Assembly: GCF_041261445.1 (NCBI RefSeq)
Contig: NZ_JBGCCU010000026.1
Span: forward strand, 1-64,000
DNA: 64,000 bases
Origin: Catenulispora sp. EB89
GTDB lineage: Bacteria; Actinomycetota; Actinomycetes; Streptomycetales; Catenulisporaceae
Direction of reading: 5' to 3'
In this document: one piece after another, positions 1-64,000 of the stretch
Layout of the letters: each line of letters opens with the position of its first letter
Position numbering within the stretch: position 1 is the stretch's first letter
Notes under the pieces: model-generated
Databases searched by the model: none
The model's input: the letters and a program-made list of their open reading frames with translations, nothing else
What the model was told of the DNA's origin: nothing
Made by a program: the position numbers and the translations under genes

Positions 1-857
1 CGGTCGGCGTTACGGGTGCCGTCGGCCAAGGTCACGACCACATCGACGTCGATGATCCGCACTGGCAGGGCACCCAGCCGGGACAGAAACGAGCCGTCGG
101 ACAACCGGGCCAGCACCGGCGGGTTGCGGGCAGCGGTGGCCCGGATGAGGAACTGTGCACCGGTGCCGGCCAGCTCGGCTGCGAAGTCATCGGAGTCGAA
201 CCCGCGATCGCACAACACCAGCATCTTGTCGTTCAGCAGCGGCAGCAGCCGCACCGCCCAGCCGCGTTCATCAGTGCCGACCGGCCCGAACACCGCACCC
301 AACAGCCCCCGGGTCCCAGTCTCGCACAACACCATCAGCACCAGGTGCGGGTATCCGGACCAGCCCTGCCAATACCTGATCTTCCCCAGCCAGCCGCGGT
401 TGCGCACCGAATCCGGGGTCTGCAGCGACAAACAACCGTCGAAGGCCACCGTGCGCCAGCGCCGGTAGGACACCCCCGGCGTGCTCGGGGTCGCCAACGG
501 CCCGGCCACGGCCTCGAACAGCGCCTTGAACGGCGCCGCCCCCAACCGCCGCCGCAGATCCCGCAACCCCTTCTCCGACGGGCTCACCCGCAACCGGGCC
601 GGCAGGCCCGCACACAACTTGCCGAACACCTTCACAGCACCCACCGGCCGAAACAGACACAGCGCCAGCACGAAATACACCCCCACCCGCGACGGCAGGA
701 CCCGCACCCGCTGCTGCACACACCCGGTATCGGCCAACACCGCATCCACCAACTCCAACGGCAGGAACTGCGTCAGCTCCCCCAAATGCCCCGGAGCGAA
801 CACCCCCGCCGCCACCTCGATCGACCGATCGACACGCACCATGGCAGACTCAGACAC
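1..857 (-). CDS. IS4-type DDE transposase, 3' end outside window
   Basis: The minus strand stays open from a GTG at 857 to the window edge, so this is the N-terminal ~285 residues of a transposase whose end lies to the left. The start is chosen because GGAGG at 865-869 sits 7 nt upstream; an in-frame ATG at 842 is the alternative. The N-terminal ~100 residues look like the helical IS4 transposase N-domain (LPSRVGVYFVLALCLF, then LRDLRRRLG). The catalytic region follows, with a first Asp at about residue 140 (RTVAFDG) and a second at about 217 (LVLCDRGFDSDDF); the third acidic residue would lie outside. No frameshift is visible in the part present, so it could be intact. The IS end should lie between 857 and about 1000, but with the other end missing I cannot verify terminal repeats. 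Codon use matches the neighbouring genes. Confidence 0.85.
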   Translation of the reverse strand, partial: MSESAMVRVDRSIEVAAGVFAPGHLGELTQFLPLELVDAVLADTGCVQQRVRVLPSRVGVYFVLALCLFRPVGAVKVFGKLCAGLPARLRVSPSEKGLRDLRRRLGAAPFKALFEAVAGPLATPSTPGVSYRRWRTVAFDGCLSLQTPDSVRNRGWLGKIRYWQGWSGYPHLVLMVLCETGTRGLLGAVFGPVGTDERGWAVRLLPLLNDKMLVLCDRGFDSDDFAAELAGTGAQFLIRATAARNPPVLARLSDGSFLSRLGALPVRIIDVDVVVTLADGTRNAD

Positions 858-1636
858 GACGAGACCTCCGATCCCGGGTTCCCTAGACAAGAACCGGCAT
901 ATCAGAGGTCTCGTTCACTCTATAAAGCCACAGCTCACAGCCCCACTTGACGCCACCACCAAAACCTTAACTACGCGGCATTGCAGTCCGGGCTGGTTGT
1001 GCAAGCACCGCCGACAGCGACGAGGGATCCGGGACAACCCCCACTGTGGGAAGGATTCCCACATCTCGGGCGCGCCACGTCACCACCCGCAGGTGTACGC
1101 ACCCGAGTGGACCGTGTCCACACCACAGGCCGGGGTTGTCCCGGGTTCCCCGTCGCGTCGGCGGGCGCAGCCAAGCTGACCGGGCCGGTGGTGTCCCAGC
1201 CGGACGAGGCTGCACCACAGCAGCGTGTGATGCGGCTGGACACCACCGGACCGGTCTGCTTCCATCAGGCGACGACGCGACGGGGAACCCGGAACAAAGG
1301 CGACCACAAGCAGTGTCCGGCAGCAGACAGCGCGACCCCCCTCCCCGGAGCGAGGCCGCTCGCCGCGCAGGCGCCGCCGGAGGCCCTGCCTTCGACCTTC
1401 GGCGCCCACCACGCTCGACGATTGCCGCCTACGCAACGCGTGCGCAGTGACTCGGACCGGTGCGCGGTCGTGGACACGGACAACCGCCAGCCGCCAACGC
1501 AACCAACGGGGCACCACCGAACTGCGCCACCCAACGGATCCTTCTTAAAACCCTGCGAAGCCGTAAAAGCCCTTAAAACCACCGCCAAACCGCACCCGTC
1601 GCACCCACCACACCCCAGCCACCCACACACCAAGCA
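858..1636. other. Non-coding region between transposase and kinase
   Basis: I see no convincing gene here; the open frames on both strands lack family resemblance and consistent codon bias. The right part holds a cluster of inverted repeats (listed separately) and a short hairpin at 1046-1062 (GTGGGAA-GGA-TTCCCAC). About 1545-1600 is A/T-richer than its surroundings and lies just past the kinase stop. The region probably contains the outer end of the IS element and decayed mobile DNA. Confidence 0.5.
1013..1297. repeat. Cluster of related inverted repeats (possible MITE-like remnant)
   Basis: A sequence of the form TTGTCCCGGGTTCCCCGTCG at 1136-1155 recurs in inverse orientation at 1278-1297 (TTGTTCCGGGTTCCCCGTCG on the minus strand) and, more degenerate, at about 1013-1041. 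The pairing between 1136-1202 and 1232-1297 extends inward (CCGGTGGTGTCCCAGCCG against CGGCTGGACACCACCGG). The whole could fold into a long imperfect hairpin with a loop of about 30 nt. No coding potential is evident. Its place beside a transposase suggests a non-autonomous element or decayed IS ends. Confidence 0.55.
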
Positions 1637-2716
1637 CTAGCGCCGAAGAAACGAGGTGAGCGCCAGGGCCAGCCCCGCGATCCCGATGCCGGCACTGACA
1701 AGGGCCGCTGTTCGGCGGCGCTTGGCGTTCGCACGCCGGCCGGCCGACTTCCGGGTCGGCGGACGCGCTTCTCCGGCGGTGATGGCCAGCGTGACGTTCG
1801 CCGCCGGGGGAAGGGCCAGGGGCTCGGAGACCAGCCACGGCGGGAGGTCGACGTCCGGCGGCGGCGCCGCGACCGGGTCGGCGTGTGCCCAGCCGTCGGG
1901 CAGGATCAGCTCCCTGAGTCTCCAGGCCAGTTGTGCGGCGCCGGCGGGCCGGGCCGCCGGATGCTTGGCCATGGCGGTCCGGATAACCGTGACGAGCGCG
2001 GGCAGCTCCGGACAGTGCAGCTCCGGGGGCGGCTCGTTCACGATGCGGAACAACAGGGCGATGATCTCCGGGCTGTCCGCCCGGAAGAACGGCGGCTCGC
2101 CGGTCAGCAGGTGGTGCAACGTCGAACCGAGGGAATAGACGTCGCCGGCCGCCGACGGCCTGGCCCCGGCCACCGTCTCCGGCGCCGCGTGGACCGGGGT
2201 GAAGGCGTTCCCGCTGGTCATCCCGGACGGTGATCCGGGAGCCACGGCCACGCCGAAGTCGGCCAGCGCCGGCTCGCCGAAGCGCGATATCAGGATGTTG
2301 CTCGGCTTCACGTCGCGGTGCACGATACCCAGGGTGTGCGCGTCGGCCAGCGCCCCGGCGATCTTCGCGCCGATCGCGGCGACCTCGACGGCCGGCAGCG
2401 GGCCGGAGGCGTCCAGGCGGTCCTGCAGCGAGCCCTGCTCGTACAGGTCGGTGGCCATGAACGGCTGCCCGGCGCTCGTGGTACCGGCGTCCAGCGCGGT
2501 CACGACGTGCGGATGCCCGGTCAGCCGGCCGGTCAGCCGCATCTCCCGCACGAAGCGCCGCGAGGCGGTCTCGTCGAACTCCCCGGACAGCACCTTGACC
2601 GCGACATAGCGCTCGAACCTCGCCTGCCAGGCCCGGTACACGACGCTCGACCCGCCGCGCCCGATCACGACCAGGTCGCGGTATCCCGCTATGGACGCAC
2701 TCGGCTCATCCCCCAC
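1637..2716 (-). CDS. Membrane-anchored PknB-type Ser/Thr protein kinase
   Basis: Predicted eukaryotic-type Ser/Thr kinase of about 359 residues. Visible motifs, counted from the GTG at 2716: glycine loop GRGGSSVV near 19-26, ATP-binding Lys in VAVKVL near 41, catalytic loop HRDVKPSN with Asp near 135, and DFG near 153. A proline-rich linker follows, then one hydrophobic segment (AALVSAGIGIAGLALALTSFL) near 334-356 ending in Arg-Arg. No PASTA or other extracellular sensor follows the membrane segment, so it probably acts as a tail-anchored cytoplasmic kinase. The GTG is preferred because AGGGGAG lies 5-7 nt upstream; an ATG at 2764 in frame has no ribosome site. It is transcribed in the same direction as mbtH-hpgT but separated by 324 nt. 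Substrate and link to the peptide cluster are unknown. Confidence 0.88.
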   Translation of the reverse strand: MGDEPSASIAGYRDLVVIGRGGSSVVYRAWQARFERYVAVKVLSGEFDETASRRFVREMRLTGRLTGHPHVVTALDAGTTSAGQPFMATDLYEQGSLQDRLDASGPLPAVEVAAIGAKIAGALADAHTLGIVHRDVKPSNILISRFGEPALADFGVAVAPGSPSGMTSGNAFTPVHAAPETVAGARPSAAGDVYSLGSTLHHLLTGEPPFFRADSPEIIALLFRIVNEPPPELHCPELPALVTVIRTAMAKHPAARPAGAAQLAWRLRELILPDGWAHADPVAAPPPDVDLPPWLVSEPLALPPAANVTLAITAGEARPPTRKSAGRRANAKRRRTAALVSAGIGIAGLALALTSFLRR

Positions 2717-3040
2717 GGAGGCTCTCCCCTTGTCGGCTCCGGCGCCGGAGTCCCGGCGACGCACAGCGGGGAGCCTAGGATCGGGGGAGTATCTACTGCG
2801 GAGTAAACCAGAGTTTTGACTTACTTGTGATGCAGGGATTATGCCTGTTCACGCGGTGGATTCGTCCGCTGACACGCATGCGGACCCGAAAGCAGTGGTC
2901 CCGAAATCAGGACCATGACTCGGGGGCCCTTGGGCGGTCTGGCGTGCAGGAAGGGTTCTGGCGCCCAGGTGGCGCCTTCGGCCTGGACCCCGTAGCCGCC
3001 CGCGGATCCCCGCCGGCGGCTGCGGGATGTCAGACGCCTG
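2717..3040. other. Intergenic region upstream of the kinase
   Basis: This is 324 nt without a supported gene. It should contain the promoter of the kinase (read leftwards) and the 3' flank of mbtH. An A/T-richer patch at about 2790-2840 is the best place for the promoter. I see no operator copy, strong hairpin or RNA gene. Confidence 0.4.
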
Positions 3041-3253
3041 TCACGACCCCATGGCCTCGACCAGGCTCAGCGGCCGCATGTCCGTCCAGTTCGCCTCGAC
3101 GTGGTCGAGGCAGTCCTGGCGGCCGGCCGCGCCGAAGACGACCGCCCAGCCTTCGGGGACGGCTATGGGCTGCGGCCACAGGGAGTACTGGCCCTCGGCG
3201 TTGGTCAGGACGAGGAATGAGGCCTCTGCGTCGTCGAACGGGTTGCCGCTCAT
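3041..3253 (-). CDS. MbtH-like NRPS adenylation activator
   Basis: A 70-residue MbtH-family protein. These small cytoplasmic proteins bind adenylation domains and are needed for solubility or activity of many of them. The family signature is complete: TNAEGQYSLWP near residues 17-27, PEGW at 33-36, and WTDMRP at 56-61. Length is normal for the family. The ATG at 3253 overlaps the stop of the upstream aminotransferase as ATGA, so the two are translationally coupled. It is the only MbtH gene in the window and presumably serves all three NRPS proteins, about 6 kb away. Confidence 0.95.
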   Translation of the reverse strand: MSGNPFDDAEASFLVLTNAEGQYSLWPQPIAVPEGWAVVFGAAGRQDCLDHVEANWTDMRPLSLVEAMGS

Positions 3254-4635
3254 GTCGTTCTTCCCTTCGGTGGTGACGGGTGGTGGGCCGCCTCGGCCCG
3301 CAGGAACGCGGCGAGGCGGGTGATGCCTTCCCGGAGCTGGTCCGGGGTCAGGTAGCTGGAGGACAGGCGGAGGCGGTCGTGGCCGGCGCCTGGTGGGAAG
3401 AAGGCCGCCATGGGCGTCCAGAGCACGCCGAACTCCCGCGCCGAGCGCTCCAGCGCCGCTTCGTCGGCGGTGAACGGTACCGTGAGGACGGTGAAGAAGC
3501 CGCCGTCCGGCCGGTTCCAGCTCAGGCCGAGTTCGGCGCGGGCCGCGGGCGGGAAGTGCCGTGCGAGCTCGCTTTGGACGGCTGCCAGGTTGGCCCGGTA
3601 GAAGGCCGCCGTCGCGGTGTTGGCGGCGCGCAGACGACAGTCGCAGCGCAGCAGCGCACCGCCGATCACCGCCTGGCTCAGCGACGGGGTGTTGACCGTG
3701 ATCATGCTCTTGATCTTCGCCAGTTCGTCGGCGAGGAGCCCGTGCGAGCCGTCGCGCCGCCGGACCCGCTGGTCGGCGACGACGTAGCCGAGGCGCGCTC
3801 CGGGGAAGCAGGTCTTGCAGCACGAGCCGAGGTAGACGACCGAGCCGTCCGGGTCCAGGGCCTTGAGTGTCGGGCGCGGCTCCTGCTCACCGCCGAAGAA
3901 CCCGTAGGGGTTGTCCTCCAGGATCAGGAAATCCTCGGCCGCCGCCACGTCAAGCAGCCTGCGGCGGGCGGCGGTCGGCATGCTCGCGCCCGACGGGTTG
4001 GCGAAGTCGGGCACCACGTAGCAGGCGCGCACCCGCCGCCCGGAGGCCGCCACGCGGCGGGCGGCGGCGCGCACCGCCTCCGGGTCGAGGCCCTGGCCGC
4101 CCTCGGGCACCGGGACCACCGGGACGTCGAGCAGCCGGGCGGCGCCGGACAGGCCGACGTAACACGGCGAGCTCGCCAGCAGGACGTCGTCCGGCCCCGC
4201 GAACAGGGCCCGCAGCGCCAGGACCATGCCCTCCTGCGCGCCGACCGTGACCACCACGGACTCCGGGTCGACCCGGATCCCCTCGTCGTGCGCCAGCGCC
4301 TCGGCGATCAGGCCGTGGATCTGGCCCTTGGTCCGGCCGTACTGGAATATCAGGGTCCTTATCTCGTCCTCGGTGCGGCCGGCCGCGCGCAGGTGCGCCA
4401 GATACGCCTCGAAGTACTCGGTGACGCTCGCGACGTCGAACATGCCCTCGTACGGCCGGCCGGGCGCGAACGAGACCGCCTCCGGATACCGGGTGGTGAC
4501 CTCGTTCAGGAAGGTCATCGACTCCAGCACCGGATCGGCGACGGAGCCGTGCAGGTCGTCCACGGCGATGGTGCGGGTCTTGGCACGGGTACGGGTGCCG
4601 ATCTCGGCCGAGCCGTTCGTCGCAAGGTCATGCAT
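3250..4635 (-). CDS. hpgT: PLP-dependent aminotransferase, HpgT-type (4-hydroxyphenylglycine formation)
   Basis: A 461-residue fold-type I aminotransferase. The N-terminal LESMTFLNEVTTRYPEAVSFAPGRPYEG resembles HpgT of glycopeptide clusters, which transaminates 4-hydroxybenzoylformate to L-4-hydroxyphenylglycine. PLP contacts are visible: NPSG near 213-216, DNPYG near 241-245, Schiff-base Lys274 in GSCCKTCFPG, and a C-terminal RLRLSSS for the substrate carboxylate. It is about 25 residues longer than I recall for typical HpgT because of an extended N-terminus. The start is supported by GAGG 7 nt upstream of the ATG. It overlaps mbtH (ATGA). A putative LmbU-type operator lies 142 bp upstream. 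General MocR-like or 2-aminoadipate aminotransferases are the alternative, but the cluster context and the dioxygenase at 46.3 kb favour Hpg supply. Confidence 0.85.
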   Translation of the reverse strand: MHDLATNGSAEIGTRTRAKTRTIAVDDLHGSVADPVLESMTFLNEVTTRYPEAVSFAPGRPYEGMFDVASVTEYFEAYLAHLRAAGRTEDEIRTLIFQYGRTKGQIHGLIAEALAHDEGIRVDPESVVVTVGAQEGMVLALRALFAGPDDVLLASSPCYVGLSGAARLLDVPVVPVPEGGQGLDPEAVRAAARRVAASGRRVRACYVVPDFANPSGASMPTAARRRLLDVAAAEDFLILEDNPYGFFGGEQEPRPTLKALDPDGSVVYLGSCCKTCFPGARLGYVVADQRVRRRDGSHGLLADELAKIKSMITVNTPSLSQAVIGGALLRCDCRLRAANTATAAFYRANLAAVQSELARHFPPAARAELGLSWNRPDGGFFTVLTVPFTADEAALERSAREFGVLWTPMAAFFPPGAGHDRLRLSSSYLTPDQLREGITRLAAFLRAEAAHHPSPPKGRTT

Positions 4636-4941
4636 CAGATCGCCTCACGGATTCCTCGCGTCCGGCAAACAGGTCCCGGGACGAAAGCGGATACACCGGC
4701 CACGCCCGACCGGGAGTCACCGTAGGTGCCGCCTTCCGAAGCAGTCAACGAGCACCCGGAGCAGCGTGCGCCCGCCTGTCTCGCCGGCGGGACAAACCAA
4801 TGCGAAGGCACCATCCCCCACAGTCGGGCCGACACGTACCGAACCCGGGCAGACGGCCGCCCCCGGACCTGGGCTTATCAGGATTCTGCGATAAAATCGC
4901 GGCAACCGGCCCGGCCCGGGAACGCCTGTGGAACGGCTCGG
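4636..4941. promoter_or_regulatory. Promoter region of hpgT-mbtH
   Basis: This 306-nt gap holds the promoter of hpgT-mbtH, read leftwards, and the 3' flank of the LmbU-type gene at 4942. It contains the 18-bp palindrome at 4777-4794 (listed separately). A small palindrome GCGAT-AAA-ATCGC at 4888-4900 lies 42 nt past the regulator stop; it is too short to call a terminator with confidence. Confidence 0.6.
4777..4794. promoter_or_regulatory. Putative LmbU-type operator, copy 1 (upstream of hpgT)
   Basis: The sequence TGTCTCGCCGGCGGGACA is an 18-bp palindrome with one mismatched pair. Near-identical copies occur at 46109-46126 and 49247-49264, each upstream of another cluster gene. The centre CGCCGGCG matches the core I recall being reported for the lincomycin regulator LmbU, and two LmbU-family genes lie 150 bp to 1.4 kb away. 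The position is 142 bp upstream of the hpgT start. Confidence 0.75.
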
Positions 4942-5619
4942 TCACAACGCCGCCCCCGACCCGATCGCCACCCCCTGCGGGGCCGGAGCCGGCGGCAGCG
5001 CGGGAACCGGGTCCGGCTCGGCCAGTCCGGCCGCCTCGTCCAGCCCCTGCGTCATCCAGCTGAGCAGGTCCCGGCCCTCCCGTTCGGCCGCCTGCCGCCA
5101 CCGGCTCAGCTGCTCGCCCTCCAGCCGCAACTGCACCATCCTGGCCTCGGAGCCCGGATCGGCGGCCGCGGCCTTGAGCTCCGCACGCAACCGGTTGCGC
5201 GACCAGCCGTGCCGCTCGGCCTTCTCCAGCCAGGCGTCCTGGGCCGGCTCCGGCAGCGGCGCGACCTGTGCGTGGTGTTGGAAGCTCAGCGCGCTGCGCC
5301 GGCGCTCCACGCCGATCTTGCCCGCCACCCAGGCGTAGTTGCGCAGGGTCTGGTAGTCGAGGCTGGTGCTCTCGACAGCCTGCCGGTAGCGGTCGGGGTA
5401 GCGCTGGCGGCCGTAGACGAGCCAGTCCCCCAGCCACCATGTCGAGGACTCGGAGACCCGGCTGATCTGCAGCCCCACCCGGAGCCATTCGTCCACTGTC
5501 AGTCCGGCCCGCAGGGTCAGCGAGGTGCGTCTGGTCACCGTGGACGGGTCCAGCGAAAGCCGTTCGGGATTCGCCGTACGTGCCCCCGCTGCCACGCCCC
5601 TGACGGCGTTGTCCATCAT
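4942..5619 (-). CDS. LmbU-family transcriptional regulator 1
   Basis: A 225-residue protein of the LmbU/NovE/HrmB family of cluster-situated activators. The family core is clear: RRTSLTL followed by WWLGDWLVYGRQRYPDRY near residues 72-89, then SLDYQTLRNYAWVA and RRRSALSFQHHAQVA, then WSRNRLRAELK. A proline-rich tail ends the protein. The start ATG at 5619 has AGGGGAGGG 9 nt upstream; longer open frames upstream are rejected because they overlap the preceding gene. It lies 35 nt downstream of a paralogue in the same direction, so the two likely form one transcript. No TTA codon is present, which argues against direct bldA control. Three palindromes with the CGCCGGCG core in the cluster promoters are its probable targets. 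Confidence 0.88.
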   Translation of the reverse strand: MMDNAVRGVAAGARTANPERLSLDPSTVTRRTSLTLRAGLTVDEWLRVGLQISRVSESSTWWLGDWLVYGRQRYPDRYRQAVESTSLDYQTLRNYAWVAGKIGVERRRSALSFQHHAQVAPLPEPAQDAWLEKAERHGWSRNRLRAELKAAAADPGSEARMVQLRLEGEQLSRWRQAAEREGRDLLSWMTQGLDEAAGLAEPDPVPALPPAPAPQGVAIGSGAAL

Positions 5620-5654
5620 CGAACAGAACCCTCCCCTTGTGACATGAAGCGAAC

Positions 5655-6221
5655 TCAGCGCGCCTCGGACCCGGGGTTCGCCTCGGCGATCCCGTCCAGC
5701 GTCCGGACGATCCACTCCAGCAGGTCCATCTGCGCGGAGTCGGCCGCCGCCTGCCATCGGCCCTGGCGCTCGGCGGCGACGTACATCTGCACGACGGCGC
5801 TCTCCTGCGCGTACGCGTCCTTGCGCTGCGCGGCCCGGATCCGCCGCCGCAACTCGTTGCGTGTCCAACTCTGTTCCTCGGCGCGCGAGAGCCACTCGTC
5901 CTGCTCCCCCGCCGACAGCCCGGCCACCTCCGCGTGGTGCTGGAAGCCGAGCCCCTCCCGGCGCCGCTCCACCGGGACCTTGCGGGCCACCCAGGCGTAG
6001 TTGCGCAGCGTCTGGTAGTCCAGCGACGTCTCAGCGACCGCGCGCTTGTACCGGTTCGGATAGCAGTTCTGCCCGTATATCAGCCAGTCGCCCAGCCACC
6101 AGGCCGATGAATCCGCGATGACGAAGATCTGACGGCCCAGCCGCCGCCACTCGGACCACGCCAGCCCCGGAGGCAGATGCAGACTCGTGCGCCGAGTCAT
6201 CGCCACACCCTGGGAAGCCAC
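5655..6221 (-). CDS. LmbU-family transcriptional regulator 2
   Basis: A 188-residue paralogue of the gene at 4942-5619. The shared core is RRTSLHLPPGL (11-20), SSAWWLGDWLIYG (38-50), SLDYQTLRNYAWVAR (66-80), GFQHHAEVAGL (92-102), EQDEWL (106-111) and a basic WTRNELRRRIRAAQRK. It lacks the long N-terminal and C-terminal extensions of its neighbour. The GTG at 6221 is chosen because GGGAG sits 7 nt upstream; an ATG at 6200 is possible with a poorer site. Tandem paralogues suggest a recent duplication or a hetero-oligomeric pair. It probably controls the peptide cluster through the palindromes described elsewhere. No TTA codon. Confidence 0.88.
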   Translation of the reverse strand: MASQGVAMTRRTSLHLPPGLAWSEWRRLGRQIFVIADSSAWWLGDWLIYGQNCYPNRYKRAVAETSLDYQTLRNYAWVARKVPVERRREGLGFQHHAEVAGLSAGEQDEWLSRAEEQSWTRNELRRRIRAAQRKDAYAQESAVVQMYVAAERQGRWQAAADSAQMDLLEWIVRTLDGIAEANPGSEAR

Positions 6222-6360
6222 TGAACGTCTCCCACCCCTAAGCGAACCCCCGGCCCGTGGCAGAGGTTCGTGTTTACGCAGTATGTATGAGCCCGTCGAC
6301 CGGGCACGCTCCGCACCGAGCACCCGGCCCGCGGCGGAGCATGCCCGGCGGCCGGCCGGC

Positions 6361-6428
6361 GGTCCGGATCGACCCGGATCGGACCGGACCGGACCGATCG
6401 GATCGGACCGGACCGACACGCCGACCGG
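6361..6428. repeat. Short degenerate GGATCGGACC repeats
   Basis: Between the second LmbU-type gene and the beta-propeller gene the sequence is built from short units such as GGATCGGACC and GGACCGGACC. No gene covers it. It probably contributes to the promoter region of the regulator pair or the 3' flank of the propeller gene. No operator copy is present. Confidence 0.6.
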
Positions 6429-6435
6429 ACCCGCG

Positions 6436-7515
6436 CTACGGCGCCGCCGCGACGCCGGTGGGGCCGGCGAACCCGTGGACCGTGGCGGTGACGGTGTCGG
6501 TCGCGGTGGCGATCACCGAGACGGTGTTGCCGTGGCTGCCCGCGACGTACGCCGCCGAGCCGTCCGCGCTCACGGCGACGCCCTCGGGACCGGAGCCGAC
6601 CCGCACGGTCGCGGTGACCGCGTCGCTGCCGGTGTCGATCACCGACACGCTGCCGCTGCCGAAGTTCGAGACGTAGGCCGCCGAACCGTCCGGGCTCACG
6701 GCCACGGCGCCGGGGTGCGAGCCGACGGCGACGGTGCCGACGACCGTCTCGCTCCCGGTGTCGATCACCGCGACCGAGTTGGAGGCGAAGCCGGTGGCGT
6801 AGACGGTGCCGCCGTCCGGCGAGACCGCGACGCCGGTGGGGCTGCCGCCGACGGCGATGGTCGCGGTGACCGTGTCAGTGTCCGTACTGATGACCGAGAC
6901 CGCGCCGGCGGCCGCCGCGAGGCCGGAGCCGGCCCCGGCGCCGCCGGCGGCCGCGGTCCCGCTGACGTAGACGCTGCCGCCGTCCGGCGAGACGGCCACA
7001 CCGGCGGGGTGACCGCCCACGGGCACGGTGGCCACGACCGAGTCGGTGGCGGCCGCGATCACCGAGACGGTGCCGTCGATGCCGTTGGCGACGTACACGG
7101 TGCTGCCGTCCGGCGAGACGGCCACGGCGGCGGGGTCCGTGCCGACCGGCACGGTGGCCCGGACCGTGGCGCTGCCGGTGTCGATGACCGAGACGGAGGC
7201 GCCGCCGAAGTCGGCCACGTAGGCGGCGGACCCGTCGGGCGAGACCGCCACCGCACCGGGACCGGAGCCGACCGGGATGGTGGCCACGACGGCGCCGGAC
7301 CTCAGGACCGAGACGGTACCGGCGTTGATGTTGCTGACGTAGACCGGTTGACCACTGGTCGAAGCGGCGGTCGGAGTGGTCCCGGCCAGTGCGGCGGGAC
7401 CGGCGGCGGCCAGGGTCCCGGCCGCGACCAGGGCCACGGCCGCGCCCTTGGCCAGGGCGGGAGGGCGGCGGAAGACTGCGCCGCGCGCAGTGGATGTGGG
7501 GCGGGTCGACGGCAT
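6436..7515 (-). CDS. Secreted YVTN-type beta-propeller protein
   Basis: A 359-residue protein with an N-terminal export signal (basic RRPP near 16-19, a hydrophobic stretch to about 38, cleavage around GPAALA). The rest is about seven YVTN/NHL-like repeats of 42-45 residues, each with the pattern GxxPxxVAVSPDGSxxYVxNxxxxxVSVIDTxTxTVxATVPVG. Seven such repeats usually close into one beta-propeller. One repeat carries a low-complexity insert (GTAAAGGAGAGSGLAAAAG). The start ATG at 7515 has GAGAGGAA about 9 nt upstream. No catalytic residues are evident, so it is probably a binding or scaffold protein outside the cell. It lies between the regulators and the NRPS operon, but nothing in it shows a role in biosynthesis. 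Confidence 0.85.
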   Translation of the reverse strand: MPSTRPTSTARGAVFRRPPALAKGAAVALVAAGTLAAAGPAALAGTTPTAASTSGQPVYVSNINAGTVSVLRSGAVVATIPVGSGPGAVAVSPDGSAAYVADFGGASVSVIDTGSATVRATVPVGTDPAAVAVSPDGSTVYVANGIDGTVSVIAAATDSVVATVPVGGHPAGVAVSPDGGSVYVSGTAAAGGAGAGSGLAAAAGAVSVISTDTDTVTATIAVGGSPTGVAVSPDGGTVYATGFASNSVAVIDTGSETVVGTVAVGSHPGAVAVSPDGSAAYVSNFGSGSVSVIDTGSDAVTATVRVGSGPEGVAVSADGSAAYVAGSHGNTVSVIATATDTVTATVHGFAGPTGVAAAP

Positions 7516-7943
7516 GCGATCGGATTCCTCTCCATCGCCGCGCCCGACGCGGCGGGCCCACCGGGCCCGCTCCTACACGTCGGCGCGCGCTGTGTCGGAC
7601 GTGCACGGGCCCGTCGGCGACTCGGGGTGGGGCGCCGACCGTCGGGTCGTGGCGAATCGGATGGTCAGGGCCAGTGGGGCTGTCCAGGACCGGGCGACCC
7701 GCCGGCGAACGACCGCCCCGCAGAGCACTGATGCACTCTCCGGGGTTTATACGAACCCTGCGACGTCCGGAACCAACTATGGCATCGCCCCGGTCGCCCA
7801 CCAAGGACGGACCCCCCGAACACGTCACTCCCCGTCCGGCAGGCGGTTACAGCGAGATAACAACCGGTGTTCCCGTGCGGTAACCGCCGACCTGGTTGAG
7901 TCGGAGCCGGAACCCGAAGACCGCGGAACAGCGAAGGAGCACC
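7516..7943. other. Divergent promoter region between propeller and lipoprotein genes
   Basis: This 428-nt stretch separates two divergent genes, so it should carry both promoters. It contains a spaced inverted repeat at 7842-7888 (listed separately) close to the rightward gene. I see no coding region or RNA gene. Confidence 0.5.
7842..7888. promoter_or_regulatory. Spaced 9-bp inverted repeat upstream of the lipoprotein gene
   Basis: The arms GGCGGTTAC (7842-7850) and GTAACCGCC (7880-7888) are perfect complements separated by 29 nt. The right arm ends 55 bp before the start of the gene at 7944. The arrangement fits either an operator for a dimeric regulator or a leader hairpin. Confidence 0.45.
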
Positions 7944-8663
7944 ATGCCCAAACCGCCGACGCCACCGAGGCCACCGACGCCACCCCCGCCACCCCGCCGG
8001 CCCGTCGGGAGCCGGCTGCTCCGGGCCGGATGGGGCGTGGGCCTGGCCGGACTCGCGGTGGCCGTGACCACGGCCTGCCAGGCCGGCCCGAGCGCCGACG
8101 GCGCCGGCGCTGCCCGACCCGGCGCCGGGGCCGGGACCGCGACCAGCGGCGCCGCCCTCGAGGCGGCGGCCGCCGGCCCTGCGAACCAGGCCAAGCCCGT
8201 GAACCAGGACGCGGCCGCGGGTGCGAACGCCGCTGCGAGCACCGGCTCCGGCAGTACGTCGTCCCAGGCCGCCGACGCCTTCACCGCGTGCATGCGCACG
8301 CACGGGCAGCCGCACTTCCCCGGCATCACCATCACGGCGAACGGCTCGGTCCAGCTCGTTTCCGGCGTCGGCGCCGTGGACCTGCGCTCGGCGGCGTACC
8401 GGGCGGCGCTCGACGCCTGCCGGCACCTGCTGCCGAAGGACACCAACCCGCCGCCCACGCCGGACCCGCCGCCGCGTCCGGTGCCGTCCCCGCCCGCCAG
8501 CCTGTCACCGACCCCGACACCGCCGAGTCCACCGACGCCCTCGACCAGGCCGCCCCTGCCACCCCCGTGGTCGTCGCCGCCACCGCCGAGCGTCCCCACC
8601 TCTCGGCCGGCCCCGCCGAAACCCGCGCCGCCGACGCCCCCCGCGCCGTCGGCACCGGTCTAG
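7944..8663 (+). CDS. Proline-rich lipoprotein-like exported protein
   Basis: A 239-residue protein. The N-terminus is proline-rich (PPTPPRPPTPPPPPRRP), followed by a basic and hydrophobic segment (RLLRAGWGVGLAGLAVAVTTAC) whose Cys could be lipid-modified, although TTAC is a weak lipobox. An Ala/Gly-rich stretch leads to a conserved-looking core, AFTACMRTHGQPHFPGITI, and then SAAYRAALDACRHLLP, with two Cys that may form a disulfide. Exported proteins with a CMRxHG core are common in Streptomyces-like genomes and have no firm function. The C-terminal ~75 residues are almost only Pro, Ser and Thr, as in wall-spanning regions. The ATG at 7944 is chosen for AAGGAG just upstream; a start at 7896 is possible. 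Confidence 0.7.
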   Translation: MPKPPTPPRPPTPPPPPRRPVGSRLLRAGWGVGLAGLAVAVTTACQAGPSADGAGAARPGAGAGTATSGAALEAAAAGPANQAKPVNQDAAAGANAAASTGSGSTSSQAADAFTACMRTHGQPHFPGITITANGSVQLVSGVGAVDLRSAAYRAALDACRHLLPKDTNPPPTPDPPPRPVPSPPASLSPTPTPPSPPTPSTRPPLPPPWSSPPPPSVPTSRPAPPKPAPPTPPAPSAPV

Positions 8664-8703
8664 GCGCGCCGAGCAGGCGGCACCTGCCCCCTCCCCGACC
8701 CAC

Positions 8704-8919
8704 CCCCCTGGAGTCCCCATCACCATCGCGAACAAGCTCCACGCGAGAAGCGGAAGGGCCGCGGCCCCGGACCCGACACCCCCCGACGGTCCCGGCGGCA
8801 CAACCCCCGACAGCCCTCCGCCCGACACCGCTCTGGAGCTCGGTACGGCCCATTGCTGCCCGAACTGCGGACACGCCATCACCGTCGTCAGTGTGCTCAT
8901 CGCCCTCGACGACGAGTGA
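8704..8919 (+). CDS. Possible small CPNCG-containing protein without a standard start
   Basis: After the lipoprotein stop, the plus-strand frame ending at 8919 shows strong third-position G/C bias. It encodes a C-terminus with a zinc-knuckle-like CCPNCGHAI and an acidic end (LIALDDE). No ATG, GTG or TTG opens this frame between 8664 and the CPNCG motif region, and the frame continues backwards through the lipoprotein gene. It may be a gene with a non-standard start, a remnant, or chance. Function unknown. Confidence 0.25.
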   Translation, partial: PPGVPITIANKLHARSGRAAAPDPTPPDGPGGTTPDSPPPDTALELGTAHCCPNCGHAITVVSVLIALDDE

Positions 8920-8953
8920 TCTCACCGGGCCGGGCAGGCCGACGGCGTCCTGC

Positions 8954-20053
<11,100 letters not shown>

Positions 20054-20057
20054 AGCC

Positions 20058-23000
20058 CTACGCTCCCCACTCGTCCTCGAGGTCGTCGATGTCCTCCTGG
20101 GTCAGCGCGACCAGGTCCGGGTCGGCCGACAGGCGGACTGCCGTGCCCGGTGTGCCGGGTGCGCCGGCCGCGCCGGCCTTCCGCGCACTGTTCGCGAGCA
20201 CCCCGAGGAGGCGGAACCAGGTGTCGGCCAGCCGCCGGGCGGCGGGCTCGGGGAGCAGCGCGGTGTCCCAGGCCCAGTAGGCAACCATCCAGGCGCGGTC
20301 CGGGGCGTCGTGCACGACGGTGTCGATCTGCAGGGGGTGCATCAGCATCGCGTCACCGCCCAGGTCGGTGTCGTCGACGCCGCCACTGCCACTGCCACTG
20401 CTGCCGGTATTGCCAGGGCCGTCGGGGCCGTCGGGGCCGTCGGCGTCGTCGGGGCCGTCCGGTGCGACCGCGGTCCAGGCCCGAGCCGCCGCGCCGCCCG
20501 CCGTCGTGGCGAACCGGCCCAGATAGTTGAAGCCGATCGGCGGTTCGGCGAGGTCGGCCAACACTGCTCCGGTCTCCTCGTTGAGGTGGCGCAGCATGCC
20601 GTAGCCGATCCCCCGGTCCGGCACGGCCGCCAGCTGGGCCTGGACCCGTTTCAGCGCCGCGCCGAGGCCCGGTCCGCCGGCCCAGATGTCGGTCCAGTCG
20701 AGCCGGCCGGGATCGAGGCGGATCGGATGGACGCTGGTGAACCAGCCGACGGTGCGGGACAGCTCGACGCCCGCCAGCGCTTCGGCCTCCCGGCCGTGCC
20801 GCTCCAGGTTGATGAGCACCGCGTCCCCTGTGGGTGCCGCGGTCCGGGCTCCGGCCTGGCCGCGACGGCGTTCGTCCAGGACGGCCAGGACCAGGGTGGT
20901 CAGCAGCGCGTCGTTCATGTCGACGCCGAAGACGGCCGGCACGCTGGTCAGCAGCGCGGCGGTGGCCTCGCTGTCGAGGGTGGTCCGCAGTCCGCCCGCG
21001 GGGCCCTTCGGCGCCGCACCCGGGACGCCGTGCAGCAGGGACACGCTCGGCGGCGCCAGGACGCCGAGCCAGGCCGGCAGCTGCGCGACGCGGACCGGAT
21101 CGTGTGCGGCCTCGGACAACGCGACCGACCACCCGCGGAACGACGTGCCGACCGGTTCGAGGACCGGCGGCCGCCCGGCTTCGGCCGCGGACCAGGCCGA
21201 GGCCAGATCGCCGGCCAGGATCCGCCAGGACACCCCGTCCACCGCCAGGTGGTGTCCGACCATCACCAGCCGTCCCAGCCGGTCCGGCCCGGCGTCGAAC
21301 CACACCGCCTGGAACATGATCCCCGCCTCGGGGGACAGCCGGCCGGCGGCCGCCTCGGACGTCTCCCGGAGCAGTGCGCTGACGGACCGCTCGTCCAGCG
21401 CCGCGGTGTCGATCCGGCGCAGCAGGTCCGCGGCGGACACCGCGCCGGGCGGCCGGACGTGCAGCGACCAGGACGTTCCGCCGGTGTCGACGGACTCCAT
21501 CCGCAACGCGCCGTGCTGGTTCAGCAGGGTGTCGAGGATCAGTACCAGGACATCCTCGGTCAGCCCGGCGGGCGTCCACAGCACCATCATCTGGTGCAGC
21601 CGCTCGATCGGGAGCCCGCGCTGCTGGAACAGCCGCATGATCGGGGTGAGCGGGAGCGGGCCGTGGTCGGGGTCGTGGGAGCGGTTGGACAGTGCGGATA
21701 CCTGATCCATACCGGTCTGCGGATCCCCGCCGGTCGTCGCATCCGTGTCAGTCAGGGCCGCGAGGGCGGCGACGGTCTTGTGGACGAACACGTCGCGTGC
21801 GGTGATCGCGATCCCGGCGCTCTGTGCTCGCGCGACCAGTTGGAGCGACATGATGCTGTCGCCGCCGAGGTGGAAGAACCCGTCGTCGATGCCGACCTGC
21901 TCCAGACCGAGCACACCCGCGAACAGCTCCGAAAGGATCTCCTCGCGCACGGTACGCGGCGCCCGGTCGGTGGCGAGCGCCGCGAAGTCCGGGACGGGCA
22001 ACGCGGCCCGATCCACCTTGCCGTTCGCCGTCACCGGCAACGCGTCCAGGACCACGACCGCGGCCGGCACCAGGTAGTCCGGCAGCCTCCCGGCCAGATT
22101 CTCGCGCAGCGCCGCGCCGTCCAGCACGGTCTCCTCGCTCGGCACGACGTAGGCGACCAGACGCTTGTCCGTCGCGCCGTCCTGCCGGGCCACGACCACG
22201 GCCTGTGCCACCCCGGGATGGCCGGACACCACGACCTCGACCTCGCCGGGCTCGACCCGGAAGCCGCGGATCTTCACCTGGTCGTCGACCCGGCCGACGA
22301 ACATCAGCCGGCCCCGCGCGTCCCAGCGCACCACGTCGCCGGTCCGGTACATCCGCGCCCCCGGCTCGAACGGACAGGCCACGAAGCGCGACGCCGTCAG
22401 TCCGGCCCGCTCCAGATAGCCGCGGGCCAGGCCGGTGCCGGCCACGTACAACTCCCCCGGCACGTTCGGCGCCACCAGGCGCAGCGCCTCGTCGAGCACG
22501 AACAGCCGGGCTCCGTTGCGTGGACCGCCGACCGGCAGGACCGTGTCGAACGGCTCGTGCGGCTGCACGGTGAACGTGGTGGGGCACACGGTGACCTCGG
22601 TCGGTCCGTAGATGTTCCAGAACGTGGCCTGCGGGCCCGCCTCCCGAATCTGTGCCGCCCGAATCTGTGCCAGCGCCTCGACCGGCACCACGTCCCCGCC
22701 GCTGAGCACGTGGGACAGACCGCTGAAACACCCCGGGTCCTCCTCGGCCAGCACCCGCAGCAGACCGGCCGCGACGAACGCGGCGGTCAGCCCGGCTCCG
22801 GCGATCAGCTCGCGCATCCGGGCCGCGTCCGGCGCCCCGGGCGGCGCGATCACCAGCGTGCCGCCGACCAGCAGCGTGCCCCACAGCTCGAAGGTCGAGA
22901 CGTCGAACCCGAACGGCGTCTGGAACAGCATCCGCCCGGACCCGACCTCGCCCCAGGAGGCGTCCCGGCCGACCCCGGCGACCGAACTCTGGGTGATCAC

Positions 23001-26000
23001 CACGCCCTTGGGCGTGCCGGTGGACCCGGAGGTGTACATCATGTACGCGGAGCATTCGGGCAGCAGCCGTCCGGACCGCTCGCCGTCCGACAGCGGGTCG
23101 CCCGAGTACATCGCGACAAGCGCGACGGTGGCCGGATCATCGAGCACGACGACTCCCGACGTGTCCGCCGGCAGCTTCTCCACCGACTCGGACGCGGTGA
23201 TCGTCAGCATCGGGGCCGCGTCCCGCATCATGAACTCGACCCGCTCGGCGGGATAGGTGGTGTCCACGGGCACGTACGCGCCGCCCGCCTTCGCCACCGC
23301 CAGCAGTGCCACCACCAGATCCAGCGACCGGGCCGCGGCCACCACGACGCGGTCCTCGACCCGCACGCCCCGGTCGATCAGCAGCCGCGCCAACCGGTTC
23401 GCCCGTGCGTCGAACTCGGCGTAGGAGAGCTCGACGCCCTCGAACACGAGCGCGACGGCGTCCGGGGTCCGGGCCGCCTGGGCTTCGAAGGCCGCGGCGA
23501 TCGTCGCCGGCTCGGGCGGCGCGTCTCCGGTACCGATCTCGGAGACCAGCCGCTCCCGCTCTTGCGGCGACAGCACGTCGACGTCGCTCACTCGCACCGA
23601 AGCATCGGCGACCACCTGTTCCAGAACTCTGATGAAGCGCTGGACCAGGCTCTGCACCGTCGAGGCGTCGAACAGGTCGGTGCTGTACACGAGCAGGCCG
23701 TCCAGCCCGGCGGCGGCGCCCTCGGTGTCGAAGCGCTCCCACAGGTGGAGGGAGAGGTCGAACTTCGCGACGTCCAGTTCGAGCGGTTCGATGCCGACGT
23801 CCAGGCCCGGCAGCCGGAGGTCGGCGTCGGGGGCGTTCTGCAGCGCGAACGACACCTGGAACAGGGGATGGTGAGACAGCGAACGGACCGGCTGCAGGAC
23901 GTCCACCAGGTACTCGAACGGCAGATCCTGGTTGGCGTACGCGGCCAGGTCGGTCTCCCGGACCCGGCCGACGAGCTCGGCGAAGGTGGGGTCACCGCTC
24001 AGATCGGTGCGCAGTACCAGGGTATTGAGGAAGTAGCCGACCAGATCGTCAAGCGCGGCGTCCGTACGGCCGGCGATCGGCGAGCCCAACGGGATGTCCT
24101 CGCCGGCACCCAACCGCGACAACCACACCGCCAACCCGGCCTGGACCACCATGAACAGCGTCGCCCCGGACGAACGAGCCACCTCGACCAGTCCGCGGTG
24201 CACCTGCTCGTCGATCCGGAACGGCAACAACGAGCCCTGATGCGACTCCTCCGCGGGCCGCGGCCGATCGACCGGCAACGCCAACTGCTCCGGCAGGCCC
24301 GCCAACGCCTCGGTCCAGTACGCCAGCTGACGGCCGAACAGGCTCTCGGGATCGTCGCGGCGATCGAGCAGACCACGCTGCCAGAGCGTGAAATCCGCGT
24401 ACTGCACCGGCAGCGGCGACCAGTCCGGAGCTTGTCCGGCTCCGCGTGCGGTGTAAGCGGCGGACAGGTCCCGGGTCAGCACGCCGGCCGACCAGCCGTC
24501 GGAGGCGATGTGGTGCATCACGATCGCCAGCACGTGTTCGGTCGCCGACAGCCGCAACAGCCCCACGCGCCAGGGCACCTCGCGTGCCAGATCGAATCCG
24601 CGGCCGGCGGCCTCGGTCAGCGCCGCGGGCAACTGTGCTTCCGTCACCTCGCGCAGCGTCAACCCGGGCACGGCCCCGGGCGCTTCGGAATCCAGGACGA
24701 TCTGGCGGGCGATGCCGTCGTCCTCGCCGAACACCGTGCGCAGGGCCTCGTGCCGGCCGGCCACATCCGCCACCGCGGCCCGGAACGCCTCGACGTCCAA
24801 CGCGCCACGGAGCCGGACGATGAAGGGGATGTTGTTGACCGGGCTCAAGCCCTCCAACCGGTGCAGGAACCACATCCGCTGCTGGCCGAAGGACAGCGGC
24901 AGCGCCTCGGGCCGGGGCCCGGCGGCCACGGGGGTCCGCGGCGTCACAGAGTCCTGCGACCACGCGGCGAGCCCGGCCACAGTCGGGGTGTCGAACACCG
25001 CCGAGATCGGCACCTCCGTACCGAGCACCGTGCGGATCCGCGCCACCAGCCGCATCGCGGTCAGCGAGTCGCCGCCCAGGCGGAAGAAGCCGTCGTCGAC
25101 GCCGACCCGCTCCAGACCGAGCACCTCGGCGAACAGCCCGGCCAGGATCTCCTCGCGCGCGGTGCGCGGGGCTCGGTCGGTGGTGAGCGCGGCGAAGTCC
25201 GGGGCCGGGAGCGCGGACCGATCCACTTTCCCGTTCGCCGTCACCGGCAACGCGTCCAAGACGATCACCGCGGTCGGCACCAGGTAGTCCGGCAGCCTCC
25301 CGGCCAGGTGCGTACGGACCGCCGCGCCGTCGAGCACGGTGTGCTGGCTCGGTACGACGTAGCCGATCAGGTGCTGGTCCGCCGCACCGTCGCGGCGCGC
25401 CGTGACCACGGCCTGCGCCACATCGGGGTGGCTGGACAAGGCGGCCTCGACCTCGCCGGGCTCGACGCGGAACCCGCGGATCTTGACCTGGTCGTCGCTG
25501 CGGCCGAGGAACACCAGCCGGCCGTCCGCGCTCCAGCGCACCACGTCGCCGGTGCGGTACATGCGGGTCCCGGGCTCGAACGGACACGCCACGAACCGTT
25601 CCGCCGTCAGTCCCGGACGGTCCAAGTAACCGCGGGCCAGGCCGGTGCCGGCCACATAAAGCGCGCCGGACACGTTCGGAGGCACCGGACGCAGAGCGTC
25701 ATCGAGCACGAACACGCGTACGCCGTCACGCGGCCCGCCGATCGGCATCACCGCGCCGTCCCACGCCCCCGGACCTGCCGTGAACGTCGTCGCGCACAAT
25801 GTCACCTCGGTCGGGCCGTACAGATTCCACAGCGCGACATCGGGACACGCCGCCAGCAACTGCGCCACCGTCTGACCCGGCAACACATCGCCGCCGGTCA
25901 GCACATGCGACAACCCCGAGAAGCACCCCGCGTCGGCCTCCACGAGCACCCGCAGCAGCCCGGCCGCCGCGTTCACCGTGTCCAGACCCGACCCGGCCAC

Positions 26001-29000
26001 CAGCTCTCGCAGCCGCACCGCGTCCAGTTCGCCCGGCCCGGCCACCACCACCGCACCGCCGTTCAACAGCGGACCCCACAACTCAAAGGTCGAAGGGTCG
26101 AACCCGAACGGGGTATGGAACAACACCCGGCCGGACCCCATCCCACGCCAACAGCCGTCCAGCGCCAGCCGCACCACAGCACCCTGTGACACCACCACGC
26201 CCTTCGGCGTCCCGGTGGAGCCGGAGGTGTACATCACGTACGCGCCGCTATCGGAGGCGAGGAGCCCGGACCGATGCGGGCGCTCCGCGATGTCGGCGGC
26301 AGTCGCGGGATCGTCGAGCACGACGATCGACAGGGTTCCGGCAGGCAGCTTCCGCACCAGATCAGACGACGTGACAGTCAGCACCGGGGCCGCGTCCCGC
26401 ATCATGAACCCGACGCGCTCGGCGGGATAGCCGGTATCCACGGGCACGTAGACGCCGCCGGCCTTGGCCACCGCCAGCAGCGCCACCACCAGATCCAGCG
26501 ACCGCGCCAACGCCACCACGACCCGGTCCTCGACCCGCACACCCCGCTCGATCAGGTACCGCGCCAGCCGATTCGCTCGGGCGTCCAACTCGGCGTAGGA
26601 AAGCTCAGCGCCCTCGAACACCGCAGCGACCGCATCCGGCGTCCGGGCGACCTGCGCCTCGAAGGCTCCCGCGATCGTCGCCGCCTCAACCGCCGCGCCT
26701 CCGGCACCGACCTCGGCGAGCAACCACTCCCGCTCCCCGGGCAACAACGCGTCGACGTCCCGCACCCGCACCGATGTGTCAGCGGCGACCTGCTCGAAGA
26801 CCCCGACCAGACGCGTCGCCAAGCCCTGCGCCGTCGCGCGGTCGAACAGGTCGTGGCTGAACTCCACGAAGCCGTCGAGCCCGGCGGCGCCCTCCGCGTC
26901 GGAGTGCTCCCAGAGCAGGACCGACAGGTCGAACTTCGCGACGTCCAGTTCGACGAGCTCCACCCGGACGTCGAGGTCGGCGAACCGGACCGCGAAGTCG
27001 GGTGCCGTCTGGAGCGAGAACCCGACCTGGAACAGCGGGTGCCGGGAGAGCGAGCGAGCCGGTTGCAGGACGTCCACGAGGTGTTCGAACGGCAGATCCT
27101 GATGCGCGAAGGCGGCCAGGTCGGTCTCCCGCACCCGGGCCATGAGCTCGGCGAAAGTGGGATCACCGCTGAGATCGGTGCGCAATACCAGGGTATTGAG
27201 GAAGTAACCGACCAGATCGTCCAGGGCGGCATCGGTACGCCCCGCGATCGGCGAGCCCAACGGGATGTCCTCACCCGCACCCAACCGCGACAACCACACC
27301 GCCACCACCGACTGCACCGCCATGAACAGCGTCGCGCCACACCCGTGCGCGATCTCCGCCAATCTCCGGTGCACCAGCGGGTCGATCTTGAAGGGGATCA
27401 ACGAACCCTGACGGCTCGGCTTCGCCGGGCGCGGCCGGTCGGTCGGCAGCGCGAGCTCTTCCGGCACACCGGCGAGAGCTTTCTTCCAGTAGGCGGCCTG
27501 CCGACCGAACAGGCTCTCGGGGTCGTCCTGCCGGCCGAGCAGATCACGCTGCCAGAGCGTGAAGTCCGCGTACTGCACTGGCAGCGGCGACCAGTCCGGA
27601 GCCCGGCCGTGCAGGCGCGCGGCGTAGGCCGCGGACAGGTCCCGGGTCAGCACGTCGACCGACCAGCCGTCGGAGGCGATGTGATGCATCACGATCGCCA
27701 GCACGTGCTCCGTCGGCGACAACCGCAACAGCCCCACACGCCACGGCACCTCGCGAGCCAGATCAAAGCCCTGACCCGCCAAGGCTCGCAGCGCCTCGGG
27801 CCGCTCGGCGTCCGTCACCTCGCGCACGGTCAGGAGCGGGACGGCGCCGGGCGCTCCGACGTCCAGGATCTCCTGCCGGCCCGTGCCGTCCACCTCGACG
27901 AACACCGTGCGCAGCGGCTCGTGGCGGCCGGCCACATCCGTCACCGCCGCCTGCAACGCGGCCACGTCCAGGGCACCGCGCAACCGCAGGACCGACGAGA
28001 GGTTGTCGACCGCGCTCGATCCGATCAGCTGCCGCACGAACCACATCCGCTGCTGCCCGAACGACAACGGCAGTGCCTCCGGCCGCACCGCGGGCAACAG
28101 CCGCGGGCGCGGCACCGCCGCCTCGTCCAGCCGCCCGGCCAGGCCCGCGACCGTCGGGAACTGGAACACCGCCCGGATCGGCAGCTCCGCGCCCAACACC
28201 GACCTGATCCGCGCGACCAGGCGCATCGCCCTGAGGGAATCCCCGCCCAGGGTGAAGAAGCCGTCGTCGATCCCGACCCGCTCCAAGCCGAGCAGATCCG
28301 CGAACAGGCCGCACAGGATCTCCTCGGCCACGGTGCGCGGGGCACGGACGATCGGGCCCGCGGCGAACTCCGGAGCGGGCAGCGCGGCGCGGTCCACCTT
28401 GCCGTTCACCGTCAGCGGCAAGGCGTCGAGCGTCAGCAGCACGGCCGGCACCATGTGCTCGGGCAGCCGGGCCGCGACGAACTCGTGGACCGCGGCCGGG
28501 TCCAACGCCGGGCCGGCCTCGGACCCGGCCGGGACGAGGTACCCGACCAGGCGCTTGCTGTCGCCGCCCGGTTCGTCGGCGCGCGCCAGGACGACGGCCT
28601 GCGCGACGCCGGGGCAGGCCGCCAACACCGCCTCGACCTCGCCGGGCTCGACCCGGAAGCCGCGGATCTTCACCTGGTCGTCGACCCGGCCGACGAACAC
28701 CAACCGGCCGTCCGCGTCCCACCGCACGACATCGCCGGTCCGATACATCCGCGCGCCCGGTATGAACGGACACGCCACGAACCGCTCCGAGGTGAGGCCC
28801 GACCGCTTCAGATAGCCGCGGGCCAGACCGGCACCGGCCACATACAGCTCGCCGGGCACGTTCGGGGCGACCGGACGCAGCGCGTCATCGAGCACGAACA
28901 CGCGTACCCCGTCGCGCGGGGCGCCGATGGGCACCGAGGTCGAGAACCGGTGGTGGTTCCCGGCGTGCAGGGTGAAGGTGGTGGCGCACAGCGTCGTCTC

Positions 29001-32000
29001 GGTCGGACCGTACAGGTTCCACACGGCGACCTCGGGGCACGCCCGCTGAATCCGGGCCACCGCCTCGGGCAGCGCCGCCTCCCCGCCCATCAGCACGTGG
29101 GAGAGCCCCGCGAAGCAGCCGGGATCCTCCTCCGCCCACACCCGCAGCAGGCCGGTGGTCATGTGCACGACGGTCACCCCGGCGCGCGCGACCAGTTCCC
29201 GCAGCCGTACCGGGTCCAGCTCGTCGGGCGGCGCCACGACGACGGTCCCGCCGGCCAACAGGGTTCCCCACACCTCGAACGTCGAGGGATCGAATCCGAA
29301 CGCCGTGTGCAGCAGCACCCGGCCCGAGCCGATGCCGCCCCAGCAGGAGTCCAACGCCAGGGCGGCCACAGCGCCCTGCGTCACCAGCACGCCCTTGGGC
29401 GTACCGGTCGAGCCCGACGTGTACATCGCGTAGGCGCCGGACTCGGGGGCGAGACAGCCGGCGCGCTCGGCGTCGGCGATCGGCTTGTCGTCGAGGTCTG
29501 CCACCGCGCGGAGGACGACCGGATCGTCCATCTGCACGAGACCGTCGAGACCGGTCGGCAGCCGGTCCACGAGCGCGCTCGCCGTGAGCACAGCCACGGG
29601 TGCCGAGTCCTCCAAGGTGTAGGCGATCCGCTCGGCAGGGTAGGCGACGTCCACCGGCACGTACACGCCGCCGGCCTTCACCACCGCGAGCAGCGCCACC
29701 ACCAGGTCGGCCGACCGGGTCAGCGCCACCGCCACCCGGTCGTCGACCCGGACGCCCCGCGCGATCAGGTAGCGGGCCCAGCGGTTCGCCGCCGCGTCGA
29801 GCTCGGCGTAGGTCAGCGTTCCGTCTTCGTGTCCTGAAACGATGGCCGGCGCGCCGGGCTGCTCGGCGGCGCGCGCCGCGAACGCCTCCGCGATCGTCAC
29901 CGGCACGACCGCCGCGTTCCCCGTACCGGTCTGCGCGATCAGCCGCTCCCGCTCTCCGGGCAGCAGCACGTCCACGTCACCGATCCGCACGGCGGCGTCG
30001 GCGGCGATCTGTGCCAGGACTCCGGTCAGCCGCGCTGTCAGGTCCTCGATCGTGTGCTGGTCGAACAGGTCGAGGCTGTACGCCACCAGGCCGTCCAGGC
30101 CGGACGCGCCGCCTCCGTCGTCGGGACGCTCCTGCAACAGGACGGACATGTCGAACTTGGAGATCCCCAGATCGAAGTGCTCGAACTCGGCGTCCACACC
30201 CGGCAGTTCGAAGCCCGACTCGACGGCGTTCTGGAGGGCGAACGCGACTTGGAACAGGGGGTGTCGGGACAGCGAGCGGGCCGGTTGCAGGACGTCCACG
30301 AGGTGTTCGAACGGCAGATCCTGGTGGGCGTAGGCGGCGAGGTCCGTCTCCCGCACGCGACCCACGAGCTCGGTGAAGGAGGGATCGCCGCTCAGGTCGG
30401 TGCGCAGTACCAGGGTATTGAGGAAGTAGCCGACCAGATCGTCCAGCGCGGCATCGGTACGCCCGGCGATCGGCGTGCCCAGCGGGATGTCCTCGCCACC
30501 GCCCAACCTCGACAACAACAACGCCAAAGCGGCCTGCACCACCATGAACATCGTCGCGCCACAGCCCCGAGCGACGTTCACCAGCTCCTGATGGAGTCGC
30601 GCGTCGATCTCGAAGTGCACCGTCGAGCCCCGATGCGTCAGTTCCGCGGGCCGCGGCCGGTCCACCGGAAGCTCCAGTTGCTCCGGCAACCCGGCCAGCG
30701 CGTCCTTCCAGAACGCCAGCTGACGGCCGGCCAAGCTCTCAGGGTCCTGCCGGCGGTCCGCCAACAGCTCGTGCTGCCACAGCGTGAAGTCGGCGTACTG
30801 CACCGGCAGCGGCGACCAGTCGGGGCCTTGCCCGCGCAGGCGGGCGGCGTACGCGGTGGAGAGGTCTCGGGCCAGGACGTTCATCGACCAGCCGTCGGCC
30901 GCGATGTGGTGCACCACGATCGCCAGCACGTGCTCTGCCGGCGACAGGCTCAGCAACGCGACCCGCCACGGCACCTCGCGCGCCAGATCAAAACCCTGAC
31001 CCGTCACCTCGGTCAGCGCCGTGGACCAGTCCGCTTCGTCTGCCTTGTCTGCCTCGTTCGCCTCGCTCACCTGGCGGACCACCAGCTGCGGGACGGCGGC
31101 CGGACTCCCGGCGTCCCAGATCTCTTGGCGGGACACGCCGTCGGCAGCGACGGTCTGCGCGCTGTCCGCGATGACCGTGCGCAGCGCTTCGTGCCGACCG
31201 GCGACATCGGCCATTGCCGCCTGCAACACCGCAGCATCCACCGGACCACCGGTCAGCCGCAGCACCAACGGAATGTTGTCGACCGCGCTGGGACCCTCCA
31301 GCCGGTGCATGAACCACATCCGCTGCTGACCGAACGACAGCGGCACCGCCTCCGGCCGGACAGCCGGAACCACCGAGGCACGCGTAAGCGCCGACTCGTC
31401 CAGCCGTCCGGCCAGGCCAGCGACCGTCGGGAACTGGAACACCGCGCGGATCGGCAGCTCCGTCCCCAGCGCCGATCTGATGCGCGCGACCAGGCGGGTC
31501 GCGGTCAGCGAGTCCCCGCCGAGGGTGAAGAACCCGTCGTCGATCCCGACCCGCTCCACACCGAGCAGATCAGCGAACAGACCGCACAGAATCTCCTCCC
31601 GCGCGGTACGCGGGGCGCGGCCGGTGGCGAGCGCCGCGAAGTCCGGGGCGGGCAGCGCGGCCCGATCGACCTTCCCGTTCGCCGTCAGCGGCAGCGCGTC
31701 GAGAACCACGGCCGCGGCCGGCACCATATAGTCCGGCAGCTTGTCGGCCACGGATTTCAGCACCGCCGCGCCATCCAGCGCGGAGTCGTCGGCGGGGACC
31801 AGGTAGGCGACCAGGCGCTTGTCCGATCCCTCATCGCGCCGAGCAACCACCACGGCTTGGGCCACTCCGGACTGCGCGGCCAAGACGGCCTCGATCTCGC
31901 CCGGCTCGACCCGGAAGCCGCGGATCTTGACCTGGTCGTCAGCACGACCGACGAACACCAAGCAGCCGTCCGCGTCCCAGCGCACGACATCGCCGGTCCG

Positions 32001-34553
32001 GTACATCCGCACACCCGGCAGGAACGGACACGCCACGAACCGCTCGGAGGTGAGACCGGCACGATCCAGGTAGCCGCGGGCCAGGCCGGACCCGGCGACG
32101 TACAACTCCCCCGGCACGTTCGGCGCCACCGGACGCAATGTTTCGTCGAGCACGAACACCCGGGTCCCGTCACGCGGCCCGCCCAACGGCAGCACCTGCG
32201 GTATCTCCGAACCCGGCTCGACCACAAGGGCCGTCGCGCAGAGCGTCACCTCGGTCGGGCCGTAGAGATGCCGCACCTCTATCGCAGGACACGCCGTCCG
32301 CACCCGGGCCACCGCGTCCGACGACACCACGTCGCCGCCGGTCAGCACATGCGACAACCCCGAGAAGCAGCCGGGGTCCTCCTCCGCCAACACCCGCAAC
32401 AGGCCTGCGGTGACGTGCACCGCGTCCAGGTCCGTCTCAGCGACCAACGTCCGCAGCCGCGCCGCGTCCACGTCGCCCGCAGGCGCGACCACCACCGTGC
32501 CGCCGTTCAACAACGGCACCCACAGCTCGAACGACGAGGCGTCGAACCCGAACGGGGCGTGGAACAACACCCGGCCCGAGCCGATCTCGCCCCAACACCC
32601 GTCAAGGCCCAGCGCGGCCACAGCACCCTGCGAAGCCAGCACGCCCTTCGGCGTTCCGGTGGACCCGGAGGTGTACATCACGTACGCGCCGCATTCCGGC
32701 GCGAGACGCCCACGGCGTTCGCCGTCGGTGACCGGACCCGATCCCCCTCGGCCGATCAGGGCGGCCGTCGCGGGATCGTCGAGCACGATGATCCCCGTGG
32801 CTCCCACCGGCACCTTCTCCGCGAGGTCAGCCGACGTCACCACCAACGCCGGGGCCGCGTCATCGAGGATGAAGGCGATCCGCTCAGCGGGATAGCCGGT
32901 GTCCACCGGCACGAACACCGCGCCGGCCTTCGCCGCCGCCAGCAGAGCGACCACCAGATCGAGCGACCGCGTCAGCGCCACCCCGACCCGGTCCTCAACC
33001 CGCACGCCCCGCTCAAGCAGATGCCGCGCCAGCCGATTCGCGCGCGCGTCCAACTCCGCGAAAGTGATCTCAGTACCCTCATACACTGCCGCGACGGCCT
33101 CCGGCGTCCGCGCGACCTGGGCCTGGAAGGCGCCGGCGATCGTGGCCGGCGCAGCGGCCGCACCTCCCACGCCGACTTCGCCGAGCAGCCACTCCCGCTC
33201 CCCCGGCAGGAGCACGTCGACGTCCCGCACCGGCACCGACGCGTCGTCGGCGATCTGCGCGAAGACCCGCACCAGACGCGCCACCAAGCCCTGCGCCGTC
33301 GCGGGGGCGAACGCGTCGGGCCGATACGTCAGGACCAACAGCAGTTCGGCCCCGGGGACGACGGCCAGGCTCAGCGGGTAGTGGCTGACGTTGTGCCCGC
33401 CGAGCATGGACACCGTCACCTCACCCATCCGGCGGGAGCCGTCCGGGTCGTCCGGGTAGTTCTCGAAGATCAGCAGCGTGTCGAACTCGGCGCCCGGACC
33501 GCCGGCCCGCCTGATCTCGGGCAGGCCCACGTACTGATGGGGGATCAGCGCGGCCTGCCGGTCCTGCAGCTCGGCGAGCACGTCGACGACCGGCCGCGCG
33601 GGCGAGAGGCGCACCCGGACCGGAACCGTGGCGATGAACAGGCCGACCATGCGCTCGACGCCGGGCAGCTCGGCGGGACGCCCCGCCGCCGTCGCCCCGA
33701 ACACCACGTCGTCGCGGCCCGAGAGCCGGCCCAGGAGCAGCGCCCAGGCCCCCTGGACCATCGTGTTCACCGTCAGGCCCCGGGCGCGCGCCGCCTCCGT
33801 CAGCGCCGCGGTGAGCTCGCGGCTCACGGCGACGCGGAGTTCCCGCGGTTCGGCCGACGGTCCCGGCTCGCCGCCCGGCCCGGCACCGGACGGTTCCGCG
33901 ACCCCGGTGGCCGTGCGCGAGAAGAGGCTCGGCTCGTCAGCACCGGCCAGTTCCGCCCGCCACGCCGCGCGGGCCGCCTCGGTGTCCTGCTCACCGAGCC
34001 AGGCCACGTAGTCCCGGTACGGCACCACCGGCGGCAGCACCGCGGCGTCGCCGCCGGCCGCGTAGACCGCCGAGACCTCCTTGTGCAGCAAGGGCAGCGA
34101 CCAGCCGTCCATCAGAAGGTGGTGGTTGGTCACCACCAGCCGGTGATCGTCCGGACCGAAACGCAGCAACAGCAAGCGCAACAGCGGAGGAACCGCGAGG
34201 TCGAACCGGCGTTCCCGTTCCTCCGACGCCAGCTGCTCCGCCTTCGCCAGCGCTTCCGTCTCAGGAAGCTGCGACAGGTCGACCTGTCGCCACGGCAGTG
34301 CCACCCGGCCGGCGATGACCTGCACCGGCTCGTCCCGGCCGGCCGGCCGGCGGAAGCACGCGCGCAGGGCCGAATGCCGGGCGACCACCGTTTCCCAGGC
34401 CGTTTTGAGCACCGCCGCGTCGAGCGGGCCCCGCATGGTCAGACGCACCTGGACCACGTAGACGTCCGACGCCTGGTCGTCGAACCGGGAGTGGAACCAC
34501 AACCCCTGCTGCAACGGGGTCAGCGGCCAGACGTCCTCTACTCGCTGAGCCAC
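20058..34553 (-). CDS. NRPS 2: modules 4-7 with C-terminal epimerase
   Basis: A 4,831-residue synthetase, C-A-T-C-A-T-C-A-T-C-A-T-E. Module ends fall near residues 1054, 2144, 3200 and 4264; the epimerase spans ~4290-4780 with HHLAVDG. The first C domain ([24 protein letters not shown]) is of the type that takes a D-residue donor. Pocket residues read DAFHLGLLCK (module 4), DPFHLGLLCK (5), DPFNLGLLCK (6) and DVFFLGIVCK (7). The first matches the known Hpg code DIFHLGLLCK in nine positions; 5 and 6 are close variants; 7 is not assigned. The T domain before E has LGGDSI, typical for carriers that serve epimerases. The GTG at 34553 overlaps the end of NRPS 1 and has GGACGGAG 7 nt upstream; the 53-residue upstream extension of the frame is not domain-like. 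Confidence 0.94.
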
Positions 34554-37500
34554 TGGACCGCTCCGTCCTGGGGGTCTACGTCCTCGAACATGTCCTCGAT
34601 CTCGTCGATCTGCGCCTGGTCGAGCCGGACCAGCGCCAGGTCCGACGGGGTGTGGCCGCCGGCCCCCGGCCGAGCCGCGCACGCGGCCAGGCCCCGCACC
34701 ATCGCCGCCCATTCCTGGAGCAGTTCCCTGACGTCCGCCTCGTCGAAGAGCTCTGACACCCAGGCCAGCTGGAGGACCAGCTCCGGCCGGCCGTGGTCGG
34801 CGTCCCGGACCACCCCGCCGGTCTCCAGCGCGTGCACGGCCCGCATCTCAGGGGGCGCGTCCCCGCCCATCGCCCGCGGCCCGGCGAGCCGCCAGTCCGG
34901 CGGGGAGCCGTCGCCCGGGGATCCGCCGCCCGCCGTTTCGTCACCCGACGCGCCGGCGAAGCGGCCCAGGTAGTTGAAGCCGATCTGCGCCGTAGGCAGC
35001 TCCGCAAGGACGGCGGCGGCCCCTTCGTCGAGGTAGCGCAGCCGGCCGTAGCTCAGCTCGTCTCCCGGTACCGCACGCAGCTGTTCCTTGACCCGCATGA
35101 CCAGATCTCCGGCCTCCTGCTCGCCGGCGAGTACTCGCGCCGGATCGGCGGGCCCCGGATCGAGGAGCACCGGGTGCATGCTGGTGAACCAGCCCACGGT
35201 CCGCGACAGGTCCATCCCGTCTGAGAACTCCTGCCGGCCGTGGCCCTCCACGTCCACCAGGACAGAGCCGGGCCGCTCGCCGCGCCGGATCCGCCGCCGC
35301 GCCAGGGCCGCCGTGAGCCCGGCGAGCAGCACGTCGTCCACGCCGACGTGGAACGTCGCGGGCACCGTGGTCAGCACGGCGGACGTCACGTCCGGATCCA
35401 CCGTGACGCTGAGCCGGCACAGACCGGCGTGGGTGTCCCGGTCGGCGAGGCGACGCCGCCCGACCGGTGGTTCGCCGGCGGCCGCACGGAGCACGCGGCT
35501 CCAGGCGTCCAGCGCGGTAAGCCGGGCCGGCTCGTCAGGCTGCTCCGCCAAGGCCAGGGCGTACCGGCGGAACGACGTCGGCACCGGGTCCAGAGCCGGC
35601 GTCTCAAAAGACTGGATCGCCTGCCAGACCGTCGCCAGATCCGCGAGCAGAATCCGCCAGGAGACCCCGTCGGTCGCCAGGTGGTGAACGACCAAGAGCA
35701 GTCGGCCGGGGCGGCCCGCTCCCCGGTCGAACCACAGGGCCTGGAGCATGACGCCCGCGCGCGGATCGAGTCGGCCCGACGCCGCCCGGGCGTGACCGTC
35801 GATGAACTCGTCGAGCTCGTCGTCGGCCGGCTCCTGCGCGTCGACGCGGCGCACCCAGGACTCCACAGCCTTCGAGGCAGGCTCAGGCGTGGGGATATCG
35901 AGGCGCGGCAATCCGTCCGCTTCTGCTCCCACCAGGCGCATCCGCAGTGCGCCGTGGTGGGCGACCAGCGCTTGGACGGCCCGGGCGAGCCGGTCAAGGT
36001 CCAGGTCGGCCGGCGCGGTCACGACCATCCACTGGGAGAAGCCTGCGCCGAGGACGCTCGGGCCGCCTCGTTCCCGCAGCGCGTGCATGATCGGAGTGAG
36101 CGGGAGCGGTCCGTGGTCGGGGTCGTGGCGGCGAGCGGGTTGTGCGGCTGTTTCGTCGGCAAGGGCGGCGAGGGCGGCGACGGTCTTGTGGACGAACACG
36201 TCGCGTGCGGTGATCGCGATCCCAGCGCTGTGCGCCCGGGCGACCAGCTGCAGCGACATGATGCTGTCGCCGCCGAGGTGGAAGAACCCGTCGTCGATGC
36301 CGACGTGGTCCAGGCCGAGCACCTCGGCGAACAGCCCGGACAGGATCTCCTCGCGCGCGGTGCGCGGCGCCCGGTCGGTGGCCAGCGCGGCGAAGTCCGG
36401 CGCGGGCAGCGCGGCCCGATCCACCTTGCCGTTCGCCGTCACCGGCAAGGCGTCCAGGACGATCACCGCGGTCGGCACCAAGTAGTCCGGCAGTATTGCG
36501 GCCAGATAGTCGCGCACCGCCGCACCCTCAAACGCAGTGTCCTGATCCGCGACGATGTAGCCGAACAGACGCTTGTCCAGGCCACCATCGTGGCGGGCCA
36601 TGACCACGGCCTGCGCCACGCCGGGATGGCTCGACAGCGCGGCCTCGACCTCGGCCGGCTCCACGCGGAATCCACGGATCTTGACCTGGTCGTCGCTGCG
36701 GCCGAGGAACACCAATCGGCCGTCCGCATCCCAGCGGACCAGGTCCCCGGTCCGGTACATCCGCTCGCCGGCAAGGAACGGACACGCCACGAACCGCTCG
36801 GCGGTCAGCCCTGAACGGTCCAGATAGCCGCGAGCCAGACCGGTGCCGGCGACATACAACTCCCCCGGCACGTTCGGCGCCACCGGACGCAAGGTGTCGT
36901 CGAGCACGAATACCCGAACGCCGTCACGCGGGGCGCCGATCGGCATGACCGCACCGCCCCAAACCCCCGGGCCCGCCGTGAACGTCGTCGCACACAACGT
37001 CACCTCAGTCGGGCCGTAAAGATTCCACAGCGCGACATCAGGACACGCCGCCAGCAACCGTGCGACCGTCTGTCCTGGAAGCACATCACCGCCGGTCAGC
37101 ACATGCGACAACCCCGAGAAGCAGGCGGCGTCGGCTTCCACCAACACCCGCAGCAGCCCGGCCGCCGCGTTCACCACGGTCAACCCCGACCCGCTGATCA
37201 GCTCCCGCAACCGCGGCGCGTCCAGCTCTCCCGCCGGCGCCACCACCACCGCACCGCCGTTCAACAGCGGGCCCCACAGCTCAAAGGTCGACGGGTCGAA
37301 CCCGAACGGCGTATGGAACAACACCCGGCCCGATCCCATCCCGTGCCAACACCCGTCCAACGCCAGGCCCGCCACAGCACCCTGCGACACCACGACGCCC
37401 TTCGGCGTACCTGTGGACCCGGAGGTGTACATGACGTACGCGCCCGCTTCGGGTGCGAGACGCCCGCCACGCTCGCCGTCCGCGATCGGACCCGACGCAC

Positions 37501-40500
37501 CCCGCCCGACCGACGCGGCCGTCGCGGGATCGTCGAGCACGATGATCCCCGCAGTTCCGACAGGCAGCTTCTCCACCAGATCGGACGACGTGACCGTCAG
37601 CGCCGGGGCCGCGTCACGCACCATGAACGCGATCCGCTCAGCGGGATAGCCGGCATCCACCGGCACATACACCCCACCGGCCTTCGCCACCGCCAGCAGC
37701 GCCACCACCAGATCCAACGACCGCGTCAGCGCGACGACCACCCGGTCCTCGACCCGCACACCCCGCTCGATCAGAAGCCGTCCCAGCCGATTCGCCCGGG
37801 CGTCCACCTCGGCATAGGAGAGCTCAACGCCCTCGAACACCGCCGCCACCGCGTCGGGTGTCTTAGCCGCCTGCGCCTCGAAGGCTCCTGCGACAGTCGC
37901 CGCCTCAACCGCCGCGTCTCCCACGCCGACCTCGGCGAACAGCCACTCCCGTTCTCCGGGCAACAGCACATCGACGTCCCGCACCCGCACCGATGTATCG
38001 GCGACGACCTGTTCCAGCACCCTGACGAACCTCGCCGTCAGGCCCCGCACCGTCGAGGCGTCGAACAGGTCGTGGCTGTACTCCAGGAAGCCGTCGAGTC
38101 CGGCGGCGCCCTCCGCACCCGGGCGCTGCCACAGGAAGAACGACAGGTCGAGTTTCGAGATCCCCAGGTCGAAGTGCTCCAGTTCGGCGCGCACACCCGG
38201 CAGATCGATGCCGGCCTTGGCGGCGTTCTGCACTGCGAAACCGACCTGGAACAAGGCGTGGTGGGACAGCGATCGGGCCGGTCGCAGGACGTCCACGAGG
38301 TGTTCGAAGGGCATGTCCTGGTGCTCATACGCGGCCAGGTCGGCGGTACGCACGCGCCGCAGGAGTTGGGCGAAGGTCGGGTCGCCGCTCAGATCGGTGC
38401 GCAGTACCAGGGTGTTGAGGAAGTAGCCGACCATGTCGTCCAGCGCCGGATCGGTACGTCCGGCGACCGGCGTGCCCAGCGCGATGTCGTCCCCCGCGCC
38501 CAGCCCCGACAACAGGATCGTCAACGCGGCCTGCACCACCATGGACAACGTCGCGCCGGACGCCCGAGCGACGTTCGCCAGCCCCTGATGAAGCTGCGCG
38601 TCGACCTCGAAGCGCATCATCGAGCCCTGATGCGTGACCTCGGCGGGCCGCGGCCGGTCCATCGGCAGCCGCACCTGCTCCGGCAACCCGGCCAGAGCGT
38701 CCTTCCAGAACGCCAGCTGACGCCCGGCCAGGCTCTCCGGATCCTGCTCGTGGTCCGCCAACAGTTCCCGCTGCCAGAGCGTGAAGTCGGTGTAGCGCAC
38801 CGGCAGCGGCGACCAGCCCGGCTCGCTCCCCCGAAGTCGTGCGGCGTAGGCGACCGACAGGTCGCGGGCCAGCACGTCGGCCGACCATCCGTCGGTGGCG
38901 ATGTGGTGCATGGCGATCGCCAGCACGTGTTCCGTCGGCGACAGCCGCAGCAACGCCGCGCGCCATGGCACCTCGCCGGCCAGATCGAAGCCCTGACACA
39001 GCACCTCTCGCAGAGCCTCCGGCAGCTCCGGCTCACGCACGGCACGGACCGCCAGGCGAGGGACCGCCCCCGGCGCGTCCAGGTCCAGGACCACCTGACC
39101 GGCGATCCCGGCGTCGTCCGCGATGATCGTGCGCAGCGCTTCGTGGCGACCGGCGACATCGGCCATCGCCGCCTGCAACACCGCGGCGTCCACCGAACCG
39201 CCGGACAACCGCACCACCAACGGAATGTTGTCGACCGCGCTGGGACCCTCCAGCCGGTGCATGAACCACATCCGCTGCTGACCGAACGACAACGGCACCA
39301 CCGCCGACGGCACGACCGGCACGACTGGCACGACTGGCACGACCGGAGGACGCGTCTGCGCGGACTCGTCGAGCCATTCGGCCAGACCTGCCACGGTCGG
39401 GGCCTCGAACACCGCGAAGATCGGGACCTCCGCGCCCAACACGGCCCGAATCCGCGCGACCAGGCGGGTCGCCGACAGCGAGTCGCCGCCCAAGGTGAAG
39501 AACCCGTCATCGATGCCGACCCGTTCCAGGCCGAGCAGGTCGGCGAACAGACCGCACAGGATCTCCTCCCGCGCGGTACGCGGGGCCCGCGCACCAGCCA
39601 GGCTCGCGAAGTCCGGGGCGGGCAGCGCGGCCCGATCCACCTTCCCGTTCACCGTCAACGGCAACGCGTCGAGCACCAGCACGACCGCGGGCACCAGATA
39701 GTCGGGGAGCCTGCCGGCCGCGAACTCGCGCACCGCCGCCGGATCGGCCGACCCGTCTGCCGCCGGAACCACATAAGCCACCAGGCGCTTGTCCGACGCC
39801 TCGTCCCGATGCGCGGCCACCACCGCCTGCGCGACGCCGGGGCACGCCGCCAGCACCGCCTCGATCTCCCCCGGCTCGACCCGGAAGCCACGGATCTTGA
39901 CCTGGTCGTCGACCCGGCCGACGAATATCAACCGGCCGTCGGCGCCCCGCCGCACGACGTCCCCGGTCCGGTACATCCGCTCACCCGGCAGGAACGGACA
40001 CGCCACGAACCGCTCCGACGTGAGACCGGCGCGATCCAGATAGCCGCGCCCGAGACCGCCGCCGGCCACATACAGCTCTCCCGGCACGTTCGGGGCCACC
40101 GGCCGCAGAGCATCATCGAGCACGAACACCCGCGCCCCGTCGCGCGGTCCGCCCAGCGGCAGCACCTGCGGGGTCTCCGACTCCGGCTCCAGCAGCTGAG
40201 TCGTCGCGCACAGCGTCACCTCGGTCGGACCGTACAAATGGCGGACCTCAGCACCCGGACAGACAGCACGCACCCGGGCCACCGCCTCCGACGACACCAC
40301 GTCACCGCCGGTCAGCACATGTGACAACCCCGCGAAGCAGTCCGGATCCTCCTGCGCCAACACCCGCAACAGGCCTGCGGTCACATGCACCGCGTCGAGA
40401 TCGGTATCTGCAACCAGCTGCCGCAGCCGCGCCGCGTCCACGTCACCGGCCGGCGCCACGACCACCGTGCCGCCGTTCAACAACGGCACCCACAACTCGA

Positions 40501-43500
40501 ACGACGAGGCGTCAAAGGCGAACGGCGCGTGGAACAACACCCGACCCGAGCCGATATCGCCCCAGCACCCGTCAAGGCCCAGAGCCACGACAGCACCCTG
40601 CGAAGCCAGCACGCCCTTCGGCGTCCCGGTGGACCCAGAGGTGTACATCACGTACGCGCCGCATTCCGGCGCGAGAACTCCGTGCCGCTCGGTGTCGGAC
40701 ATCCGACGGTCGGGGCGCTCCCCGATGACGACAGCCGTTGCCGGATCATCGAGCACGACGGTTCCCGCCGTTCCCGCCGGGAGCCTCTCCACGAGATCAG
40801 CCGTCGTCATCATCAACACTGGGGCCGCGTCGGCGAGGATGAAGGCGATCCGCTCGGCCGGATAGCCGGTGTCCACCGGCACGAACACCGCACCGGCCTT
40901 CGCCGCCGCCAACAGGGCCACCACCAGATCGAGCGACCGCGACAACGCCACACCCACGCGGTCCTCGACCCGCACACCCCGCTCAAGCAGATACCGCGCC
41001 AACCGATTCGCCCGCGCGTCCAACTCCGCGAAGGTCACCTCAAGACCCTGCGACACCACGGCCACGGCCTCCGGCGTCCGCGCGACCTGGGCCTCGAACG
41101 CCGCCGCTATCGTCGCCGGCTCGGCCGTCCCGGTCGTCGCGTCTCCGGCGCCGACCCCGGTCAGCAGCCAATCCCGCTCCCCCTGCAGCAACACGTCGAC
41201 GTCCCGCACCCGCACCGACGCGTCCAGCGCCACCTGTTCGAGGACCCGCGCCAGACGCGCCACCAAGCCCTGCGCCGTCTCCGGATCGAAGAGGTCTTCG
41301 CTGTAGATGAGGAATCCGGCCAGCCCCGCGGCGTCCTGGGCGGTCGGGTTCTCCCACAGGTCGAACACCAAGTCGAACTGCGCGGTGCTCGCCGCGACGT
41401 GGACGGGCGTCGTGCCGAGCCCGGGCAGCCGCCAGACCGTGCCGTCAAGGCTCTCCTTCACGAGCAGGACCTGGAAGAGCGGGTGATAGGCCAGCGTCCG
41501 GGTCGGATTGAGCTCGTCGACCAGATGCTCGAAGGGCAGATCCTGGTGCGCGAAGCCGGCCAGGTCGGTGTCCCGCACCCGCCGCACCAACTCGGCGAAC
41601 GTCGGGTTGCCGCTGACGTCGGTGCGCAGCACCAAGGTGTTCAGGAAGTGCCCGACCAGGTCGTCCAGCGCCGCGTCGGTGCGACCGGCGACCGGCGAGC
41701 CCACGGGGATGTCCTCGCCGGCGCCGAGCCTGGACAGCATCAGCGCCAGCCCGGCCTGCAACACCATGAACAAGGTCGCATGACACTTGCGCGCCACCTT
41801 CAACAGGCCCTCATGCACATCCGCGTCCACACCCACGCCGACCGAGCCCACGCGCCGGCTGGCCACCCCGGGACGCGACCGGTCCGCCGGCAACACCAAC
41901 TGCTCGGGCAGGCCCGCCAACGCCTCGGACCAGAACGCCAGCTGCCGGCCCCACACGCTCTCGGGGTCCGCACGATCGCCCAGCACTTCCCGCTGCCACA
42001 CCGCGAAATCCGCATACTGCACCGGCAGCGGCGCCCAACCGGGTTCAGTGCCCGCGCACCGCGCCACGTACGCCGACGACACATCGCGCGCCAGGACGTC
42101 CATCGACCACCCGTCGGTCGCGATGTGATGCACCACGATGGCCAGCACGTGGTCCTTCGGCGACAACTGCAACACCGCCGCACGCCACGGAATCATGGAC
42201 GTGATATCAAAAGCCTGACCTACGATCTCGGTCAGGACCGACTCCAGGTCCGCCTCGGTCACGGGACGAACGACCAGCTCAGGGAGCGCGGCCGGAGCCT
42301 CCGGAGCGAGTACGACCTGACGGGCGACCCCGGCGTCGTCCGCGATGAGCGTCCGCAGCGCCTCGTGCCGGCCGGACACGTCGACCAGCGCCGCCTCCAG
42401 GGCGACGAGGTTCAGGTTCCCCTCCAGCCGCACGACCGTGGACATGTTGTGCGACACCTCGGGCCGCTCCAGGCGGTTCCCGAACCACATCCGCCACTGA
42501 CCGAAGGACAACGGCAGCACGTCGGGCCGCGGGCCCGCCGTCACGGCGGGGCGCGACACACCGGACTGATCGAGCCATTCGGCCAGACCGGCGACGGTCG
42601 GGGCTTCGAACACCGCCCAGATCGGCGTCTCCACGCCCAACACGGCCCTGATCCGCGCGACCAGGCGGGTCGCGGTCAGCGAGTCCCCGCCGAGAGTGAA
42701 GAACCCGTCATCGATGCCGACCCGTTCCAGGCCGAGCAGGTCAGCGAACAGGCCGCACAGGATCTCCTCCCGCGCGGTGCGCGGAGCCCGGTCGGTGGCG
42801 AGCGCCGCGAAGTCCGGGGCGGGCAGCGCAGCCCGGTCCACCTTCCCGTTCGCCGTCAATGGCAAGGCGTCGAGGACCACGGCCGCTGCGGGCACCATGT
42901 AGTCCGGCAGCTTGCCGGCCGCGAACTCGAGCACCGCCGCGCCCTCCAGTCGGAGGCCTTCGAAGCCCTCGACGGGGACCAGATAGGCGATCAGACGCTT
43001 GTCGCTCTGGCCATCGGCGCGCGCGACGACGACGGCCTGCCCGACGCCGGGGCAGGTCGCCAGGACCGCCTCGACCTCGCCGGGTTCGACGCGGAAGCCG
43101 CGGATCTTCACCTGGTCGTCGACCCGGCCGACGAACATCAACCGGCCCTCTGAGTCCCACCGCACGACATCGCCGGTCCGATACATCCGCGCACCGGGCA
43201 GGAACGGACACGCCACGAACCGCGACGCCGTCAGTCCCGGACGGTCCGCATACCCGCGCGCCAGACCGGCGCCGGCCGTGTACAGCTCTCCCGGCACGTT
43301 GGGGGCCACCGGACGCAGAGCATCATCGAGCACGAACACCCGCGCCCCGTCGCGTGGTCCGCCCAGCGGTAGCACCTGCGGGGTCTCCGAACCCGGCTCC
43401 AGCAGCTGAGTCGTCGCGCACAGCGTCACCTCGGTCGGGCCGTACAGATGCCGGACCTCAGCCTCCGGGCAGGCTGCCCGCACGCGGGCCACCGCTTCCG

Positions 43501-45835
43501 CGGACACCACGTCGCCGCCGGTCAGCACGTGCGACAGCCCGGAGAAGCTGTCCGGATCCTCCTGCGCCAACACCCGCAACAGGCCTGCGGTCACGTGCAC
43601 CGTGTCCAGGCGTGCCCCGGGTATCAATGTCCGTAGTCGCGCGGCGTCCACGTCACCGGCCGGCGCCACGACCACCGTGCCGCCGTTCAACAACGGCACC
43701 CACAACTCGAACGACGAGGCGTCAAAGGCGAACGGCGCGTGGAACAACACCCGACCCGAGCCGATGTCACCCCAACACCCGTCAAGGCCGAGCGCGGCCA
43801 CAGCACTCTGCGATACGAGGACGCCCTTCGGCCTGCCGGTGGAGCCCGACGTGTACATCACGTACGCGCCGGATTCGGGCCGCACCTGCCCGCCGCGCTC
43901 GCCGTCGGTGACCGGGTCCGACGCGCCCTGCTCCACCAGCGCGGCCGTCGCTGGATCGTCGAGCACGACGATCCCCTCGGTCCCCACCGGCAGCTTCTCC
44001 GCCAGGTCGGACGTCGTGACGGTCAGCGTCGGCGCCGCGTCGCCGAGGATGAAGGCGATCCGCTCGGCGGGATAGCCGGTGTCGACCGGGACGTACACCG
44101 CGCCGGCCTTCGCGACGGCCAGCAGCACCACCACCAGATCGAGCGAGCGCGACAACGCCACCCCGACCCGGTCCTCAACGCGCACACCCTGCCCGGCCAG
44201 GAACCGGGCCAGCCGGTTCGCGCGCGCGTCCAGCTCCGAATAGGCGACCTCCATGCCCTCGCTCAGAAGCGCGACGGCGTCGGGCGTCCGGGCCGCCTGC
44301 GCCTCGAAGGCCGCCGCGATCGTCGTCGGCTCAGCCGCCGCGGCTCCCGTCCCGACTTCGGCGAGCAACCACTTCCGCTCCCCGGGCAACAGCACGTCGA
44401 GGTCTCGTACCCGCAGCGACGGGTCGGCGACCGCCTGTTCCAGGACCCTGACGAACCTCGACACCAGGCTCTGCACCGTCGCCTCGTCGAACAGGTCGCG
44501 GCTGTACCGGAGCTCGCCCTCGATCCCCGCCGCTTCTCCGTCGGCCGTCAGCCGTTCCTGGAGCTTGGTGTAGAGGTCGAAGAGGCCGAACAGGTGGTCG
44601 CCCGCCCCGGATTCGGCGGTGACCGGTTCCGGCGTGTTGCGCAGCCCGGGCAGGTCCCACGCCGACGCCGTGGGCTCCGTCATCAGCAACAGGACTTGGA
44701 ACAGCGGGTGATAGGCCAGCGTCCGGGCCGGACGGAGCTCGTCGACCAGATGCTCGAAGGGCAGGTCCTGGTGCGCGAAGGCCGCGGCGTCGGCGTCCCG
44801 CACCCGCTCCACCAGCTCGGCGAAGCTCGGGTCGCCGCTCACATCGGTGCGCAGCACCAGGGTGTTGCCGAAGTAGCCGACCAGATCGTCCAGGGCCTTG
44901 TCCCGACGGCCCGCGACCCGCGAGCCGACCGGGACGTCCTCGCCGGCTCCCAGTCTGGACAGCGTCAGCGCCAGCCCGGCCTGCAACACCGTGAACAGGG
45001 TCGCATGGCACTTGCGCGCCACCCGCAGCAGGCCTTCGTGAACACCCGCGTCGACAGCCACGCCGACCGAACCCGCGCGGTGGCTGGCCACGCCGGGACG
45101 CGACCGGTCCGCCGGCAACACCAACTGCTCCGGCAAGCCCGCCAGCGTCTCGGACCAGAACCCCATCTGCCGGCCCCACACGCTCTCGGCGTCGCCCCGG
45201 TCTCCCAACACCTCCCGCTGCCACACCGCGAAATCCGCGTACTGCACCGGCAGCGGCGCCCAACCGGGTCCAGCGCCTGCGCACCGCGCCCCATACGCCG
45301 CCGACACATCACGCGCCAACACGTCCATCGACCAGCCGTCGGCCGCGATGTGGTGCACCACGATCGCCAGCACATGCTCCGTCGGCGACAACCGCAACAC
45401 AGTGGCCCGCCACGGAACCACCAACGAGATATCAAAAGCCTGACCTGTGATCTCGGCCAGGGCGCCGCCCAGCTCCGTCTCGCTCACGGCGCGGACCGTC
45501 AGCTCCGGGACGGCCCCCGGCGCGCCGACCTCCAGGATCTGCTGGCGCGGGGTCCCGCCGACCTCGGCGACCACGACGGTGCGCAGCACCTCATGCCGCG
45601 CCGCCACGTCGCCGAGGGCCGCGCGCAGGGCGTCCAGATCCAGCTCGCCGCCTGTCAACCGCACCGCCGAGGACATGGTGTAGGCCTCGTCGTGGCGCTC
45701 CAGGCGGTTCACGAACCACATCCGCTGCTGGCCGAACGACAGCGGCACGGCCTCGGGCCGGGCCTTCGGCAGGATCGTGGGCACCGGAGTCTCCCGGTCC
45801 CGAGTCGAGGCGTCAGGGTTCTCGCGATCAAGCAT
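34538..45835 (-). CDS. NRPS 1: modules 1-3 with C-terminal epimerase
   Basis: A 3,765-residue synthetase, C-A-T-C-A-T-C-A-T-E, the first gene of the operon. Modules end near residues 1090, 2155 and 3225; the epimerase spans ~3230-3690 with HHLATDG and is followed by an acidic tail ([16 protein letters not shown]) that may dock to NRPS 2. Pocket residues read DAFHLGLLCK for modules 1 and 2 and DPFNLGLLCK for module 3, all Hpg-like. Module 1 begins with a complete C domain (HHIAADG) although it should start the chain, so an acyl or aminoacyl donor from elsewhere is possible. C1 and C2 resemble each other more than they resemble the others ([20 protein letters not shown]). A Val-Pro repeat (VVPVVPVVP) lies in the T2-C3 linker. 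The ATG has GTGAGG 7 nt upstream. Confidence 0.95.
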
Positions 45836-47392
<1,557 letters not shown>

Positions 47393-47443
47393 CCGGCCGG
47401 CCGGCCACGCGATCGGCACAGATGACCGGAACACACACCGGCT

Positions 47444-47497
47444 CAGACAGACCCCGCACAGACAGATCCCGCACAGACAGATCCCGCACAGACAGAC
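47444..47497. repeat. 15-bp tandem repeat
   Basis: The unit CAGACAGATCCCGCA is present about 3.5 times in direct tandem, between the stop of hmaS and the terminator hairpin. The first copy carries C for T in the middle of the unit. No coding function is apparent. Confidence 0.85.
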
Positions 47498-47530
47498 CGC
47501 GTCGCGCCCGAGCCCGGGCGCGACGCGGTC
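47495..47530. terminator. Bidirectional terminator between hmaS and halogenase
   Basis: A perfect 16-bp stem, GACCGCGTCGCGCCCG pairing with CGGGCGCGACGCGGTC, with the 4-nt loop AGCC. It lies 103 nt after the hmaS stop and 9 nt from the halogenase stop on the other strand. There is no T-tract, as is common in high-GC actinobacteria. Confidence 0.85.
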
Positions 47531-47538
47531 GCCGTTCG

Positions 47539-49038
47539 TCAGACCTGCTCGGGGAACTCCCAGGACATGCCGTCCGCGGACGGCACGAGACCGCCCGGGA
47601 ACAGCGGCGTGTCCAGCTCGTGGACGTCCTCGCCCAGCTCGCCGAGGATCACCTGGTTCTGCACCTGCGTGCCCTCCTGCATCGCCTGCCGCACCACCGA
47701 GGACTTGAACAGCGGCATCATGCTCTCGTCCCGCTCGCCGGCCAGCTCCTCGACGGCGCCGGCGAACTCCGCGGACCGGGCCCGCAGCCGCTCGGCGACC
47801 GCCTCCGCGTCGGTCAGCGCGCTCTCCCCGGAGGCGACGCCGCCGACCAGCTCGACGAAGGCCTCCAGCTCGGAGTGGTTCTTCTTGGTGATCTTGCGGG
47901 CCTGCCAGAAGTACGAGTCCTCACTCACGTGCATGTCGTAGAACGAGGTCAGGAACTCGTAGAAGACCCCGTACTCGCGCCGGTACCGCGCCTCGAACTC
48001 GGTGAAGGCGGCCTCCTCCTTCACCGTCCCGGACAGCACGCTGTTGATGGAGCGCGCCGCCAGCAGGCCGCTGTAGGTGGCCAGGTGCACGCCCGAGGAG
48101 AAGACCGGGTCGACGAAGCACGCCGCGTCCCCGATGAGCACCATGCCGGGACGCCAGAAGACCGTGTTGTGGTACGAGTAGTCCTTGCGCACCCGGGTCC
48201 GTCCGTACTCCCCGGTGGTGACCTGCGTGGCGTCGGCCAGGTGCTCCTTGATCAGCGGGCACTCGTCGATCAGGCCGGCCAGCGTGCTGGCCGGGTCGCC
48301 CTGGACCTTGGCCGCCAGCTCCTGCCGGACCACGGCGCCGACGCTGGTGAGCGTCGGGCTCAGCGGGATGTACCAGAACCAGCCGCTGTCGAAGGCGACG
48401 CACAGGATGTTGCCCGCGTTGGGCTCGGGCATCCGCTTGCCGCCCTCGAAGTACCCGAACAGGGCGATGTTGCGGAAGAACTCCGAGTAGTTCCGGGTGC
48501 CGCCGACCGCGCGGTAGATCCGGCTGGTGTTGCCCGACGCGTCCACCACGTACTTCGCGGCCACCTCGTGCTCGACGCCGTCGGCATCGGTGTACCGGAC
48601 GCCGCGCACGGCCTCCTCGTCCTCGATCACCGCCGAGACCGGGCACCGCTCGCGCACCTCCGCGCCGGCCCGGCGGGCGTTGTCGAGCAGGATCTGGTCG
48701 AACTTCATCCGCTCGACCTGGTACGCGTAGGACGTCGGACCCGCCATCTTCGGCGAGACGGCGAACGCGAACGTCCAGGGGTCCGGACTGGCGCCCCACT
48801 GGAATGTGCCGCCCCGCTTGAGGGTGAATCCGGCTTTCGCAAGCTCATCGCTGGCGCCGATAAGCCGGCACACGCCGTGAATCGTCGACGGCAACAGCGA
48901 TTCGCCGATCTGATAACGCGGGAATGATTCTTTCTCCAGGATCAGAACCCGGTGTCCCCGCATCGCCACCAACGCGGCCAGGGTCGAACCGCCCGGTCCG
49001 CCACCCACGACCACCACGTCGAATTCCTCGGTGCTCAT
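47539..49038 (-). CDS. FAD-dependent halogenase acting on carrier-bound aromatic residues
   Basis: A 499-residue flavin halogenase. The N-terminal dinucleotide-binding loop is VVVVGGGPGGS (8-18). Lys74, in TLKRGG, is at the place of the catalytic Lys. The halogenase motif WxWxIP is intact as W220-F-W222-Y-I224-P225, and a second FAD motif GDAACFVDPVFSSGVHLA lies near 303-320. The length and sequence (short, with a C-terminal helical part rich in Glu) resemble the carrier-protein-dependent phenolic halogenases of glycopeptide, complestatin and ramoplanin-type clusters, rather than free-tryptophan halogenases. The likely product is mono- or dichlorinated Hpg. No flavin reductase is encoded nearby. 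GAAGGTG precedes the ATG. A LmbU-type operator lies 209 bp upstream; the terminator at 47495 follows the stop. Confidence 0.93.
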   Translation of the reverse strand: MSTEEFDVVVVGGGPGGSTLAALVAMRGHRVLILEKESFPRYQIGESLLPSTIHGVCRLIGASDELAKAGFTLKRGGTFQWGASPDPWTFAFAVSPKMAGPTSYAYQVERMKFDQILLDNARRAGAEVRERCPVSAVIEDEEAVRGVRYTDADGVEHEVAAKYVVDASGNTSRIYRAVGGTRNYSEFFRNIALFGYFEGGKRMPEPNAGNILCVAFDSGWFWYIPLSPTLTSVGAVVRQELAAKVQGDPASTLAGLIDECPLIKEHLADATQVTTGEYGRTRVRKDYSYHNTVFWRPGMVLIGDAACFVDPVFSSGVHLATYSGLLAARSINSVLSGTVKEEAAFTEFEARYRREYGVFYEFLTSFYDMHVSEDSYFWQARKITKKNHSELEAFVELVGGVASGESALTDAEAVAERLRARSAEFAGAVEELAGERDESMMPLFKSSVVRQAMQEGTQVQNQVILGELGEDVHELDTPLFPGGLVPSADGMSWEFPEQV

Positions 49039-49246
49039 ACATCACCTTCTCGCGACCTGAGCCATTGAAGTCATAGTGCTGGGATCTTTACCGCCGACTT
49101 GTCGCCGCACCATACTTCGCGGCCGCGGCGAAAAGCCATGAAAGGGCCTGTCGGCGCGGGTGTCCGCGCTCTGTGTTCTCCGGGGTGAATTCCGTCGTTC
49201 GCGCAGCCCACAGCGCGCGAACCCGCTTCGGGAGGCTGTGCGGCGC

Positions 49247-49264
49247 TGTCCCGCCGGCGAGACA
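49247..49264. promoter_or_regulatory. Putative LmbU-type operator, copy 3 (halogenase)
   Basis: The sequence TGTCCCGCCGGCGAGACA lies 209 bp upstream of the halogenase start. Read on the other strand it equals copy 1 (4777-4794) exactly. It is the third of three intergenic copies in the cluster. Confidence 0.78.
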
Positions 49265-49316
49265 GGGTTCTGATTCACTCGGCCGGGTGCGGTTCCCGGG
49301 CCGTCGGCGCGGCGCT

Positions 49317-49340
49317 CTGCTGTGCTGTGCTGTGCTGTGG
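49317..49340. repeat. TGTGC pentanucleotide repeat
   Basis: About four to five copies of TGTGC in direct tandem, in the non-coding region upstream of the halogenase. Confidence 0.75.
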
Positions 49341-49370
49341 TGCGCTGCCGGCTGATCGGCTGCCTCGGCC

Positions 49371-49455
49371 ACTCGGCTACTCGACTACTCCGGCTACTTC
49401 GGCTACTTCGGCGACTCGGCTACTTCGACTACTCGGCCACTTCGGCTACTCGGCC
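49371..49455. repeat. Degenerate tandem repeat at the 3' end of the kinase gene
   Basis: Units close to CGGCTACTT/CGGCTACTC (9 nt, about nine copies) run from the non-coding region into the last codons of the histidine kinase, whose end GTGGCGGCCGAGTAG is itself one unit. The stop codon is therefore part of the repeat. Changes in copy number or a point mutation would extend the kinase tail. Confidence 0.7.
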
Positions 49456-50747
49456 GCCACGATCACCGGCGGAGGCTCCGAGCCGACGCGCGCCGCGGTC
49501 GGCGCCGGGACGGGCCGGAAGCCGATCCGGACGTCGAGTCCGCCCTCCGGGCCGGGGCCGGCGCGGAGTTCGGCGCCGTGCGCGAGCGCGATCGCGGCGA
49601 CGATCGACAGGCCCACTCCCAGGCCGCTCCGCTCGGAGTGTCCCCGGGTGGTGTCGAGCCGGTGGAAGGGCTCGAAGAGCGCGTCGATCTGGCCGGGTGC
49701 GATCTCCGGGCCGGTGTTCACCACCCGAAGCGCCGGCCGGCCGGCTTCCAGGCCGGTCCAGACCGTGATCCGGCCGCCCGGCACGTTGTACCGGACGGCG
49801 TTGTCGACCAGGTTGCCGATCAGCCGCTCGATCAGCCCGGCGTCGCCCTCGGTGCGTGCCGCGCCGAAGGAGGCCTCGATCCGGCAGCCCCGGGCGGCGG
49901 CCTCGGCGTCGAACGCCTCGACGCACTCCGCGGCCGCCTCGGCGAGGTCCACCTCGACCCGGACGTCAAGCCCGCGCTGGCTGCGGGCCAGGGTCAGCAG
50001 CGCTTCGATGAGCCCTTCCAGGTGCTGGTTGCTCACCAGCACGCGCTGGCAGGTGCGGCGCAGGTCCGGGGTGGTCGCGTCGGGGTCGGCCAGCGCGATC
50101 TCCAGCAGGCTGCGGCTGAGGGTGAGCGGGGTGCGCAGCTCGTGCGAGGCGTTGGCGACGAACCGGCGCTGCGCCTGGAACGCGTCCTCCAGCCGTTCGA
50201 GCAGGCCGTCGAAGGTGTCGGCCAGGCCCTTGATCTCGTCCTGCGGGCCCGGCACGGCGAGCCGCCGGTGCAGGCTGCGTTCCGAGATCTCGCGTGCGGT
50301 CAGCGCCATCGTCCGCAGCGGACGCAGCGCGCGGCGAGCCAGCAGCCAGCCCAGGCCCACGGAGATGACCGTCATGCCGGCCAGCGCCGCGCCGGAGGCC
50401 ACCAGCAGCTTCCGCAGGTCCACCGACCGCTGGAGCGGCCCGCCGATCGGGGCGGGCACCGCGGTGGGCACCGACGTCGGAACCGGAACCGTCCCGAGAA
50501 CGCCCGACGGCATGATCGGAAGGGTCGGCATGATCGGCACGGTGGGCATGACCGGCACCGTCGGCAGGCCCTGCCGCGCCGCGGACGGCGCGGGCGCGGG
50601 CGGCGCGACGGCGAGCAGGTTCAACGGCCGCGCCACCAGGTAGAGGATGAAGAGCAGCAGCGTGCCGCTCACCACGAACAGCGAGCCGTAGAGCAGCGCC
50701 AGCCGCAGTTGGAGCGTCCACCGCGGCCGGCGGCGGAAGCCGATCAT
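49446..50747 (-). CDS. Two-component sensor histidine kinase
   Basis: A 433-residue membrane kinase. A first membrane segment lies near 14-39 and a second near 115-137. Between them is a ~75-residue extracytoplasmic part made mostly of Pro/Met/Val/Ile repeats (VPVMPTVPIMPTLPIMP), with no recognisable ligand domain. A HAMP region follows (RRALRPLRTM...), then HisKA with His202 in NASHELRTPL, an N-box near 311-321 (GNLVDNAVRYN) and a G-box GLGVGLSIV. The start ATG overlaps the stop of the response regulator as ATGA, so the pair is translationally coupled. Position next to the halogenase suggests sensing of product or cell-wall stress, as VanS-like kinases do in glycopeptide clusters, but the sensor part shows no direct similarity that I can see. 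Confidence 0.93.
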   Translation of the reverse strand: MIGFRRRPRWTLQLRLALLYGSLFVVSGTLLLFILYLVARPLNLLAVAPPAPAPSAARQGLPTVPVMPTVPIMPTLPIMPSGVLGTVPVPTSVPTAVPAPIGGPLQRSVDLRKLLVASGAALAGMTVISVGLGWLLARRALRPLRTMALTAREISERSLHRRLAVPGPQDEIKGLADTFDGLLERLEDAFQAQRRFVANASHELRTPLTLSRSLLEIALADPDATTPDLRRTCQRVLVSNQHLEGLIEALLTLARSQRGLDVRVEVDLAEAAAECVEAFDAEAAARGCRIEASFGAARTEGDAGLIERLIGNLVDNAVRYNVPGGRITVWTGLEAGRPALRVVNTGPEIAPGQIDALFEPFHRLDTTRGHSERSGLGVGLSIVAAIALAHGAELRAGPGPEGGLDVRIGFRPVPAPTAARVGSEPPPVIVAAE

Positions 50748-51406
50748 TCGCCGACCAGCCGATAGCCCGCCTGGGGAACCGTCTCGATGAGCGGCGGGTC
50801 GCCGAGCTTGCGGCGCAGCCGGCTGATCGTGACCTTCACCGTGTTCGTGAACGGGTCGGCCGCGGCGTCCCAGGCACGTTCCAGCAGTTCCTCGCCGGAC
50901 ACGGCCCGGCCGCGCGCCGTCAGCAGCAGTTCGAGCACCGCGAGCTCCTTGGGGCTGAGCGGCAGCCGCTGTCCGGCCCGGAACACGACCTGCCGCCCGG
51001 GGTCGAAGGTGAGGTTCCCGTGCGCCAGCATCGGCGGCAGCCCGGGCTGGTTGCGCCGCAACAGTGCCCTGATACGCGCCACCAGCTCGGCGAACGCGAA
51101 CGGCTTGGGCAGGTAGTCGTCCGCGCCGCAGGACAGGCCGTCGACCCGGTCCTCGACCGTCCCGGCGGCGGTCAGCATGAGCACCCGGGCCGGATGGCCC
51201 TGCCCCACCAGCGCCCGACACACGTCGTCCCCGTGCAGGCCCGGCAGGTTGCGGTCGAGCACGACCACGTCGTAGCGGGCGCTCGCGGCGATCTCCAGGG
51301 CGCTGGGCCCGTCCAGGGCCACGTCGACGGCCAGCCCTTCCCGGCGCAGGCCGGCCGCCACGGTCTCGGCAAGCTCACGGTGATCGTCGACCACCAGGAT
51401 CCTCAT
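50744..51406 (-). CDS. OmpR/PhoB-type response regulator
   Basis: A 220-residue regulator. The receiver domain spans ~1-118 with acidic pocket Asp7-Asp8, phospho-acceptor Asp51 (VVVLDRNLPG), a Thr in MLTA and Lys near 101 (DDYLPKPF). A winged-helix DNA-binding domain follows (LSPKELAVLELLLTARGRAVSGEELLERAW; VTISRLRRKLG; ETVPQAGYRLVGE). The ATG at 51406 begins the canonical MRILVVDD; the frame extends further upstream without homology. It is transcribed before, and coupled to, the histidine kinase, and divergently from the antiporter. Likely targets are the divergent antiporter promoter and its own. Confidence 0.94.
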   Translation of the reverse strand: MRILVVDDHRELAETVAAGLRREGLAVDVALDGPSALEIAASARYDVVVLDRNLPGLHGDDVCRALVGQGHPARVLMLTAAGTVEDRVDGLSCGADDYLPKPFAFAELVARIRALLRRNQPGLPPMLAHGNLTFDPGRQVVFRAGQRLPLSPKELAVLELLLTARGRAVSGEELLERAWDAAADPFTNTVKVTISRLRRKLGDPPLIETVPQAGYRLVGE

Positions 51407-51813
51407 GGCTCCGCGATCCCCTTCCGCGTCGGCGGGCGGCTCCCCGCAAGACTCGGCCGACCGCTGGGAAACCCCGCCGGTTTTATCAGTGTAATGTCTT
51501 ACCACCGCGCGCACAGCGCTGGGAATCCGAAAGGCACCGGCGTCGGAGTTCCGCCACCCCGGTCAGCAGATCATTTTCCGCGGCCAATCCGCGCCACGTG
51601 CGCATTCCGCCGAACCCCGCATCCGGCTGACGGAATCTCTTATCGAAATCCCGCCACCGGGCCCCTCGCCGAATGCCTCGGCTATCGCTCCTCACAGAGC
51701 CCTGATGCGACAATGAGCCGCCTTTCTTCGGTGGCGCGCCCCTGACGCGCACGGCACTTCCCGCTCCCTGTCTTCCGCACGGACCGGCGATGCTCCGAAA
51801 GGACAGCCTCATC
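51407..51813. promoter_or_regulatory. Divergent promoter region two-component system / antiporter
   Basis: This 407-nt region lies between the leftward response regulator and the rightward antiporter. It is locally A/T-rich at 51480-51510 (TTTTATCAGTGTAATGTCTTAC), the best candidate for a promoter of the two-component operon. No LmbU-type palindrome is present, so this unit may be controlled separately from the biosynthetic genes. Confidence 0.5.
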
Positions 51814-53106
51814 ATGACCAGCCGCGATATCACGCTCCTGTTCCTCGACCTGGCGCTCATCCTGGTACTGGCCCGAGCCGCCGGCGCCGCGGCCCGCCGC
51901 GTCCGCCAGCCCGCGGTCATCGGCGAGATCCTGGTCGGCATCCTGCTCGGCCCGACCCTGTTCGGCTCCACGCTGGACCGCTGGCTGTTCCCCACCAGCA
52001 TCCGGCCGCCTCTGAGCGCGCTGGCCGACCTGGGCATCGCCCTGTTCATGTTCATCGTCGGGCTCGAACTGGACCACTCGCTCCTGCGCGGCATGCGCAC
52101 CACCGCCGCGGGCATCGCGGCGGGGGCGATGATTGTCCCCTTCGCCCTGGCCATACCGCTCGCGCTGTGGATGTCCCACGATCAGCCGCCGGGGCACCGG
52201 GCCGGATTCGTCCTCTTCCTGGCCACCGCGATGTCGATCACGGCGTTCCCGGTCCTGGCCCGCATCCTCGCCGACCGCGGCATCCTCCGCACCGCCCTCG
52301 GCGGAGTCGCCCTGGCCGGCGCGGCCATCTGCGACCTCGTGGCCTGGACCCTGCTGGCGGTGTCCATCACCATCTCCACGCCGCACGGCGCGGCACCGTG
52401 GAAGATCGCCCTGGTGCCGCCGTTCGTCGCCGCCGTGTTCCTGGCGGGACGCCGGGCGCCCCGCACCCCGGCGACACCGGACGCCACGGCGACCGCCGCC
52501 GGGACACCCGACGCCCCGCAACCCGCGCCGTCGACGTCGACGCCGACGCCGAGCCCGGCCCTCGTGATCGCGGCGGTCCTCGGCTCAGCCGCCTTCCTGG
52601 AATGGACGGGCCTCAACTTCATCTTCGGCGCGTTCCTGATCGGCACGATCGTGCCGCGAGAACAGAGCGCCTCCCTCCGAGCGGCCATCGAGCAGATCAG
52701 CACCATGCTGCTGATGCCGGCCTTCTTCATCATCGCCGGCCTGGCCGTCGATCTGTCACACCTGGGCATCAGCGGCGTCGCGACCCTCCTGCTGATCATG
52801 GCGGTCGCCGTCGGCGGCAAATTCGCGGGCACCCTGGCCACCGCACGCCTCCTGGGCATCAGCGGCCGCCAGTCCGCCGCGCTGGGAGCACTGATGAACA
52901 CCCGGGGCCTCACCGAACTGATCGTGCTCACCACCGGCGTCCAACTGGGCATCCTGGACCACCGGACGTATTCGATGATGGTGGTGATGGCCCTCCTCAC
53001 GACGATCATGACCGGCCCGCTCCTGGATCGGCTGCACCCCCTCCCCCACTTCACCGTGGCCGCCGACGTCGGCGGCCCCGCCCTGCAACCAGGACGAGGC
53101 CGATGA
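51814..53106 (+). CDS. CPA2-family Na+/H+ (cation/proton) antiporter
   Basis: About 430 residues with 11-12 hydrophobic segments typical of the monovalent cation:proton antiporter-2 family. The family motifs include QPAVIGEILVGILLGPTLFG near the N-terminus, LGIALFMFIVGLELD, and ATAMSITAFPVLARIL. A hydrophilic, Ala/Thr/Pro-rich loop (about residues 215-255) interrupts the middle. The ATG at 51814 fits the usual family start (TSRDITLLFLDLALIL) and has AAAGGA ~10 nt upstream; an ATG at 51790 in frame is possible. Na+/H+ antiporters recur in glycopeptide-type clusters with Hpg, with no agreed role; ion homeostasis or export support is usually suggested. I treat it as the right edge of the cluster. 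Confidence 0.9.
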   Translation: MTSRDITLLFLDLALILVLARAAGAAARRVRQPAVIGEILVGILLGPTLFGSTLDRWLFPTSIRPPLSALADLGIALFMFIVGLELDHSLLRGMRTTAAGIAAGAMIVPFALAIPLALWMSHDQPPGHRAGFVLFLATAMSITAFPVLARILADRGILRTALGGVALAGAAICDLVAWTLLAVSITISTPHGAAPWKIALVPPFVAAVFLAGRRAPRTPATPDATATAAGTPDAPQPAPSTSTPTPSPALVIAAVLGSAAFLEWTGLNFIFGAFLIGTIVPREQSASLRAAIEQISTMLLMPAFFIIAGLAVDLSHLGISGVATLLLIMAVAVGGKFAGTLATARLLGISGRQSAALGALMNTRGLTELIVLTTGVQLGILDHRTYSMMVVMALLTTIMTGPLLDRLHPLPHFTVAADVGGPALQPGRGR

Positions 53107-53135
53107 CCGGCACAAACCAGAACGCAGCCGGGACC

Positions 53136-53583
53136 CTAGTACCAGCCGGTACAACCAGGCTTCGTAGGCGGGTACTTGAAGTTGTCGACGGCGCACGCCC
53201 TCGCCTTCGGGATCCCATTGACCATCGCCGTCCAGGCGCTGGTACCGGCGACGGCGCCGGCCGACTCGTTGTCGCCGTACGAGTTCTCGACCCAGAAGTC
53301 CACGCCGAAGTTGTCGCCGGGCGTGGACACCAGCGCCCAGTTGGCGTGGCACCAGTCGGAGTAGCGGAGGCTCAGGGTTGCGTAGCCGCCGCTGACCGGG
53401 AGGGAGGCGAGGGAGCGCGCGAAGGAGCCGTCACAGCCCAGGGCGTGGGGGTCACCGGCATCGGCGAGATCGAGGGCTGTCTTCGGGCCAACCGGAGGAC
53501 AACCGCCGATTTCCCCCTAATACCGCAGCAGTAGCAGCGTCGCACCAACGAAGTAGCCGCGCCCTGTCCAATACCGCCTTCAT
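53136..53583 (-). pseudogene. DUF2690-like secreted protein gene with a frameshift
   Basis: The minus-strand frame ending at 53136 encodes a DUF2690-like domain: DPHALGCDGSFARSL, YATLSLRYSDWCHANWALV, ACAVDNFKYPP and a final CTGWY. It has no standard start upstream of the Cys-rich part, only an internal GTG at 53330 that would cut the domain. A start with a ribosome site (AGGA, ATG at 53583) opens a different frame whose first ~22 residues look like a degenerate signal peptide. The two frames meet near 53500-53520, where the DUF2690 frame has a stop. The simplest reading is one frameshifted gene; a sequencing error is the alternative. Confidence 0.55.
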
Positions 53584-53685
53584 ACGAGTCCTGATTCGCA
53601 AAAGCTCAGCTCCCGGGCTGATTCGTGCACACCTCGGCCGTCGATAGCTTCGAGGTGTTCGAAGCCACAACGCTGAGGAGGATTC

Positions 53686-54051
53686 ATGAAGAGAAGCAAG
53701 AAGCTCGCCGCCACGCTCACCGCCGTCGCCACCATCGCGCTGCCGGTCGTCGCGGCCGGCACGGCGTCGGCGGGGACCAATGGGCAGCAGGTGGCGGTGT
53801 CGACGTGGTACTCCGACGAAGTCAAGATCTGCGGGACCAACCAGAACAACAAGCCGAACGTCTGCACTCCGAAGTTCAGCGTGCCCGGCTCCAGCTACGT
53901 CGGCCTCAAGGGCTGGTGGTACAAGGGGTGGGTGACCATCACCGGCTACGACAACGACAACGGCTCGGTCCGGACCGCCAGGTGCTACATCCCGGCGTCC
54001 CAGAGCGGCGACTGGGTCTACTGCGACGGCCGCGACAACAAGACCCTGTAG
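53686..54051 (+). CDS. Small secreted protein, function unknown
   Basis: A 121-residue protein with a clear signal peptide (MKRSKK, hydrophobic core to about residue 24, cleavage after GTASA near 29). The mature part of ~92 residues has four Cys (ICG, VCT, RCY, YCD), enough for two disulfides, and is rich in Gly, Tyr and Trp (GLKGWWYKGWVTITGYDNDNG). AGGAGG lies just upstream of the ATG. I do not recognise the family. It sits divergently from the DUF2690-like pseudogene, in a group of small exported proteins. Confidence 0.8.
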   Translation: MKRSKKLAATLTAVATIALPVVAAGTASAGTNGQQVAVSTWYSDEVKICGTNQNNKPNVCTPKFSVPGSSYVGLKGWWYKGWVTITGYDNDNGSVRTARCYIPASQSGDWVYCDGRDNKTL

Positions 54052-54167
54052 GCGGCCTGCCGGTAGGAACTCGCTAGCAGGACTCTGCCATCGCGCCACC
54101 CGCGCAGGGTGCCCCCGGACCTCCCGTACCTCCCCGCATCGAGAGTCCGGGGGCGCCCGACAGCCGG

Positions 54168-54182
54168 TATGTTGTCAAACCG
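54168..54182 (+). promoter_or_regulatory. Probable leaderless promoter of the AraC gene
   Basis: A -10-like hexamer TATGTT at 54168-54173 lies 8 nt before the GTG start at 54182, and there is no ribosome site. The spacing implies that transcription starts at or within a base or two of the GTG, a leaderless arrangement common in actinobacteria. Confidence 0.5.
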
Positions 54183-55201
54183 TGCATGAAGGCACGGTTT
54201 CCAACCGACTCGCAGCCGCGGTACTGACAGCGCTCGGCACCGCGGAAGCGGACTCGCGCCGCTTCGCGTGCCTGCCGGATCTCGCGCCGGAGGCGCTGGG
54301 CAACGACCTGTGCCGGGTGTCCACGCCGACGATGCTCGCGCTGTGGGAGCAGCTGACGCTGGACGGGCGTGGGACGAGCATCGGCGCGAACGTGGGCATC
54401 TCCATCCCCATGGGTGGCCTCGGGGTGTGGGACCACTTGTTCGGCGCAGGCGAAAGCCTGATCGAGTCCCTTCCGCGCGCGCTCGCCTACCTCCCCCTGG
54501 CCGGCGACCCCGGGGCCGAGCGCGTCGTCGTCATCCACGACGGCGGGCACTTCACCCTGCAGCACACCAGCCGGCAGGAGATGCCCGACGTCGTCGACGC
54601 CATCGAGTTCTTCGCCCTGGCGATCTACCTCGGACGGGTGCGCGGGGCGGCCCGTCGGCCGATCGACCCGGTACGCGTCGCGTTCCGGCATCGGGCGCCG
54701 AAGGACGTGCAGGTGCTGCACACCGCGTTCGGCACCCGTGCCATCGACTTCGGCGCCGAGCACACCGCCATCACGTTCCTCGACCGCGACGTCCGCGCGC
54801 CCCTGCCGCCCACTCTGCCCGGCCTGGGCCAGATCCTGGAGCAGCACGCCGATCTCACGCTGGCCGCCGCCAAGCCGGTCCTGTGCTGGATCGACGCCTT
54901 CCGCGTGGCGCTGGCCGGCGCCGCCGAGCGCGACTCGGTGACGCTGGCCGACGTCGCGGCCCGCCTCGCCCTCAGCACCCGCACCCTGCAACGCCGCCTG
55001 GCCGAGAACCAGACGACGTGGCGCGAAGAGCTCGACGCGGTCCGCGCACGCCGAGAACTGCACCTGCTCCAAGACTCCGACCTGACCATCGCCTCGGTGG
55101 CCGCCCGAGTCGGCTACAGCGACCTGCGCGCGTACCGCCGCGCGGTCCAGCGCCGACACGGCGACCTGCCTTCGTCACTGCGCAGCATCGAAGCACCCTG
55201 A
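54182..55201 (+). CDS. AraC-family transcriptional regulator
   Basis: A 339-residue regulator with an N-terminal domain of the type found in AraC members such as OruR (residues ~20-200, with LWEQLTLDGRGTSIGANVGIS and RVAFRHRAPKDV). A C-terminal double helix-turn-helix follows (VTLADVAARLALSTRTLQRRLAE, then LTIASVAARVGYSDLRAYRRAVQRRHG). In typical members the second helix pair ends with S.FsRAFrrwfG; here RAYRRAVQRRHGDLPSSLR is close. GTG is the likely start, apparently leaderless. Neighbours are small secreted proteins, so the target is not evident; a link to the peptide cluster is unproven. Confidence 0.9.
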   Translation: MHEGTVSNRLAAAVLTALGTAEADSRRFACLPDLAPEALGNDLCRVSTPTMLALWEQLTLDGRGTSIGANVGISIPMGGLGVWDHLFGAGESLIESLPRALAYLPLAGDPGAERVVVIHDGGHFTLQHTSRQEMPDVVDAIEFFALAIYLGRVRGAARRPIDPVRVAFRHRAPKDVQVLHTAFGTRAIDFGAEHTAITFLDRDVRAPLPPTLPGLGQILEQHADLTLAAAKPVLCWIDAFRVALAGAAERDSVTLADVAARLALSTRTLQRRLAENQTTWREELDAVRARRELHLLQDSDLTIASVAARVGYSDLRAYRRAVQRRHGDLPSSLRSIEAP

Positions 55202-55440
55202 CACAAACCCTTGCATCCAACTGCGGGTTCCGGTGGCGCGTTCGGCCTCCAACCTGGCGCCTCCCACCCCTCGTTGGGCGCGGAGCCCGGCCATAGCGTC
55301 GGGGAAGCGCATCGCCACAACTTCCCAGGAGTACCTATGTGGAGTCACCACACGCCCCATGCCCAGGTCTTGACCGTTGACGAAAACGAGTAAAGCCTCT
55401 TAACTCTCTTCCACCAGCCACAGCGAGAAACGGTGGAAGC

Positions 55441-55659
55441 ATGAACGGTCGGGTCAAGCGTTTGGGTGTCGCCGCTCTGATCGTCGGGACGGTTTCGATC
55501 GGCAGCGTTCAGGAAGCCCAGGCCTACACGTCGAAGTACTTCGGGCGATACCCGACGTACCAGCTCTGCGACGCGGCGGGGCAGCGGGTGGGCGGCGTCT
55601 ACTGGGAATGCATCTACAGCCCGACCACCCACTTCTGGAGCGGGTACTCGTTCAGCTGA
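55441..55659 (+). CDS. Small secreted peptide, function unknown
   Basis: A 72-residue protein: signal peptide MNGRVKRLGVAALIVGTVSIGSVQEAQA (cleavage near 28), then a mature ~44-residue peptide rich in Tyr, Ser and Gly with two Cys (LCDAAG, WECIY), probably one disulfide. GGTGGAA precedes the ATG. I do not recognise a family. It is convergent with the small secreted gene at 55752 and separated from it by a hairpin. Confidence 0.7.
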   Translation: MNGRVKRLGVAALIVGTVSIGSVQEAQAYTSKYFGRYPTYQLCDAAGQRVGGVYWECIYSPTTHFWSGYSFS

Positions 55660-55695
55660 CGCGCGGGCCGAGCTCCACGGGCCAAGCTCCGCAGG

Positions 55696-55723
55696 CCGAG
55701 CTCCACCACCAGGCGGAGCTCGG
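55696..55723. terminator. Hairpin between convergent small secreted genes
   Basis: The arms CCGAGCTCC (55696-55704) and GGAGCTCGG (55715-55723) form a perfect 9-bp stem with a 10-nt loop. It lies 37 nt after the stop at 55659 and 29 nt from the stop at 55752 on the other strand, so it could end both transcripts. Confidence 0.65.
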
Positions 55724-55751
55724 CGAACGTCCGTTTCAGCGGCCCAAACCG

Positions 55752-56012
55752 CTACCGGGTGGCGAACGCCGGCGGTTCGCTGCACTCGGACTGCGTGACC
55801 ACCTCGTACCCGCTTATGGAGCCCCACTGCGACCGCTGGCCATAGCAGTCCACGTATATCTGGCCGATCACGGTGGTATGGCTGCCGTTCGAGTAGAACG
55901 TCATGGTGCAGGCGTAGTCGGCCTTGCAGATTGGCACGGCGTGAGCCGGCGCCGTCGAGAACGCAAAGACGGAGCTGCCCAGGAGTGCGGCGACGGCGAG
56001 ACGACGGATCAA
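55752..56012 (-). CDS. Small secreted protein, DUF6289-like
   Basis: An 86-residue protein. The signal peptide IRRLAVAALLGSSVFAFSTAPAHA is cleaved near residue 25. The mature part has the pattern ICKADYACTMTFYSNGSHTTVIGQIYVDC and a later WGSISGY, with four Cys, resembling the DUF6289 group of short actinobacterial exported proteins. The start codon is TTG at 56012, chosen because GGAGG lies 7 nt upstream and no ATG or GTG would give a full signal peptide. Function unknown. Confidence 0.75.
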   Translation of the reverse strand: MIRRLAVAALLGSSVFAFSTAPAHAVPICKADYACTMTFYSNGSHTTVIGQIYVDCYGQRSQWGSISGYEVVTQSECSEPPAFATR

Positions 56013-56162
56013 GGTTTTGCCTCCAGCTCGGAGCGACGGAACGTGCGGGCGAGGGCGATTGTCAGAGTACTGCGATAGCGATGACTCGCCAATGCTCGCG
56101 CGGCCGCGTCCGAAGGCACGCCCCGGGCAAGATCACACCGCCGGACTCCCTGCGCACACAAC

Positions 56163-56202
56163 GGTCTCGCCGGAACCGGCGCGTACCGGTTCCGGCGAGA
56201 CC
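56163..56202. terminator. Strong hairpin terminator after the GH76 gene
   Basis: A perfect 17-bp stem, GGTCTCGCCGGAACCGG pairing with CCGGTTCCGGCGAGACC, with a 6-nt loop. It starts 14 nt past the GH76 stop on the minus strand. No T-tract follows. Confidence 0.85.
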
Positions 56203-56215
56203 AGTTCCGTTCCGC

Positions 56216-58231
56216 CTAATCGGCAGCCGGGCTGGTGCCGGCGGCGAGACCGACGGGAGTCGATCCGGTGTAGCTCCCCGGGCCGACGCCGTAGCGCCAC
56301 AAGGTGTTGCTGCCGGAGGCGGTGAACACGGTTTGGAAGCCGCCGCCGGGCAGGGCGGTGATGGCCGGGCTTGTCCCCGCGGCGAGACCGACCGGCGTGC
56401 CGCCCTCGATGATGCCGGGGCCGTTGCCGTAGAAGTAGAGCTCGTTGGTGCCACCGGCATTGAAGGCAACCTGGATGCTGCCGTTGGTCAGGGTCGTGAC
56501 GGCGGGGTTCGTCCCGGCGGCCAGGCCGACCGGCGTGGATCCGGTATAGCTTCCGGAGCCGACCCCGTAGCGCCACAAGGTATTGGTCCCCGCAGCGGAG
56601 AACACCGTCTGGAAGCCGCCACCGGGCAAGGCCGTGATTGCAGGGCTCGTACCCGCGGCGAGACCGACCAGCGTGCCGCCCTCGGTGATGCCAGGGCCGT
56701 TGCCGTAGAAGTAGAGCTCGTTGGTGCCACCGGCGTTGAAGGCGACCTGGATGCTGCCGTTGGTCAGCGTCGTGATCGCGGGATTGGTGCCGGCAGCGAG
56801 ACCAACAGGCGTCGACCCGGTGTAGCTCCCCGGCCCGGACCCGTAGCGCCACAGGGTATTGGTACCCGCAGCCGAGAACACCGTCTGGAAGCCGCCACCA
56901 GGCAGAGCGGTGATGGCCGGGCTCGTCCCTGCGGCAACGCCGAGAGACGTGCCGCCGGTCACGCTTCCCGCGCCGACGCCATAAAGGTAGAGCTGATTCG
57001 TGTCGGCATCGTTGATGGCGACTTCATAACCGCCGCCGGCCAGCTCAGCGATGGCGGGGCTGGTCCCGGGCGCGACGGTCACGCCGGCGACGCCGCCATC
57101 GATGCCGCCGGGGCCGTTGCCGTAGAGGTAGAGCTCGTTGGTGCCGCCGGCGTTGAAAGCGACCTCATACCGGTTACGCACGTTCACGACCAAGGCCGCC
57201 TCGGCGCTGGACTGCGTCCCCGTCGACACGCTCTGGACCGGCCCGGCCCAGCTCAGGCCGAACTGACCACCGCTGCTCGTGTCGTGCGCGACGATCGAGC
57301 TTGCCTGTGCCTGCAGGAAGGCGTCGTAGGCGGTGGTCCCGGCCGCGCTCGCGAGCGTACGAAGACCCCTGACATACACGCCCTTGAACGAGGGGCCGTC
57401 GGCTCCGCAGTTCGGTTCGCAGGGCTCGACGACGACCCCGTTGTGCGAGAAGTACGCCGTGGAGGCGTTCGCCAGGGTCTCGGCGGTGCCCAGCAGGCCG
57501 TTGTTCCCCGTGGCCCGCGCGAGCTCGGACAGCCCGGCCAGCACCACGCCCTGGTTGTACGTCCACTCCGTCTGCCCGTTGTTCTGGCAGGAGCCGTTCA
57601 GCCCGTCGTTGATCAGATGCGAGCCGTTGATCATGCCGCTGCCGTTGAACCAGTTCCACTCCGCGTTCGCCCACCCCAGGTACGTGGTGTCGCCGGAGAC
57701 CCGGTTGTGGAGCGCGGCGGTGAGCTCCAGGAAGAGCTCGTTCGGGATGGCGTTCTTGTACGTCTTCGCAGTGCTCCACCACACCCCGCCGCCACAGGTG
57801 GAGTCCCAGTAGCTGTGGATGTACGCGGCATCGGTCTCGGCCATGTGCAGGTAGTCGGCGTCGCCGGTGATGTCGTACGCCTGCACCCAGGCCAGGGCCC
57901 ACCAGCCGGTGTCGTCCAGGTAGGAGTTCTCGAAGTTCGAGCCCTTATTCGCGGTGAACGCCCCGGAGATCGCATAGTTGTAGCTGGTGTCCCCGGTGAT
58001 CTGCTGGTACGTCATCACCGTGCTCAACGCGACCGCCGAGGTCCACCAGCCCCCGCCGATGAGCCCCGTGCCGGAGTCGTAACCGTCCATCAGCACCTTG
58101 ACACCAGCGGCTGCCGCCGTCTGCGGAGCGGCGGCCTGCGCCGGGCCGGCGGTCAGACCGGCACCGAGCCCGGCACTGAGCGCGACTGAGGCGAGGCCGG
58201 CAATCAGCCTCTTGATTCTCTTTCCAAGCAT
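56216..58231 (-). CDS. Secreted GH76 glycosidase with seven C-terminal repeats
   Basis: A 671-residue exported enzyme. A signal peptide ends near residue 33 (GPAQA). Residues ~40-350 form a glycoside hydrolase family 76 catalytic domain (endo-alpha-1,6-mannanase-type): GGGWWTSAVALSTVMTYQQ, the catalytic Asp pair D106-D107 in YLDDTGWWALAW, WDSTCGGGVWWS, NQGVVLAGL. Residues ~352-671 are seven repeats of ~46 residues (Y/FEVAFNAGGTNELYLYG...GVAAGTSPAI), which would suit a seven-bladed propeller lectin. Two repeat types alternate (LPGGGFQTVFSAAG and LTNGSIQVAFNAGG) and copies 3-7 are nearly identical, so they expanded recently. AGGAG lies 7 nt before the ATG. Likely role: degrading fungal or mycobacterial mannans outside the cell. 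Confidence 0.92.
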   Translation of the reverse strand: MLGKRIKRLIAGLASVALSAGLGAGLTAGPAQAAAPQTAAAAGVKVLMDGYDSGTGLIGGGWWTSAVALSTVMTYQQITGDTSYNYAISGAFTANKGSNFENSYLDDTGWWALAWVQAYDITGDADYLHMAETDAAYIHSYWDSTCGGGVWWSTAKTYKNAIPNELFLELTAALHNRVSGDTTYLGWANAEWNWFNGSGMINGSHLINDGLNGSCQNNGQTEWTYNQGVVLAGLSELARATGNNGLLGTAETLANASTAYFSHNGVVVEPCEPNCGADGPSFKGVYVRGLRTLASAAGTTAYDAFLQAQASSIVAHDTSSGGQFGLSWAGPVQSVSTGTQSSAEAALVVNVRNRYEVAFNAGGTNELYLYGNGPGGIDGGVAGVTVAPGTSPAIAELAGGGYEVAINDADTNQLYLYGVGAGSVTGGTSLGVAAGTSPAITALPGGGFQTVFSAAGTNTLWRYGSGPGSYTGSTPVGLAAGTNPAITTLTNGSIQVAFNAGGTNELYFYGNGPGITEGGTLVGLAAGTSPAITALPGGGFQTVFSAAGTNTLWRYGVGSGSYTGSTPVGLAAGTNPAVTTLTNGSIQVAFNAGGTNELYFYGNGPGIIEGGTPVGLAAGTSPAITALPGGGFQTVFTASGSNTLWRYGVGPGSYTGSTPVGLAAGTSPAAD

Positions 58232-58348
58232 CTACGACTCCTGAGATCGTCAGCGGGTGCAGGTGCGGTCCGAGAGGGCGGCCTTGCGCTCGCGGCGCCG
58301 TACCGTCAGGCTCGCAGCAGTGCCTAACACCGAACTAACGCAGGCATC

Positions 58349-61300
58349 TCATCCCCCGACGAACAACCCCGGCTCGAAAATCAGCTGCGGTCGCAGGCCG
58401 CTGAACAGCGCCGTGGTCTCGTACGCCAGGGAGCCCGAGGCGCTCGACGTGGTCGCGCGGATCGTGCGGCACGCGGCGGAGGGCGTGGCGTGGCGGGTGA
58501 ACGCAGCGGCGAGGGCCTTGGGCTGACGACCCGCTCCGGGGCGTTCGAAGCCGGTGGCGATCACCGTGTCGACGCCGCCGAGCGCCAGCAGGCGGTGGGC
58601 GAACATGTTGCGTTGTTCCAGCTGCCTGCGGACCTCGTCCGGCGACGAGCTCTTGGGGGCGAGGAGGTCCAGGACCACCAGCGGTGGGACGATGTCCGTG
58701 CACGCTTCGACGAGCGAGTCCAGCTCCCGCTCGCTCATGGTGGAGCCATCGCGCGGCACGCCGATCAGCGGCAGGCCCTCGGCCGCTCGGAGCGGTCCGC
58801 ACAGGTGCAGGATGTCGCAAGGGCGCTTGTCCCCGGGTCCCGCGGCGAAGGCCTCCGCACCGAAGTCGACCTTCACCCGCGCCCGACGCGCGCCCGGCTC
58901 GCCGCCCGCCGCCGGCGCTCCCCGGTAGGCCGAGTCGACCTGCCGGACACGCTGTTCGATGACGGAGAGCGCTGACATGCTGCCCCCGACCGCCGGTACC
59001 ACGACGCGCACTCGCAGCGGCCCGGGGGCGGTGGCGCGCCTCTGGCGGAAGAACTCGACCGCTTCGGCGAACGCGGCGGACTCGATCCGCTCGCGGTCGG
59101 GACCTGCGGACGCCCAGCTCAGGCCCAGTTCACCGGCGAAGTCACGAAGCGCCCGTTCGAACCGCTTGCTGGACCTGGCGTCGAAGGCGCTCGGATCGTG
59201 CCTCGTGGGCTCGCCGGCATCTCCGTTCCCGGCTCCGGTCCCGGTCCCGGTCGCGGCCCCGGCTTCGTTCCCCTCCCGGACAGACCAGTACGCCGCCATC
59301 ACCCGTCGCAGAAGCCTGATCCGGTACCGGTCCGGACCGCGCTTGGCTTCGTGCCGCACGACGTCGGAGACACCGGGAGCACGGAACAACGGCCCGCCGC
59401 GCAGCTGCAACACCTCCCACGGCTGCGCGGCGAGGGCCGCGGCCGACCAGGAGAAGCCCACCGCCGTCGGGACGTCGCCGCGGGCCGCCAGCTGCTCCTC
59501 CAGCGACCGGGACAGCCGCGACCTCGCCACGAGGGCGCCCTCGTCGTCCCACACCAGCGCTTCGGCGGGGATGTCCACCTCCTCCGCCGCGTAACCCGCG
59601 GTCGAGATCCGGATACCGCCGCCGGTGTCCCGGACGACGATCTGTCCGGCGTCGGCCGTCCGCGGCCGCCACGGCGCGCGCCGCTGGACGCCCAGCCGGT
59701 CCCGGAGCCGTGCGACCTCGTCGCCGAGCTGGTCGGCGTCGACCTCCCGGCCGTCGGCCCGGGCCTGTTTCTCCAGTAAGGCGACCAACCCCACCGAGTA
59801 CTGCGAGACGTTCGGTGTGCTGTCCGAAAGCTCGCGCGCACGCCGCAGCAGATCCTCGCTCTCCGGTGAGGTCAGGTCCGCGTCATACGCCTCGACCCAA
59901 ACCGTGAAGGCCGCGGAGACCAGCGCCGGATAGGCGCGAAACTGCAGAGCGAAGTCCTCCAGCTCCAACGGCCGGATCGCCCGGGGGGCTCCGACCCGCC
60001 GCACCGCGTCGAGCCCCTGCCACCGGACGAAGTAATGGCGCTCGCCCAGAACGGAGACTGCCTGGTCCCGCATCTTGACCATCGGATCCTTGGCCCCGAT
60101 GACCCGGTACAGCTCCGCGAGTGTCAAGCGCCGCCACGCGTCGTTCTCGGCGGCCGCCCGCTCGCCGGCCTCCGCCGGCTCCGGCCGTTCGGCCACCGGG
60201 AACAGGGTCGAGACCGTGTGCCGCGCCGAGGCCAGCGCGGCTTCACCGAGCTCGAGCGCCCGGCATCGTGCCAACGGCTCCAGCAGCCGGAAACGGCTCG
60301 CCGCCGGCTCCTCCCCGAGCTCGTCGAGAAGTCGGTCAAGGGCACGTTCGGCGCGCCCGGCGGCGAGCAGGCTCCCGTAGTCCAGTTCGGCAGCGAGCGC
60401 CTTCACCCGCATGCCACGACTGCCATGGGCACCGTCGGCCGCCTCCCACACGGTGTCAAGACACATACTCAGCCGGGCCAGACCGAGCTCTGGATCGAGG
60501 GCTTGGGACCGGTGGATCACCGCGGCGCGTACGAGTTCGACATCGACGCGCGCGGCGGCGTCCAGCAGCGTTCCCGGGAGGGGACGGTCCAGCACCTCGC
60601 CGGCCTGCGTCAGATCGCCGAACGCGTCCAGGGCGGCGCGCGCCCGCGCGGTCACGATAAGGGCCCGGTGCGTGGGCGACATCGTCAGCCCGGCCAGCGA
60701 CTCCGCACGGTCCAGGCAGACGTCCACCGCGTCGCGGTCGAGCAGCTGACCGTTGACGTCCGCTTCGAGAAGCGCGGCGTCGAGGCGGACGGCGGCGGGC
60801 AGACTCTCGGCGTTCCGGTCGGGCTCCCGCAGCTGCGAGACCGCCTGCAACGGCCGGCGCAGCGCCATGAATGCGCGCGCGGCGACGGTGCCGAGCTCCA
60901 GTCCGAGCGGCTGGTATCCCGCGTGTTCCGCCAGGACGTCCAGGACGTCGGCCGGCCGGCCCAGCTGGAGCAGTGCGGACGCGTGCAGCACCCGCAGCAG
61001 CGCGGTCGCGGCGGCGTCGGGGCCGTAGGGCCGTTCGGGCACTGCGACGCCCCGCTCGCACCACCGCAGCGCCGCCTCGGCGCGCTCCGCGTCCAGATGC
61101 CACGAAGCCGCCTCGGCCGCCACCCACGGCTCGCCCTCCCCGGCCGCCCGGGCCCGCGCGAACGCGTCGGCGTACGCGTCCTCGCCGGGCGCCTCGTCGT
61201 CCCAGCCGGCGCGGCGCAGATGGCGTGCCAGTACCAGGAAGGCGTCACGTGTCTGGCTGTCCGTGATCGCGACCCGCTCCACCCAGTCACGGTCGCGCCC

Positions 61301-63679
61301 GGCCGCCGACTCGGAGTCCTGTAACACACACTCGAGGAATGTGAGGATTTCCCAGTACGGGTTCGACGGCACTTGGTGCCCGTCAGCGACGCACTCCGCG
61401 CGCGCCTCCTCTGCCGCTCTCACCGCGTAGGACGCCCGCGCGGGCCAGGCGGCGGCCGGGGTCGGCCGGCTCGAACCGGGGAGCAGACCGACTGTCTGGA
61501 CATCCGTCCTGGCCAGGTCGACGTACATCTCATAGGCGGCGGCCGGTCCGAGCAGCCCGCGCTCGCTCGCCGCCGCGGCGTCCCCGTCACCGGCCGGCAG
61601 CACGCGGAAGCCGAAGTCCGCGAGCACGTTCGCGGTCAGTGCCCGGGCCCAGTCCAGCCGGCCCTGTGCCCGGGCCGTGCCGGTGGCCTGACGCCAGTCG
61701 TCGAGTCCCCGGTCCGGATCGAGGTGGACAGCGTGGTAGACCCTTCTCCGCTGCCATTGCGGCCACGTGTCGCCGGGCGAGGCGTCGAACTCGCCCAGCT
61801 CGCCGTAGTACGCCACGGCCCGCTCGTGAATGCGGCGGGTCGCGTCGTGGAGCGCGACGTCCGCACTCAGCTCGGCGCGCCGGTCGGCTTCGACGATGGC
61901 GTGGCTCCCGCCGTCCACCACCTTGAACCAGGGAAGACCACGGCTGACCACGTTGATCTGTTCCCACAGAGCCACTATCCGCTCGTGGTCCGACGGATCC
62001 GGCACCTCCCATTCGGGGTTCCGCGGAAGCTTGGCCTTGCTCGCCCGGTTCATCTGGCAGCGCACCTCGCCGTCCGGCTCGCTGGCCCGGAGCACCGGCA
62101 GCATCACCTGGGAGAAGAACTCCCGGTCGAAGATCACGGCCACGCTGCTGTACTGCAGCGCCCAGCGCACCACCAGATCAGGGGTCTGACCGATGATGCG
62201 CTCGGCGATATAGGCGATCACCGGCCCCGGAGCCTCGACGATCTCCTTGGCCGCGGCCGCCGTGACGCCCCGCGGCAGGATCGCGGCGTATCCGGTGACG
62301 AGGACGGGCAGCCGGTCGCTGCGCTCCGTCACCGCCTGGACCACGGCCGGGTCGTCGATGCCGTGGCGGTGCAGGAGTTCGCGGACCTCCTGTTCCTCGA
62401 ACCGGACCGCTTCGATGGCGCCCCGGCGGAGGATCTCGGCGTCGGGCAGCAGGTCGCGGAAGTCGTACCGGCAGGCGATCACGACGCGCAGCCTGCCGTG
62501 CGTGGCCCGGTGGACACGTTCGAGCATCGCGAACAGGGCTTCGAGCCGCTGCCTGTCCAGACTGCCCAACTGGTACAGGTCGTCGAGGTTGTCCAGGATG
62601 AGGACGAAGGGCCCGAGGCTTTCCGTCTCGTCGGCGAACCGGTGCTCCACCTCCGCCGCGTCGACCCCGGTGCCGGTCACGATCGACGCACCGCCGTCCC
62701 CAGCCGGGATAAGCAGGTCCCGATAGCGGTCGTACTCGTCGAGGAACCCCTCGAAGCGGCGGTCGTCCAACAGCCTGCCCAACCGGGCCGCGGCCGCGAC
62801 CAGAAGCAGCCACGGACGTTCGAGCAGTTCGACCGTGCTGGTCGTCGCACCGTCGATCCAGGCGCAGGGGATCGGCAGCGGGCCGTCCAGGTCGGCGGCG
62901 ACACAGCGCCGGGAGGTGAACCACCGGACGAGGGTCGTCTTTCCGGTGCCGCCGACCCCCTTGAGGCGAACCAGCCACGGCGCGTCCGGGACGTCGCCCA
63001 GCACATCGCCGAGCGCCTGCTGGAGCGAGGCGCGCTCGAGATACACGCTCGGCCTGGTCACCCGGAAGTCGTCGGCCCACGCGGCGCGGATCCGGGCCCG
63101 GCTACGGCAGCGCTCCCGCTCCGCGACCAGGACGTCGGGCAGCCGCCGCGATCGCGGTGGATCGTCGAGGATGTCGAGCAGGTTCCAGCACTCCGACAGG
63201 TCGAAGCGCTGATCCGCGGCCCGGAACAGGCCGACGAACACCGAGTGGGCCCGCTCGCCGTCCGCCAGAAGAAGGTGTCGGAGCTGTTCGTGGCCGGCCT
63301 GGCCGGGCCCGTCGAGACCGGCGTAATAGGTGGAAAGAGCCAACGACAGTTCACGCACATAGTCCGGCTCGACGGTCTCTTGCCAATGCTCCCAGAACGC
63401 GTCCGCGAGGGTGCCGGTGAGACGGTAACGCGTCGGCGTTCCATCGGCTCCGGCCGACGGCGCGGCCGGTGCGACCAGGAAACGGGTCGCGAGACTCTCG
63501 AGAGTGAGGTCGTTGGTCTGCAGAAGCGATGAGAACACGTCCTCGTCGAAGGTCCCGGCGATCGCGCACCGTGCCAGCACGTCCAGGGATGGACCGTCGA
63601 GCATCTTGATCACGGCGTCCGCGGTGGCCTGCCGCAATCGAGACCAGCGGTCTGGCTCGGCGTCCCCATCCGAATCCAT
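58349..63679 (-). CDS. STAND-type ATPase with TPR-like region and C-terminal CHAT-like domain
   Basis: A 1,776-residue cytoplasmic protein. Residues ~1-200 are helical with no known domain. A P-loop GVGGTGKTT is at 241-249 and a Walker B FVLILDNLDDL at 358-368, followed by an arginine-rich sensor stretch (VVIACRYDFRDLL) as in STAND/NACHT-type switches. Residues ~620-1350 are helical and rich in Ala/Leu/Arg, like TPR arrays. The last ~400 residues resemble CHAT (caspase-like): DILHLCGPL carries the His, but the usual Cys strand reads PPLVVLDLLAP without Cys, followed by RNMFAHRLLALGGVDTVIATGF. Such architectures belong to bacterial NLR-like defence or signalling systems. ATG at 63679 is chosen; a GTG at 63691 is possible. 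It starts 8 nt after the upstream gene, so the two form an operon. Confidence 0.75.
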   Translation of the reverse strand: MDSDGDAEPDRWSRLRQATADAVIKMLDGPSLDVLARCAIAGTFDEDVFSSLLQTNDLTLESLATRFLVAPAAPSAGADGTPTRYRLTGTLADAFWEHWQETVEPDYVRELSLALSTYYAGLDGPGQAGHEQLRHLLLADGERAHSVFVGLFRAADQRFDLSECWNLLDILDDPPRSRRLPDVLVAERERCRSRARIRAAWADDFRVTRPSVYLERASLQQALGDVLGDVPDAPWLVRLKGVGGTGKTTLVRWFTSRRCVAADLDGPLPIPCAWIDGATTSTVELLERPWLLLVAAAARLGRLLDDRRFEGFLDEYDRYRDLLIPAGDGGASIVTGTGVDAAEVEHRFADETESLGPFVLILDNLDDLYQLGSLDRQRLEALFAMLERVHRATHGRLRVVIACRYDFRDLLPDAEILRRGAIEAVRFEEQEVRELLHRHGIDDPAVVQAVTERSDRLPVLVTGYAAILPRGVTAAAAKEIVEAPGPVIAYIAERIIGQTPDLVVRWALQYSSVAVIFDREFFSQVMLPVLRASEPDGEVRCQMNRASKAKLPRNPEWEVPDPSDHERIVALWEQINVVSRGLPWFKVVDGGSHAIVEADRRAELSADVALHDATRRIHERAVAYYGELGEFDASPGDTWPQWQRRRVYHAVHLDPDRGLDDWRQATGTARAQGRLDWARALTANVLADFGFRVLPAGDGDAAAASERGLLGPAAAYEMYVDLARTDVQTVGLLPGSSRPTPAAAWPARASYAVRAAEEARAECVADGHQVPSNPYWEILTFLECVLQDSESAAGRDRDWVERVAITDSQTRDAFLVLARHLRRAGWDDEAPGEDAYADAFARARAAGEGEPWVAAEAASWHLDAERAEAALRWCERGVAVPERPYGPDAAATALLRVLHASALLQLGRPADVLDVLAEHAGYQPLGLELGTVAARAFMALRRPLQAVSQLREPDRNAESLPAAVRLDAALLEADVNGQLLDRDAVDVCLDRAESLAGLTMSPTHRALIVTARARAALDAFGDLTQAGEVLDRPLPGTLLDAAARVDVELVRAAVIHRSQALDPELGLARLSMCLDTVWEAADGAHGSRGMRVKALAAELDYGSLLAAGRAERALDRLLDELGEEPAASRFRLLEPLARCRALELGEAALASARHTVSTLFPVAERPEPAEAGERAAAENDAWRRLTLAELYRVIGAKDPMVKMRDQAVSVLGERHYFVRWQGLDAVRRVGAPRAIRPLELEDFALQFRAYPALVSAAFTVWVEAYDADLTSPESEDLLRRARELSDSTPNVSQYSVGLVALLEKQARADGREVDADQLGDEVARLRDRLGVQRRAPWRPRTADAGQIVVRDTGGGIRISTAGYAAEEVDIPAEALVWDDEGALVARSRLSRSLEEQLAARGDVPTAVGFSWSAAALAAQPWEVLQLRGGPLFRAPGVSDVVRHEAKRGPDRYRIRLLRRVMAAYWSVREGNEAGAATGTGTGAGNGDAGEPTRHDPSAFDARSSKRFERALRDFAGELGLSWASAGPDRERIESAAFAEAVEFFRQRRATAPGPLRVRVVVPAVGGSMSALSVIEQRVRQVDSAYRGAPAAGGEPGARRARVKVDFGAEAFAAGPGDKRPCDILHLCGPLRAAEGLPLIGVPRDGSTMSERELDSLVEACTDIVPPLVVLDLLAPKSSSPDEVRRQLEQRNMFAHRLLALGGVDTVIATGFERPGAGRQPKALAAAFTRHATPSAACRTIRATTSSASGSLAYETTALFSGLRPQLIFEPGLFVGG

Positions 63680-63687
63680 CTCCCGTG

Positions 63688-64000
63688 TCACCCCCCTGCG
63701 GAATTCTGGAAGGCCGTGAGCCAGGCCAAGAAATTCTCGTGGAGCCAGGGCGCACCGGTGACCTGGCTTTTCTTCAGCAGAAAGGCGCCCAGGTCCGCGT
63801 CCCATTCGTACCCATATCTGGCGCACGCCTCACGGTACAAGGACCACAGGTCCTGGAGCGGGTAGCCGTCGACCTTGATGATCGGCACGCCGGGATCCCG
63901 CCAGCGGTCGGCCAGCGACTTGGCGGAATCGCCGCCGGTCGGCCGGCAGGAGACGATCACCCGGACCCGGCTCCCGGACCGCGACGCACTGACGGCCACG
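63688..64000 (-). CDS. Partial gene upstream of the STAND/CHAT protein, unrecognised
   Basis: The frame is open to the window edge; an ATG at 63999 exists but the protein probably begins further right. The visible ~103 residues contain VRVIVSCRPTGGDSAKSLADRW, a hydrophobic strand followed by Arg as in ATPase sensor strands, then DLWSLYREACARYGYEWDADLGAFLLKKSQVTG and a C-terminal PWLHENFLAWLTAF. I do not recognise the family. It ends 8 nt before the STAND/CHAT gene in the same direction, so it is probably a functional partner. Confidence 0.6.
   Translation of the reverse strand, partial: VAVSASRSGSRVRVIVSCRPTGGDSAKSLADRWRDPGVPIIKVDGYPLQDLWSLYREACARYGYEWDADLGAFLLKKSQVTGAPWLHENFLAWLTAFQNSAGG

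Follow-up and report, generated by a model that had tools for sequence, protein, structure and literature searches.

Two genes for LmbU-family regulators, here called A and B, lie next to each other within a chlorinated, hydroxyphenylglycine-type NRPS cluster of Catenulispora sp. EB89, in a stretch of 64,000 nucleotides that was analysed as a whole and is called the window below. The predicted operator of three promoters in this cluster is an 18-bp palindrome, YGTCYCGCCGGCGRGACR, and extends beyond the published core CGCCGGCG. B and A probably constitute a two-gene operon of non-redundant LmbU activators that share a regulon of three such boxes. The most useful outcome of this study is the 18-bp LmbU box, together with the clean test that it offers.

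The LmbU pair and its cluster

The genes discussed here, with the gap between A and B, are as follows.

3041..3253, minus strand: MbtH-like protein of 70 aa, so named on visual inspection of the sequence; kept in Catenulispora rubra
3250..4635, minus strand: class I/II aminotransferase, presumed from its neighbours to be the 4-hydroxyphenylglycine transaminase
4942..5619, minus strand: LmbU-family regulator A, 225 aa, with Gly100 at the LmbU R101 position and no Cys
5620..5654, minus strand: B-A gap of 35 nt, which holds the ribosome-site-like stretch GGGGAGGG
5655..6221, minus strand: LmbU-family regulator B, 188 aa, GTG start, with Arg80 at the LmbU R101 position
8954..20053, minus strand: NRPS with three adenylation and four condensation domains
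20058..34712, minus strand: NRPS with four adenylation and five condensation domains
34538..45835, minus strand: NRPS with three adenylation and four condensation domains, the first gene behind box 2
46340..47392, plus strand: glyoxalase/dioxygenase-fold protein, presumed 4-hydroxymandelate synthase HmaS
47539..49038, minus strand: FAD-dependent halogenase

A reading made from the sequence alone had described two paralogues of 188 and 225 residues, 35 nt apart in the same direction. Both genes are indeed found intact on the minus strand, with no internal stop in either, and both pass the curated 125-bit cut-off of the NCBIfam model NF038070 (LmbU_fam_TF, 171 positions): A scores 215.1 bits over model positions 1-171, and B scores 225.4 bits over positions 1-169. 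The two proteins have 52% identity across 179 aligned positions and share 18 of the 23 residues of the helix-turn-helix (equivalent to LmbU 80-102), whose core, YQTLRNYAWV, is found at residues 89-98 of A and 69-78 of B. Both genes have a third-position GC content of 0.91. Because the gap is too short for a separate promoter, the two genes are taken to form an operon, of which B is presumably the first gene. The GTG start assigned to B is supported by a GGGAG ribosome-site-like stretch 5' of it and by comparison with C. rubra, the nearest named relative of the 11.9-Mb host genome, which reveals an 8-nt frame-breaking indel between the GTG and the next upstream start candidate.

The pair is not an accident of assembly, since C. 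rubra (locus L005) keeps A, B and the neighbouring genes, there with a gap of 55 nt between A and B. Judged from the two Catenulispora genomes, both A and B are under purifying selection, with dN/dS values of 0.115 and 0.147, respectively; among the neighbours, MbtH has 0.118, the aminotransferase 0.235 and the adjoining beta-propeller gene 0.396. With both frames intact and dN/dS well below 1, a pseudogene was ruled out for either. The sequence-only reading had named dispensability of one gene as the case that would speak against it; the sequence gives no hint of this, as both are under purifying selection.

It had also held that known clusters usually carry a single LmbU homologue. This is correct only in part. 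In a second order, 10 of 298 genomes have LmbU over the cut-off and none of them has a paired LmbU. In the sample of the host order, 28 of 197 genomes have LmbU over the cut-off (a count that includes G549, whose broken LmbU is missing from the sequence set), and 9 of the 28 have two LmbU genes within 15 kb. Three of these pairs are same-direction tandem pairs, found only in the present lineage, and six are divergent pairs in Streptomyces, an assignment taken from named matches. LmbU pairs recur across this order; those that are adjacent and in tandem represent a variant specific to one lineage.

The functions of HmaS and of the hydroxyphenylglycine aminotransferase with MbtH are presumed from family and gene company. 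The last NRPS, at 8954-20053 (minus strand), carries its fourth condensation domain at the end, and no thioesterase was listed for it by Pfam at E 1e-5. A sensor kinase and a response regulator (49446-51514, minus strand) adjoin the halogenase gene and are kept in C. rubra; VanS-O and VanR-O are among their best NCBIfam matches, with scores below the cut-off.

An 18-bp predicted operator

Comparison of intergenic DNA with C. rubra revealed a conserved block that surrounds the published LmbU core. The first paper on an LmbU operator reportedly appeared in J. Bacteriol. in 2017, and literature text searches, limited in extent, found no longer form of the box. A 2025 review gives CGCCGGCG as the LmbU operator (PMC12945683). 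As evidence, the bare core was rejected: it occurs 28 times in the window where 19 occurrences are expected, and 1 of 100 shuffles reaches that number, which is too weak, so an extended box is needed. The exact 18-mer GTCCCGCCGGCGAGACAG has three copies in the window: one lies between A and the aminotransferase gene, one separates the NRPS gene from the divergent HmaS-like gene, and one precedes the halogenase gene.

4776..4795 (16-bp core 4778-4793): LmbU box 1, upstream of the aminotransferase gene, whose start is 143 nt away, and 149 nt from the A stop; hetero-half-site
46110..46127: LmbU box 2, between a divergent pair, 275 nt from the NRPS start and 215 nt from the HmaS-like gene; hetero-half-site
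49246..49265 (core 49248-49263): LmbU box 3, upstream of the halogenase gene, whose start is 210 nt away; hetero-half-site

The CGCCGGCG operator predicted at target promoters is present inside all three boxes, and all three recur upstream of the same genes in C. rubra. The expectation of three operator-bearing promoters, voiced before this analysis, is borne out, as the cluster holds exactly three promoter-located boxes. At the promoter of the B-A operon itself no box was found within 3 mismatches, and simple box-mediated autoregulation is therefore not expected.

The pattern searched across genomes was the 16-bp symmetric core GTCNCGCCGGCGNGAC, and the form YGTCYCGCCGGCGRGACR follows from Y/R at its free position and a pyrimidine at the next base outward. 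All 56 half-sites (28 distinct sites) have a pyrimidine at this outer base, which the search pattern leaves unfixed; the count omits boxes in LmbU coding sequence and a site in a frame resembling enoyl-CoA hydratase. The free flank position is Y/R in 65 of 66 LmbU-linked sites, versus 10 of 28 in LmbU-negative genomes, where the count spans the 28 listed of 45 sites. On these counts, the predicted 18-bp box separates LmbU-linked from unlinked sites by sequence alone.

The core also follows LmbU genes through the order sample, with 62 sites in 18 of the 28 LmbU-positive genomes versus 45 sites in 37 of the 169 others, 12 of which have weak matches below the LmbU cut-off (p 7e-9). In LmbU genomes that consist of a single contig, 31 of 37 core sites lie no more than 75 kb from an LmbU gene, where 0.91 would be expected; G504 enters this count twice, with the mirrored copies at its two chromosome ends (27 of 33 if a single copy is taken), and the binomial p of 2e-44 overstates the independence of sites. 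The box is not universal, since 10 of the 28 LmbU-positive genomes lack an exact copy. Three LmbU-linked sites fall inside LmbU coding sequence (L001 1722-1737, L040 1722-1737 and L049 1774-1789); the codons for Ser-Arg-Arg-Arg-Asp may spell the box by coincidence there, or these may be intragenic control sites. In G504, a whole LmbU cluster with four boxes is present twice as mirror images (C1 40601-95777 and 8981756-9036934), as expected for terminal inverted repeats.

In the 11.9-Mb host genome the 16-bp core occurs seven times, and the backward control does not occur. Three copies are in the window, two are at the LmbU gene of contig C16, and two are elsewhere: one on contig C1, inside the frame that resembles enoyl-CoA hydratase by eye and possibly a coincidence, and one on contig C24, which lacks the Y/R flanks. 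The host has two further LmbU genes, on contigs C16 and C44. The one on C16 is accompanied by two T/T boxes (L094 9645 and 10258), of which one precedes the gene and the other falls within it.

Origin of the pair and roles of A and B

A tree was built from 76 distinct LmbU-family rows, i.e. 104 matches minus identical cores. A groups with A of C. rubra and the downstream LmbU of Actinospica acidithermotolerans (starred support 97/97), and B groups with B of C. rubra, the upstream LmbU of A. acidithermotolerans and five Streptomyces proteins (starred support 98/90). The placement of A and B in different LmbU subclades indicates that the pair is old. Thus, the pair would predate the split of these genera or would have been put together from two subclades; an older duplication is another possible origin. 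B is probably the older member, because three Streptomyces loci with a single B-clade LmbU (L012, L013 and L024; S. aculeolatus, S. griseoviridis and S. pseudovenezuelae) show an LmbU gene directly followed by a box and, after 3-6 kb, an aminotransferase gene, without any A in between. A recent tandem duplication kept for dosage, which would make A and B redundant, would fit their adjacency, shared direction and 52% identity. However, it is improbable given that they belong to different starred clades and that each keeps different conserved residues under purifying selection. When the six tandem-pair proteins, a group picked after seeing the tree, were forced into one clade, the topology was weakly rejected (p-AU 0.04), whereas forcing A with the whole B clade was not rejected (p 0.12). 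The pair is not a recent copy; it is real and conserved and belongs to a known family, and its arrangement is a novel variant.

The frame at 8203-8916 (plus strand) encodes at its end, near 8809-8916, a CPxCG...TVxxVL motif. Matches to this motif occur in exactly 4 of the 197 order genomes, all with a B-clade LmbU, and in Streptomyces loci the motif ends a longer Cys-rich protein beside LmbU (the loci tied to this observation are L010, L012, L013, L019 and L024). The product is possibly a small zinc protein that accompanies LmbU of the B type.

On the alignment, LmbU residue n corresponds to residue n-1 of A and n-21 of B, a numbering placed by LmbU C63 and R101, which are 38 apart, the same spacing as in homologues with a Cys at the A62 column. 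By this numbering, A has the full LmbU length at its N-terminus and B is without the first 21 residues. In LmbU, the changes R101A and R101K led to loss of binding to lmbAp (PMC6510168). The R101 position is Arg80 in B, Gly100 in A and Asn in the A protein of Actinospica; among the 76 family members it is R in 65, G in 10 and N in 1, so Arg does not define the family. Gly100 was dropped as proof that A cannot bind DNA, as the only LmbU of G246 is of the Gly type and the single exact box of that genome lies just past its gene; the core of this protein is that of S. griseoviridis L013. At position 118, A has Gln and 74 of the 76 family members have Glu. A contains no Cys and B only Cys53, neither of them with an equivalent of LmbU C12, and no TTA codon was found in A or B.

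AlphaFold models of B and A have pLDDT values of 88 and 85, respectively. Residues 1-17 of A fall below 50, so that its N-terminal extension is modelled as disordered, and its Pro/Ala-rich C-terminal tail differs by 18 residues in length from that of A in C. rubra. The sequence-only reading had seen in the N- and C-terminal extensions a sign of divided roles or a hetero-complex; this argument does not hold for tails that are of low confidence and variable between species. The difference in the recognition helix (Gly100 in A, Arg80 in B) is more telling. For the helix-turn-helix domain of the B model, the best solved matches are ParB/Noc, with Z 10.1 over 100 residues; the ten best matches are all ParB/Noc (Z 8.3-10.1), values that are middling for helical models. 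The C-terminal domain of B is ribbon-helix-helix-like (Z about 6). Sequence homology with ParB was rejected (hhalign probability 2.8%, not significant), and the likeness concerns the predicted fold only. No solved relative found by sequence was convincing (best E 0.035). Pfam gave no match to the ParBc (CTPase) domain in A or B at E up to 1, and just two short strands precede the DNA-binding domain in the models of both.

Starting from the genes, boxes, conservation and subclades, which can be read from the DNA, we infer operon, dimerisation, binding, activation and targets as follows. Each protein would combine a ParB/Noc-like DNA-binding domain with a C-terminal domain that resembles a ribbon-helix-helix and is expected to dimerise, and one dimer would occupy one palindromic box. 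From boxes placed 143-275 bp upstream, the supply of hydroxyphenylglycine (by the aminotransferase and MbtH and by HmaS), the NRPS line and the halogenase would be switched on jointly. A would be an LmbU of a second subclade, which Catenulispora and Actinospica retain in the place between B and the box.

The two proteins might also act on the boxes together, as an A/B heterodimer in which one subunit reads the C-type half-site (GTCCC), the other reads the T-type half-site (GTCTC), and both are needed. Each of the three window boxes combines one half-site of either type, and the orthologous boxes of C. rubra keep this asymmetry and its orientation at 3 of 3 promoters. Such mixed sites make up 14 of 28 in clusters with two LmbU genes versus 8 of 41 in others (p 0.0098), where sites on other contigs of G407, G478, G554 and G771 are counted with the cluster, linked by gene content only in G407. 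Single LmbUs of the Gly type, in the B clade (5 loci) and in Actinoalloteichus, adjoin C/C boxes. However, once the two Catenulispora genomes are left out, the enrichment falls to 8 of 22 versus 8 of 41 (p 0.22); since it depends on Catenulispora, the hetero-half-sites were rejected as proof of a heterodimer. Moreover, the tandem pair of Actinospica has a C/C box, all three boxes of G852 are mixed although it has a single LmbU, and Arg-type LmbUs adjoin both C/C and T/T boxes. A hetero-complex of A and B, as proposed before this analysis, may exist, with circumstantial support from the boxes in place of the terminal extensions, and a heterodimer that is needed at each box seems doubtful. The wider proposal, that LmbU regulators read an 18-bp parS-like palindrome as dimers joined by ribbon-helix-helix domains and that an obligate two-subclade A/B heterodimer is matched here to orientation-conserved hetero-half-site boxes, would be tentative and is on the whole unlikely.

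Alternatively, B alone may recognise the boxes, and A may be a non-binding partner, or one of altered specificity, that tunes B, for example through inactive mixed dimers. A and the A protein of Actinospica have Gly and Asn where Ala or Lys abolished the binding of LmbU to lmbAp (PMC6510168), their B partners retain Arg, and Gln118 replaces a nearly constant Glu. Against this, 10 of the 76 family members have Gly, including the sole LmbU of G246 with its adjoining box, and the remainder of the recognition helix of A is conserved; a tuning role is rather unlikely. Divided targets, with one protein serving this cluster and the other controlling genes outside it, could be suspected from the LmbU genes on C16 and C44 and the boxes at C16. 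But only two exact 16-bp matches lie outside the cluster and the C16 locus, namely the match on C1, in the enoyl-CoA hydratase-like frame, and the match on C24, without Y/R flanks, and such a division is very improbable. The reading of B and A as non-redundant activators with a shared regulon is preferred.

Significance and comparison with known systems

LmbU regulators act in lincomycin, actinomycin, himastatin and glycopeptide clusters, and the published motif is just an 8-bp palindrome; a 10-bp version has 176 matches in the genome of S. lincolnensis, and its authors suspect that the flanks matter (PMC10763038). As a marker of LmbU clusters, the 18-bp box is far more precise than the short published motif. 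It predicts which cluster promoters are under LmbU control, supplies probes for EMSA, and opens the matter of paired LmbU proteins in a cluster to direct testing.

A and B resemble LmbU of the lincomycin cluster of Streptomyces lincolnensis in family, helix-turn-helix, location within a biosynthetic cluster and the CGCCGGCG core at predicted target promoters. Unlike that system, there are two genes here instead of one, A is without R101, neither protein has an equivalent of C12 (LmbU is a Cys12-mediated homodimer, a trait of that protein and not of the family model), and TTA codons are absent. The lincomycin operator is defined over 8 bp, the present boxes over 18 bp. LmbU has an N-terminal auto-inhibitory domain (residues 1-57); A is of full length in this region and B is 21 residues shorter.

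LmbU-like regulators of peptide antibiotic clusters, i.e. AcnO/AcmO (actinomycin), HmtD (himastatin), HrmB (hormaomycin) and the LmbU of GP6738, offer a further parallel. Positive roles were reported for AcnO (PMC6521150), for HmtD (as cited in PMC6510168) and for LmbU and StrR together in the type V glycopeptide GP6738 (PMC7567792). The passages on these regulators describe one LmbU gene each and give no operator.

Compared with ParB/Noc, A and B are without the CTPase domain and have another C-terminal domain, and the profile comparison is not significant. The predicted fold of the DNA-binding domain is alike (Z 10.1 with Noc). The parS site has TGTYYC...GRRACA half-sites, and those of the LmbU box are the same, around a centre that is 2 bp longer.
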